DNA from: Antedon mediterranea
Lineage: Eukaryota > Echinodermata > Crinoidea > Comatulida > Antedonidae
Reading direction: 5' to 3'
Assembly: GCF_964355755.1 (NCBI RefSeq)
Contig: NC_092670.1
Span: forward strand, 18,723,201-18,787,200
DNA: 64,000 nucleotides
The notes beneath the pieces were generated by a model that worked only from the letters and a program-made list of their open reading frames with translations, had not been told where the DNA came from and made no database searches. The position numbers and the translations under genes are program-made. Positions 1 through 64,000 of the stretch are shown one piece after another (within the stretch, counting starts at the first letter, position 1; each line of letters begins with the position of its first letter).

Positions 1-3000
1 TTGTAGTTAATCAGGGAAAAATTTCATTTCGAAATTCTGTTTAGCAATAATGCCAATCAAACTGATTTTTGATTCGAGAAACATAGTTTTGTATTGTATT
101 TTTGTACAAATGTGTAGCAAAAAGGTTGTTTTGTATAGCTTTTTGCTATGCTACACTGGCGAAATTATTCCCTGTTAATGCACCCGTAATCTAGAATGAA
201 GTTTATTAAAAGACGAAAGTTAGAAAATATACTACCTCATATTATTTTAAAAATTCTATTTTCAATCATACTACCTTATAGTTGTATGGTAAATTTGTAT
301 TTTAGTACTACTAGGAATATTCTCCAGATGTAATTTAGCTAATTTCAGCCTCAAAAGTAATCTTTCTGTGCATGTAACTAATGTCAAGTATATAAACATC
401 AATCACAATACTGTACATACTGTTTGTAAAATTTTAGTCATATAAGACTTAAGAGTTACAAAATATATTATTTTTGTTCTTTTGTATATTGTATTTTTGC
501 ATCATTATAAAAAAGAATATTTTGATATGAGAAAAAACAATTCATATTCATGCTAAAATTACATTTGTGGATACATATTTTGTATGTTCATACATATTTT
601 GTACGTGCATAACATTCTAACACCAAAAACAAGTTTTCTGCCAAATAATTTGTAACATGCGGGATAGCGAAACCACCTGTAAATTCTAACAATCCGTTTT
701 TTATCAGTTCATGATGTTGATCAGTTTTTTAAGTTATATTAGTGGTTGTTTTGCCAAATTTGTCAAACATCAATTTAAAGTGAAAATCCAAGCTATTATT
801 TTAACCTGGTTAATGAATTAGCATACAAGAGTGTTTTTGTGCCGAGAACAAAACAACTGTCTATTTAGTGCCCAGCTTACCCGGATAAACTGACATTGGC
901 TTATTTCTTTCTGAGAAGAGAGCTACAGCATGAATACATAAAAATACTATACATAGAGTATACACCCCTATCAGACAATGGTACATTACTTTAACAGTGT
1001 TTCCCAAGTATTGATTACACAATGACATAGTACCAAAACAGAAGTATGTTATCTGTTGTGATAGCTTTTGTAAACAACCCCAATGGCTTTGTTCCTTAGA
1101 ACCTGTAATTTTTGCAATATTAATACAAAGATGGTACATCAAAAGAAGAAAATGATATGTCCAGCAGAAAACACATTTAAACACTTTTTGTACTGGTATG
1201 TTTCTGTTATGTGATTTAGGTGAAAGTTCACCGTGTAAATGTCAAGCGATAAACCAGCATCCTGTTCTGGGTATCCTCAAGAATACCACATGCACGTATG
1301 CTAAGTCTAATCTGCATTGTCACGCTTAAATCAAACATGCTTTTCGATCAAAAAGTGGTGGCAGTGCTCTGCGTATTGTATGTTTAGCAATCATTACATA
1401 ATACTCCCATTTTGACATATTTGTCACGTCTTACTTTCCCAGATTAGATACAATATAAATGTAATTTTTAGGTTAGATGGGTAAAAATTGTCTGAATTTG
1501 GTAACCTTAGTTTGCTACTTTTATCCAAAGAACTTGATATTCAACTGTTGATGTATTCCGTTCATGGAGTTGTTTTGGTGCTATTTGTTCACATCCCTTC
1601 AAATAGTGAATCTTGAAGGAAAGGGCGACATTAAAGTTAAAAGCAGAGAAAAGAACTGCTGTCTCAGTCAAAGTTATATTATGCTACATGGCCTGGGTCT
1701 CACATGCATTTAGTGTAGAATTTTTTACCTATAAGACAACCTTGAGGTAATACCGATATTCCACAATCTATAGCTTAAATTGTAGCCACAAAATCATAAT
1801 TTTGAGTTATTTAGATTTTCTGAAACAAAATATAAGTTATTCACTTGAAGAAAGTTGTTGAATGAGTAATTTTTAGGTTAATAATAATACACAATTAAAT
1901 AATTTTAAGCTAAACTGCTTATGTTCTTGACCAAACCAAACCTACCAATATGGATAATTTTTTGATAGATATTAGATAAGGGTATTTATTGAAGCTCTAC
2001 ACTTGAATGTAAGATCTGTGTCACAGTGTTAAAACTAGTCTACAGGAAATCTTTGTGGTCTATTGAAATCTCAATCAAGAGGTGGTTAATATGTTTGTCT
2101 ATGTACAACAGTAAAAAATAGATTAAACAATTAAGGCAGATTAACACTTACTAAAATCATTTAAGGTCAATATTATTTTTGTATTCCAAAGTAAAGAGCT
2201 TCTGCTTTATATGAGGTTGGTTAGTTAATTTTATTTATCAGATAAGACCATATTATTCATAAATGCTTCAGGCTTATGATGAATCTAAAGAACCTTGCCA
2301 TGTTGGCGGGCATTAAATGTAGGAAAACCCTGCAGTTGGGTAAAATCAAAAGAATTATAATAATTATTGCATATGGGTATTACAGATAAGTATGTTTGTT
2401 GACAAGTACATATGATACCATATCCATCCTTGCTTTAAGCATGTAAGTAAATGGATGCGTTAAGATAGAAAGTATTAATTTGAAGATTATGACTAATTTG
2501 TTTATTATAAATATGATTGGAATTAAGAATGAAAACAATTTAAACAAACAAAATGTTATTTTTAATTTTAATTTTAATTTTTGTATTTAATACTCAAAAT
2601 ACAACTCATAGTTGAAATGAAGAGCTTACATAGAAAAATGATGATAATAAGAATATGTACATAGATAATTTAGATTTGATAGTTGATACAAATGAAGTTA
2701 TGTGTATGGTGTCATTGGTCGTGAGGTGAGGAAGCACATCACAATGTCCCTGCACAATGAATTTACCTGATGTAGTTAGGTTGTAAGTTGATCATTGCAA
2801 ATTAAATGCTCCCTGTTTTTGTTAACTGAAGACCAACCAATTAAATCCTATTTTATTCCAAACTTGTTCCACTGTTAATAATTATTATCATAATTATTTT
2901 GTTATTAACAGCAGTTAAACCAATCCTGAACAGCAGTTAAACCAATCCTGACAGCTCTAACTGCATTCAATGTTGATAAGATTCTGGCTGATTAAATGTT

Positions 3001-4130
3001 ACTGATTGGTTGTGTTGCAAAATGTGATAATGTTGTGATTTTCAAAATACACAAATATTGCCCTTCTTGATTGAGATTTCTTCACGATTAGACTAAGTTA
3101 TCCTCATCCTTGGACCCAGACCATGGAAAAATACCCAGACTGTAAGAAATAGCATGATCATGTGCTGCAGATTTATATAATCTAAATGTTGATGTTCACT
3201 AAATTCTGGCTTAGAAACTCCAGCATGATGTTTATACCACATTACATCATTTGGATTACCTTTCAGACTTCTATAACAAGATTATTACTAATGAGCTTTA
3301 GACGGATTAACTGTTTTTATCCCTATCTGATTTGGAGAAATGTTATGCAAGGCTATCATATATTTTAAACCACTGCTGGTTATTGAATGTTGATATGGAC
3401 TGTCACCTCCCCATTTTGACCTGGGAGTGGATACGCACCTACCTTAAAGCAAGTCCCTAGATGTCGAAACCTTCCACAAGCATTTCCAAATATGGTAAAA
3501 CGCTGTAGATTTAATGTCCCTCTTGCGATGGGAACTTATCATTAGTCACTCTCATATTTTTATATTTCCACAAACCGTTGCGTAGGTATGTTATCCACGA
3601 AAATTCACAGTTGAAAAGTAATTAGGTTACTCTATATTTAGCCACGATAAGTTATGTGTTGCTATGTTGAGTCAATTTCATATTCTCGTGTGTGTCCGTG
3701 TATTGGGGTTTAAAGTTTCGCTAATAGGAAAGTAAAAGGTTTATTTTAAATAGTTTGAGCAAATTTTTGTTTTACCTACGTAACTTCTGTGTCAGTTAGT
3801 ATTAAGTCCCTTATTATTTTTTAATTATTTGAAATTATATTAGTTTCAAAACGATGGAAATAGAAGCATTTTATTATATTCCTCTATTTCAAACGAAAAC
3901 TTGTCATGATTTTTTTTCTTACAAAATGAAAGGTCATCATTTTAATGTCATCAGATAAACTTTTTTTTAGTGTATTCTATTGTATATTTATTATTTGGTA
4001 GTACAACTGCAGAATATTTTTCTAAAATAACAGTAAAAAGTCTTTTATATGAATGTTCCTTAGTAATCACAGAATTATTACTATGTTGCCCAATTCTTTC
4101 AACATGAAAACATTTTCTTTTTTTTTTCAG
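1..4130. other. Non-coding: presumed 5' intron of the MPRIP-like gene
   Basis: No reading frame with exon-like splice borders or recognisable protein similarity was found here. Open frames at 861-1184 (-) and 3186-3368 (+) have no coding character. The stretch is AT-rich, with a (TTTTAA)n-like run near 2560-2580 and a short tandem duplication at 2907-2951. Because the exon at 4131 begins with a splice acceptor, at least the right part must be an intron. Confidence 0.6.
2907..2951. repeat. Short tandem duplication (about 22 bp x 2)
   Basis: The words CAGCAGTTAAACCAATCCTG occur twice in a row, separated by two bases. It is a local duplication with no evident function. Confidence 0.7.
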
Positions 4131-7100
4131 GAACCAAAATTAAAACGTAGTAACTCTGATCCAAACCTCTCGGAGGCAGACGACATGTTGAAGCGAAAAG
4201 AGATTGCGATGACCTTTCCAGTAAGTTGACCTAATGTTTGTTTTTTCAAGATTTGTCAGTCCACTGTAGGACATATCCCTCCTCCAAAGCTCTCCATTTA
4301 TTTATCTCTTTTGCTATTATCAACCAGTTTTTATATTTTCTCATGTCATTCCTCCATCTTATTCTGGGTTTACCTTTTTTCCTTTTACCTATCCTTGGTG
4401 GTCAATCCGTGGTCCTGCTTGTTGATTGTCCTAGAGCCTTTGTAACATGGCCTGCCTATCTTCACTTATTTTAGGTAATTGCTTGAAGCAGATCTATGGT
4501 TTTTCATCTTTCCCTTGTTAGTTGTAACATGGTATAGTACCTTGTTTGATATTAATTTATATTTATTTAAATTGATTATAATAATTTAATTACTTTTAAT
4601 AATAATAATAGCCCTTTTCCTTGTTGAATGTTTTTATGTTTTTCTACATCTTTCAAACATTTAAATTGATATCAAACTTAAAGTTTGACTATTTTTTAAA
4701 TTTGTTGGCTCTCTAAGTTTCAAGTTGCGTATGACCTACTGACCTTAGTCCCACATTAACAGGATGCCTCAAAATGAGATCCTTTTGTTTTTGCGTACAT
4801 AATACCCAAAACACCAAGCCACCATAGAAATCACCTTTAATGCTATCTGATTTGGCAATCCATTGGGTATCTAATCTTGTTCTCGCAGCCATGCGTTTAA
4901 AAAAACAAAGTTAAACGATTCGTACAACCAAATGTTAAAAGTCAAGGTCCGTGGTTCCCAGGTAGTGTTTTATTCTCAAGAATTCGTAAACAAGTTACTG
5001 TAGGCCTAGTACTAAACAAGTTACTGCAGTACTGAGCAGAAAGTCCAACAATAGTTTTAACCATAAATTAAATATATTACTAGCCAATTCTTGGTACTGT
5101 ATCTATGTCCAGTACCATGCAAATTCTGTAAAACAGTGACATATATGTATCACATGTTATTTGGCCAACCTAACCGTAACATAATACAGGCACTACATGT
5201 GATACTGTATTAAAGCATTTGCCTATGATACTGGACAGATAATTCCATATGTGGAGATACAGTACAGATGCGATTGGTTGCAAAAACAGCACCATCTCGC
5301 GTGATACTAGATCACATATGGTGGCTATTGACTGTATACAGTTAGCGCTGCATGTTGATGCTCAAATCAATATCACTCCTGCATCTCACTAAACAACTCA
5401 TCCGATACATCTTTTTTTTGCCTAATCTATCCTCACTTTCTAGGGATCATATAAAACATTTATGTATCAAATAATTTTAAGTTTTTTCATACGACTGTTA
5501 TCGCTTAGTTGCCATAAGGGGTTAGTATTTTTAAAGAAAATTATGAATTTCCGCTACGTACCGTGCCCAGGTGTACACGGTAGTTGTTGTCGCCACTTTT
5601 CTTTTGCTAATGCGATGAACTTGAAAATGTTTACATATGTGCCACGTTGAATTCTGGCGTTTTTTTGTTGGTAAATGGGTTTAAAAATTTAATCTAAGAT
5701 TAGGGATACTGTTTTGTTTTTTTTTCTTCTGAAGATTGTTTATAGATTTGACGAGAAAACAAACAAGGAATCAAGCTACGTTTAGATAACAAGAAACACA
5801 ATGTTCTTCTGGCAAAATTGTTTCATCACATTAGCTCATGTTTTAGTGATTACCAAAAGAATTGAGCATAATTCTCGAAGGATTCTTTTCACCATACCAG
5901 GGCCGAACAATCGACAACCTAGATATTGAATATTACATTGAAATAATTATCAGATCAAAAACGAAAGTCTGCTCCTCAGATTCCTCCCTTTCTGGTTAAA
6001 TTCACACTCACGAAAACCAGTGGTTACCATTTCAATGTCAATTTAATTCAACAAAACATAATACCTTTCAAGATGTTTACACTTTTAATCTAGTAAGACA
6101 GCTATTAATTGCCAGGTTATTATGTAATTTTGTCCCACCTGTTTCCACGTATTTCATCAGTCCCATTTTCCTTTGCCAGAAAGGTGTTTTGGGGTTTGTC
6201 CATGCGAAATCTTTTAAGCATGACAGCGACAATTGTGGTTTTGTTAAGATTATTTTTAGCATATGGAATTGAATTTGATGAGGATTTTGTATTAAGTGTT
6301 TGTAATGCTGAAAACGTTCAATGTGTTTGCCATCAGACTATTATATTATTAGAACTGTTGAGCTTTGTCAATGCTGAAGGGATTGTGTTTGTTGAGGATG
6401 GAGATTTGAAAAATAGGAAATAGAAACTCTACAGTCAAATGTGCCAAGTCTCACATGTTATGTCATCAATTGTGGTCATGTAGATTGGTTCTAGTCAAGT
6501 AATCATACAATTACCAATAATAATAAATGTGGTTGTCTCATATAACACTTTACATAATTTATATATACCACAATTAAAATTTTTCTAAACGCTTTAACAG
6601 GAAAAAAAAGTCATGAAATATCATTCATTAAAAAAAAAACACCAAAAAACAAATTGAAGAGGAACCATTTTCACTGCTCCATTCTTCAGCACCTTAAATC
6701 TCCCAAATCTCATTTTGACGATAAGGATTTTTTATCAATGCTATATCACTGATTACTTCTTAGAACTCTTTTAGTTTTGGTTTTATTCTTTAAAAAAACA
6801 GTTTGTCGCCCTCTATCATGTAAAAGATATGAAATATCAACTTTTTTGTTAACATTTATTTTTCCTAATCATCTTCATCTATATTATTTTACAGGGTCTT
6901 TTCCATTTGAAAAAAGGATGGCTAATTAAACAAGGTGAAAGTGAACAGGTAAGAAATGAGATAGATAAATGTTTTTTACTACTACTATTTAAATTAACAT
7001 TTTTCATATTGTGTGAATTAATTAATCAAATATTTTCAGTGTAACATTGCATTACTTTGTTTCGGTTAAAATGTATCAATTGTCTTCTGGGGAAATACTT

Positions 7101-10100
7101 TATCTTAAAATAATTACCTGTAAATATTTGTGTTCAGTACACCAATACAAACTTTCTAGCAACATCGTTATATTTCTGCACATAAAAGAAGTTCAGAACT
7201 ATCAGTTGCTGCCACAGGTACCCTAATTATCAAATCTTAGTTAGCATTATGATATTTACCATTTGCATTCTAATCCAAAAAACATTGCAAACCCTTCATC
7301 GCTAAACATGTTCAAAATCAAAAAGTTTTTTTTTCAATCATTCAATCAAAAAAAGTAGACGGAATGACTGTACGATGACTATATGCCAAGTGTCTTTCCT
7401 AACCAGGTGAAACATGGCAAGTCTCAACCAATCAAAACACAGGATCTGTAATCCTCGGAGATGATCGACGATGTTATAAATAGATTTCTCTTGATCTGCT
7501 TCTTATGGCTCTGTATCCCACCTGGGATACTCAAACAGAAACAAAGTGCTTTCACTTGAGATGGCATGCCCAACCCTAAATGTAGTTCTACAAATAGATT
7601 ACAGATATATTGTTCTAATTTTTTTTACCCTAAGACTTTTGTACGAGATCCAATGTTTTATTGTTTGCAGCCAAGAAGAATTAAAGTTGGTTTTGATTTT
7701 GAAATATGATATTTTGAATGTTATAAAAAGCATTCAAATGTTCTGGCAGTCCCAACAATTCTTATTATTAAATTAAACTTAATGAATATTCATTAGCTAA
7801 TTAATCTACTTGCCCAATGAAATTGTGATACAATCAAGATACATTACCATACAGATCTGATTGGCCAATCAACTATAAGTGCTGTACAACCTAATGAATA
7901 TTCATACACTAATTCACTAATCAGTGAAGTTGTTCCATGAATTTTGCGCTATACACTACACTATATAAACCACTCTGGCATTTATGAATATATTTAATCA
8001 AATTAATGATTCACAAATTAAATAAAACTTTCTACATTCCTAACATTTGAGTCACTAATTAACCATTTGTAAACTTCAGTATAATAATTGTTGTCCCACA
8101 AGCTTTCTAATAAAGTGAATAATAAGTTATTGACTCATATTTTAGTTACAGTTAATAAATAGTTAGATTTAATTATGCTGATGATATTAATGCAAGTAAT
8201 TAATGTTAATATGAGTTGAATAGAACAGTAGGGTTTTCAACAAATGAAATTATTCTTCCTATTCAATTACTAATATGGAAGTAATTAATGTTTATAAGTT
8301 GAATAGAACAGTCAGGTTTTTAACGAATGAAATTATTCTTCCTATTCAACTATTACCAAATCAAGTAATTAATGTTTATGAGTTGAATAGAACAGTCAGG
8401 TTTTTAACGAATGAAATTATTCTTCCTATTCAACTATTACCAAATCAAGTAATTAATGTTTATGAGTTGAATAGAACAGTCAGGTTTTTAACGAATGAAA
8501 TTATTCTTCCTATTCAATTACTAATATGGAAGTAATTAATGTTTATAAGTTGAATAGAACAGTCAGGTTTTTAACGAATGAAATTATTCTTCCTATTCAA
8601 CTATTACCAAATCAAGTAATTAATGTTTATGAGTTGAATAGAACAGTCAGGTTTTTAACGAATGAAATTATTCTTCCTATTCAACTATTACCAAATCAAG
8701 TAATTAATGTTTATGAGTTGAATAGAACAGTCAGGTTTTTAACTAATGAAATTATTCTTGCTACTCAACTATTACCAAATCAAGTAATTAATGTTTATAA
8801 GTTGAATAGAACAGTCAGGTTTTTAACTATGACATTATTCTTGCTACTCAACTATTACCAAATCAAGTAATTAATGTTTATAAGTTGAATAGAACAGTCG
8901 GGCTTTCAACAAATGAAATTATTCTTCCTATTTAACTATTACCAAATCAAGTAATTAATGTTTAAAGTTGAATAGAACAGTCCGGTTTCAATCAATGAAA
9001 TTATTCTTCCTATTTAACTATTAAAAATTTGCAAGTAAATTAATGTTTATAAGTTGAATAGAACAGTCCGGTTTTTAACGAATGAAATTATTCTTTTTAT
9101 TTAACTATTACCAAATCAAGAAGTAATTAATGTTTATGAGTTGAATAGAACAGTGAAGTTTTTAACGAATAAAATTATTCTTCCTATTTTAACTATTAAA
9201 AAACAACCTATTGTTCTTAAGTAAACTGTATAGGTGCATTTCCCATCATGCAATTGAAATGGGAGAAAATAATTCATGAAATGAAAATCAACCAATCAAA
9301 TGGTGCGGACACACTTAAAAACAAGATATTGTGACCTGTTAATATCTATTTTGAAATCAGTTGGTTCTCTCAACACCTTTAGTACAAACTGCTGATATCA
9401 TTGTTAGCAAACAGTATTGTCCCAGGTTACATTTTACTCGCAAACAAGTTTCTTTTTCATTCTCCTCATAATATGATATAAGCAAAAACTTGCTGGTAAA
9501 AATTACGATAACCAAGCACTATGACTGGTCACGCTAGTCCCAATCGTCGACAAAGTAGACCCACTTATATTGATAATCTTTAGCGTATTCCCGTAGAGAA
9601 TCCGTTGGTCAGTATATTCAGCTTATTGTTTTTTATGTAATATATCCGCCACTTCCCGTAGGAAATTATAAAAGTTGACTTATTCCCGTGGTATTTGGTA
9701 CATTCCAGGTGGGCTGTAGTCTGTAGTTCTATCTTTTGTGTTTTGTGTCCACATTTCAAACAATTTTAATTGAAACAAAGAAGGTTTAGTTTTAAAATAT
9801 AAAAGGTTATATCTGAATTAGGTCAATAATTTGTTTTTCAAAATTCTTAAAAGGAAAAACTTTAATCATATCTTCTTTGCTTTAGTCCCATATTTCCTTA
9901 AGTCCTTTGTGTTTTTTCCTTCTTTATCTAGAAACATAATTCTATATACTTATTTTTATTATTTAATTTAGGATTGGAGTAAGCACTGGTTTGTGTTATG
10001 CGACAACAAGTTAACGTATTACAAAGACCAGCAAGCTGAGGAGGTACGTTTAAATTTTGTTTTAATAAGTTAAGGGGATACAGGGATTAGGAATTAATTT

Positions 10101-13100
10101 TAAACGGTGTACTAGTCCACACAAACACAGCCACTGTCACACACAGCCACTGTGCAAATTGGGACTGGACCGTTTTAGAGGTGTTTACCACCTGTTGGTC
10201 CAGATCCTTCACTAACTGAGTTGGTGAGTAGTCGAATAAATAAAATAAAATAAATAAAATGTTTTTCTTTGTTGCTTATTGTTATATACTGCAAATTTGA
10301 GGTGAAACTTAATTTAATAATAAAAACAAATTGTTTCAAACAAAATGATATCTTATTTTCCATCTAAATCCAACAGACAATTTATTTTTATTAATAAAAT
10401 GAATAAAAATAGAACATCCTATTGAAATTTAATTTAAAGTGAATTTAGAAGTATTAGCTTGGCGTAAGACCAACAACTCCAATAAGCAAACCTTATAAAA
10501 AAACAGTATTACCGTATACTGATAAATTGTGTAAAATATAGTTTGGAAATCTGTACCACATTTTGCCTCTTATGTAAGAATTTGCAAGTAATCTTGGATA
10601 TACACACGGCTTGTTATCATGTCGTTCACCTTTATAATATAATCCATTTTAGCGATTATCTCTATCTATAAAAGTAATAGGATTGTGTGAATTAATAAGT
10701 AAGATTGTGTATTTCTTTGAAGCAATAACGATTAATCTTGGTTATTAATATTGAAAGAATATTTTATAAATTCAGTTCAGTTGTCGGCTGGTTTCTTGTT
10801 AATTTTAACTGTTTAACTGGTTTTGTAACTTTATTAAAACTTCAAAATGGTCTAGTTTTAATTTATTTATCTTTATTTCTTATGTTTTGGGGGAAACAGA
10901 ACATCTTTAATAGAGAACATTAACATTATGATATATAATCAAAGATTTGCTTAGATTACTGTACAGCTCAACTATGATAAATTTACTGCTTATTCTGCCA
11001 GCTGTCTGACTACTAGGCTAGAATTAGCAAACTTTATTTTGTTAAACAAACCCATCTTCATGCAAAACAAGTTTTAGTATCTCAATTGCTTGTGGCAGTG
11101 ACTTAGTAGTGATCAATATTGTTGGCTTAAATCTGTATAAATGTTGTTGGATGGTATTCGGATTAAGTGTGCAGACCATCCAAAACGACTTCTGCATATA
11201 TTTACTTCTTATGTGACTACTACTACTGTTTTAGTTCCTTTATTTCTGCTCGTAACTGAACTCCGTTTGTTGCTTTTTTCTGGAAATTACTGTAGAAACT
11301 TGATAAGACATTGTTAACATTATTTCTTTGCTGTTAGTTTTTGTGGAAACAAATCTGGATTTGTCTGTGTTGTCATTTTTGTTGTGGAAACAAATATTGA
11401 CGTTGGTTTTACTAACTTTTGTTTAGATTTATTTATAGAAAGGGTATACCTTAGTTTAAAAACACATCTGGTAATATGTGTGCCTAAGTCTATACCTAAT
11501 TGATTGTTTTCTTGCGATTTTTGCAGACGCAACTTTCCATAAATTGTGCGCACATTATTTTTTCGTTTGTACTAGTTTGTGCCTAGTACGAATATGCCCC
11601 TGCCTTAGCTGCCACACTCCGTCATTCCATTCAGTTTGTTTTCTTGTAGTAACATCTCTTTTCAATAATGTTCTCGATCCTGTCGAGCTTACAAAGGATG
11701 TTAAAAGTCAATCTTGAAAACCGCTCTCGATTTCGACAGGTTGGGTTTTGCCTGTCAGAGACTTTCAAATCCCAAGACGTAGGCACACGCTCGATTTGGT
11801 TGCAATATCTATTTTCACTTATTCTAACCCTCAGTAAATTTAGAAACTTTGTTTAATTTTAACTTTCATTTTAATAATGAGGACCTGTTAAAAGGAACAT
11901 GAATGCCAAAAATAGAGGTACTTGTTTACTCATAGCCAGGCTAGCATGACTATAGTTAGCATTCTTAAGTTTAGCCACACAGTAAAGACTTTGGTTCAGA
12001 AGCAGTTTGTGCATAGGATACTAATGTCTACTGTAATGCGTTTGTTTGTGCTTACTGAATGATTTTTTTTGTTTTTGGATGATATAAAGTTAGTAAGTTC
12101 ATTTGGAGTAATTGTTGTTGTTTTATGTTTGTTTATATTTATATTTCTAGTTTCCATCGCTTAGAATAATTGATACTGTTCAGTGCTTTATTCATTTATG
12201 ATAATATGTAACTTATATACCTATGATGTAATTGTTTTATATTTTATAGTTTGTTTTTTCAGTCTTTGTTTATATCAATATATATTTAAATATTTTCTTA
12301 AGCTATTATTGGCAAATATAATAATGCTTAAATATTCAGGATGTTTTATTTCTTAAATTTGAAAAACTTTACTCAAGGTGGTATTTACTGTATGTTGCAT
12401 TTTGCTACATTTAATCCACATTTTATAGCAAAAGGTAACACATTTTGTTTAATTGAAAACAAATGTTTCTGTCAAAATTTTAAGCATGTTCTTTAATTAC
12501 AGTCTTCAATTTTTATTTTTTTATAATTTATTATCAACTGAAATTTGTGCACAGTGTAAGATCAATAATATACAGTCTCTAAAATATTAATTTGTTTGTT
12601 TTTATCAGGATTGTAGCTTGTCTGGTGTTATTGAACTTGCAAACTGCATCGAGGCACGCTCAACGACTGTCAGCAGAAACTATGGTTTTGCAATACGAGT
12701 AAGTCAAAACAATTTATTTTCCAAGAAAAAAAACACATTAATAATAACTAAACAGATTTAAGAAAGCAGGTTAGAGCTGACACAGATTAGAAAGCTAATG
12801 CTATGTGATGCGGTTGACATGAAATATAACAATACCAACATTATATCTTTCTATCTCAGCAACACAAAGTCTTATGTAATTTTTAAATAATTAATTTATT
12901 GGAGAGAGTAAAAATAATTCTGGATAAAGAAGAAGAAAAAATTATAAACTGTGTCTTGTCTCAGATATAGAAGAATAGTTGGTAATGTATATTGAAGATC
13001 ATGTCAATTATTCTACTGTACTAACTACATTTGTTTTTACTGCAAAAACCTTTGATTTTAGTTTCATAAGTTTATGAGGCAGTCATTGCAATAAATAGTG

Positions 13101-16100
13101 TTAATTTTTATAAATTGCTAAATAATTGCATAAACAGGTTAAAGATTGAATGGAATGTAGTTACTGAAGTAATTGCAGTAAAATAATATTGACATGATCC
13201 CTAAAAATAAAAAAACATGCTTGGTGATATTATACTGTATATTAAATAAAGGAAAGAATGAATGATTGGAACTCTCCTGTGAACATTTTTTATTTAACCA
13301 TTGACAATAATATTTATTTGTTATCTATTCATTCATTTCAGACTCCAAACTACTCAATAATATTAGCAGCTATGACTAGTGGAATAAAAAATAACTGGGT
13401 GCAAGCTATTAACAAGGCGATTGCAACTGCCAGAAGTGAGGCCGACAAATCACCATCTAGTCCATGTGATGTGGATGGCATATCTGGAAACAGCAAAGGT
13501 GACATCAGTCATGATGTAAACGTGGAAAAAACAATTGCAGCAACATCAGAAGTACAGGATATGAGTCAGCCTCCATCTAGAAACCCTATAACGAGTTCTT
13601 CACTTAAGCTAGAAGACGATACAGACACACTTGATGATGTTAGTCAAATAGAATCGGATCTGGAAAAGGATAAACTTATTCTAGATTCTGATAAATCTGA
13701 AACTAGAACTACTGTGTTAGAAGACACAACTACTGAAGAAGTATCATTTCCAGATTTGTCAAAGAAATCTCGTGAACGAAAGAACAAACGACGTGCACGG
13801 TCAAAAACAGATGATCGTATGGAAAAAGACATTGAGGAGAGCATGAAAGCTTCAAAAGAGGGTGGTATTCTGAGGTCGAAAAGTAGCAGTAGTATTGTCA
13901 TGGGACAGAGAACATCAAAAGAATCCTCCATTAAGAAAGTGAAAATTAAAACCAACGAATATTCTTCTCCAGAATCAACACATCAAGAAGATCTTGCATC
14001 TCTTGATACCCAACAAGATGATATGGAGATGTTGAAAAAATCTGAAAGCAGCATGACATCACCAGATACCAGTGTAGTGGAACTTCTTGAAACACAGGTA
14101 AATATGTTTAGAAATGTGGAAGGATTGACTGAAAAGTTTTGTTTGTCGATTCTTAAAAAAACCCATTACTTTTTTTTAGTACCTATATTGATTATACAAT
14201 ATTCTATTTTAGGTTGATTCGTTACAAGAACAGTTAACATCCACAAGAACTGATCTTGAAAATTCAAACAAGCAGAAAATGGAACTGAATACAAAAATGG
14301 ACCGTTTGATACGAGAACACCAAGATGAAATGTCAGAAGTCATGAAAGGTCAATCAGTGTATGAGACACAGGTAAACCATATTTTCTTTTAACGCTAACC
14401 AAGAATAAACAATTGACAAATGCTTAAAATAAATAATTTTGTTTGTTAATTTGTAATAAATAACTCCACTCCACCTTTGAGAAGTACATTAAACTGGTTT
14501 TTTTTTATCTTTCGTTTAGTTGGAAAAGCTTAGACAAAAGAAAAACTTCCTGGAAGATGAAAAACAGCGAATGATTGATGAGTTAAACCAGAGAGATGTT
14601 GAGAAAGTAAACCTTGAACAATCAAAACAAGCAGTTGAAGAGATAGAGGCATTAAATAATCGTTGTGTCCAACTTGAATCAGAGCTTTCAAAATCTAAAG
14701 ATGAACTGAGCAAAAATCGAACCACAATGAAGTTAGAACGCGAAAAAGTTACTGGTATGATTGAAAAACTGAATGATAGAATTGATGGTTTGGAAGAAGA
14801 AATCGGTGATAAAAAAGTTCTATTACAAGAAGCAGAATCTCAGGCAACCATCAAAGCTAAACAAGTGCGCGAGTTAGAGACACTTTTACGACAGAGTAAA
14901 TCGGGTCAGTTGATTAATGATCTAATGGCTGAGCTAACGGACACTCGCGGAAGACTTGAAGAAAGTGAGACTGTTGTTATTCAAAATGAAGAACGTTTTG
15001 AGAAACGATATCTGCGATTAAAAGACAAACTGCGAGCTGAAAATAATGTCTTGAAAAATCAGTTGCAACTTGCAGAAGAAGAATTAAAACTGGCAGCTGA
15101 TGCTAATATGATACCTCTTGTTACTCACAATGAAGTTGTTGGGAATTTGAAAAATGAACTTGAATTGAATGAATCTGCTAATGTAAGCTTGCAGCAAAAA
15201 TGTGCAGAACTACAGAATGAACTTGCACAGATTGTTTTGAAAACTCAGGGAGATCTAGGTTCAGTACAGAGTAACGATTCAGCAGTCAGACTAGAGCAGG
15301 AATTAGAAGATACTAAAGGAGAGTTAAAATTGTTAAAGGAAGCTCTTGAAAATGAAAAAACAAGTGGTGCTAATTTGTCTTCGGAACTAGAGGAAGAAAG
15401 ATATAGCAAAGCAGTTCTTTTAAAGCAGTTAGAAGATGTAAGCGACAAACTAAAGCAAAATGAACAAGAACTATTAAAACAGGCTGACACAAACAAAGAT
15501 GGAAATAAACAAATAGAAGCAATGGTAGAAAGGAAAGAAACTGCAATATTAAATAGTGAACCATCTGTAGAAGGTGTTGATTTACCAAATCTAAGAGTGC
15601 AGTTGAAAGAAAGAGAAAATGAAGTAAAGAAATTAATGGAACAGATTCTGGAAAAGGAAAAAGAAAACAAAACATTTATAGATCAATTGAACTTAAAAGA
15701 GAATGAATTTCAAGAAGCAAAGACAGTGTATGAAACATCTTTGGCAGATTTTATTGTTGTAAAGGATAGTAAGGCTGCTTTGGAAAAAGAGATTGCCTTA
15801 CTACAAAAAGAACTTGAAAGCCTAAAAACAATAAGTGAAGAACAGTCTGTCAAATTTGTAGAAGATTTACAACAAAAAGATAATGAAACAAAGTCTGATG
15901 TTGAACAGATGAAACAAAAGTTAAAAGAAATGAATGAAGCGGAATATTTGAATAACAAAAGGTTTGCAGAGCTTGAACAGCAGATTCTGCAAAAGACACA
16001 CGATATAGAGCTTTTGGAAGAACAAGGAAAATCAAAATCAGAAAAATTTGAAAAAGATTCTAAGAAGTTGCGGACAGAACTGAAAGAAGCACAGCACAGT

Positions 16101-19100
16101 TTTGATGAACTTGAATTTAAACATATTCAAACTAAAGAGGATTTCAAGAAAATGGAAAAGAGTCAGGAAGAGCAAATTCAACTAATGGGTTCTCGAATCA
16201 AAGATTTAACAACCAAATTAGCAGCAGCTGAACGTAAGGTGAGGGATGCTAGTCGTAAGATAGCATTAGAGCAAAAGTCTAAATTTTCTAAAGGTAGATC
16301 AAGTAGCCGTGAATTTGAAATGAAACTTAAAGAGCTGGAGACAGAATTGGAAGATGTTGAATTGGAGATGGAAGCCCAAGAAAATGACACAACCTCCCTG
16401 GAGGGTAAGATAAAAGTTGTGTCTGATACACTAAAGAAGAATGGTCAAGGAGAAACAATGGTGCATACATCATCAGGTGGAGAGGCATCCGAGGAGCTGG
16501 AAAGTTCTGTACAGGACTTTAATGGCAGTGTAAGCAGCACAGGTAACAAACTTGATGAGTCAGAAGAGAAACTAAGGGTGGTTACAAGAAAACTTGTAGA
16601 TCTTACAGCAAAAGAATTAGATAATCGTAAGTCTTATCAAGTCAAGTGCACCTCAGAGCGAATGCTGAAGCAAGAGGTTATCGACTTGAAAAACAGACTT
16701 GAATCTGTATCTGAAGATCTTAATCAGGTACGGACAAAAAGCATAACTGTTGTATCTGACGTTGAATGTCTTTTGAAAGATATTCATCTTCATGTTTCAG
16801 TTACTTACTCCAAATTACTTCAACTTGATACTAACCAACTGGTTGCATGTAATGCAGATCCAGCCATTTTGAATTCTTTTTTTGGCAGCACTAACAACAA
16901 AGTAGATTTCATTTCCATTGTCACAACCATGCTAACAAGTGTCCTCAGTGCACTAGACAGCTCACGTAACACTGTTAATAAATTTCAAAAACAGCTAAAT
17001 GAAAAGCTTCCCATACCTATGTCATACCCTGTAATTCCCAATGGCCAGGCATTAGATTACACATCTGATAGTTCTTTTCAAAGTTGCTTAAGCTCAACCA
17101 AGTCTCAAGACTTGCTAGAAAATCAAATGGCTAAAATGAATTCCATGGATATGCCAATGCATCAGAGGTCTCTCGAGGCGTTTGCACATGAAATGTCTTC
17201 TGAAGTTATTGCCGAAAGTGGTAGGGAATTTGCTGAACAAGAAGCTAACTGGCAAGAATATGTCCAGATGCAGTTATGTCTGAAGGAAGTTGATAACGTT
17301 AATGAACATCTCTTAAGGTTAAAGGCTTGGTTAGAACAGGAGTTAGTGGGCAGCCATTACACTGATAAACCATCCTGTAGCATATCTAGTGACATCAATG
17401 ATTTGTTGTCTAGTAGGTCAAGCATAGAAGCCGAAGCAGCGCTTGTCAGGTCCCCACCACAATCTAAGATTAATTGTGTTAAACATAGACAAACTAAAAG
17501 ATTAAGTCATAGACAAAAAGGTGTGAAATTTTATCAGAGAAAAGATTCTTCTAACACAGTGGGTAAATCAGATAATATGTCAAGCCCTAAGATACAGTCT
17601 TTTGCTAATACTGTAGCCCATTCTGCCTTAAAAGAGGGAGAGATGACTTATTATAGGACATGTACCAATCATAAAAAAGTTCAGATTGATTGCAAAAATG
17701 CTGATATCCGAAAGAAAGTATGTAGTGCTCATCAAAAATTCACCAGCTTAAGCACAGATCTCCAAGAAATGGTTGCTAGTTACAAGACATCTAGATTAAA
17801 ATTGCTTGGAAAGTTGATGGCAGAAGAAGTTTACCTCCGACAGAATGGATACACAAATGGAAAGAACCTTGGGGAGGATGATTTGAGTCTTGATAGTAAT
17901 AGAATTGTTGATAGACAATTTGAGGTATTAAACACTGGAAGCGTTAGCAACTCTTTACAGGATGTCTCTCCAGTAGTGAATTCAATACTAGAATGTATTT
18001 GTCTTCAAGATGCTAGACATCAAGCCATGAACCATCTCTACCAAGGAATGGTTTTAGCTGAAGTTCAGCAAGTCTTGCAAAAAATAAAATCTAAATATCA
18101 GAAACAAATTGAGACAGAAAATGGGAGCTGTCAGAAGTTGTTAAAAAAGCAATTGAATTCAGCTCAGAAACGATACCATCAGATTGAGGAAAACGTTAAC
18201 AAGGAGATGGAACTGGCATCTGATGAACTAAAACAACAGTTTTATTTAGCTCTAGCAGAGATTGATTGCAGTTATAGAAATGTTGGCTATGTTGGTCTTT
18301 CGGATGAAACCTATATTGGAATTCAACACATCTTAGAAGTGTTAGTTTACCAGGCAGTAATTAAAGGTGTAACCTTTTACCTAAATAGTAATATTACCAC
18401 GATGGTTCCACCATTAATTGAAAAGGAGGAACAGAAATGTGAAGAAAATGGGATTGATGAGAACTGGTTAGAAAATAGTGAAGCGGCAGTCCAAGTTTCC
18501 AGCATACAAGAGTTTGCAGAACAGTTGGCTGATCGTGCTATTATTCAAGCAGAGTCAATCTATATTGCCAGGCAAGTTGAAGCTGATCATGAAAAGATGC
18601 AGATCGAACGTCTAGCAGGAGTTATGGAGAGAATAGCTGCGGAGCATGCTCAGAACATTACAAGTGTTCGTCAGCGATATGAAAAGATGTCAAAAGCACA
18701 AAGAGATGAGCATACTAAAGAGATGTCAGACCTTCAATCTAACTACACCAAGGCCAGAAATGAAGTATCTGCTCTTTCTAAGGAACTGGAAAGTCTGAAC
18801 AAACAACAAGAGGCAGAGTGTGACACTGCAGACAAACAACATGGTCTTCAAATTGAGCTGGAAATTCTTAAGCAAGAGTTAATTGCCAAACAGCAGATGT
18901 TGCAGACTAAGGTCCAAGAGCAGTGCCGCCAGCAGGAACTTGTTGAATATTGGAAGACCTGCTTTCACGAACAGATGGTGAGACTTGAAAAGTGCATCTT
19001 AAGGGAAAAACATCGGTTGAAGTTAAAGCAATGGCAGCAAGAATCTGAGAAACTTGCAAGAACCTTCAGAGAAAAAGGAGGCACAGATGGTATGACTTTG

Positions 19101-22100
19101 AACTGGGAGACCTCCACTAATGAGGTAAGGGTCTGTCGCCGTTCCTGCACACAAGATATGCTGCATGGTTTTATCATCTGCTGTATTTTATGTTTTATTG
19201 CCTGGCATGTCATATGATTTTACGCTTCCACTGTTGTGAGATTTTAAGTTGATTTATTCTTTATTTTGGATTCATGTAAAATATGATTTTGCACATCTTT
19301 TCATTGAAATTCTAACTCTGATTGCTTAACATCGTGATGCGTTTATTACTATCTCGTTTATTATAAAGATCATACTATAGTACTGTTTATTATTATTTTT
19401 AATTCAATCACTAAACAGTTCAGAAGTGAAGTGAAGTCGTTATTTATTGTTGTGGTAAAATCTTCCACTTGTTCTCCATCTTCCTTTTTTTTTATGTATA
19501 CAGACATTGTCACTATTATTTATTTGCTATATCAAAGTACAGTATATACTTTTTATATTTTCAGTTAAGTTTCTGTAACTGTAAATCTGTCAGTAAATGT
19601 AATTAATGTTTTTTTTTGGTATTGGGTATGTGAATTGAAGTTAAGTTGCCAGTGCATGAAATACAGCATGGCTGTATCAATAGCATGATAATATATTAAC
19701 TCAATGAAGAAGAATAATATTATTAATAGTACAATACTAGTTTGTTCGCCTGTATAAATCAAGTTTTATTAAATTTATTCTTTGAATAATTAGTAGAGAG
19801 CAGTTTTATACAGGGTAATGCTAATAACGAACTAGGTGGTTCTAATAGGCTGGGTAGAAAACCTTTAATAACACTAACGTTGTAAAAGAAATTTGAGCTA
19901 GGTAACCCTGTAACTACAGTTATTTTTGTACTTTTAAAATATTATATTTATACTAAAGTGCAAATATTTGTGTTTGTTTAAATGGTTTATGTTGTTTAAC
20001 AGAGCATGAACTGTATTATATACATATATACATTATTTTGTATGCATTGTATTGTATTAAGTTGTTCTTATGTATTTGTTAATTTTTCCAACTGAGGTAA
20101 GTATAAAATTTAATTACTCAATTTCATTTATTATGATTGATTAATATGTGATTGAAAGCATGTTGTTAATATAATAATAATTATGAGATTAATATTTTGC
20201 AAAACAGATCCTGAACTAAATTATGTTAAAAAGATTATTATTTTGAAGGAAAATATGGTTAATTTTGTGTGTTGACAAATGTGCATATATAGTAAATGTT
20301 TTTACGTATACTTTTATAATTATATGTTTTTTGTAAATTTATTCAAATTATTAGGCACCTTTAGAAGGAGAACTAGTAGCACAACAGAAATTCCACAGAG
20401 ATCTGTTGGAGGAACAGACGACTCAGTATCAAAAAGAACTTGAAGAACTAAAAAATAAACGAGAAAAAGAACTGGAAGAAGAGGCTCAAGCAACAGCTAA
20501 AGGTTTAATTTCAAATGTATTCATGTTACAGTCCACTCCCCCAATACTAGACATCTTTGGGCTGGCCTAATATGTTTTCTGGAAAGACTGGTATTCGGGA
20601 TGTGTTTCTAATGGTAAAAATTAATTTGGGACCTTTTTTGACCTAAAAAAAGGGAGGAGTTTCCGGTTTGTTTTTTTTTACCTGTAACTCTATTCACCAG
20701 TAGCTAGCTTTTACAAGAATGATGAACGTAACATCAACCAAGTGCAGTCCCAATTAATAGGTGTAATGGTGTACTACTGGGCTTATACATTCTGTATAAA
20801 TTACTGTTTTCTTCTGTCTGCTGCCCCCCAAAAAAGTGGCTGATGTTGAGTTGTTACTGAGATCTTTGTATAAGTATCTTATTATCACTTCATTTTATAA
20901 TCATTATTTTTGTTTTGTTTTTCAGCAATATCGGCTTTGAAACGAGTGCACAATGAAGAGCTTCAGCGAGAGAGAATGAGTGTCAGCGAGATGATGTCTG
21001 ATGATGTGGAAGGAGTAATGAAACGACATAGGTCAGTAATTTAAACCATTAAACTAATTCCTACAAGGTTGATTACTTGGAAATTTGAAGGCACTTCTAT
21101 TGGGAAAGAGATTTATTATAATAAACAAAATTTTTAAAAACATCATGCACTGTCCTTTTCTGTGTGAAATTAATAAATTATAAAAGTTGCTAAACTGTCT
21201 TTAGTGAAAATTGAACTTACAGTATATGATTAATATAAGTTAATATTACTTGACATTATTTGAAACCTTTTAAACTAACATTTAACTTCTTGGTAAATTA
21301 GATATTATCGCTCATCGTGTACAATAGTACTTCAGTCAGGTTAGTCAAGTGACAACATGTTTTTATCGAGTATTATTGGTTATCTAGCTTATTAAACATC
21401 TTGGTATAGAAAAATCGATACTACTTTTGAACAAAATATTTGGCTTAGAATTATCGTATAACAATGTCTAAGTATTTTGTTTAAAAATCAGTTTTTCTGC
21501 TACGGTGCACACTTCTGTATGTATATCTCTCACCATGTGTTGTAAGTTGTAGTTTCAATATTATAAGGTTTTTGTTTTATCATGTGATGTAAATATTGGA
21601 TCATTGTTTATTTTAAATCATATACTATAAAAAAATTGAGATTACATTGTTTTTATAGAAAGTATTTAATGTTTATATTTCCATGTGCACATTTTTTTTT
21701 ACATTATGTTTTATTTATTCTGTTGTACAATGGTGTTTTCATTTGATTGATTATAAAATTGCTTTACAATACATCATATTTTAAAAACATTTGAAAACAT
21801 ATTACAGAAGAAGCTACAGAAATAGACAAATAGTTGCATGATTATTGTGATTGATAGCTACATAATGTGAAAATCAAAAATGATATCGAATTCCTCAAAA
21901 AAATATGTTTATGAAAAAAAATTGAAGATTTTTTTTTGTTATTTCAGGGAAGTAGTTAACCGGATGGAGAAGGAATGGCGAATCCTTTCTGAGAAATATT
22001 CATCACAGTGTCGTGAAAATGTGAATCTGCAAAGAACAGTGAAGACCTTAAAACAAACGATGGAAGAACTACAAAGAAAGAAAGAAGAGATTGTCCAACA

Positions 22101-23910
22101 GAACGTAGAGGTTACGACACAATTAGAAAAAGATGTTGAAGATTTACAACTTGAAATGCAGAAAGGAGATAAGGTGTTTGAAGAGAGTGATTTGATTCGA
22201 AAATTACAGGTAAAATAAAATCAAGTTTGTCAAGAAGTTTGACAAACTTCAAACTGCAGAAAACAAGTAGTTGTATACACTAACAAACTTTAGGTTGCAA
22301 ACTCCAAGTTTGGCAAGATAAGTTCCAAAGTTTGCTATTATAGAACAGTTACAAACTCGAGCAAATTCTGAGTTTGCAAAAACAAAAATGTTGTAAAGAA
22401 GTTTGCTAGTGTAAACCAATTGACAAACTTCAAAAAAGAAGTAGTCTACACTAACCAACTTTAGTTTACAAACTTGAGTAAACTCCAAATTTGGCAAGAT
22501 AAGTTCCAAAGTTTGCTAGTGTAGACAAATTGACAAACTTCAGAAAACAAGCAGAAGTATACACTAACCAACTTTAGTTAGAAACTTGAGCAAACTCCAA
22601 ATTTGGCAAGATAAGTTTGCTAATGTAAACCAGTTGACAAATTTCTGCAAACTTTTGAAAACAAGTTTGCAGAACTCTCTACACCTGTAAACTTTAATTA
22701 ATTAATTTTGTAAAGTTTGCTAGTGCAACTTTAGTTTTTAACCCTAAACAAACTCCAATTTTGGCAAGTTAAGTTTACCAATGTTTGCCAATGTAGACCA
22801 GTTAATCTGATTCTCAATTTACCTGTTGTTGTATTAAACAGATTCAACTGAGAATAAAAGAAATTGAGTTGAAATGCAGTTTAGATGATATGCAAAAATC
22901 CAAGGTATTCATTGATGCAACAAAGAAAGAAAACAGCGATTTACAAGAACAAATAAAGCATTTGCAAAATGAAAAACAGCTGTCAAGCCAACGTGTTGAT
23001 CTGTTGGAGTTTCAAGTAAATTCACTGCAGACTGAAAGAGGAAAGGTATGCACAAGTGGTGAAGGGCCTGCAATACCACCTGAAGGCTCTGTAGATTGTG
23101 AAGAGGTGTTTGAATCTCCAGTTAGCAGTCCTGGCCAGTTTGACGCTAAATATAACCCATGGTTTCCTCCTGAGAATACAGAAAATCCAAGACGTAAGAT
23201 TTGTTTTTAGTGGTTTTTTTTTTCAGTACCTCACTTTGGGATCATGTCACATTTATTATATTTCATTTACTTTAGTAACTAAATTTCTTCACTGCAATAA
23301 TGTATGGTCTTAGTTTGTTTCAATGTAAATGATGAGGTAGTCACTGTAATTTTTTAAAACCCATGGTACTGGTTAATAACCTTGCTATTTTGTTGCAGCC
23401 ATGGTGTACCATTCTTGCTTACCAATTGTGTCATAATATGTATGAGAACCGTATAAACAAGTAATCTAATATATTTGTTTTTGTTGTAGATCCACTAGAT
23501 TCCTCCAGTAGTAGTACACACTCAGATGGCTCAGCATTTAGTTCTTCCAAGGTAATATAAAAACAAATAAAAATCTTCAAAAATCAATTGAGCTGAACTT
23601 GAGATAATATCAATAAGGCATGTTTTATTAACTATTTATTATGTTTATTGATTTTTTTTTCTGGTTTATAAATGAAACAACATTCAGCTGGTATGCTGAA
23701 GTTGCTAAATTAAAGTCAGGCATATTTATATAAATAAAACATTCAAAAAATAATTAACATACAGTTTAACCAAAATAAAAAGCTTTTATTTCAATTTCTC
23801 ATAAACGTTTTACAAAATCCCATAGCAAAGTATGCAGGTTTTTCTGCTGATTTTTGTGAGATTAGTTAATAAAAAAACTCATTGTTTCCTTCCAGATTGA
23901 ACATGTTTGA
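4131..23910 (+). CDS. MPRIP: MPRIP/TRIOBP-family protein (PH domain plus long coiled coil), 5'-partial
   Basis: Thirteen exons join in frame: 4131-4220, 6895-6948, 9972-10043, 12609-12698, 13342-14097, 14213-14371, 14520-19124, 20355-20502, 20926-21031, 21948-22209, 22842-23193, 23490-23551 and 23896-23910 (TGA). They give about 2256 residues, and all junctions are GT-AG with compatible phases. Order of the product: an RSNSDP motif (residues 6-11), a PH domain (about 32-131, with KKGWL, DWSKHWFVL, SRNYGFAIR and AMTSGIKNNW), a Ser/Thr/Lys-rich linker, then near-continuous coiled coil to a KIEHV C-terminus. In MPRIP of other animals the same PH motifs occur and the protein ends in a similar VIEQV segment. 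The family binds F-actin, RhoA and the myosin phosphatase targeting subunit, bringing phosphatase to stress fibres; that role is inferred here. MPRIP has a first PH domain that is not seen, so the 5' exons should lie left of base 1. TRIOBP is the closest alternative; the tail favours MPRIP. Confidence 0.9.
8191..9205. repeat. 84-bp minisatellite in an MPRIP intron
   Basis: About twelve copies of an 84-bp unit, each with AAGTAATTAATGTTTAT, then GTTGAATAGAACAGTC, then GAAATTATTCTTCCTATT. Central copies are almost identical and the right-hand copies have indels and substitutions. Since 84 is a multiple of three, the array stays open in one frame and creates spurious 86- and 114-residue ORFs with a 28-residue period. 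It lies in the intron between the exons ending at 6948 and starting at 9972. Confidence 0.93.
10080..10262 (+). mobile_element. Probable retroposon 3' end with AATAAA-type tail
   Basis: A stretch containing TTTACCACCTGTTGGTCCAG and AACTGAGTTGGTGAGTAGTC runs directly into a short A-rich repeat of AATAA/AATAAAAT units. A conserved-looking non-coding body ending in a simple A-rich tail is typical of the 3' end of a non-LTR retroelement or SINE. No internal promoter or ORF is evident, so the family is unresolved. Confidence 0.4.
14520..19124 (+). CDS. MPRIP: Giant coiled-coil exon of the MPRIP-like gene (1535 codons)
   Basis: A single 4605-bp exon has a TTTAG acceptor before 14520 and a GAG/GTAAGG donor at 19124/19125. 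It is phase 0 on both sides, so skipping it would keep the reading frame. The first part, roughly 700 residues, is Glu/Lys/Leu/Gln-rich heptad sequence. A less regular middle follows, with Ser-rich stretches and a short hydrophobic LLQLDTNQLVACNADPAILN-like region, and then more coiled coil. Reading through the donor adds 31 residues and stops at 19217. Known biology: vertebrate MPRIP and TRIOBP genes have both short isoforms and much longer isoforms made with very large exons. Inference: this exon is the long-isoform module and may be alternatively spliced. Confidence 0.85.
22215..22800. repeat. Degenerate tandem repeat (about 110-bp unit) in an MPRIP intron
   Basis: Repeated words AAGTTTGCTAGTGTA, AATTGACAAACTTCA and AACTCCAAATTTGGCAAG recur with a spacing of about 110 bp in a mosaic order, filling most of the 632-bp intron between exons 21948-22209 and 22842-23193. 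Many words are partial inverted copies of each other (CAAACTT/AAGTTTG), so the RNA could fold. There are no splice signals inside. Confidence 0.75.
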
Positions 23911-25929
23911 TGACGTTCTTCATCCGTAAAGAACATTTTTGTAACAAGTGTCGTCAGTATTGTTTGTAAACTATTGAAGGCTTCCATAAACTGAAGAACA
24001 GACATGGATACAGTAAAACTTTGTTCTTAGGAAACAATCAACTCATTTTTTCAGAAACATTAATTTACATTTTTTAATTAATTTTTGTAATTTATTTGGT
24101 ATTTATAATCACTGTGCTATTTAAATATAAGGTAATTCATTTTGGACCAAATTTAGTTTATTTGGTTGTAAGACGTCAGCTGTAAGTGTAGCGTGGTCGA
24201 ATCGCCATGGTAACAGTATCACTACTTTGTAATATATAGTATTAAATGTTGATACCTTGAACTTGTTGCCATGGTTATTACTAATATCAGCGCTTTTAGT
24301 ATATTATATATGTATTTACATTTTTTTTTATGAGAGGGTACAATTGGTTGTTATTTCAATTGTATTTCAGAACTCTTCAATCATCAGTCATCTCCTTTAC
24401 TACCTTTTTTTCTCTCCAGCCCACAAAGCTCCATCCCCACCCTTCCAATCTTTCTCCCCTCTCTTTTGTGATAGATAAATAGATGCAAATTTAAAATTCA
24501 TACCTACTTCCAAGCAAAAACTACTATGCAATCATTGTTCTTAATAGAATATTGAAATCATATATTTTTAATAGAATGATCTATTTTTATGGCAATTATT
24601 ACAAGAGCATGTGTCAGATTTTCACTGCTTAAACCATTCATTAAAATATATTAACACTAATTACTTCAGACAAGGGTTTTAAATTACTCAATCAACACGT
24701 TTTGTTGTAATAAATGTTTCAATTCATAAAAATGGACAAATATTGTACAACGCAGTAATAACGATTGAATAGAATATAAAAAATAATAGGAAGTAATTTT
24801 TCGTGATTTGGTTTGAGATACGACGTTGTCAATAATCAAGTTGAGAATTGTATTGATAGTGGATGAGCCTGTCTTAACGAATGCATACTGTACTGCGCAT
24901 TTCTAACTGTATGCTGCCCTCAGTTTTGTATAACTGATGAGTCTACTACACTTATCATAGATTTTTTGAACACATAATTCTGACTCGTATTAATTTAAAT
25001 TTTAAGGCATATTGGCAGGAGATGGCTCAAGGAAATTCCTTTATCAAACATCAATTTGATTTAAGCAACTCACTAGCTAACCAGCATATTTGTGTTATTA
25101 TTTTATATACACTTTAATTTAACAACTCATTAGTTGGTTGTTGTTTTGGTACATTTTGAAAAACCTCTATTTTAAACTTATTGTTTGTTTTTTCTAGGTA
25201 AATTGTCTGAAATCGAAACAGCTCAGTAGTTATAAATGTTCGTACTGTACCTCCAAATTGTTTACACCCTATAGTATTCTTAGCTTAGCAATGATAACAC
25301 GGTTTACTTTCTACGGAAATGCTAAGGAAAAATTCAGGTTATGAAATGTGTGCTTTTGGTATAGGAAAGAACTAACTAGCCAGAATTGTTTTTTCTTTAG
25401 TGGACTGTTATACCTCACATATTGTACTGAATTATACTTAATAAAGTATGTTGTATTTCTGTGTTAGATTATGTTTTATTAGTAAATAATCATTTTAGAA
25501 GGATTATTATTTGAAAAGTATCGCAATGGAATTTCATTAATTTGATAAAAAGAGTGCTGCATATTTACAGGTTGTTTTAAGTTAATTTTAAAAAGGCTGT
25601 GTCAAAATGTTTGTTACTGGAGTAAATTTGAACACCTTTGCTCATCCATTGCTAATCAATATTGTATGCTGTTTACTTATTACTGCAGTAACAGCATATA
25701 GAACTGCAGTAACCCAATTACGTCATTAAATTAGATTTTAGTTAATGCGTTTAAATTATATTAGCTGACAATCAAAACTCAGTGCATGTAAAATAATGGG
25801 TTTATGTAAAAAGTGTGTACAAACAAATACAGTAAAACTTAAAAGGAAGAATTCTATACATGCCAATTTGAGATCTCTTACTGTAATTAATAAATATGAA
25901 ATTCTTCCTAATATTGGCTGTTTAATGTA

Positions 25930-26160
25930 CATTAGAAACCCTATCAGGGGACACGTTTGAGCCCAACAAAATGTCCTCAGAATAGGAGGAGTGTACAGTT
26001 GGCATAATGTTGAAATATATAAAGTATTTCTCTTGTTGTGAGGTGGTTTCCCGATTAATTGCGTGAGGTGGTTTCCCGATTAATCGTATTATCAAAACGG
26101 TACTGGGTTCGTTTCACAGGAAAATGTCCCCTTAATAGGGTTGTCCCAAAGGGTTCTACT
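25930..26160. repeat. Inverted-repeat remnant with CCCTAT...GGGGACA ends
   Basis: AAACCCTATCAGGGGACAC near 25936 and GTCCCCTTAATAGGGTT near 26124 are imperfect inverted copies about 190 bp apart, as in a small non-autonomous transposon. The TATTAAGGGGACA word also occurs twice at 60640-60740, so it belongs to a dispersed family. Confidence 0.4.
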
Positions 26161-26787
26161 ATGAATTTGATTTACACTGTACAGCAGATTATTTACTTTT
26201 GTTTTTGTTGCATGTTGTGACTTAAGTATTGTATCAACCTTGAGCTATGTAAAATAAGCCCATGTATTCAACTTCTTAAAATATTTATTTTACGACTCAT
26301 TGTGAATTATGTTTATCAAAATCATAATTAGCTTTTTTATTTATTGACAATCTGATATATAGTGTTTCATTTATAATGTATAATATCTAGAAGTAAAAAT
26401 GATACAATTTTGTAGATTTTGTTTCTTAAAAATGAACCTTGTAATTCTTAATGTAAATATTTACTAAACACCTTTCGACACTCAAAATAGTATTATATAG
26501 TCTAGAAGAAAACAAATAATAATCTATTGTATGTGATGTGTTGTTGGAAATGCTTTGTATTTTGGTTCTTTGTATTTATGATATTATATTCTAAAACGAT
26601 GGAAGTGTAGAATTAGATTTCATACAAATGTTAATGTATACTTCCTTGTTTATAACGGTGCTGTATTTATAAACCACCCCAATGGATTAGAGAATAATGA
26701 ACAAAACTAGTAGTACAATAGTTAGTAGTTTGCTTAATTTATATTCAAGAATAAACTGACATGTTGATAGAAACTATATTCAAAATC

Positions 26788-26930
26788 ACCATTGACAAAA
26801 GAAGCCACAAAAACAGATAAATTAGTAGATAGCATAACATATAATATTAATAGGCTGTCGCCTGGATGGCTGCCAAATAGCTATCTAATTTATCTGTACT
26901 TTGTGGTTTCTTTTGCAGTGCTACAATGCA
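26788..26930. mobile_element. Palindromic MITE-like element (about 140 bp)
   Basis: The left arm (CATTGACAAAAGAAGCCACA, then AACAGATAAATTAGTAGATAG) and right arm (CTATCTAATTTATCTGT, then TTTGTGGTTTCTTTTGCAGTG) are reverse complements of roughly 40 bp around a short GC-richer loop. There is no coding capacity. The right arm contains a good splice acceptor (TTTCTTTTGCAG) that could be recruited. Confidence 0.6.
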
Positions 26931-27849
26931 CATGCATGTCACAATTAGTAAAATGAAATAACCCCCCTACATTTCCCCTAACTAAAAAACCCTTCACCTG
27001 ATAAAAATGCTTTTAATCTAAAGCAGTTCCGGTTGATCATAAATAAAATTCTTTTCAGACTTTCCCTGCTCTTTCTTAAGCATGCATGTGGACCCTTCTT
27101 TATACTTTATCCTTTGATTATAGATTACCTATAAATTGTAATAAATTGTACAGAAAAAAAGAAAACGTTTTGTGTTTGTATTCAAGCTTGTAATATTTGT
27201 TGCTTGAAATCCACCAAGAACTAATTTGTGTATAAAATATTGTTTTCTTTCTTAGAATCTTAAATTCTCTGTAATATGAGTTGTATAATATGTTGCTTAT
27301 CAAAAACAAAGACCAAACGTTTTGAATTAAGCAGAGTTAGAGAGTTGTTTTTCTTTGTTCAAACTTTATATATTAATTAATCATTCAATAGTTTATATAT
27401 TTTCATTTTAGTTTATTTCACGTCCTACCCACGTAACCCAGCCCATGTATCACTACAGTATATATTTCTATAAATAAAAATAATCTATTTGAAGAGAAAT
27501 TATAATATCTATTTATTTTGTCTTGTGGTGGTAGTAACAATAATTTGTAATATGAAACAGCGCATTACACCTACTTTAACTTTCATCCAATCAAAATTCG
27601 AATTCGTACGTTGCGTTTGTCTAAGTAGACTTTCGTACAGACGTACTGTGGTAGAAAAATTTATCATTCTCGACTTACCAATATTGTCCAATGGATGGAT
27701 AGACGGATGGATGCTCATAAGGAAAACGATTGTTTTTGTTTTGACACTGACAGGTTTGCTTTTTTATATTTTTAATACTCTATATATTGTACATTTGTTT
27801 GTTTTATAGTATTGTGTGGCCGAATTGTGTTTCGAACTTGTAATAGGCG

Positions 27850-28035
27850 TAGGCTAGACTAGCTACTACTACTACTACTACTAGCCTAGGCCTACTACTA
27901 AGGCCCTAGTACTACACTAGGCTAGCTATAGAGGGCCTACTAACTAACTAGGCTAGGCTTAAAAAATGCCAGTCTGGCCAATTAGCCTGGGAAGCTAACC
28001 TATACAAACAACTAGGCCTAGATAGAGGGGTACTA
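27850..28035. repeat. CTA/TAGGCC-rich low-complexity patch
   Basis: A run of CTA trinucleotides (27866-27882) is followed by many AGGCCTA, CTAGGC and TAACTA words. It is simple-sequence derived and no function is visible. Confidence 0.6.
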
Positions 28036-28804
28036 GCTAGTATTATGCCATGGGTGTTCTCTTGAATTTGAATGAAATCTCTTGAATGAAAAAATATATT
28101 ACTAAATTATACTGTCACTTAAAAAAAGAGAACCATTACATTATTATTTATTTACAGTTAGTTTACAACAATGTACACATGTGTATGTCGTATGCAGCTA
28201 GCTATTTACAGTCTGGGTTCGCTATAAAAAAAATTCAGACAGACCAGACAAATCCGTATGGTTTTAACTGTTAAATTAAAAAGTAGTGTGTGATGACCAA
28301 GCATGATTCATGAGCTTATAGTACCACGTTCACTTGTTATTCCTGCCAACATGCTAATGACTAAAGTTGTCTTTATCCCAAGAGAATGCTGTGTGAAGTT
28401 CATATCAAATTACACTAATTAATGGACCTTGATCTGATCATGATCTGGTGATATATCATTTTGCTCAGTCTTCTATCATCATCCTGTGTTTGTAAGGGAC
28501 CATGTCTAAAATCAAAGGCGTTTTCCTCTTCTCCATAAAACCTGCTCCTCAGCCAAGTTTATGTCCAGTACTGTAATAGTACAATTATTATTACTGTTTA
28601 CTAGGATTTGATGGTAAAAATGTTATAATATTTTAGCCAACCACTTGTTGTGGGAAACCCTATCATTTTTTAACTTCATCTATGGGCACATTGTAAAAAT
28701 ATACATATTCACTGTTTGTATCCATCCATCTTTGTTTGTATCATCATCAAATTTTCCAAATTGCTGCAGATTAAAACAATAACAGATTTAACACACAGCA
28801 ATTA

Positions 28805-29405
28805 TTTACCTCCGCCAAGGAGGTATATGTAGTCGATCGCGTGTGTTTGTTTGTTAGCGGGATTACTCAAAGAGTAATAGATATGTGGTCAAGGACCACT
28901 CCATTAAGTTTTGGAGGCAATCCGGACCATGGTCCAAATTTTGGACCACTTTTTAGTATAATTTTTAGACCTGGTAAGATTTTCAAAAGCTGGCAAAAAA
29001 TAAACTGAAATTGCATTTTCTTAAGAACTGCTTGTCCAAAAAACTTCATTTTTGTATAAGAGGCAAGCGGTATAATTTGTGAAATGTAATTTTGAAACAT
29101 AATTTGATTTAATTTACAGGTTTTTTTGATACGAGTAGTTTTAAAAAACCTATTTCTTTTCAAATTCACCCATTTGTTTTGGGGGTTGCTGTTCTATTGT
29201 TAGTCAACTGAAACTATTTTTAGTTGAAAGGCTAGTTACATAACCATTACACCAAATTCGCACACACATGCTTAGTGAAATTAGCCTAAATCACACACAG
29301 CATTAAGAGACACACAAATATATATATTTTCCTGGAGAAATGTTATGTAGGAGAATTTTACAGTAGGCGAGGTATGCAATCTCGGAGTAGCTTTCTAGTT
29401 TTATT
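28805..29405. mobile_element. Non-autonomous DNA transposon remnant with ACCTCCGCC ends
   Basis: The left end TTACCTCCGCCAAGGAGGTA and the right end AGGCGAGGTATGCAATCTC are imperfect inverted termini about 0.6 kb apart. From memory, the CCTCCGCCAAGGAGGT / GGCGAGGTATGC pair is a common terminal signature of dispersed repeats in marine invertebrate genomes. No transposase is encoded inside; the ORF at 28867-29169 (-) has no recognisable domain. Confidence 0.5.
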
Positions 29406-29522
29406 TATAGATTTGAACACTATCCCTAACTAGACAGATATTATCTTGGTTCACTCGTGCATTAGTTGACAAATTTCACTTATTAGATTTTTAATTATGT
29501 TGTCAAGTTGTTTTATCTGTAG

Positions 29523-29626
29523 GTGCATTTGGACTGTTCCATTTTTGTGTGAAATGCCAGGCATATGGTGAATTCTTGGAATCATTCCACATATTGCTGT
29601 GATCGATGCAAGAGGAACAAAACAAG
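29523..29626 (+). other. Possible non-coding 5' UTR exon of ZDHHC4
   Basis: A 104-bp segment is bounded by TTTTATCTGTAG before and GTAAAT after, good splice borders, 386 bp upstream of the acceptor that precedes the ZDHHC4 start codon. All three + frames contain stops, so it could only be untranslated. The opposite strand is open for 67 residues but unrecognisable. RNA evidence would be needed. Confidence 0.25.
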
Positions 29627-30019
29627 GTAAATAACAGCACTTTATATTGTTCAATTATTATCTTAATAAATTAGATTTTATTATTTTCTTTTTAATAAAC
29701 CAATCATGTTTTGTTATGTTATCATCTTTCATTCTTCTTTATTTTAATCATGTATGCAAGGGCAGATTTAGGATTTTGAAATAGGTGGGGCCGAGGACCT
29801 AAAAAAATAACCTAAAAATAATAGATCCGCCTGATACTGTTACAAAATATATACATACTCCAATCATTCGTAAAATACCTAATTATGATGATTGTAGAGT
29901 GTGTAAATTCTCTGTTTGAATAACTTCTACGACCATGCCAAATCCAGTCAAAAGCATTGTAACAGCACTCAAAGGAGCTCTCTTAATCTGTACTTATTTT
30001 ATACTTTTCAGTACGCACA

Positions 30020-33000
30020 ATGGACTTTCTAACAGTGGTTGTGATTTACGTAATCGTCTTTTCTTTATGTTCATACATACTTACGTCAGCTGACAGTAAA
30101 ACACCGGGAATTATTGGTAATACACGTCGTCAGTTGATTTGGGTAAGAAGTTTGCATGTCTATGCGTTTGTGTATGGAAATAAAAGGCCAACACTATATT
30201 ACTAATGACAGTCACTTAAGTGATTTATACTTAATACAGTATAAGTCAATAAATATTTAAGAATGTATTTAAAATTTTAATGGTTTTTCTCTAAGGCTCT
30301 GTTTACACTATCAAATTTAATGTGACAAAAAAATGTGATGTGGTCATGGACATGATGATGTCATATCATTACTATATTTGGGTACATTTTTTTTTTTTGT
30401 CAAACTAGTTTGATAGTATAGACAGAACTTTAGCCTATGTATGAATTTAAAATATGGCCTCAGTACTCTACCTACACTCTACACACTGGAGTTGGATAGC
30501 CGAGTGGTTAGGACACATGACTGTCATACAGATAGAACCCGGGTTCAATTCCTGAAAAATCCCAGTCCACTCAGCTGTAAATGAGTACCAAGTTGAAAAT
30601 ACTAGGGAGAAAAAAGGCGGCGTGGAAAGGAACTGGCCACCCTACCACATAATGCCGAGGCTTAGTACAATGAGCTCCTAACAGCTCATTCCCCTATGTT
30701 CAGAATGAACACGGGACTCACCTTTACCTTTATTCTACACTCTTGCAGCAATCCCACACTTAAATTGTTTATCCAAAAAATAGGATGGAGTATTATAGAA
30801 TTTATTATTCTTTACTCCATGAAAAATAAATAGAGATTTACATAAAGTTTAATAGCCTACTTATACAATTATATAATGTGATTTTACTTTTTTTAGTTAT
30901 TTGAGGGATTGTACTATTACTTGTTGCCAGCCAAACTTCGAACTACATTACAAAATGTTATTCATCATATTTTTGATGAAAGGTGAGGTACTATATATGC
31001 TGCACATTTACTCGCAACCCGTTTTTAATGAAAGGTCAAGTATCAAGGCTTTAAAAAAATGACTAAATTAAAAGGGTCTTTGGTCGTAGTCTATTTAGTG
31101 GATTGGAAGGCAATTGTTAACCTACTTTTATAATTGTCTGCTTACTGCCTATATTTGTGGATGCATTACAAGGATTATTACTCACACAACTCCAGTTCCT
31201 AAGCCTCAAATGAGACTTAAAGCTCTATCTACACTATCATACTTTATTATGTGACATAACTTATTTTGACTTCCATCTGCAGATGTGTGATGTTTTTATG
31301 TTTATTGTAATTTTTAAGAAGTGTAATTTGTAATTTTTTATATATTTTTTTTAATGTGCAGAAAAACCAATAAAACAAACAAACAAACAAACAAAAAATG
31401 TGATGTACCCATATACAGTACAGTATGGACATGATGAAGTCATATCACTACCATATTTGGGCACATCACACTTGTTGTCAACCTAGTTTGATAATGTAGA
31501 CAGTGCTTTTAGTTTATAAGCACCATAGTTTATCCATCATGTATTGATGAGTAACTTTATTTTGGATGAAAAATTGATTATCACATGATTTGAACCCAGA
31601 AGTCTGAGATTCAAACGTAATAATTCTCTCCACACCACACCTGGGTTTGCACAAATAATTACTACTTACACAGAATATACCACAAATTGATTTTAAACAT
31701 TTTAAAATGATTAATTTTATATTATTTTCAGAAATTGTTACTTACAAGTAACTTACTGCTTGATTGTAGGAGTCTGCTTTTGGATTCTCACAGTGCAAAT
31801 AATTCCAAATGCTACAGCTTACTGCAATTCTACCTTGTCCACGTATGCTCCATTTGTAGAGTTGCTAACGAATCTGTACTTTTTCATTTCAACTTCGCTA
31901 AAAGATTCTGGTACTCTATCATCCAAAAACATTGATACGTTTATGAACCGTTACCCATATGATGGTCAACTGTATGTTAAAGGAGTCAATTGTAGAACGT
32001 GCTTATTTCAGAAGCCAGCAAGGTCAAAACATTGTAGTGAGTTTAAATTGTTACCATTATAAGAGTATAATTATGATCGGTGGTGTCCAAGGGTCACCCA
32101 AAGTACCGCACCCAGCCTAAAGATTTTTGTAAGATCTTCCACCCACCCTAATCTTAACAAAATATCCACTCGCCATAACTTTTTGTAACTGAGAGTGCTG
32201 TTTTTCTTTTCATCTACTTTTTCTCTCTACTCCAAGATGGAACTATCCCTACTCCCTTTTATCCTACAGGGTACTTAACACTTGTAACCCACAGGTATAT
32301 ACTTTGAATAAATAACTTGTCTGTTTTACATTGTTAGGCATATGCAATCACTGTGTAGTGAGATTTGACCATCACTGCTCCTGGGTAAACAACTGCATTG
32401 GTGCTTTTAACATCAAGCATTTCATTGGCTACCTGTTTACAATAGCATTAATGTGTGTGCACGTGGCTGTGCTCGGAGTATATGCATTGCTAAATATTGT
32501 TTATTCCACTGGACTTCATATGGCGCAGTATGTGGATAGTGACGGCAAACTCAGACCAATGAATTTTAGAGTATTAATTCAGGTTGGTGAGACATACAAT
32601 GATGAATACCTTAACCCACATCCATACAAAAATCAATTCATGTATATGAATATTTATATGTAAATCAATGAATGTGTTGCGTAGCACTGTGTAAATTATA
32701 TATAAATCATACTGTTAAATTATTGAACCATTGAAACAGTGCTCATATTCGGAACATGATCTCATAATCGCGTCGAGCATAGCTCATTGGCGAAAGTTCC
32801 GTATTTTTTTAATTCTATGAAAAAATGTCTCTGGCGGGATTCGAACCTGCAACCTCTCGCTTACAGGGCGAGTATCATACCACTAGACCACAGAGCCATA
32901 TATGGTATTATCATGGAGATTTTCACCCACCAGATACATTCTCTCATACAACAAACGCCCTCACAATCACTGGAGGCCTAACAAGTCAGAATAAATTCCA

Positions 33001-33611
33001 ACTTTAATACCATATATGGCTCTGTGGTCTAGTGGTATGATACTCGCCCTGTAAGCGAGAGGTTGCAGGTTCGAATCCCGCCAGAGACATTTTTTCATAG
33101 AATTAAAAAAATACGGAACTTTCGCCAATGAGCTATGCTCGACGCGATTATGAGATCATGTTCCGAATATGAGCACTGTTTCAATGGTTCAATAATTTGA
33201 CAGTATGAATTATGAATATTTATATATATATATCACTATGTTTTGTGATTACATTGTTTTCAGCATTTATTTATGGAGTACCCACTTGTGGTTTTCCTCA
33301 CGACTGCGTTAGGACTTCTTTCATTTCTAATTGGTGGATTTACAACCTACCATCTGTACCTTGCTCTCACCAACCAGACAACAAACGAGAGATACAAGAA
33401 AGCGGCTTTAAAATCTGCAAAAAACATTGCTACGGATGAACACATACACAGAACAAACAACAAGAGAAAGACAAGACATTCCAAAAACAAGATAAAATGT
33501 GCAGTACCACAGTACATGCTAACCATAGAGGGAGCCAGTCAGTTTTATGATCATGGACTCTCCAGCAATTTGAAAGAAATCTTATTTCCATGTAAAGAAA
33601 AGAGTCTGTGA
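30020..33611 (+). CDS. ZDHHC4: Palmitoyltransferase ZDHHC4-like (DHHC S-acyltransferase)
   Basis: Five exons, 30020-30142, 30897-30982, 31732-32036, 32338-32582 and 33264-33611 (TGA), join with consistent phases into 368 residues; human ZDHHC4 is about 344. It transfers palmitate from acyl-CoA to cysteines of membrane-associated proteins in ER/Golgi-type membranes. The start MDFLTVVV resembles ZDHHC4, and a good acceptor at 30010-30011 implies a 5' UTR exon. Visible features: hydrophobic segment 1 (about 3-21), [16 protein letters not shown], the cysteine-rich domain ([22 protein letters not shown], then [20 protein letters not shown] with DHHC at 182-185), two later membrane segments, and TNQTTNERY containing the TTxE motif. 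The catalytic DHHC and the zinc cysteines are intact. The usual DPG/NPG motif is degenerate (KDSG). The C-terminus [11 protein letters not shown] matches the ZDHHC4 tail (S-NLQEIF-P), which separates it from other DHHC enzymes. Confidence 0.93.
30295..30434. mobile_element. MITE family 1 copy (GCTCTGTCTACACTATCAAA termini)
   Basis: AAGGCTCTGTTTACACTATC at the left and GATAGTATAGACAGAACTTT at the right are imperfect terminal inverted repeats of a 140-bp element with a central GACATGATGATGTCATATCA palindrome. Related copies in this window are at 31217, 38453, 51138 (partial), 56771 and 60091. It lies in ZDHHC4 intron 1 and has no coding capacity. Confidence 0.8.
30488..30732 (+). mobile_element. 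tRNA-derived SINE with CACCTTTACCTTT tail
   Basis: A pol III A-box-like TAGCCGAGTGG (30497-30507) and B-box-like GGGTTCAATTCC (30541-30552) form a tRNA-like head. The body contains GGCGTGGAAAGGAACTGGCC, CACATAATGCC and AATGAGCTCCTAACAGCTCA, and it ends in ACCTTT repeats. This layout is that of a widespread tRNA-SINE of deuterostomes and other marine animals. It sits in ZDHHC4 intron 1 on the sense strand. Confidence 0.75.
31217..31512. mobile_element. MITE family 1 copy split by a retroposed insert
   Basis: The left terminus TAAAGCTCTATCTACACTATCATAC and the right terminus AGTTTGATAATGTAGACAGTGC bracket the family-1 internal sequence, but about 140 bp of foreign sequence (31256-31397) interrupt it. 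The insert ends in an (AAAC)n run, GTGCAGAAAAACCAATAAAA and then repeated CAAA, as expected of a retroposed 3' tail. It is in ZDHHC4 intron 2. Confidence 0.7.
32826..32897 (-). tRNA. tRNA-like head of the left SINE (probably not a functional tRNA)
   Basis: This is an exact mirror copy of the cloverleaf at 33018-33089. It has the same anticodon-position TGT and the same stem mismatches. It is best treated as the pol III promoter head of a retroposon. Confidence 0.45.
33018..33089 (+). tRNA. tRNA-like head of the right SINE, anticodon position TGT (probably not functional)
   Basis: It folds as acceptor GGCTCTG/CAGAGAC (one G-A mismatch), D arm GTCTAGTGGTATGAT, anticodon stem CTCGC/GCGAG with the seven-base loop CCTGTAA, variable AGGTT, and T arm GCAGG-TTCGAAT-CCCGC (one A-C mismatch). 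The D arm and anticodon stem resemble tRNA-Pro genes of animals, but the anticodon position TGT would read threonine. The almost invariant T33 is C. These defects and the mobile body downstream argue for a SINE head. A and B box promoters are intact. Confidence 0.5.
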
Positions 33612-33728
33612 TTTATATTTTTAAAAAATCATAAATTTTTTTAAATAACTGGTTACTATATTATAATTAACATGCGCATAGTCGAATAATGTATTCTGCG
33701 CATGTCAATTATGATATAGTAACCAAAA

Positions 33729-33734
33729 AATAAA
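33729..33734 (+). terminator. Candidate ZDHHC4 polyadenylation signal AATAAA
   Basis: The first AATAAA after the stop codon, 118 bases downstream. It lies inside the first module B of the palindromic array, so the same signal is repeated in many later copies. Confidence 0.3.
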
Positions 33735-33984
33735 AGTGTTGAAAATTGGCCATTGAAAAAAAAAATCCCTGTACTTACCGTCAGGGAAATCTTTGAAACA
33801 TTTTCGACACTTTTATTTTTTTTTATGTGTACATATTTCTAAGTACAGATTTGTGAATATACATAAGTTGGATTCAGAAGGGCCTATGTACACTCCACTC
33901 TTTATTTTATAATACAGCATATTTATATATTTTATATTTATTTACAATATTTAAGCAAATGTTTTCATAACATAACATAATGAT

Positions 33985-34180
33985 GTTAAACTTAAAGATG
34001 TATTGTCCCCAAAAAACATGATGAATAATAAAATCTGCCTTTGGTTAAATAGGCTTAATAAAGTTAATCATTTCCATAGAAAAAAAAATGATTTTCACTT
34101 ATAATACAGTAAGGAAAAATAATGGTTAAATTCAACAAAAAAACATTGTTTTCACAAGGACTTTTTTCCAAATTTTGGAA
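33985..34180. repeat. Dispersed repeat copy 1 (AAAGATGTATTGTCC family)
   Basis: AAAGATGTATTGTCCCCAAAA, then AAATGATTTTCACTTATAA and ATGGTTAAATTCAA, match in order a second copy at 39077-39260. It is inserted within the palindromic array. The element type is unknown; no ORF or clear terminal repeats were seen. Confidence 0.6.
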
Positions 34181-36985
34181 TTTTCTATTTTATTTCATAA
34201 CTTGTTACTATATCATAATTTGACATGTACAGACACACCTAATGTGTTCTGTGCATAATACTTGAAAAGCTGATATTACTGTAAAAAGGTCGAAATTTTG
34301 CCATTTTATGAAAAAATCCCTGTACTAAATTATTATTACTTTTTACCATAACTGGTTACTATATCATAATTAACATGCGCAGAGCCGAATAATGTGTCCT
34401 GCGCATGTTAATTGTGCTATAGTAACCAATTATATCGAAAATAAAAATGGCCAATTTTCGACCCTTTTAGTTTTTGCCATAACTGGGTACTATAGCACAA
34501 TTAACATGCGCAAGCATGCCAATTGTGCTATAGTAACCAGTTATATCGAAAATAAAAATAGCCAATTTTCGACCCTTTTATTTCTTGCCATAACTGGATA
34601 CTATATCATAATTAACATGCGCAGAATCAAACCATTTGTTTTGCGCATGCCAATGTTTATTATACTATAGTAACCATTTATGTCAAAACTGGTTACTATT
34701 GCATAATAAACATGCGCATGCAGAGGCGAATGATGGGTTCTGCGCATGTCAAATTGTGCTAGTATGGTAACCAGTTTTGACATAAATGGTTACTATAGCA
34801 TAATAAACATGTGCAGAGGCGAATAATGGGTTCTGCGCATGTCAATTGTGCTATGGTAACCAGTTTTGACATAAATGGTTACTATAGCATAATAAACATG
34901 CGCAGAGGCGAATAATGGGTTCTGCGCATATCAATTGTGCTATAGTAACCAGTTTTATCGAAAAATAAAAGAGTCGAAAATTGGCCATTTTTTTGAAGAA
35001 AAAAAAAATTGCGAAAATGGCCGATTTTCGACCCTTTTATTTTTTGACATAAATGGTTAATATCGCATAATAAACATGCGCAGAGGCGAATAATGGGTTC
35101 TCCGCATGTCAATTGTGCTATGGTAACCAGTTTTGACATAAATGGTTACTATCACATAATAAATATGCGCAGAGGCGAATAATGGGCTCTGCGCATGTCA
35201 ATTGTGCTATGGTAACCAGTTTTGACATAAATGGTTACTATAGTATAATAAACATGCGCAGACGAATAATGGGTTCTGCGCATATCAATTGTGCTATAGT
35301 AACCAGTTTTATCGAAAAATAAAAAGGTCGAAAATTGGCCATATTTTTGAAAAATCCCTGTACTGTAGTACAGGGAAATTTGCAAAAAATTGCCGATTTT
35401 CGACCCTTTTATTTTTTGACATAAATGGTTGCTATAGCATAATAAACATGCGCAGAGTCGAATAATGTGTTCTGCGCATGTCAATTGTGCTATAGTAACC
35501 AGTTTTTACATAAATGGTTACTATAGTATAATAAACATGCGCAGAGGCAAATAATGGGTTCTGCGCATGTCAATTGTGCTATGGTAACCAGTTTTGACAT
35601 AAATGATTACTATAGTATAATAAACATGCGCAGAGGCAAATAATGGGTTCTGCGCATGTCAATTGTGCTATAGTAATTGGCCATTTTTTTTTTTTAAATC
35701 CCTGTACTATAGTACAGGGAAATCTGCGAAAATGTCCGATTTTCGACCCTTTTATTTTTTGACATAAATGGTTACTATCACATAATAAACATACGCAGAG
35801 GCAAATAATGGGTTCTGCGCATGTCAATTGTGCTATAGTAATTGGCCATTTTTTTTTTTTAAATCCCTGTACTATAGTACAGGGAAATCTGCGAAAATGT
35901 CCGATTTTCGACCCTTTTATTTTTTGACATAAATGGTTACTATCACATAATAAACATACGCAGAGGCAAATAATGGGTTCTGCGCATGTCAATTGTGCTA
36001 TAGTAATTGGCCATTTTTTTTTAAAAAATCCCTGTACTATAGTACAGGGAAATCTGCGAAAATGTCCGATTTTCGACCCTTTTATTTTTTGACATAAATG
36101 GTTACTATCACATAATAAACATACGCAGAGGCAAATAATGGGTTCTGCGCATGTCAATTGTGCTATGGTAACCAGTTTTGACATAAATTGTTACATAGTA
36201 TAATAAACATGCGCAGAGACGAATAATGGGTTCTGCGCATGTCAATTGTGCTATAGTAACCAGTTTTATCGAAAAATAAAAAGGTCAAAAATTTACCATT
36301 TTTTTGAAAAAATGCCTGTACTTGTACAGGGAAATTTGCGAAAAATGGCCGATTTTCGACCCTTTTATTTTTTTACATAAATGGTTACTATGGCATAATA
36401 AACAAGCGCAGAGGCGAATAATGGGTTCTGCGCATGTCAATTGTGCTATGGTAACCAGTTTTGACATAAATGGTTACTATCGCATAATAAACATGCGCAG
36501 AGGCGAATAATGGGTTCCGCGCATGTCAATTGTGCTATGGTAACCAGTTTTGACATAAATGGTTACTATCACATAAAAAACATGCGCAGAGACGAGTAAT
36601 GGGTTCTGCGCATGTCAATTGTGCTATATTAACCAGTTTTGACATAAATGGTTACTATAGTATAATAAACATGCGCAGAGACGAATAATGGGTTCTGCGC
36701 ATGTCAATTGTGCTATGGTAACATGATAACAACTGAATCGAATAATGTGTTTTACGCATGTTATATAGTAACCAGTTATAAATAGGTCGAAAATTGGAAA
36801 TTTTAGGAAATTATGTGTTCCACGCATGTTCCGTTAATATATATTTTGAAAAACCGATATTTTGACATTTTTCCCAAATTTTCCAGTACGCAGACGTTTT
36901 GCGCATGTTACCTCAATATACATTTTGAAAAGCCGATATTTTGGTCATTTAAAAAAAATCCCTGTACTATGTTTTGCTGTCAAAA

Positions 36986-38452
36986 TGTAATAGCTCTCAT
37001 AATTGATTAGAAATTGTGGGTCAAAACATTGGTCAATTAACCTTTTGATATTTCTGTTTTTAATGACTTTTATTATTTTCTTTTAGGTATTAATTAATCT
37101 TTATAATCTCTATATATGAAGCTATATTACAGTACAACAATGCTCACATGAACCATGGAGTTATAACTCCATGCATAAACGTACTATCACGTGTTCATGT
37201 GAATGATATGCTACACAATAGGCCCTATCTCCCTGGGAGGAGAAGTGAATTGTTTAAAAACAAACGATTAATCTGCGCGCGCATGCAGTATACACCGTTC
37301 ACTATCGATTGGTGGTCGTTCATTCTTGGTTTACCGTTCAGAAACAAAAGTTTGCTAACATGATACATCATTTGACCATATTGTATTGTTTTTTCGTCAA
37401 TATCTAGGCCTATTTGTAAACTCATTTTCCCGTACGTTAGGCCTACATACAGTATTATTTCGCACAAAAAAATGTTGTATACAAGTGGTAACTGCTGAAA
37501 ATATTAATAATAGGCCTATAGAGCAATGTTCTCTTTGATCGTTCTTGCTGAACACGTTGCTAAGCGGAGAGCAACGCGTTATTCATAGTACGTATAGTAT
37601 TCTGCGGTTAATTTGATTGATAATATTCAGATAACGTTTAATTACAGTTTTATGTAGTTCTACAGCCAACAAATATTGTTAATATTGTTTAACAGCGTGT
37701 TTTATTGACGGGTACTAGAGAATACACAATAGTAGCATGGTGCCATTAATTGTCTACACTGTGAAAGCCTTTCACTGTGCTTTATTGTGTAGTTTGATCA
37801 ATGCTAATTTTTACTTTATTATAAAAAGCAGGTATTGTAAACTATGCTAATAGAATAATTAATCGAGTGTATTGGTAAAAGGAAATGACGAGTACAATGC
37901 TTCTTTACTATTTTCTTATTATCAATAACAATTAACATACGGCAGTACATAACGGCTATCATCAAAATGAGACAGTGATAATGATGGTGCTACGTAATGC
38001 TTGGTATACCCATACCCCAGAGACGCAACACAAGGACATAACGCAACGTAAGCGAGTTGACCAATCACAAACGATGGATTATTTAAACTGTCGCTTGTCA
38101 TTGTTCAACACGCTTGCGCTGCGTTTACGTCTTTGCGTTGCGTCCTAGGTGGAACCAAGCTTAAGCAACGTGCAGCGCGCGTAACAAAGAAATATACGCA
38201 GATACAGACCAAAGACGTGTAAATAAACTGAGCCGTTTCTTTTGGTAGAAAGCATTTCGTCAATGTTGTTTTTAAGAGCAGTTTTCTGCGTTTAATATAA
38301 CAAAAAAGACTTTAAGCGAATGTCTCTACTAAGTTCAAATGTTTACAGTAGTATCAGCAATACAAAATATATAGTCTTAAATCAAATAAGACAATCTATT
38401 ACTCTTTTACTTTTGTGATATGTTTGCATAGTGGATTAGCACTATTACCTAT
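36986..38452. other. Gene-free stretch with a palindromic MITE
   Basis: Apart from the element at 37998-38163, nothing coding was recognised. ORFs at 37148-37363 (+) and 37225-37467 (-) overlap each other and show no domain. Confidence 0.5.
37998..38163. mobile_element. MITE family 2 (GACGCAACGCAAGGACGTAA arms)
   Basis: The left arm TGCTTGGTATACCC...GAGACGCAACACAAGGACAT...CGCAACGTAAGCGAGTTGACCAATCACAA and the right arm TTGTTCAACACGCTTGCGC...TACGTCTTTGCGTTGCGTCC...GGAACCAAGC are inverted copies around a short AT-rich centre. Related pieces occur at 43862-44190. Confidence 0.7.
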
Positions 38453-38590
38453 TAAGCTCTGTCTACACTATCAAACTAGTTTATGAGTGCCCAAATATGG
38501 TAGTGATATGCCCAAATATTTATGGTATTGATATTATCTCATCATATATATTTTTTGTCACATAAATTTGAGAGTAGTGTAGACAGAGCT
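38453..38590. mobile_element. MITE family 1 copy
   Basis: TAAGCTCTGTCTACACTATC at the left and GTAGTGTAGACAGAGCTACA at the right are terminal inverted repeats. The internal CCAAATATGGTAGTGATATG matches the family. It lies just beyond the end of the minus-strand peptide gene. Confidence 0.8.
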
Positions 38591-38715
38591 ACAGAAAAAG
38601 TTTACTTTTAAGGTGTTCTTTACAGCATTTTAGCTAATCTATAAGTAAGTTTAAAATTGTCTATATATCAAATTATTATCGAAAAAGAAAAAGAAAATTG
38701 TTAACATTTATACAT

Positions 38716-41700
38716 TTATAATATTGAATATATGTCGTGATCTTTGTCGTCTTGATTGGTTTTTGCTAAGTTTTGCAAGGATATCCTCAATAAACGGGCA
38801 ATCGCAGCAATCTGAAAAAACATTATGAGGAAATTAATATTGTTGGATCCGAAATTAATTAATGAAAAATTATGAAGACCGCCAAACGGTATCGGTATCA
38901 GTGTCGTTTGATCCATCACTAATATTAGAATTAAAAACAACACCACAATAAACAACTATACCATACTATACTATAATACTATACTATAAAATCGATTATT
39001 AATTTGTTTGTGTGTGATACTGCATCAGTTAATAATCAACGGAGATGAGTTTTCAGGAAAAAAATGATTTTGATATATTTAAAGATGTATTGTCCACCAA
39101 AAACATAAAAAATGAAGATTAATTAAAGACGACTTTGTATAGGTTATTTTGTAAATTAAATTAATCACTTTTGTAAAAAAAAGGAAAAAAAATGTTTTCA
39201 CTTATAAAATGACAAAATAAATAGTTAAATTCAATCAAAAACCCACATGGCTGGCAGCCAATATTTTTTGGCTTTTAAATTACAGTTTCTTCAGGTAAAT
39301 ATATTACAATAACATTATCTAATAAAATATGAATTTGTGTAATTTTACTAGATAGCTTTTATTGAACCAAAATATCATTAGCAAAAAATCAACATCTTTT
39401 TCTGGCATGTAACATCTCATAACTATAAGCTATCAAAATATTGTTCTCATATATTCTCAATAAAATAAATATAATATTTATTGAGTTACGAATAATAATA
39501 GGTTTGAGATATGAAATGATGGCCATTTTGGACGCAGTAAATTTGCAACGGTACACCTGAATTATTTTTCTTAAGGGTGTAGGCTAACAAAAACAACTTG
39601 GTGTGCCAAGGTGTGTAGAGAGGTGGCAATGGGCGTTCTCTAAACAAGTACTTGGATCTCCTTTTATAACTATTTGTGCATATTTTATGCTAGCTCACAA
39701 AGACTTTTCTATAGGCAAACAACATCAGTTTCATTTAAGCACTGCTTAATCTTGACTTAAGAAAACAGAAAAACTGCTGGTATAAGCATGAAATTACTTA
39801 GGGGTTCAAGAATAAATACATTAGTACGTGTTCCTTTCTTTTAAAAATTATATTGTAAACCTGAAAAAATTAATTTTTTCTAATTTTTGTTGTTGTATAT
39901 GCCATTTTAAATTTCCATAATAGTTATTCACTTTGACCAAAAATTGGATTTGAAAAAATTATTTACCTGAAAAACTGTAATTTAAAGCACAAAATAGTCA
40001 AATTTGCCGCAAGCCAATGAGTTTTTGTTTGAAATTATTAACTGTTTGTTTTGTCTTTTTGTAAGTGAAAACTTTTTTTATCCTGCAGAAATTATTAACT
40101 TTATTAAAACTACAAATAGCATATTCAAAATCAGATTTTATAAATCTTCATTTTTCATGTTTTTGGGAAACAATACATTTTAAAGTAAAGTTTGCTTTTA
40201 CCTCGCCTGAGATTTTATCTTTCTCTCTTTTATTCTCTGTCGCGACATACATTTCTTTCCTTTTTGTAGCTGTTTTTTCACTACTAAGAATTTTAATACA
40301 TTCCGAACGGCAAAATTTTTTGCTGTACTTCCTTAACTTACATTCTCTAAAGCAATGTTGTCCTGAAGTGACTGGTGAAAAAAGAAACAAATTTAATTAT
40401 ACATTCATTATTAGGCTTTAACTTTATATAAAACTTATTTTAACGTATTTAAAAAATAGTAAGTAATTACAAAAAATAAAGATTCATTGTTTATAATATA
40501 AGATCACATTCATATATAAATAAATCACTACAAAACGACGAACAAAACATAGACGGGAAAACATTCTGAAATTAAGATTTCAAAAATATGAAAAGAAAAA
40601 AATAATGTACCAAAATTAATAACAGCAACAAGACTGAGCATGGAGGAAAGTATCCTTATAATATTCATATACAGGTTGTTGTAACAACAGGTGAATATTA
40701 TAAAAACACACAACGAAATTCTGCTTTGCAATATTATGTCTTTTCGACGAATAAGCAAAGAACAAGTAGAACTATCATCATTTGTCACGCATATTTTCTG
40801 ATTTTAATTATAATCTGTTAAGACGTTTGACGATTAATTAATATTTACTATAGCCATAAATAACAACAATTCACGTACAGTACATAAAGCTTTCAAGAAA
40901 GCCATGCAGTCTAAATAGGACGCCGTGGAATTACAACAGTATAGCATTTGCCATTAAACAAAAGGTATATAAGCATTAAATAGTCCCTTGGAAATTTTCA
41001 ACCAGAATTTTATCTGAATTAAATGAAAAACATTACATACATAAAGTGGTATAATGGTAGGATATCTAACATACAAAGTAGAAGATTCCGAGTTCGATTC
41101 TCGCTTTAGTTAATGTAACGCTTGGCGCTCGTTTAATAACTAAGAGTCATGTTCAGTATTATTATTATTTTTAAAATAAAATGTTAACATTTCTTATACA
41201 CATAAAAATACAAATATTACAAAAGAGTTATTAACTAAATCCACTCATGTCCCCCATTTCCGTTATTTGGCTCGGGCGGGCAATCAAACAACTCTAAAGA
41301 ATTGACCATGAGAAGCGCCAACGTAACGTTTATGAATGATTAAAATGATTTAAAAAATGCTTGAATAACATCATTATTTTCAATATCAATTTTCTGTACC
41401 GTATTATAGAGAATATGGTCAAATAATATATACAATATTATAACAATCTTTCATCTCATGAAATTATTTTTACCATCTGCACTCGTAAACATTGCGTACT
41501 AGTTAAACACACATATAATGTTGTTATAGCCTATATTCAGAATTATTTACCATGATCTTGTCAAATTCATCGTAAATAATGTGTCGAAGTTATAGAAGCC
41601 ATGCTTACGCTCGACATGCGACCATGCAATATAAACACAAAAACAAACAATAATGATGTATTCGTACTAAAACTTGAAAAACGCTGTAGAATATCACAAG

Positions 41701-42116
41701 CAATTTGCCCCTTTGGGCCACTATTTGTAATAGATTTTTGATAGAATAAATAAAGTGAATAATAATTTTTAACAATAGAATAATTCGACAAAACTGATTA
41801 TCAGATCAGTGGTAATATACAATCTACTATTTTACACATTTAATTAATTTATACATTTATTAAATTCTTATAGCTTCTTACAGTTTGTCATGTGAACAGT
41901 TATTGATTATATACAAATGCAAAGTTCAACCTTACTAATTGATTAACAGATTCTAAACTATCTATTTCGACATCAATGTTATTCCAAAGACTTTTCTTTT
42001 TCACGAGTTCTTAATAAAATTAGAAACAGTTTCCTAACGAAATAAAATCACTCACCCTGACAGCATGCTAACAGAAAAATTAGCAACAGACAAATAACAA
42101 AAGCAGACGCCATCAT
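38716..42116 (-). CDS. Putative secreted cysteine-rich peptide precursor A (105 aa)
   Basis: I do not recognise this gene. Three exons read on the minus strand, 42116-42056, 40362-40202 and 38811-38716 (TAA), join with phases 1 and 0 and good borders (CAGG/GTGAGT, TTCAG/GA, GAG/GTAAAA, TTTTTTCAG/ATT). The product starts with a signal peptide (MMASAFVICLLLIFLLACCQ). A basic segment follows with four cysteines spaced C-x3-C-x9-C-x3-C (residues 24, 28, 38, 42), a dibasic TKRK, a Lys/Glu-rich stretch, and a C-terminal amphipathic helix (IAAIARLLRISLQ) with an acidic end. C-x3-C...C-x3-C is the spacing of disulfide-stapled helical hairpins, used by several antimicrobial and signalling peptides; that fold is an inference. 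A further exon inside the 1.39-kb second intron cannot be excluded. A TATA-like element lies about 65 bp upstream of the ATG. Confidence 0.6.
39077..39260. repeat. Dispersed repeat copy 2 (AAAGATGTATTGTCC family)
   Basis: It shares AAAGATGTATTGTCC, TTTTCACTTATAA and AGTTAAATTCAA in order with 33985-34180. It lies in the second intron of peptide gene A. Confidence 0.6.
41045..41170 (+). mobile_element. Possible tRNA-headed SINE fragment with ATT tail
   Basis: GTGGTATAATGGTAGGATAT resembles a pol III A box and GAGTTCGATTCTC a B box with a perfect T arm, but the anticodon stem is poor. An (ATT)n run follows at about 41158-41170. It looks like a degenerate SINE head rather than a tRNA gene and lies in the first intron of peptide gene A. 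Confidence 0.35.
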
Positions 42117-42178
42117 TTAGAGATTTTAAGGAAATGCGATAAGTTAAAAAGCTACCGTCCAAAACATCCACCACCAAC

Positions 42179-42191
42179 GCTTATAAAACGA
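42179..42191 (-). promoter_or_regulatory. TATA-like element of peptide gene A
   Basis: On the minus strand CGTTTTATAAGCG lies 63-75 bases upstream of the ATG at 42116, a spacing that would give a 5' UTR of roughly 30-45 bases. No other promoter element was recognised. Confidence 0.35.
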
Positions 42192-43861
42192 GCAAATGGA
42201 GCATGCGCACCTCTCTGCCTAGTAACCAGTTTGTAAGATAATAAATATATCATATGTAATTTGAAGTAGAGAAATAATATTAAGATAGGTCATAGATACT
42301 TTATTGACTAACTTTAATAATATATTACAAAGCTTTCTGCAAAAGACTATACCGGCTTTGTGGTACGCTCAATGCCATATCAATCAAAGTTGTGTATTGT
42401 GGTTTTTGTTTGGACAGCCGATACATTAATTTTATAAAGATTAACATTTAATTTATATCGTACACTTTCTCTATTAGACTTTTAATAATTGCATTGCGCA
42501 AGGTTCGTGCGTGCCTTTAATTTCCAATAGATTTCTGATTTCATAACAAAAATTGCTGTTATGAAAAGTGCGCGACTGTTATTATATTGTTTGAAGGTTT
42601 GCATGGCGAAATCAGATGTTGATATAAAGTTTGCGGTAGGCCTACACCACGTATATTAGTTCTGAAAAGACCTTTTGACTGTTATTAATTATTTTCATTC
42701 ACAAAATTCACGCGTTTATTATTCGGAATGTACCTATAATACACCCACTGCATTGCAGTATGTCAGCCAATACACGCACGTAGTAGGCCTAGTGTTTTTG
42801 ATATTGCACCTCGGTGCTACCGAGATTCGACAGCGATGCTCATGAAACAAAACAAAACAAAATTTCGCTTAAATATTGCCAAATATGAGGTGGCAAGGTC
42901 AATTTGAATGAAGTACTCAAAACCTTGAACATGTTGATTATTAAAATCAGACAATGTACATTTTTATGTTATTTGTATTGATGAAACCCTATAAACGTAA
43001 TTTCTATTGAATTTTGTTACCATTGTCGACATGAACACGATTTACAATTAAATCATTATTCAGCGTGTTTTTTTACATCCACTTCGTAACGTGGTGAAGC
43101 CGTATGAATAGGATAAGAAATAAAATACAAAGCAGGTTGAATATATTTCTTCTGTCGTCGTTAGATTAACAACATACAGGTCTGTAATAAATATTGCAAA
43201 ATGATCAGAAAAAATATCCGACTTGGAACGTTTTATGTAGGCCTATGCCTACTATATGGACAAAAAGTATCTTGAATTACATCGAGTGTCCAACTACATC
43301 GAAATCAATGCGTCATTGATTTCGCAATAAATATTTTAGGCCTACACATTTTGTCCAATTGTGGGTAAGCGCGCCTACATCTGCTCATAAACTTCATATA
43401 AAATAATTATTAATTGTTGTCACCCGTGTGCTTATAAGTATATTTTCAATACCTCAATTTAAAAAAAAAATGTGTTTATTTCGAATCTAGTCAAGATTGC
43501 ACGAAAACAAAATGAAAAGTTAAAAACTCGACCCAATTATTTTGGTAATTCTAGACAGTTTTCCTTAGGTGTCTTAAGTGCTATAATCACGTCAATTTTC
43601 AGTATTAAAATTGAATCTGTATTACGTTTATACCATAACCGACATGTTGTAAAGTAAAACTTCAGGATTAGACACATACCGAAAGCAACATAGTATATCT
43701 TTCTAGAGGGGATACAAGACTGAATACCAGGCCCACTTATAACCTTCTGCGCATGTCCATACCTATGCCTGACGTCACGGTATAAGAACATAAACTAAAA
43801 TTATGAAACAAATGAAAAAATGTAATCTAACGATGACTTGCTTATTTACTTGGTTACCTAC

Positions 43862-44190
43862 TAGCGACGCAACGTAACGCAACCTACGCAACGTAAGAAA
43901 ATGCCATTTCAATCACTGTGTTTGCCCCCGCCTGCGTAGGAAGCGATTTTTGCAGAACTGTTGGGTCGTCGGGGCCCACTTGTAATTACGCAATACATCA
44001 CTAGCTTTTCGTCAATACGTCGCTGCGTAAAGCTTGGTTCCCACTAGAATGTAACGCAAGGACGTAAACGCAACGCAAGCGTTTTAACCAATCACAAGCG
44101 ATGGCTTATTCGCTTGTGATTGCTAACTGTCTATACTGGACAGGTACGTACGTTGACGCAACGCAAGCGAGTTGACCAATGACAAGCGAC
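43862..44190. mobile_element. MITE family 2 cluster
   Basis: Repeated ACGCAACGTAACGCAACC, GTAACGCAAGGACGTAAACG, CGCAACGCAAGCG and GACCAATGACAAGCGA words occur in both orientations with AAGCTTGGTTCCCACTAG, matching the arms of the element at 37998-38163. At least two nested or truncated copies are present. Confidence 0.6.
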
Positions 44191-44233
44191 TGTTGTCTCT
44201 TTTGGAAACCAATGAGCCTCGAGAAGAAAGCCT

Positions 44234-44400
<167 letters not shown>

Positions 44401-46615
44401 ATATATATATATAATATATATGAGTATTACTAACACTTGCACTGATGAATGTGTTGCCCCAAAGTTCTGCTAATTTTTCTGGCTCTTTACATTATCGTTT
44501 TGATTTAACATTTTGCTTTTTTATTTTGTATCTCCATTGACTTCCAGCCATACCCGTTTTTCAGTTTCTTTTCGAATTATAATAGTAGTCCTACTGTTAT
44601 AAACACTCTAGAATTATACATTCTAGTCTGGACCTTTTTACATACTTCTAGAATGGAATTTTATGTTTTTCTGTAATGAATTGATATCCACTTTTGAAAG
44701 TGTTAGGTAAAAGACAGATATTAGTAGCCTAATGTGTATAATGGTTGGTTGGCGCCCTCTCTTTCGAGTGGTTGTAATACTTTTTATATCAGAATACGTA
44801 TAACCACCATTAGCGAAATATACAAAAGTCGAATGATGCCGATATGTCGAATGTGAAGGAGGACCTCATCAGCCGAATTCGAGATGATACTATACAAGTT
44901 TTTATTTAGACAAAATAACGACTATAAATGTATCTAGTGTATATAAATGTATCTGCATAAAATGGAGGTATAAAATAAGTACGGTGTTTTATACCTCCTC
45001 CATGGTAATACACAGCGTTACACACATGTCACATGTGGTATCAATAAACAACCATACCAATATCATAATGATACGTGTGTAGATATAGTTCCAAGAAACG
45101 GGTGTGAGTGTGATAAACATATTCGAGTACACGCGGGCCACAGTGCGGTGTTCGATATATTAAAGTTTAATAACAATTTTGATAGATAATTCATTAGATT
45201 TATAGGCCCATTCATAATTTGTTATTGAATTTTATAGATGATTATAAATACCAGATATATATTATATAAATAGAGATTCGTTTTAGAATATTTACATAGA
45301 GCTCAATCACGTCTTTTCATCCACTTGAATACTCTGAAACAAAATATTTGCCCTTTGATTGAAAATAATTAAAACATTTCATAGAAATTCTGATTGATTA
45401 TCAAATTCGCTTACGAATATATGTTATTTGATCTGAGTGGTATATTTACGTTACCGGTGGAATTTTCTGCCTAATACTATTTACAATATTTTATTTTTAT
45501 TAATAAAGTGTACGGAATGTAATTTAGTTAGAAATACATCACGATGCGTTCAAATAGACCAGCAATTCGAAATTAATAGTGACGTCCTACGCCGGAAGAA
45601 AACACGTATGTGAATGATTGTTTATTAAAAATCATGTAAGAAGAAAAAGTCGTCAATAAATGATTGCCGTAGTAAACTTCAAGTGATATACCAATTAAGA
45701 ATAAACCACAATTAGTTTGAACCAATAATACATTAATGAATATTATAACCACAACCTTCTTATACAATTTAAATATTAACATAGGCCACAAACTGTCTTT
45801 CCTTGTTTGATATGTCAATTTCACTCTAAACTATTTATTTTGTCAGTGTTGGCGCACCATATCACAAACTATTTTGAATTTATTTGCGTGGTGCGTGGTG
45901 TGAAGAACCGGCATTGTTTCTGCTTTTTTTCTATTTATTTAATATAATTTCATTAGTATTGTAAAGGGGTGCTGGGGGCGGAGGAGCCGGCGGGGGATTA
46001 TTCGTTTTGCTCACGTCCGTTAGGCCCACTAACTATGCTAATCGAACCTGGATGATAAGCTACCGTAAAATCTCGAAAAGATTGTTGATTGTTGAGATAA
46101 TTAAAAAAGTATTGATACCGTACGATGCCACTATCTTACATTTCTATTCCTTTGACATTAAAAAATCAGTCCATCTAAAAAATAAGTCCATCTCGAAAAG
46201 AACCTACGTTTTACGATATTAAAATAACTTAGCATCGTAATCACGAGACATAATTACTGTTAACTTTATATTTCCGTTCATATTTATATTATTGATATAG
46301 TCAATATACCGGTGACGATCGATCAATAACTACTAGACCTACAACGCACACAGCCATATCCCCCAACAATTATATTCCGGCAAACAATACCTTTAGTGTT
46401 CAAATAGTCATGCTTTTTATAAAAGAAAAAAAGACCATAACAACCACTTTATTAATTAGTATAGGTAATGAGTTATGTTACAAAGAACAACGAAATATAA
46501 TTACTATTTGTACAACGACGCATGTGTCTCGTTTCCCGCCTCCTCGCCAAAGTGAAATCTCTCAAGCACTAAAATAAAATAAAAACCGGCGCATCCGGCG
46601 CTACACGGAACGTTG

Positions 46616-46628
46616 ATTGGATAAAATA
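46616..46628 (+). promoter_or_regulatory. Possible promoter elements of peptide gene B
   Basis: An inverted CCAAT box (ATTGG) runs directly into ATAAAATA about 145 bases before the ATG. The sequence just left is unusually CpG-rich (CCGGCGCATCCGGCGC). Suggestive only. Confidence 0.25.
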
Positions 46629-46769
46629 GCATTAAAAGTTCTGATCAAACAATTGAGTTAATATATGTTTTGATATAAGAGAAGTCAACGATATATTCGA
46701 TGCACTTGCTGAGTACGGTAGTAACTCAGATATTTTTCTTTCGTGGATATCGTGTAATTTTCTTGTGAG

Positions 46770-49700
46770 ATGTTTAAAGATTTATACATAGTCGTTGCCT
46801 TATTCGCTATCTTACCGTTAATAGCAATAGCAGAATCAAAATCAAGTAAGTTATTACTTAAGTTATTACTTACTTTATTCAAAGTTTTTACATAAGCTGC
46901 TAGGGGCCTATTAATTTACGATGCACGCCGAGCGCACAAACGCGTAATAGTTGGTCTAATGGAAACGGGACCTTGAATTTAATTTATTACGATTTGTTCA
47001 AAGCTCCCATTCAGTTATCTATTGAAAGTATAGTTGTATGTACATCTCTGAGGATGGAAGACCTGGTTGTCACGCAAGTGCGAATGAGGGACACAGTATC
47101 AACATATTTTGTAGGCTCCTATTTTAAAAGTGTAGGCCCACCCTAGGATATGCCTAAAGTCATCTTTGGAATTATGTATTTGCTATTCTATACACTAGAT
47201 CTATATAAATCAATTGGCTGGGATAAGCTCAAAGCTTTTAACACAAGTTACATGATCCATGCAGCATTATATTACGATACGAGTAAAGTATCACTATTTT
47301 GTAGAAATCATAACGGATAATGATGGACAATTACCAAATGGTTGAGTAAAATATAAGTAGATATTCTATAGGGTATCTTCTACCAGGATACAATAACCAC
47401 ATATTTGTGGTTATTGTTTTAGAGTGGGTTGAGTCCCTTAGTGAAGAAAACAGAACAGGAGGCACACTGAACCAATAAATTACACAATTTTGGGAATACA
47501 CAATTATCACAATTTTATTTGTAATTTAAAATTTCATAAAAATATAGGAATAAATGTCTTATTATCTTTTAATAATAGAAATTAATAAAGGCATAATGCT
47601 TTATTCACCGAACTGTTTACGATCGAACGTCTACCTCACGGTGGTCGGGTTGCCGAACATTACCGAGTCTGGAGAAAAATTATGAAAAATGGGTATAGTG
47701 TAGTAGAATAGAATCCGGCCTCCTCTGTCTGACCGTAGCTTTACTTTATGGTGACATTATACACTGAACTGACATAGGCCTAATTAACCTTTAGTATAAA
47801 CACATGATTGTGTACATAACTTGCTACCTGCCATATTATATTAAAATCAATATAATTTATAATAGACGGTCATAAACACGGCTTATATTGTTGTTCATTT
47901 CTAGGAAAAAAGATGTATGCCAACATTGTCTAATAAGTAAAAAATATTCTTACATTTTGTCTGTAAAGTATAAAATCAATATAATAATATCTATGTAATA
48001 AAATATAATAAATAAACCAAATATAAATATGTAAATTTAGGCTATCGATATTTATTTTCTCTCTTTTAATTTTAACACCACCTTGAATATGAAAGATACA
48101 AAATAAAAATATCTAACAAATAAAATACTAAATGCACAAATTATGCCTAATTATGTAAATAAGCTGTCAACAAACAGCCAATTTTCAACAAAATTTTCAC
48201 CAAAAGTGTGAAATAATTATTCAAATCGAAGCAAAAAATACTGAAAAAAAACCCCAATGCTGCGACAAAATAATAAATACATAATCTCATAAAAATGTAA
48301 AACTTTAAAAGACTCTAAAAATACAGTAATACAGAAAAAATGTAAATTGAGGCAATTAAGGAGTTTGTTTGAAGTTCCGAATTGCAATAACTTACTGATA
48401 AAAGAACACTTATTAGCAAAACTGCCATCGGCCATAATCATCTTGGTAATTTATTGGAAAATAATTGTTGTGCAACGGTAGCCTTAAGCCTCAGGAATTT
48501 ATCTATTATTTTGATATTATCTGTTAGCCATTATTGAAATTGACAGCGAGTTCAAGTGTGTTCACAAGTAATGTTTTGTAAAGTATATTATGTTGAGAAG
48601 AAATAGATTGAAAATTATTTATTAATTAAAGCATTTATTTTGTAACAAATTAGGATTTACCACCGACCACGAATGGGTCGACATCCTCATGTTATGTCAT
48701 TAAACATTATACATCTATTAAGTTAAAGTTTGTGGTGTTAATGAGGAGAATAATTATGGATAACAGGGAAATGGTACCATGAATGACATCCGGGGAATCT
48801 GGATATAATCCATGTGGCACAGGTACCTGAATATCTGGCATGGGTCGCGAGGACGAAGTGCACGGATAAAACGAATATGATGTCGTCATATATTATATAA
48901 AGAAAGTGGGGGAGGGGAGGGTAATAAATGAATAGGCCTATGTGGATGCTCTCCCCAAACGAGAGAGGGATAAAGAGAAATTGCCCACTTTGGTCATAAG
49001 AATAACAAATTCTCTGTGCTTAAAGGAATAGAAAGACAACATGAAGGCAAGAGTTTGATGATAATCTGCTATTAATGATAAATGCCAAGTTATTTGGACT
49101 TCCTCATTAAATTGGAAATTTCGTAAGCTTATTACCTTTAGAATTGAAATTAATGTTTCTTAAAACAAGAACAGAATTCTAATGTGGTGTGTCCCAATTG
49201 ACACGTGTCAACTGCGTGAAATGACGTAATTTGACATGAAAAGCCATTATTCAGCAAAACGAAAGAATCAATATCGTGAACTACATGCTATAGTGATGTG
49301 AAGACAATGAGACTCGTAGAGATTGATGAGGACTGACGGTCAAACCGACATCCCGTCATATAGTTTACATTCTATAGGTTATTTAAAGAAAAGCATTGGT
49401 ACAAAGACCGTTATTATTAGTAAGACGGACAATTAAAACCTTTCATTCATGTCGTACAATGTGATTCGTGATTGATCAGGACTTACGGACGAACCGACAG
49501 TCACAATGTCATAGGCCTAATGCGTCCAGTTCTAACTGTGGTACAAATTAAAGTAAGCTTGTGATTTGTGAAGACATGTCAAATTTACCAAAATAATCAA
49601 TTGCTGTATTCTACTTAGGAGGAGAATTTTACATATTACTTATTCTGACTAAAATAAAACATTCTTTGTCTACATTTATGGTAAAGCCCCGCATCTAAAA

Positions 49701-51733
49701 ACCTCAATAAATTTAATGTTTAACTGAACTTTGTTAACTTTTGCGTTCCTTTCCATTTTTCAATTTACGAGGCGCCTATGTGCCTTCGTTGGACACATTG
49801 ATGGAGCATGTAACCTAGAAATAAACTTGACGTTTCTTCTCAATAGGCTATTAATTCTACGAATTCACATTCTCAGCTCAGTTATCAGTTATGACCCTGT
49901 TCGATCATATCAATCTAAATATTTCGCAGAATTCTTAAAAACTAAAGTGAAGTTGGTAAAGTAATAATAATATGAATGAATGAAACTATGATATATATCT
50001 CTTTCCCATTTACACGACTGCGATAGGTCTATTGTATACATATCTAACAAGGGAAGAACTGTTCTAATGATCGGAGCGTTAGAGTAAAATTTCATAAAAT
50101 TATGCATTCGTTTTAATATTTAGGAACAACAATTTGCCATATTTTTGGGTTTTTTTACTATTAAAATATGTTTAGCATAAGTTTGAGAGAACCAACATAC
50201 GTCATCTTTACTTTATAGGCCCTAGTAATAAATCCTTATTCTCTTTCAGCATGTCAACAAAATTGTGAAGCCAAATTTTCCTGTGCAAATGTATGTTCAA
50301 TGTACTGTGCATGCAGATCTCCGAGGTCGGTGGTTGCCGGTAGATATGGCGGCAAGTCGTTGACGTTGAAAAACGGTAGACAAATACCGTGTTCAGACAT
50401 AAATGGAATGGTATATAGATGTAAACGAGTTACTAAACGGATTTATACTCCTGACGAAGATAGGAATTCATTTATTATGGAATCAGATGTAAGTGTATGA
50501 TTTGAACGTTTTCGACAAATTGCAGAAGTCAAAATATTGACGACGATGATAGCACAAACCCGATTACAAAAACCAAAACAAAGTTATCAATGCCTTTAAA
50601 CCGCGCGATATTGATGACGATGATAGTACAAACGGTATTGATTAGGTTTAAAAATAGGAAACTTTTTGTGATGACAGTAATATATTCTTTTCTTAATATG
50701 CCTAGGCCTACTCAATAGTTGTCAAACAAACATAGCTAGAAATTGAGACTGAAACACATACAATTGTCTAAAACTGGCAACAAGTGCAACTGAAAACAAA
50801 AGAACAACATCTAAAAAATCAAACTTAATAAAGACAATGTAACTCTTTACCTTTGAATCAATGAAATTTTGCCACATGAAATTGAAGTGATAAAATACTA
50901 CTAAATTTCAACTATATACTGGTTTCTGTATAACTTGTTTAACAATACAGAGGGCAAATACTGACACATGGGGACCTTAACCGGACACATAGGCCTATGG
51001 GTACAATTCTAAACGTTTTTTTTGTTGACAGGCTAGTTGGCAAGATTATGATTCAACTGACAACAAACTTAATGAAGAAATGCAATCAACAAGAATGTCG
51101 TTAAAACAGATCATACGCCAGGTAAATGAATACAAAATGCCCATATGGGCATTTTGCTTAAATGCCCATATTATGGACATGATGATGTCATATCACTACC
51201 ATAATTTAAGCATATCACCAGCATATTTGTAATCGGAGGAAAGAATACTTTTTACTCTAGACTAGCTCGTGTGCACTTTAAAGAACTTAGTACATCTTTC
51301 AAGACGAGTAGGGGGTTACCCAGGTGTATTAATACATCTTAGCCACTGATCACCAACTGGGCCCTCTGGGAGATCAGTCTTTATACCCAGTATAAATATA
51401 TATTTCAATTTCAATTTCTAAGCTACGTAGGCCTATCCTATGAAGGTGTGACAGTGTACCAATTCCTTTTTGGTTTCTGCTATCCTAAATACGAAAATTC
51501 ATTTTGCGTCCGATGAGGAAAGGACCACAACTTTCTCGCTATATCCTGTATAAAGCATTGAAAAAACATTAAATGATTAAAAGTTCGTCACTTACCCGCT
51601 GTTTCTAACATAGATGTTATATAGGTTAAATACATTTTGTAAGTAATAATAATTTACACAATTTATTTCCTTTCAGATTCTTCGACAAGAGAGCTACAAC
51701 TTTTACGATTGGAACTCAGAACCGAATTTTTGA
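46770..51733 (+). CDS. Putative secreted cysteine-rich peptide precursor B (153 aa)
   Basis: I do not recognise this gene. Four exons, 46770-46845, 50250-50488, 51032-51121 and 51677-51733 (TGA), join with phases 1, 0, 0 and consensus borders (TCAA/GTAAGT, CTTTCAG, GAT/GTAAGT, GTTGACAG, CAG/GTAAAT, CTTTCAG). A signal peptide (FKDLYIVVALFAILPLIAIA, cut after AIA) precedes eight cysteines: six in a tight cluster C-x3-C-x5-C-x3-C-x3-C-x-C (27-47) and two at 73 and 83. Then comes a KR-V-T-KR site (84-89), a possible prohormone-convertase cut, and an acidic, Asn/Gln-rich tail ending in WNSEPNF. The even number of cysteines, all after the signal peptide, supports a disulfide-bonded secreted protein. 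The spacing is not that of insulin/relaxin, eclosion hormone or neurophysin. It could be a neuropeptide-like, defence or matrix peptide. ATTAAA at 51816-51821 fits as the polyadenylation signal. Confidence 0.68.
46846..50249 (+). other. Long first intron of peptide gene B
   Basis: The 3.4-kb intron separates the signal-peptide exon from the cysteine exon. No additional exon was recognised. It contains two diverged copies of a block with GAGGACTGACGGTCAAACCG / CAGGACTTACGGACGAACCG near 49320 and 49480, and AT-rich sequence. Confidence 0.5.
51134..51155. repeat. 22-bp perfect palindrome beside the exon 3 donor of peptide gene B
   Basis: AAAATGCCCAT and its exact reverse complement meet at 51144/51145, beginning 13 bases after the exon 3 boundary at 51121. 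It leads into a partial MITE family 1 copy. A transcript hairpin here would sit next to the splice donor. Confidence 0.8.
51138..51225. mobile_element. Partial MITE family 1 copy
   Basis: The internal block AATGCCCATATTATGGACAT-GATGATGTCATATCACTACC matches the centre of family 1. Terminal inverted repeats are missing. It lies in the last intron of peptide gene B. Confidence 0.55.
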
Positions 51734-51815
51734 TCGACATTTTGAATTCTATTATTTTTTATTAGTTAAATTAAAATTTATATTTTTTATAAATATAAAT
51801 ATACACGTGTGCAAT

Positions 51816-51821
51816 ATTAAA
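51816..51821 (+). terminator. Candidate polyadenylation signal (ATTAAA) of peptide gene B
   Basis: ATTAAA, the commonest variant signal, lies 83 bases after the stop codon and is followed by a T/G-containing stretch. Confidence 0.35.
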
Positions 51822-52424
51822 GTCTCCATCTTATTAGGAGAAAAAAAATATTAGTAAAAAAATTAAAGATAAACTGCTAAAAGCAAACACTATAGTCAAG
51901 GAGCAGGAACACGTATCTGTTTACGGTGTAATATCTATTTTACTCAGAAAAGTTTGGTTGGTTTCCATCATTTATGAAACAATTAGCTACGAACTTCAAA
52001 GGTGTTCTTAATTTATGTTTATTAGGCATTACTTGATAAAAGAATGTTAACGATGATTTTTTTTAAATTCGATGCCATGGGCAATGTGAAATACTAACTT
52101 TACACAAAAAAGCAATGAGAAGGAAAAAGTAGGGCATCAACAATATTAACAAATTGAAGTAATTATTTTAAAAAAGAGACTTGTGAAAATGTCGACTTAA
52201 CGAGCATTATGGTAGCTGTCTTTCCACAGAAATGTAAATGTGCAATAATGGCCATTATTCCTACACGGTAAAACCACACATGGACCTAGGGAACCAGGGC
52301 AGAGGTAGTTCATCTGGGTTGATTTCAACTATTATGATTATTACAGAATTCATTAACGAAATTATGGTTCGCAGCCTGTACTGGGTATAATCCACTACCG
52401 TATCTATTTAGACTCACTCGACTT

Positions 52425-52670
52425 ACCCGCGGAATATCGTGACGAATGACGTACCTTGGTGTACCCTGAAAATGACGTGTCTTGTCGAACCCTTGGAATA
52501 ACGTAACTTGGCGTACATGGCGATGACGTACCGTGAATGACGTAACTCTCGTGGCACACTTGGAACGACGTACATTGGCAGACACTGGGAATGACGTACA
52601 TAAATATATTGGCAATGACGTACCTGGGTATATCCTAAGAATGACGTACCTTGGCGTACCTGCATGCATA
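52425..52670. repeat. Degenerate tandem repeat with TGACGTA cores
   Basis: About nine units of 24-35 bp, each with a core such as GAATGACGTACCTTGGCGTA. Units vary outside the core. It produces overlapping minus-strand ORFs (MHAGTPRYV..., MYVIPSVCQ...) without coding meaning. Confidence 0.75.
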
Positions 52671-53047
52671 GTTATCCTGCAAAATCAACATTAGATTCTT
52701 GATTTGCTCCCTACAGCATGACCATTCAAATGGTTTTCTGTTAACCTTTTCTTTCTGAAATATCAATAAGATTGTTAATTTGTAGCTTTGTTTCGATACG
52801 GTATTGTACAATCACCTTTTTCTTTTAGCCACTGTTATTATTTTAGGTATATTATACAAATACTGTATAATAAATGTCAATTAGAGTGTACTGTTTGTTT
52901 AATCATAAGCTCCTGTTGCAAATAAATGCTAACGTCAATTTAATATTGTTTATTTTATTATTAAAGATTTTGTTTATTATGGTGATAATGACAGCACGAT
53001 GACGATGATTTTGAGAATTTATACAATATTATACTTACTGTGGTTTC

Positions 53048-53909
53048 TACGGTGGCTGATTTCCGCCAAAGAAAAAAAATTATTTTTTTATAATAATACG
53101 GCGTTATAACGCCGTAATTAGGGCGTTATAACGCCGTGATAGGGCGTTATAACGTACATGCACATGCGTAGTACATCAACAAACCCAGAGTCATAAAAGT
53201 TGCGACTTTAAATGGATTGAATCAATTTGTTTAAAGGTTTTTGTTAAAATAATAATATAATTTTGATGATTTTAAACAAACAAAATAGCTTTAATCCATT
53301 TAATTTAATGGCTCTGCCTGTGCGCCCCATGCGTTTATTTTGTACAGCGATTCTCTATAGTAATGCATTATTTTTACATTTAGTTTAAAATTCATTCATT
53401 CATTGAAGTAAACATTTATTTCTACGATAAAAAAACATTTCTTTCAATTTACAAATAAATTTGAATTAAAATTAAAATCATCTTCGCAGTAATTTATGAT
53501 TGCGTTATCTTAACAAAAACCTTTAAACAAATTGATTGTTTTGATATTAAATTATATATTTAAAACCTTGTGAATGTTATACATTTTTTAAGCAAATGAC
53601 TTGACTCCATACACTACATAGGCATAGTTGGACACAAATATGGCCAGTAATGTACCACGTGACTTTCTAAAATCTGTGAATGCGCCGAGAGGTTTGTTGA
53701 TGTACTACGCATGCGCATGTACGTGTGAACAGATTGTATATTTAGGCCTATTTACGGCGTTATAACGCCCTAAATTTGGGATTGTATATTTAGGCCCTAA
53801 TTACGGCGTTATAACGCCCCAATTACGGCGTTATAACGCACTAATTTAGGGCGTTATAACGCCGTATTATTATAATAATTTTTTTCTTTGGCGGAAATCA
53901 GCCACCGTA
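53048..53909. mobile_element. Foldback DNA element (862 bp) with GGCGTTATAACGCC iterons
   Basis: The termini TACGGTGGCTGATTTCCGCC and GGCGGAAATCAGCCACCGTA are perfect inverted repeats that continue through CAAAGAAAAAAAATTATT. They are flanked by the 6-bp direct repeat GGTTTC (53042-53047 and 53910-53915). Inside are seven copies of the 14-bp palindrome GGCGTTATAACGCC, two with mismatched ends: 53100, 53122, 53143 on the left and 53756, 53805, 53827, 53850 on the right. Two further inner inverted pairs follow: 53153-53187 with 53692-53726, and 53222-53247 with 53510-53535. No transposase is encoded. The ORF starting at 53888 overlaps the right terminus and is spurious. Confidence 0.82.
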
Positions 53910-54619
53910 GGTTTCTTCTTATTGAAGTTAAAATAGACAAACCTGTTCAAAACCCAGCGGATAAAAACAGTTGCGTTTTAGATTACGATTTGGGTCAGTT
54001 ACACACAATGACTGATTCTTTGCTCTTCATCCTCCTAAAAGCGTATTGTTGTCTTTTTAAAAACAATTAATATGCCACGTGCATGCCTGCCCCAGTTTGC
54101 TAATTCAATCAAGTTAAGAAGTGTTTAAAAAATGTTCGGATCCGAATACTGTAATTGCTATTCATCCGAATACGATAATATGCTATCCATCCGAATACGA
54201 TAATTGACTATAATTGCTACAGAAATTTACAACAAAAGGCTTCTTCATTTTAAAATATAATTTCTTATTTTTTATTTATATTAGTTTCTCATTTTTAAAT
54301 GACGCTTATTTAAAAAAGATTGTTTGGGAATATGTTTAGCCATTAAGAACATGATGCAGTGTGTGTTATACAACACTTAACGTTTGCTAACAACGCCTCG
54401 AGGAGCGTCAGTTGCAATCATTATTTCATCATTAATCAAAATTGCTGCCAAAACATGAAAACCGAATTGTTTTCAACAGAAGAGTTCAATTAATCATTTG
54501 AGATAAAAAAGAAATTAAAAACTTGCAGATAAATCCACTATGTTGAATTAACTGGTAGCTTGAGATGTACCGAATAAGGTTGTCTGGTAGTCTTTGCAAA
54601 GTTACGACGCCCGACGGTA

Positions 54620-54885
54620 GCGAGGAAACGATGACGGAGAACCGTTGAGCCGGAGAATCATTGAGACGGAGAACCGTTGAGACGGAGAACCATTGAGACG
54701 GAAAACCGTGGGACGGAAAACTGTTGAGCGAGACGAAAAACCTTTGAGACGGAAAACCGTTGAGACGGAGAACCGTTAAGGCGGAAAACCGTAGGACGGA
54801 AACAGTTGAGATGAAAAACCGTGGAGACGGAAAACCGCTGAGACAGAAAGCCGTGGAAATGAAAAACAATGAAAACGGAAAGCAA
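54620..54885. repeat. Minisatellite of about 15-17 bp (GAGACGGAAAACCGTT)
   Basis: About fifteen imperfect copies of GAGACGGAGAACCGTT / GAGACGGAAAACCGTG. The unit includes the near-palindrome ACGGAAAACCGT. Minus-strand ORFs with FSVSTVLRLNG repeats are its translation artefact. Confidence 0.85.
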
Positions 54886-56770
54886 TAACGTATAAATACT
54901 GATTAGAAAAAACCCCTATGTTGCACAAAAACACGCATCCCATTTTGCCACAAATACACGACGACATTCTTTACTTTATTTTTTGTTACGACAGATATTT
55001 TATTATAATTACATAAATACTGATGTTTTGATTAATTATTTTTAATATGGAAGAAAAACTAGATATTTATATCTATATATTCCATGATTACAATATACTA
55101 CATAATAAAATAAAACTTTTTAATTACAGTACTCAAGTATTTCTCCGTGTCACACTAGAACGGCAATCTGAACTATTAGGCCTATTGCTTGTTGTCTGCT
55201 AGCATTTCAATTACTAATAAATGAAAATGAATAAATCGATAGCAAATAATATATTGCACAAAAAGACTATACAATTAAGGCCTAATACGATTTGTAGATG
55301 TGACGCGATTTATATTGTGACACGACTGGGCGCGAAAGATAATATAAAATAAACATATATTAAAATACTGTACGAATTTTGTCAAATAAATTACTAAAGC
55401 AAAGACATTAATCGAAAATTTGCTAAAAAATTAATATATAAGTATATAGACTATTTACAAACTAATATGCGTCTATTCTATAGTATTATTATAACTAACA
55501 GCATTTCGTTAATAAATAAATGTGACGTCACAAGACCAACATTGCTGGTCGATGAGAGGTAACGAGGAATGCGTGACTTTTTTTCTTTTCAAAATCGTGA
55601 TATGAAAAACTAATCAGAATGACACACCATTAGTTAATCATTAATTTTAATGCTTCCTTTATGGAATATAAATAGCAATTTGAACACATTTGATGATTAG
55701 ATTAAGTTACAAGGAGAATATTAAGTAATCTTGCTATTTAAAATGTATATTTGTATCTTAAGGTCATCGGTAAACATTGGGAAATGTGCAAGAACTGCCG
55801 TTGGACCATTTGAACTGTGGTATGATATTGTGGGGAAGCTCCTTTCCGGTTCAACTCCGGTCCTACCGTCGGAGCGAACCATTGTAGCTGTGGTGTGTTG
55901 TGGTTTTGCTCCTGTTCGGCTCAACTATCGTTCGACCATTTGAGCTAGTTTGGCCGAAAACAGTCCATGGCACCTAAATCCTAATTTTAAAACAATAATT
56001 GACAGGCGATAATAGCCCTATAATGACGGAGGCTTATAAACCATTACAGCGGTTTTGCTGTTTATATCAGGTTTATTTTGAGCCCGCCAAATGAACCGCC
56101 AAGAAACAAGATGTCAACAGCATTGTAACGCTTAAATCAAATGCGTTTTTTTGCATTCAATAATTCAGAAATTTTTATATATAATCCTTAAATTGACTGT
56201 AAGGATAAGGATAATGTACATTTATTTAATTTCAACGCAACTGTTCTAAAACCCTATGAAGGCCAGTAATGGGCATTACAACTATTTTTGAATATTTTTC
56301 TATGTAGTATGAAATTGTTTTTAAAAATAATAAATAGAAATATGCTAATTTTTTTTCATGTTGCCTGTTCGGAAGTTGGCAATCTCTAGAAAGACAAATT
56401 AAATATAATACAAGTGAAATATTACAAAATAAATAGTCAACTACGTAATTTGAGATAGTTTACGTAAAAGTGAAAATTACTTGGAATTATCGAATTTCTT
56501 TAAAGTGGTCTGAGATAGTTATCGTTGTCAACACTAACAACATATTTCTTGTCGGGTTTTCGCGGTAAGTGCATTATAGAACACACGTTAAATTATTAGT
56601 TTTACTTTACAATATCATCGTGTGACAAACAAAGAGGTGTATCTTGACACAACACACGGAACTAATTTGATGTAAGGGAGGTACGGCAGCTTTGGATCGA
56701 CGATTTTCTCACGACGAGCGTCACAGAAGGGAATCTTTATTTAGTAAAGAATCAGGCGAATTCATTCGTT

Positions 56771-56924
56771 TAAAGCTCTCTACACTATTATACTAGTTTG
56801 ACAAAAAAGTGTGATGTGCACAAATATGGTAGTGATATGCCCAAATATGGTAGTGATATGACATCATCATGTCCATTATAAGCAAATCACATTTTTTGTC
56901 ACATAAAGTTTAGACAAGGCTTTA
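56771..56924. mobile_element. MITE family 1 copy
   Basis: TAAAGCTCTCTACACTATTA at the left and TAAAGTTTAGACAAGGCTTTA at the right, with an internal AAATATGGTAGTGATATG word duplicated. Confidence 0.75.
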
Positions 56925-57071
56925 AACGTATTAAAAAACTCATCGGAATTCCTTTAACTTCAGATATTGACTCAAGGAGCCATTTCTTGGGATAAAACAC
57001 ATTTTGTATAAGATAGGATTACTTCTAAAATGACGTCAGTGACTCCTCTTCCAGTTGCCAGTTGGTTGCAA

Positions 57072-57143
57072 TCACAGCTGCCAGCTAAAAAGATGATGTT
57101 TCACCAGCATGTCTCGCACTCCTTCACGTAGCGGAACACTCAT
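57072..57143 (-). CDS. Terminal coding exon 1 (…VRDMLVKHHLFSWQL), gene continues to the right
   Basis: On the minus strand, an acceptor (TTCTTCTCTCAG) is followed by 23 codons and TGA. The frame begins at phase 0, and the peptide ends VRDMLVKHHLFSWQL. It aligns without gaps with the exon at 63670-63741 (15 of 23 identities; most other changes are conservative, V/I, R/K, E/D). Conserved protein with diverged DNA shows selection on a coding sequence. I do not recognise the protein. No other exon of the same gene was found between the two copies, so alternative last exons of one gene is the simplest reading. The first codon is ATG, but a 23-residue stand-alone protein is less likely. Confidence 0.6.
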   Translation of the reverse strand: MSVPLREGVRDMLVKHHLFSWQL

Positions 57144-57659
57144 CTGAGAGAAGAACGTTATAATTACAGTTATATTCTCAAACCACTAGTACCGCAACGT
57201 TTTTCTTACAATACACAGGAATAATAATAATTATTATCTATTTGGCACATATCGATATAAAGGTGCGTTCTACAATCAACATTTATTAAAACCATATTAA
57301 AATGCTAACTATAACATTTACAACAATAATAATAAAAATGTAATAATAATGAAAAACAAACAGTACCATGATATGTAAAAAACCTACCCCTTCCCCATCC
57401 CGCCACTACAATAAATGGGCATAAATAGGCACAATGAATACTGAATACTTTATTTGCCCATTCATTATTATACAGTTTTTTTTCATTCATCGTAATCATT
57501 GATATACATAAATAAGCATAGTACAAAGAAAGAAAAAGAATGTTTCACGTTCAGTGTTTCGTTTCACTTGTGGCAATCCCGTCTACCTCCAAAGTGGTTG
57601 TGATCTTTTTTTATTTTGATGAAAAGACGAAATAAATGAAATGAAATTCTTCTTAATGA

Positions 57660-58195
57660 AAGGTAATTATGACAATGATATTTATAATGTTAATGATATC
57701 AATGCTTGGTGGAAATGATGATCATATGAAGATGAAAATGATGATTATGAAAACGATGATTATGATGTTGTTTGATAATGATTATGAAAACGATGATTAT
57801 GATGTTTGATAACAATGATTATAAAAACGATGATTATGATGATGTTTGATAAAAATTATTATGAAAACGATGATCATGATGATGTTTGATAACAATGATT
57901 ATGAAAACGATGATTATGATGATGTTTGATAACAATGATTATGAAAACGATAAAAACGATGATTATGATGATGTTTGATAACAATGATTATGAAAACGAT
58001 GATATGATGATGTTTGATAACAATGATTATGAAAACGATGATTATGATGATGATTGATAACAATGATTATAAACACGATGATTATAGTAATGATTGATAA
58101 AAATAATAAATGATTATGAAAACGAAGATTATGGTAATGATTGATAAAAATGATAAAAATTATTATGAAAACGATGATTATGATGATAATCTTAT
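57660..58195. repeat. Minisatellite with GATGATTATGAAAAC units
   Basis: About twelve imperfect copies of a 40-48-bp unit built from GATTATGAAAACGATGATTA and TGATGATGTTTGATAACAAT. No ORF of interest. Confidence 0.85.
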
Positions 58196-58504
58196 TTCAA
58201 TTTTTCGTCATAAAAAAAAAAATTGAATGACCAGTGTGAGCAAAGGGGTAGATAACGTGTAGGTTTGAGGACAATATTGATTTAATAAGGTGTGTTACAC
58301 ATGAATATGATAAATTCAATTATGTGAGACACAATATCAATTAATGATTGTAAAGTGATGACGTAAGACGGTTATAATACGACGAAGATGGCAATTAACT
58401 ATTAAGATCTTAAACATGTATTTTGTACCGACTGTTTCCACATATTTAGCTTTTAAATACGCAGTTACATGTTTAGCGTCTTTGAAAACCTAAACGTGTT
58501 TATA

Positions 58505-59476
58505 GCTACATGTTGTTTTCCTCCACTCGTTTGACAGTCAACATGTCACTATTATGTTCAGTCAACATGTTTAGGTACATGTTGTTTTCCTCCACTCGTT
58601 TAGCAATCAACATGTCACTATTATGTTCAGTCAACGTGTTTAGGTACATGTTGTTTTCCTCCACTCGTTTAGCAATCAACATGTCACTATTATGTTCAGT
58701 CAACATGTTTAGGTACATGTTGTTTTCCTCCACTCGTTTAGCAATCAACATGTCACTATTATGTTCAGTCAACATGTTTAACTACATGTTGTTTTCCTCC
58801 ACTCGTTTAGCAATCAACATGTCACTATTATGTTCAGTCAACGTGTTTAGGTACATGTTGTTTTCCTCCACTCGTTTAGCAATCAACATGTCACTATTAT
58901 GTTCAGTCAACATGTTTAGGTACATGTTGTTTTCCTCCACTCGTTTAGCAATCAACATGTCACTATTATGTTCAGTCAACATGTTTAGCTACATGTTGTT
59001 TTCCTCCACTCGTTTGGCAATCGACATGTCACTATTATGTTCAGTCAACATGTTTAGGTACATGTTGTTTTCCTCCACTCGTTTAGCAATGAACATGTCA
59101 CTATTATGTTCAGTCAACATGTTTAGCTACATGTTGTTTTCCTCCACTCGTTTAGCAATCGACATGTCACTATTATGTTCAGTCAACATGTTTAGCTACA
59201 TGTTGTTTTCCTCCACTCGTTTGGCAATCGACATGTCACTATTATGTTCAGTCAACATGTTTAGCTACATGTTGTTTTCCTCCACTCGTTTAGCAATCGA
59301 CATGTCACTATTATGTTCAGTCAACATGTTTAGCTACATGTTGTTTTCCTCCACTCGTTTAGCAATCGACATGTCACTATTATGTTCAGTCAACATGTTT
59401 AGCTACATGTTGTTTTCCTCCACTCGTTTAGCAATCGACATGTCACTATTATGTTCAGTCAACATGTTTAGGTATG
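58505..59476. repeat. 69-bp minisatellite, 14 copies
   Basis: Each unit contains ACATGTTGTTTTCCTCCACT, CGTTTAGCAATC and CATGTCACTATTATGTTCAG. Copies differ at a few fixed positions (TTAGGTA/TTAGCTA, AATCAAC/AATCGAC, AACATG/AACGTG), and the first and second halves of the array carry different variants. The 69-bp unit is 23 codons, so it stays open for 335 residues on + and shorter stretches on -. The ACATGTT words form repeated short palindromes. Confidence 0.95.
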
Positions 59477-59937
59477 TGTTTAGCGTAACGTGTCTTTATA
59501 TTGCTCCACATGTTTAACATTCAACACGTCACTGATGTGTTAAGTTGGATACAGACTACATGTTTAGAATGTATTTAGTTGGTACAAAATACATGTTTAA
59601 GATCTACACAATATTTTTAGTGTAGAGTGACAATTATGTGAAAAGTCATTGAACGGGATAATTAAATAAGGAAATACTGGGCGATGTTAATAAAATAAAC
59701 AGGAGGATATTAATTAATAATAGTATGAATAATAACACTACAAACAATAGTTACATCATGGTGCAGGGAAAATGGTTACATAAAATTAGTATTCATCGAC
59801 ACTTTAAGTGAATTAATAAAACATCACTTGTTTGTTTTCCACTTTATATTTGTTTATTATTCACAATAATGATATTCACAACAACGCACCAACACAGTAT
59901 AGAAGAGAAAAATATAATAATAAATTGGTAATAGAAG

Positions 59938-60288
59938 ACTACGGTATGACGTTACTTATGAACATAAAGAACTAACTACAATTGAGGATATAGGGACGTG
60001 GGTCTGTAATTTGACGTCACTGACACGTCATTATCAACCTATGATATCAACATATTTTAACTCTCTTTTAATGGAAAAGAAAAAACAGATGTTTAAGCTC
60101 TGTCTACACTATCAAACTTTATGTGACTACGGTATGGTGTTACTTATGAACAAAAAGAACTAACTACAATTGAAGAAATAGGGACGTGGGCCTGTAATTT
60201 GACATCACTGACACGTCATCATCATATGACATCAACATATTTTAACTCTCTTTTAATGAAACGAAAAACAGACTACACTATCAAACTT
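59938..60288. repeat. Tandem duplication of about 185 bp with a MITE breakpoint
   Basis: The block starting GACTACGGTATGACGTTACT at 59938 recurs at 60126 (GACTACGGTATGGTGTTACT). Both copies include AAAGAACTAACTACAATTGA and CATCAACATATTTTAACTCT-type words, and each ends in CTACACTATCAAACTTTATG-TGA of MITE family 1. The copies differ by several substitutions and indels. Confidence 0.8.
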
Positions 60289-60408
60289 TATGTGAACAAA
60301 TGTGATGTGCTCATATATGGACACGATTACGTCATATCACTACCATATTTGGGCACATCACTTATTTTTTTTGTCAAACTAGTTTGATAATGTAGACAGA
60401 GCTTTTAA
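60091..60408. mobile_element. MITE family 1 copy broken by the tandem duplication
   Basis: The left terminus TTAAGCTCTGTCTACACTATC is at 60092 and the right terminus GATAATGTAGACAGAGCTTTT ends at 60408. The left terminus is repeated, truncated, at 60273 because of the duplication. Confidence 0.75.
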
Positions 60409-60599
60409 AACTAAAATTGAAGGGCTTCGTCTTCCGTTACGTTTTCCGTTCCGTGAAACTCAACGGATGTGAATCTACTTTATCTCACACTCATGGTTCG
60501 TGGTACGTATTATGTGTAATTTAATAATTAATTATCTATTAAATAAAGATGATTTGAAAAGAAAGATATTCTTTAAAATTAAGACACTATACAGCCTTT

Positions 60600-60785
60600 C
60601 ATGTGGGACACTTTTATTCAGAAGATACCTCTATTAAGGGGACAATTTATTGTAAAACGAACGAAATATTATACAGTGGACACTCCTAAGGGGATACTTT
60701 TATTCAGGAGATGCCTCTATTAAGGGGACACTTTATAGTAAGAAGAACGAAAAGCAATACTATAATACAGTGGACAGACTTTATG
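60600..60785. repeat. Two-unit tandem repeat with TATTAAGGGGACA
   Basis: Two roughly 100-bp units share ACTTTTATTCAGAAGAT, ACCTCTATTAAGGGGACA and ATACAGTGGACA. They are related to the inverted-repeat remnant at 25930-26160. Confidence 0.65.
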
Positions 60786-61722
60786 TTCTCCCGATGTTCC
60801 CTTCAATTAGGGGTCATACTGTAAACATATTCTTAGATTACATCCACTGTTTCGATTCGATTATTCAGTATCTATTTTATCAATAAAACGAAAACAATTA
60901 TTTTATTTTACTGTCGGTAGTGTACTTAAAACGTTTACATGTTGTATAACAATGAATTCACGTAAATACATAAACACAGTCTGTTAAATATTTTAAAAAT
61001 TATAACTGAAATACCATATGTTTTTAAAACACCGTAAGATATTAATAGTTACTAAAAATGAAATCACGTCTTGGTGGGATAAAAGGTAATGAAATGATTT
61101 TAAAAGATTCTAATTGAAATAAGAAAAGTTATTAAAAGTCTATTATGCCATGGAGTATGCTAAGTAGAATTCAACATGCTATTAGTACCGTACTTCTTAA
61201 ACGTTCAAATTAGTCTGTTTTGTTAATTTTCAAAATATAATTATATTACATTAAAAACAATATGTTTAATGATCTAAAATTAATTCTTTCTTAAATATTA
61301 CAGTATTACGAGTCTTGTTTTTTTTTCTGGTTGAGTATTTTACCCAATATTATTATATTCTTTGCACTAAATGTCACCAAACAGTTTTTGTACCTAAAAC
61401 ACAATTGCACTTTTTTTTTCAAAATAAAATTTACAATAACATTACGAACATGTATATCACTTTACGATACATAGACTCCACTTTTACATTATTAAACAAA
61501 TAAATAAAAACTTTGAAAAGAAATTTAAATATAAATTAACTAATTATTAATTAAATATAAATAACATCTATGGAAGGCAGCCTGACAGAGACTGTTTGCT
61601 TTAAATATGGAATATGGGGTTGTCGCCAATTATCTTGTAAGCATGGGCAGATTCAAAGTCATTGTACCATTATTATCGGTTACCCTGTGTTTCGTTACGA
61701 GTCAAGTGATAAAGACGTGATG

Positions 61723-62190
61723 AGTATGTGGTTAAGAATAAATAAAGTATGTGGTTAAGAATAAATAAAGTATGTGGTTAAGAATAAATAAAGTATGTGG
61801 TTAAGAATAAATAAAGTATGTGGTTAAGAATAAATAAAGTATGTGGTTAAGAATAAATAAAGTATGTGGTTAAGAATAAATAAAGTATGTGGTTTAGAAT
61901 AAATAAAGTATGTGGTTAAGAATAAATAAAGTATGTGGTTAAGAATAAATAAAGTATGTGGTTAAGAATAAATAAAGTATGTGGTTAAGAATAAATAAAG
62001 TATGTGGTTAAGAATAAATAAAGTATGTGGTTAAGAATAAATAAAGTATGTGGTTAAGAATAAATAAAGTATGTGGTTAAGAATAAATAAAGTATGTGGT
62101 TAAGAATAAATAAAGTATGTGGTTAAGAATAAATAAAGTATGTGGTTAACATTAAATAAACTATGGGGTTAAGAATAAATAAAGTATATT
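61723..62190. repeat. 23-bp minisatellite, about 20 copies
   Basis: Head-to-tail copies of a 23-bp unit, GTATGTGGTTAAGAA then TAAATAAA, are almost perfectly identical, with changes only near 61893 (GGTTTAG) and in the last two copies. The near-identity points to very recent expansion. Each unit carries an AATAAA. Confidence 0.97.
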
Positions 62191-63669
62191 GTGGGGTGTC
62201 TAATTGTCAACATCTAGTATCTAGTGGAAAATAAGCTCGACTCACCAAAAATTACAGGAAGAATTACAAGAAAACAGGCCCACTTTTCAATCAATAAATT
62301 TGTTTACATTAAATACATTTAATAAAGATATATGATCACTATATGATATCTATATATAAATGACTATATTCTAAATAGAGGTCTACTGTACCATTGTCAA
62401 TTTGAATAATAATCATATACTTATAAATTGTATCTATTATTTTCTACAATAAGTAATTTACATTAAATAAAAAAAAATACAATTGGAAATACGTAAAATA
62501 AGAAATATAACTTAGAAAAATTGCTGTAATATGTTTACGAAAAGGCACAAACTTACTCCTCCCCTCCCTTACCAAAACAAAAATTAAATAAAATTCTTTT
62601 TTTTTTCCATGGTGAACCTGGTAGACTATTTCTCTTTCTCTGTCAACTTTTGGTCAACAACAAAGAAAGCTGGACTGCATAAACAGCCAGCGAAATGGTC
62701 AAGATCAATTTGTCCCTTCATGATCTTGGACAATTTATATAATTCAATTATAATTTAATATTATTAAAAAATTATATTCTGTAAGTCTAATTGCTGATAT
62801 ACTACAGCTATAGAAATATTTAACAATAGAGCACTCTGGGATATTGCAGAGATTGAATTAAACCTACATGTGACTGACTGTACACAGTCTGGATCTGCAA
62901 ACTACTAAACATTTGTCACTTTTCTGCCATCAATATGACAATCGTTTTAATGTCACATTTTGCATTTCTTATTGAACAAAGTTTGTTCTATAAAGCTTCC
63001 GTTCCATAGGCACAGAAAAAACATAATACAAAAAATAATTCTTTATATTGTTTTATACTTATATACACTTTATACGCCTTGTTAGATTACATATACTATT
63101 TGATATTAATATCTGTGCAATAATTCTTTCGTCTTTATACACTGATCACATTACAATTGATGTTATCAATACATGTATAATGTTATATCAATACCTTTTA
63201 TTTTAATCAAAGAAAAAATATATTTTATTTCTAGTTGACAGTATTAATCAGATGCGGGGCTTTAGAATACATGTATATTTATTTATTTTTTTTAATTTAT
63301 TTATTTAACAACATATTTATACAGGATAATACACAATCAAGTAGAAATAAACTTGTTTTGCATTGTGGTCCTGTCGACAAAAACGGATACAAATTTAAAT
63401 AATAGAAGTATTATAGATGACAAACTTTAAGATTGAAACCAAAGATGTGAAAATTATATAGTGACATAAATAGAACATTTAAATGCAAATATTTCAGTGA
63501 ATATGCAAATAATGTAATAATATACTTTAAGAATACAAAAGTATATTAATTAATATGCAGATTAATATGCAAATTAATAAAAACCTAAAATGAAAGGTGA
63601 AAAATCCATTGCTCCAAATGTTGAAGTGCAGTGAAGACTCGAAGAGGGTGAAGGGTGAAAGGTTAAAGT

Positions 63670-63741
63670 TCAAAGATCCCAGCTGAAGAGATGATGCTTG
63701 ATGAGCATGTCTCGCACACTGTCTTTCAGGGGGATGCCACC
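63670..63741 (-). CDS. Terminal coding exon 2 (…VRDMLIKHHLFSWDL), gene continues beyond the window
   Basis: On the minus strand, an acceptor (CATCTTTTAATAG) is followed by 23 codons in phase 0 and TGA. The peptide starts GGIPLKDS and ends VRDMLIKHHLFSWDL. It is the homologue of the exon at 57072-57143 with identical length and phase. The upstream exons must lie to the right of base 64000. A tail with basic residues and spaced Leu/Phe/Trp could be a calmodulin- or membrane-binding element, which is speculation. The protein family was not recognised. Confidence 0.62.
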   Translation of the reverse strand, partial: GGIPLKDSVRDMLIKHHLFSWDL

Positions 63742-64000
63742 CTATTAAAAGATGAGATGAGCAAGCGAATGATAGAATGAACCAAAATGTGAGATAAAAA
63801 AAGTAAAAACTTTACAAATGAGCTGAATAGCATAGAATACCATCAAATTACTGCAGTACTAACAAAATTAATGTGGTAACAGTGTGATTACTGCAGTAAA
63901 CGGTTTATTCAGCATTATTTGCAATAGTGTCATGCATGTCAAACAACAACAAAAAAACATTCTTTCATATTTTCAGACTGAAAAAATAAAATTTCAAGAT

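Follow-up and report, generated by a model that had tools for sequence, protein, structure and literature searches.

The question raised by this locus is whether a cysteine-rich reading frame on the plus strand of the 64-kb window (the whole stretch of DNA that was analyzed) belongs to a real gene for a secreted peptide and, if so, what kind of peptide that gene encodes. The first-pass annotation had proposed four exons with fitting phases and a 153-residue protein, hereafter gene B, and our recomputation joined these exons in frame, with intron phases of 1, 0 and 0 and GT-AG borders throughout. Exon 1 (46770..46845) carries the start codon and a signal peptide, MFKDLYIVVALFAILPLIAIA, followed by ESKS, and ends at a phase-1 donor, GTAAGT. 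Exon 2 (50250..50488) encodes all eight cysteines (C27 to C83), a KR-VT-KR site (residues 84-89) and the beginning of an acidic tail, the middle of which lies in exon 3 (51032..51121); exon 4 (51677..51733) encodes the end of the tail, YNFYDWNSEPNF, and the stop codon. With lengths of 76, 239, 90 and 57 nt, the exons give 462 nt in total, or 153 residues plus the stop, and no stop or frame break was found inside the exons. An in-frame TAA (46755-46757) stands 12 nt upstream of the ATG. Downstream, on the same strand, copies of ATTAAA at 51770, 51816 and 51862 (51770..51867), which are 37, 83 and 129 nt past the stop, are candidate polyadenylation signals on motif match only.

The signal peptide, the eight cysteines, the KR-VT-KR site and the acidic tail described earlier were all recovered in the recomputed protein. 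Hydrophobicity peaks in the 11-mer beginning at residue 5 (mean Kyte-Doolittle 3.08); after residue 23 all 17-mer means are 0.76 or lower. Because the small-residue pattern AIA precedes E22, cleavage of the signal peptide after residue 21 is likely. The cysteines at residues 27, 31, 37, 41, 45, 47, 73 and 83 form the array C-x3-C-x5-C-x3-C-x3-C-x-C-x25-C-x9-C. Two KR pairs follow (84-85 and 88-89), the first directly after the last cysteine, and a glycine for amidation is absent before KR. Net charge is +7 over residues 23-82 as against -6 over residues 89-153, and the acidic tail of 64 residues is spread over exons 2 to 4. Modeling of the fold, which had been proposed as a check, gave a mean pLDDT of 53 and mostly strands when AlphaFold2 was run on residues 27-84 without relatives, a result that speaks neither for nor against any particular fold.

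The simplest objection to gene B is that the cysteine-rich frame of exon 2 is due to chance and has been combined with unrelated splice-like sites, or that the gene is decayed or otherwise unexpressed. We scored splice sites with approximate textbook weight matrices, which were not trained on the source species, the scores being relative only. The gene B donors, at 3.5-4.6 bits, fell in the top 0.6, 1.4 and 0.8% among 3645 plus-strand GT dinucleotides, and the acceptors in the top 0.24, 0.12 and 0.34% among 3268 AG. Between 46.77 and 52.0 kb there are three acceptors of at least 6 bits, exactly those used by gene B. Exon 1 stood alone in the 64 kb as a plus-strand ATG exon that both begins like a signal peptide and has a phase-1 donor of at least 3.4 bits; two donors on the minus strand had the same properties, one of which is that of a second gene described below. 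Among plus-strand internal-exon candidates in the window, exon 3 ranked sixth (13.2) and exon 2 seventh (12.6). Three of the five candidates outranking them lie inside a long frame, 14520-19217, and the other two are 4131-4220, which is assigned to the same gene as that frame, and the unassigned 9662-9708. The best minus-strand candidate, 52676-52427, belongs to no nameable gene and scored 13.7, level with exons 2 and 3, so that the exon score by itself is no proof.

We compared these values with order-3 Markov 64-kb strands, scanning one strand in runs of 400 and 5000. Two internal exons of gene B strength, compatible in phase and within 2 kb, arose together in 2 of 400 and 9 of 5000 simulated strands. 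A single exon of that strength with at least six cysteines arose in 1 of 400 strands in the smaller set and in 22 of 5000 in the larger; an exon pair that included a cysteine-rich exon arose in none of 5000. The cysteine cluster taken alone is not rare: of 300 simulated windows, 53 contained a frame of at least 60 codons with six cysteines in 21 residues, and the real window contains two.

Codon usage counts against gene B, despite the weakness of the training frame. A codon model trained on the neighboring long exon (frame 14520-19217) gave the gene B coding sequence -25 bits over 153 codons, below background, though by full score the coding frame outranked the other two frames in exons 1 to 3; in exon 4 it did not. 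Elsewhere the same model gave -8.5 bits over 110 codons for a DHHC-like frame (33270-33600) and +64 for the held-out stretch 13246-14100. Because the training frame is a coiled coil with a composition of its own, and because the DHHC-like frame is negative too, the test is not decisive. The chance reading draws on the common cysteine cluster, the codon score, the high-scoring minus-strand candidate and the lack of a homologue in the libraries searched; against it stand the simulated exon pairs, the complete signal peptide, the in-phase exons with intact frames, the stop and the ATTAAA copies. We consider a wrong or unexpressed model very improbable. Taken together, the splice sites, exon ranks and simulations support the annotation of gene B as a secreted eight-cysteine peptide precursor, and gene B is very probably a real gene.

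The earlier reading missed a second secreted cysteine-peptide gene, gene C, as well as a helical-hairpin-type spacing in four of the gene B cysteines. Gene C lies on the minus strand and points away from gene B, with the start codons 4.65 kb apart, and its two exons encode 94 residues. Exon 1 (42056..42116) carries the signal peptide, MMASAFVICLLLIFLLACCQ, and a phase-1 donor, GTGAGT; exon 2 (40148..40371) encodes a basic core, VTSGQHC-x3-C-x9-C-x3-C, KR sites, one later cysteine and the stop. A scan of the two strands required a signal-peptide exon, then a strong acceptor in phase and, within 70 residues, four or more cysteines; the 64-kb window returned two models, genes B and C. Simulated windows, likewise scanned on both strands, gave a mean of 0.05 models, and 2 of 1000 held at least two. 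This null is post hoc, since both genes were already known when we designed the scan and its thresholds were set under their scores.

A phase-1 intron separates the signal peptide from the core in both genes. With the first of two ATGs taken as residue 1 of gene C, both proteins have cysteines at residues 27, 31, 41 and 45, that is, C-x3-C-x9-C-x3-C, between which gene B has C37. Of 50 simulated models, none showed this array and 17 had a phase-1 intron. Gene C, the same intron phase and the common spacing are what our analysis adds to the earlier reading. The two proteins were rejected as sequence relatives, having no likeness beyond their cysteines: BLASTP gave an E-value of 37, and 16026 of 20000 cysteine-fixed shuffles equalled the observed score. 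Common descent of the two genes is possible.

For the gene C core, structure prediction gave two helices (pLDDT 84.5), with each CxxxC inside one helix. When the whole gene C protein was compared with PDB sequences, seven of the eight matches were plant thionins, none significant (E 0.8 to 2). All seven matches to the trimmed core were plant thionins, again non-significant (E 0.08 to 0.6), and these E-values were improved by trimming the core (from CC to KR) after the thionin rows were known. Against the Pfam Thionin profile the core scored 14.4 bits, short of the cut-off of 23.6 (E 0.057, not significant), and Defensin-like PF24552 came ahead of it (E 0.015), likewise under its cut-off; for the whole protein, Thionin was fourth among five Pfam rows (E 0.16). 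Cysteine-fixed shuffles of gene C reached the observed score against three thionin rows 10, 28 and 29 times in 20000, counts that are too favorable because those rows were the best in the database for gene C. The corresponding counts for gene B were 9703, 4938 and 5410 of 20000; the thionin matches concern gene C, not gene B.

That gene B matches no known family, as the first-pass annotation had stated, agrees with null searches in Pfam, NCBIfam, PDB sequences and the further libraries searched. In the first three, the only matches were two weak, unrelated Pfam rows. Eclosion hormones are marked by six cysteines at conserved positions, and Pfam gave gene B no eclosion-hormone row at E-values up to 10, in a search whose HMMER filters drop most weak rows. 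Viral contigs, queried with exon 2 of gene B only, gave 11 pattern-matching stretches and no encoded relative. None of six peptide stretches taken from the two genes occurs in the 5.39 million papers searched, a collection with few subscription papers and no figures, and a search for TAGGCCTA yielded nothing useful among the matches listed. No fitting eight-cysteine family was found in the accessible parts of two mollusc surveys (PMC6425005, PMC5996578). Gene B is probably a lineage-restricted animal gene, an animal source being suggested by the intron-rich genes of the window and their kinds. Rfam found two tRNA in the entire window at gathering score; a SNORD47-like stretch in intron 2 of gene B, from a search of 46000-52500, was dismissed as chance (E 0.47, 23.9 bits against a required 50).

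What might the product do? By analogy, we tentatively propose that gene B encodes a host-defence (antimicrobial-type) effector, and this is the least certain part of our explanation. The prepropeptide would lose its signal peptide near residue 21, and the core would form four disulfides in the ER, where the anionic tail may balance the cationic core and aid its folding; a convertase cut at KR would then free a peptide of about 62 residues. Such an effector would have the layout of a mussel mytilin precursor with a different cysteine array, and gene C would supply the locus with another cationic peptide, of smaller size. It is the precursor plan, together with the basic neighbor, that makes a defence role slightly likelier than a hormone role. 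The predicted two-helix core of gene C and its non-significant thionin matches count on the same side, whereas the lack of a gene B homologue in the libraries searched counts against it.

The competing reading is a neuropeptide or peptide-hormone precursor, in which the eight-cysteine core is freed at KR to act on a receptor, with the acidic part serving as a spacer; we hold it to be a substantial possibility, and defence is only weakly favored over it. A clean dibasic KR-VT-KR straight after the last cysteine is what a hormone precursor would show, and orphan cysteine-rich candidates of similar size occur in echinoderms. The portions available of the np18 sources (PMC4772807, PMC6586643, PMC5627052, PMC9793003) describe nine cysteines in Arnp18, eight in Ajnp18 and, in a crinoid, eight within 60 residues of AmedPCNP18, which gives an amidated product. 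Since such eight- and nine-cysteine orphans have been proposed as neuropeptides in the available text of PMC4772807, PMC6586643 and PMC9793003, the hormone reading keeps its place. Against it count the null searches in Pfam, NCBIfam and PDB, the missing amidation glycine, and the cationic core with an anionic tail, which fits a defence peptide at least equally well. Gene B could also be a venom or mucus peptide, a protease inhibitor, or a metal-binding or reproductive protein; disulfide-rich secreted peptides of such kinds often evolve fast and lack recognizable relatives. In the part of PMC7191063 available, helical hairpins with two CxxxC do occur in trypsin inhibitors and channel blockers; the libraries searched gave nothing specific for gene B, and we regard such a role as quite unlikely.

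Orphan secreted peptide genes are common in invertebrate genomes, and gene B as a lone orphan would therefore be of modest importance. It looks like a real gene for a secreted peptide that fits no class; its kind is ordinary, and its divergent neighbor is unexpected. If expressed, gene B would add a disulfide framework absent from the libraries searched, and the two-gene locus would let defence and hormone roles be tested directly. A further proposal makes genes B and C the divergently duplicated founders of an as yet undescribed family of animal secreted peptides, built on a thionin- or alpha-hairpinin-like helical hairpin (C-x3-C-x9-C-x3-C), with gene B having gained four cysteines and an acidic propiece; we find this rather doubtful. 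Finding a helical-hairpin peptide like the plant thionins in an animal would point to one scaffold having been reached by convergence.

How, then, does the locus compare with known peptide systems? Going by the published layouts in the available text, the np18 precursors (Spnp18, Arnp18 and Ajnp18) and AmedPCNP18 resemble gene B in their small size, in being secreted, in their eight or nine cysteines and in having no known relatives; as far as those described layouts go, they differ in the C-terminal core of Arnp18, the LFWVD peptides of Ovnp18 and the amidated product of AmedPCNP18. The ambulacrarian orexin-type AjOX1 (accessible parts of PMC6586643), a six-cysteine peptide, resembles gene B in having a C-x-C pair and in being followed by dibasic cleavage; in a comparison by eye both its array, CC-x5-C-x5-C-x-C-x6-C, and its C-terminal amidation glycine are absent from gene B. 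The orexin type has six cysteines beginning with CC, or with C-K-C in a crinoid, and a C-terminal amidation glycine, features that gene B lacks.

Closer in overall plan are the mytilins, antimicrobial peptides of mussels whose precursors, in the portion of PMC7168163 available, have four exons, a signal peptide, a cationic eight-cysteine core and an anionic C-terminal extension; the C-terminal region of myticin-C is likewise anionic (available part of PMC3164099). Gene B has the same four exons, signal peptide, cationic core and anionic extension, a likeness of plan that is insufficient for membership. The canonical mytilin array given there is C-x3-C-x3-C-x4-C-x11-C-x-C-x-C-x2-C, with alternative arrays too, and gene B has its own array instead, with no sequence match; its core is about 62 residues, as against 32 to 43 in the mytilins described, and its precursor 153 as against 83 to 106.

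The thionin rows share with gene C a CC pair seven residues ahead of the first C-x3-C, though in gene C the pair sits at the signal-peptide boundary, unlike in thionins. In the alpha-hairpinin motif, as set out in the available part of PMC7191063, two CxxxC lie in two antiparallel helices bonded Cys1-Cys4 and Cys2-Cys3, and hairpins of this kind serve as plant defence peptides, trypsin inhibitors and animal channel blockers. Judged against that description, the C-x3-C-xn-C-x3-C spacing recurs at C27, C31, C41 and C45 of gene B, which has four extra cysteines and the mostly stranded, low-confidence model given above, and it recurs also in gene C, whose core is predicted to place its two CxxxC as alpha-hairpinins do, one in each helix.

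Gene C, the divergent minus-strand neighbour of gene B, comprises two exons (42116-42056 and 40371-40148) that are predicted from sequence to encode a small basic secreted peptide, and a minus-strand AATAAA motif is found at 40105-40100. The cysteines of this peptide are spaced C-x3-C-x9-C-x3-C, its signal-peptide boundary bears CC, and its core is predicted by modelling to form two helices. We also found on the minus strand a second ATG exon with a signal-peptide-like start (986-881 and 1028-881), whose phase-1 donor is strong at 7.1 bits, a relative value from approximate weight matrices. A cysteine-rich exon was searched for downstream of this ATG exon, and none was found.

Two tRNA-Thr(TGT) genes were identified with Rfam on opposite strands, at 32825-32898 (minus) and 33017-33090 (plus), with the same Rfam score and 118 bases between them. 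A frame at 33249-33608 (plus) resembles the final part of a DHHC palmitoyltransferase, although at E 0.0022 the Pfam match stays under the cut-off. Tandem arrays, most of them built from a unit of about 89 bases, occupy 34403-36722. At 58503-59471, inside a 343-codon open frame, a 69-base unit is repeated in fourteen copies that match at 97%. The palindrome TAGGCCTA occurs 18 times in the whole window, about 33-fold the base-composition expectation.

A large plus-strand gene spans about 4.1-23.2 kb and combines a stretch that may be a PH domain, whose Pfam match at E 0.2 is under the cut-off, with a long coiled-coil frame of 1565 residues (14520-19217, plus), for which a Pfam search returned zero rows. 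In its layout this gene appears similar to MPRIP/outspread.
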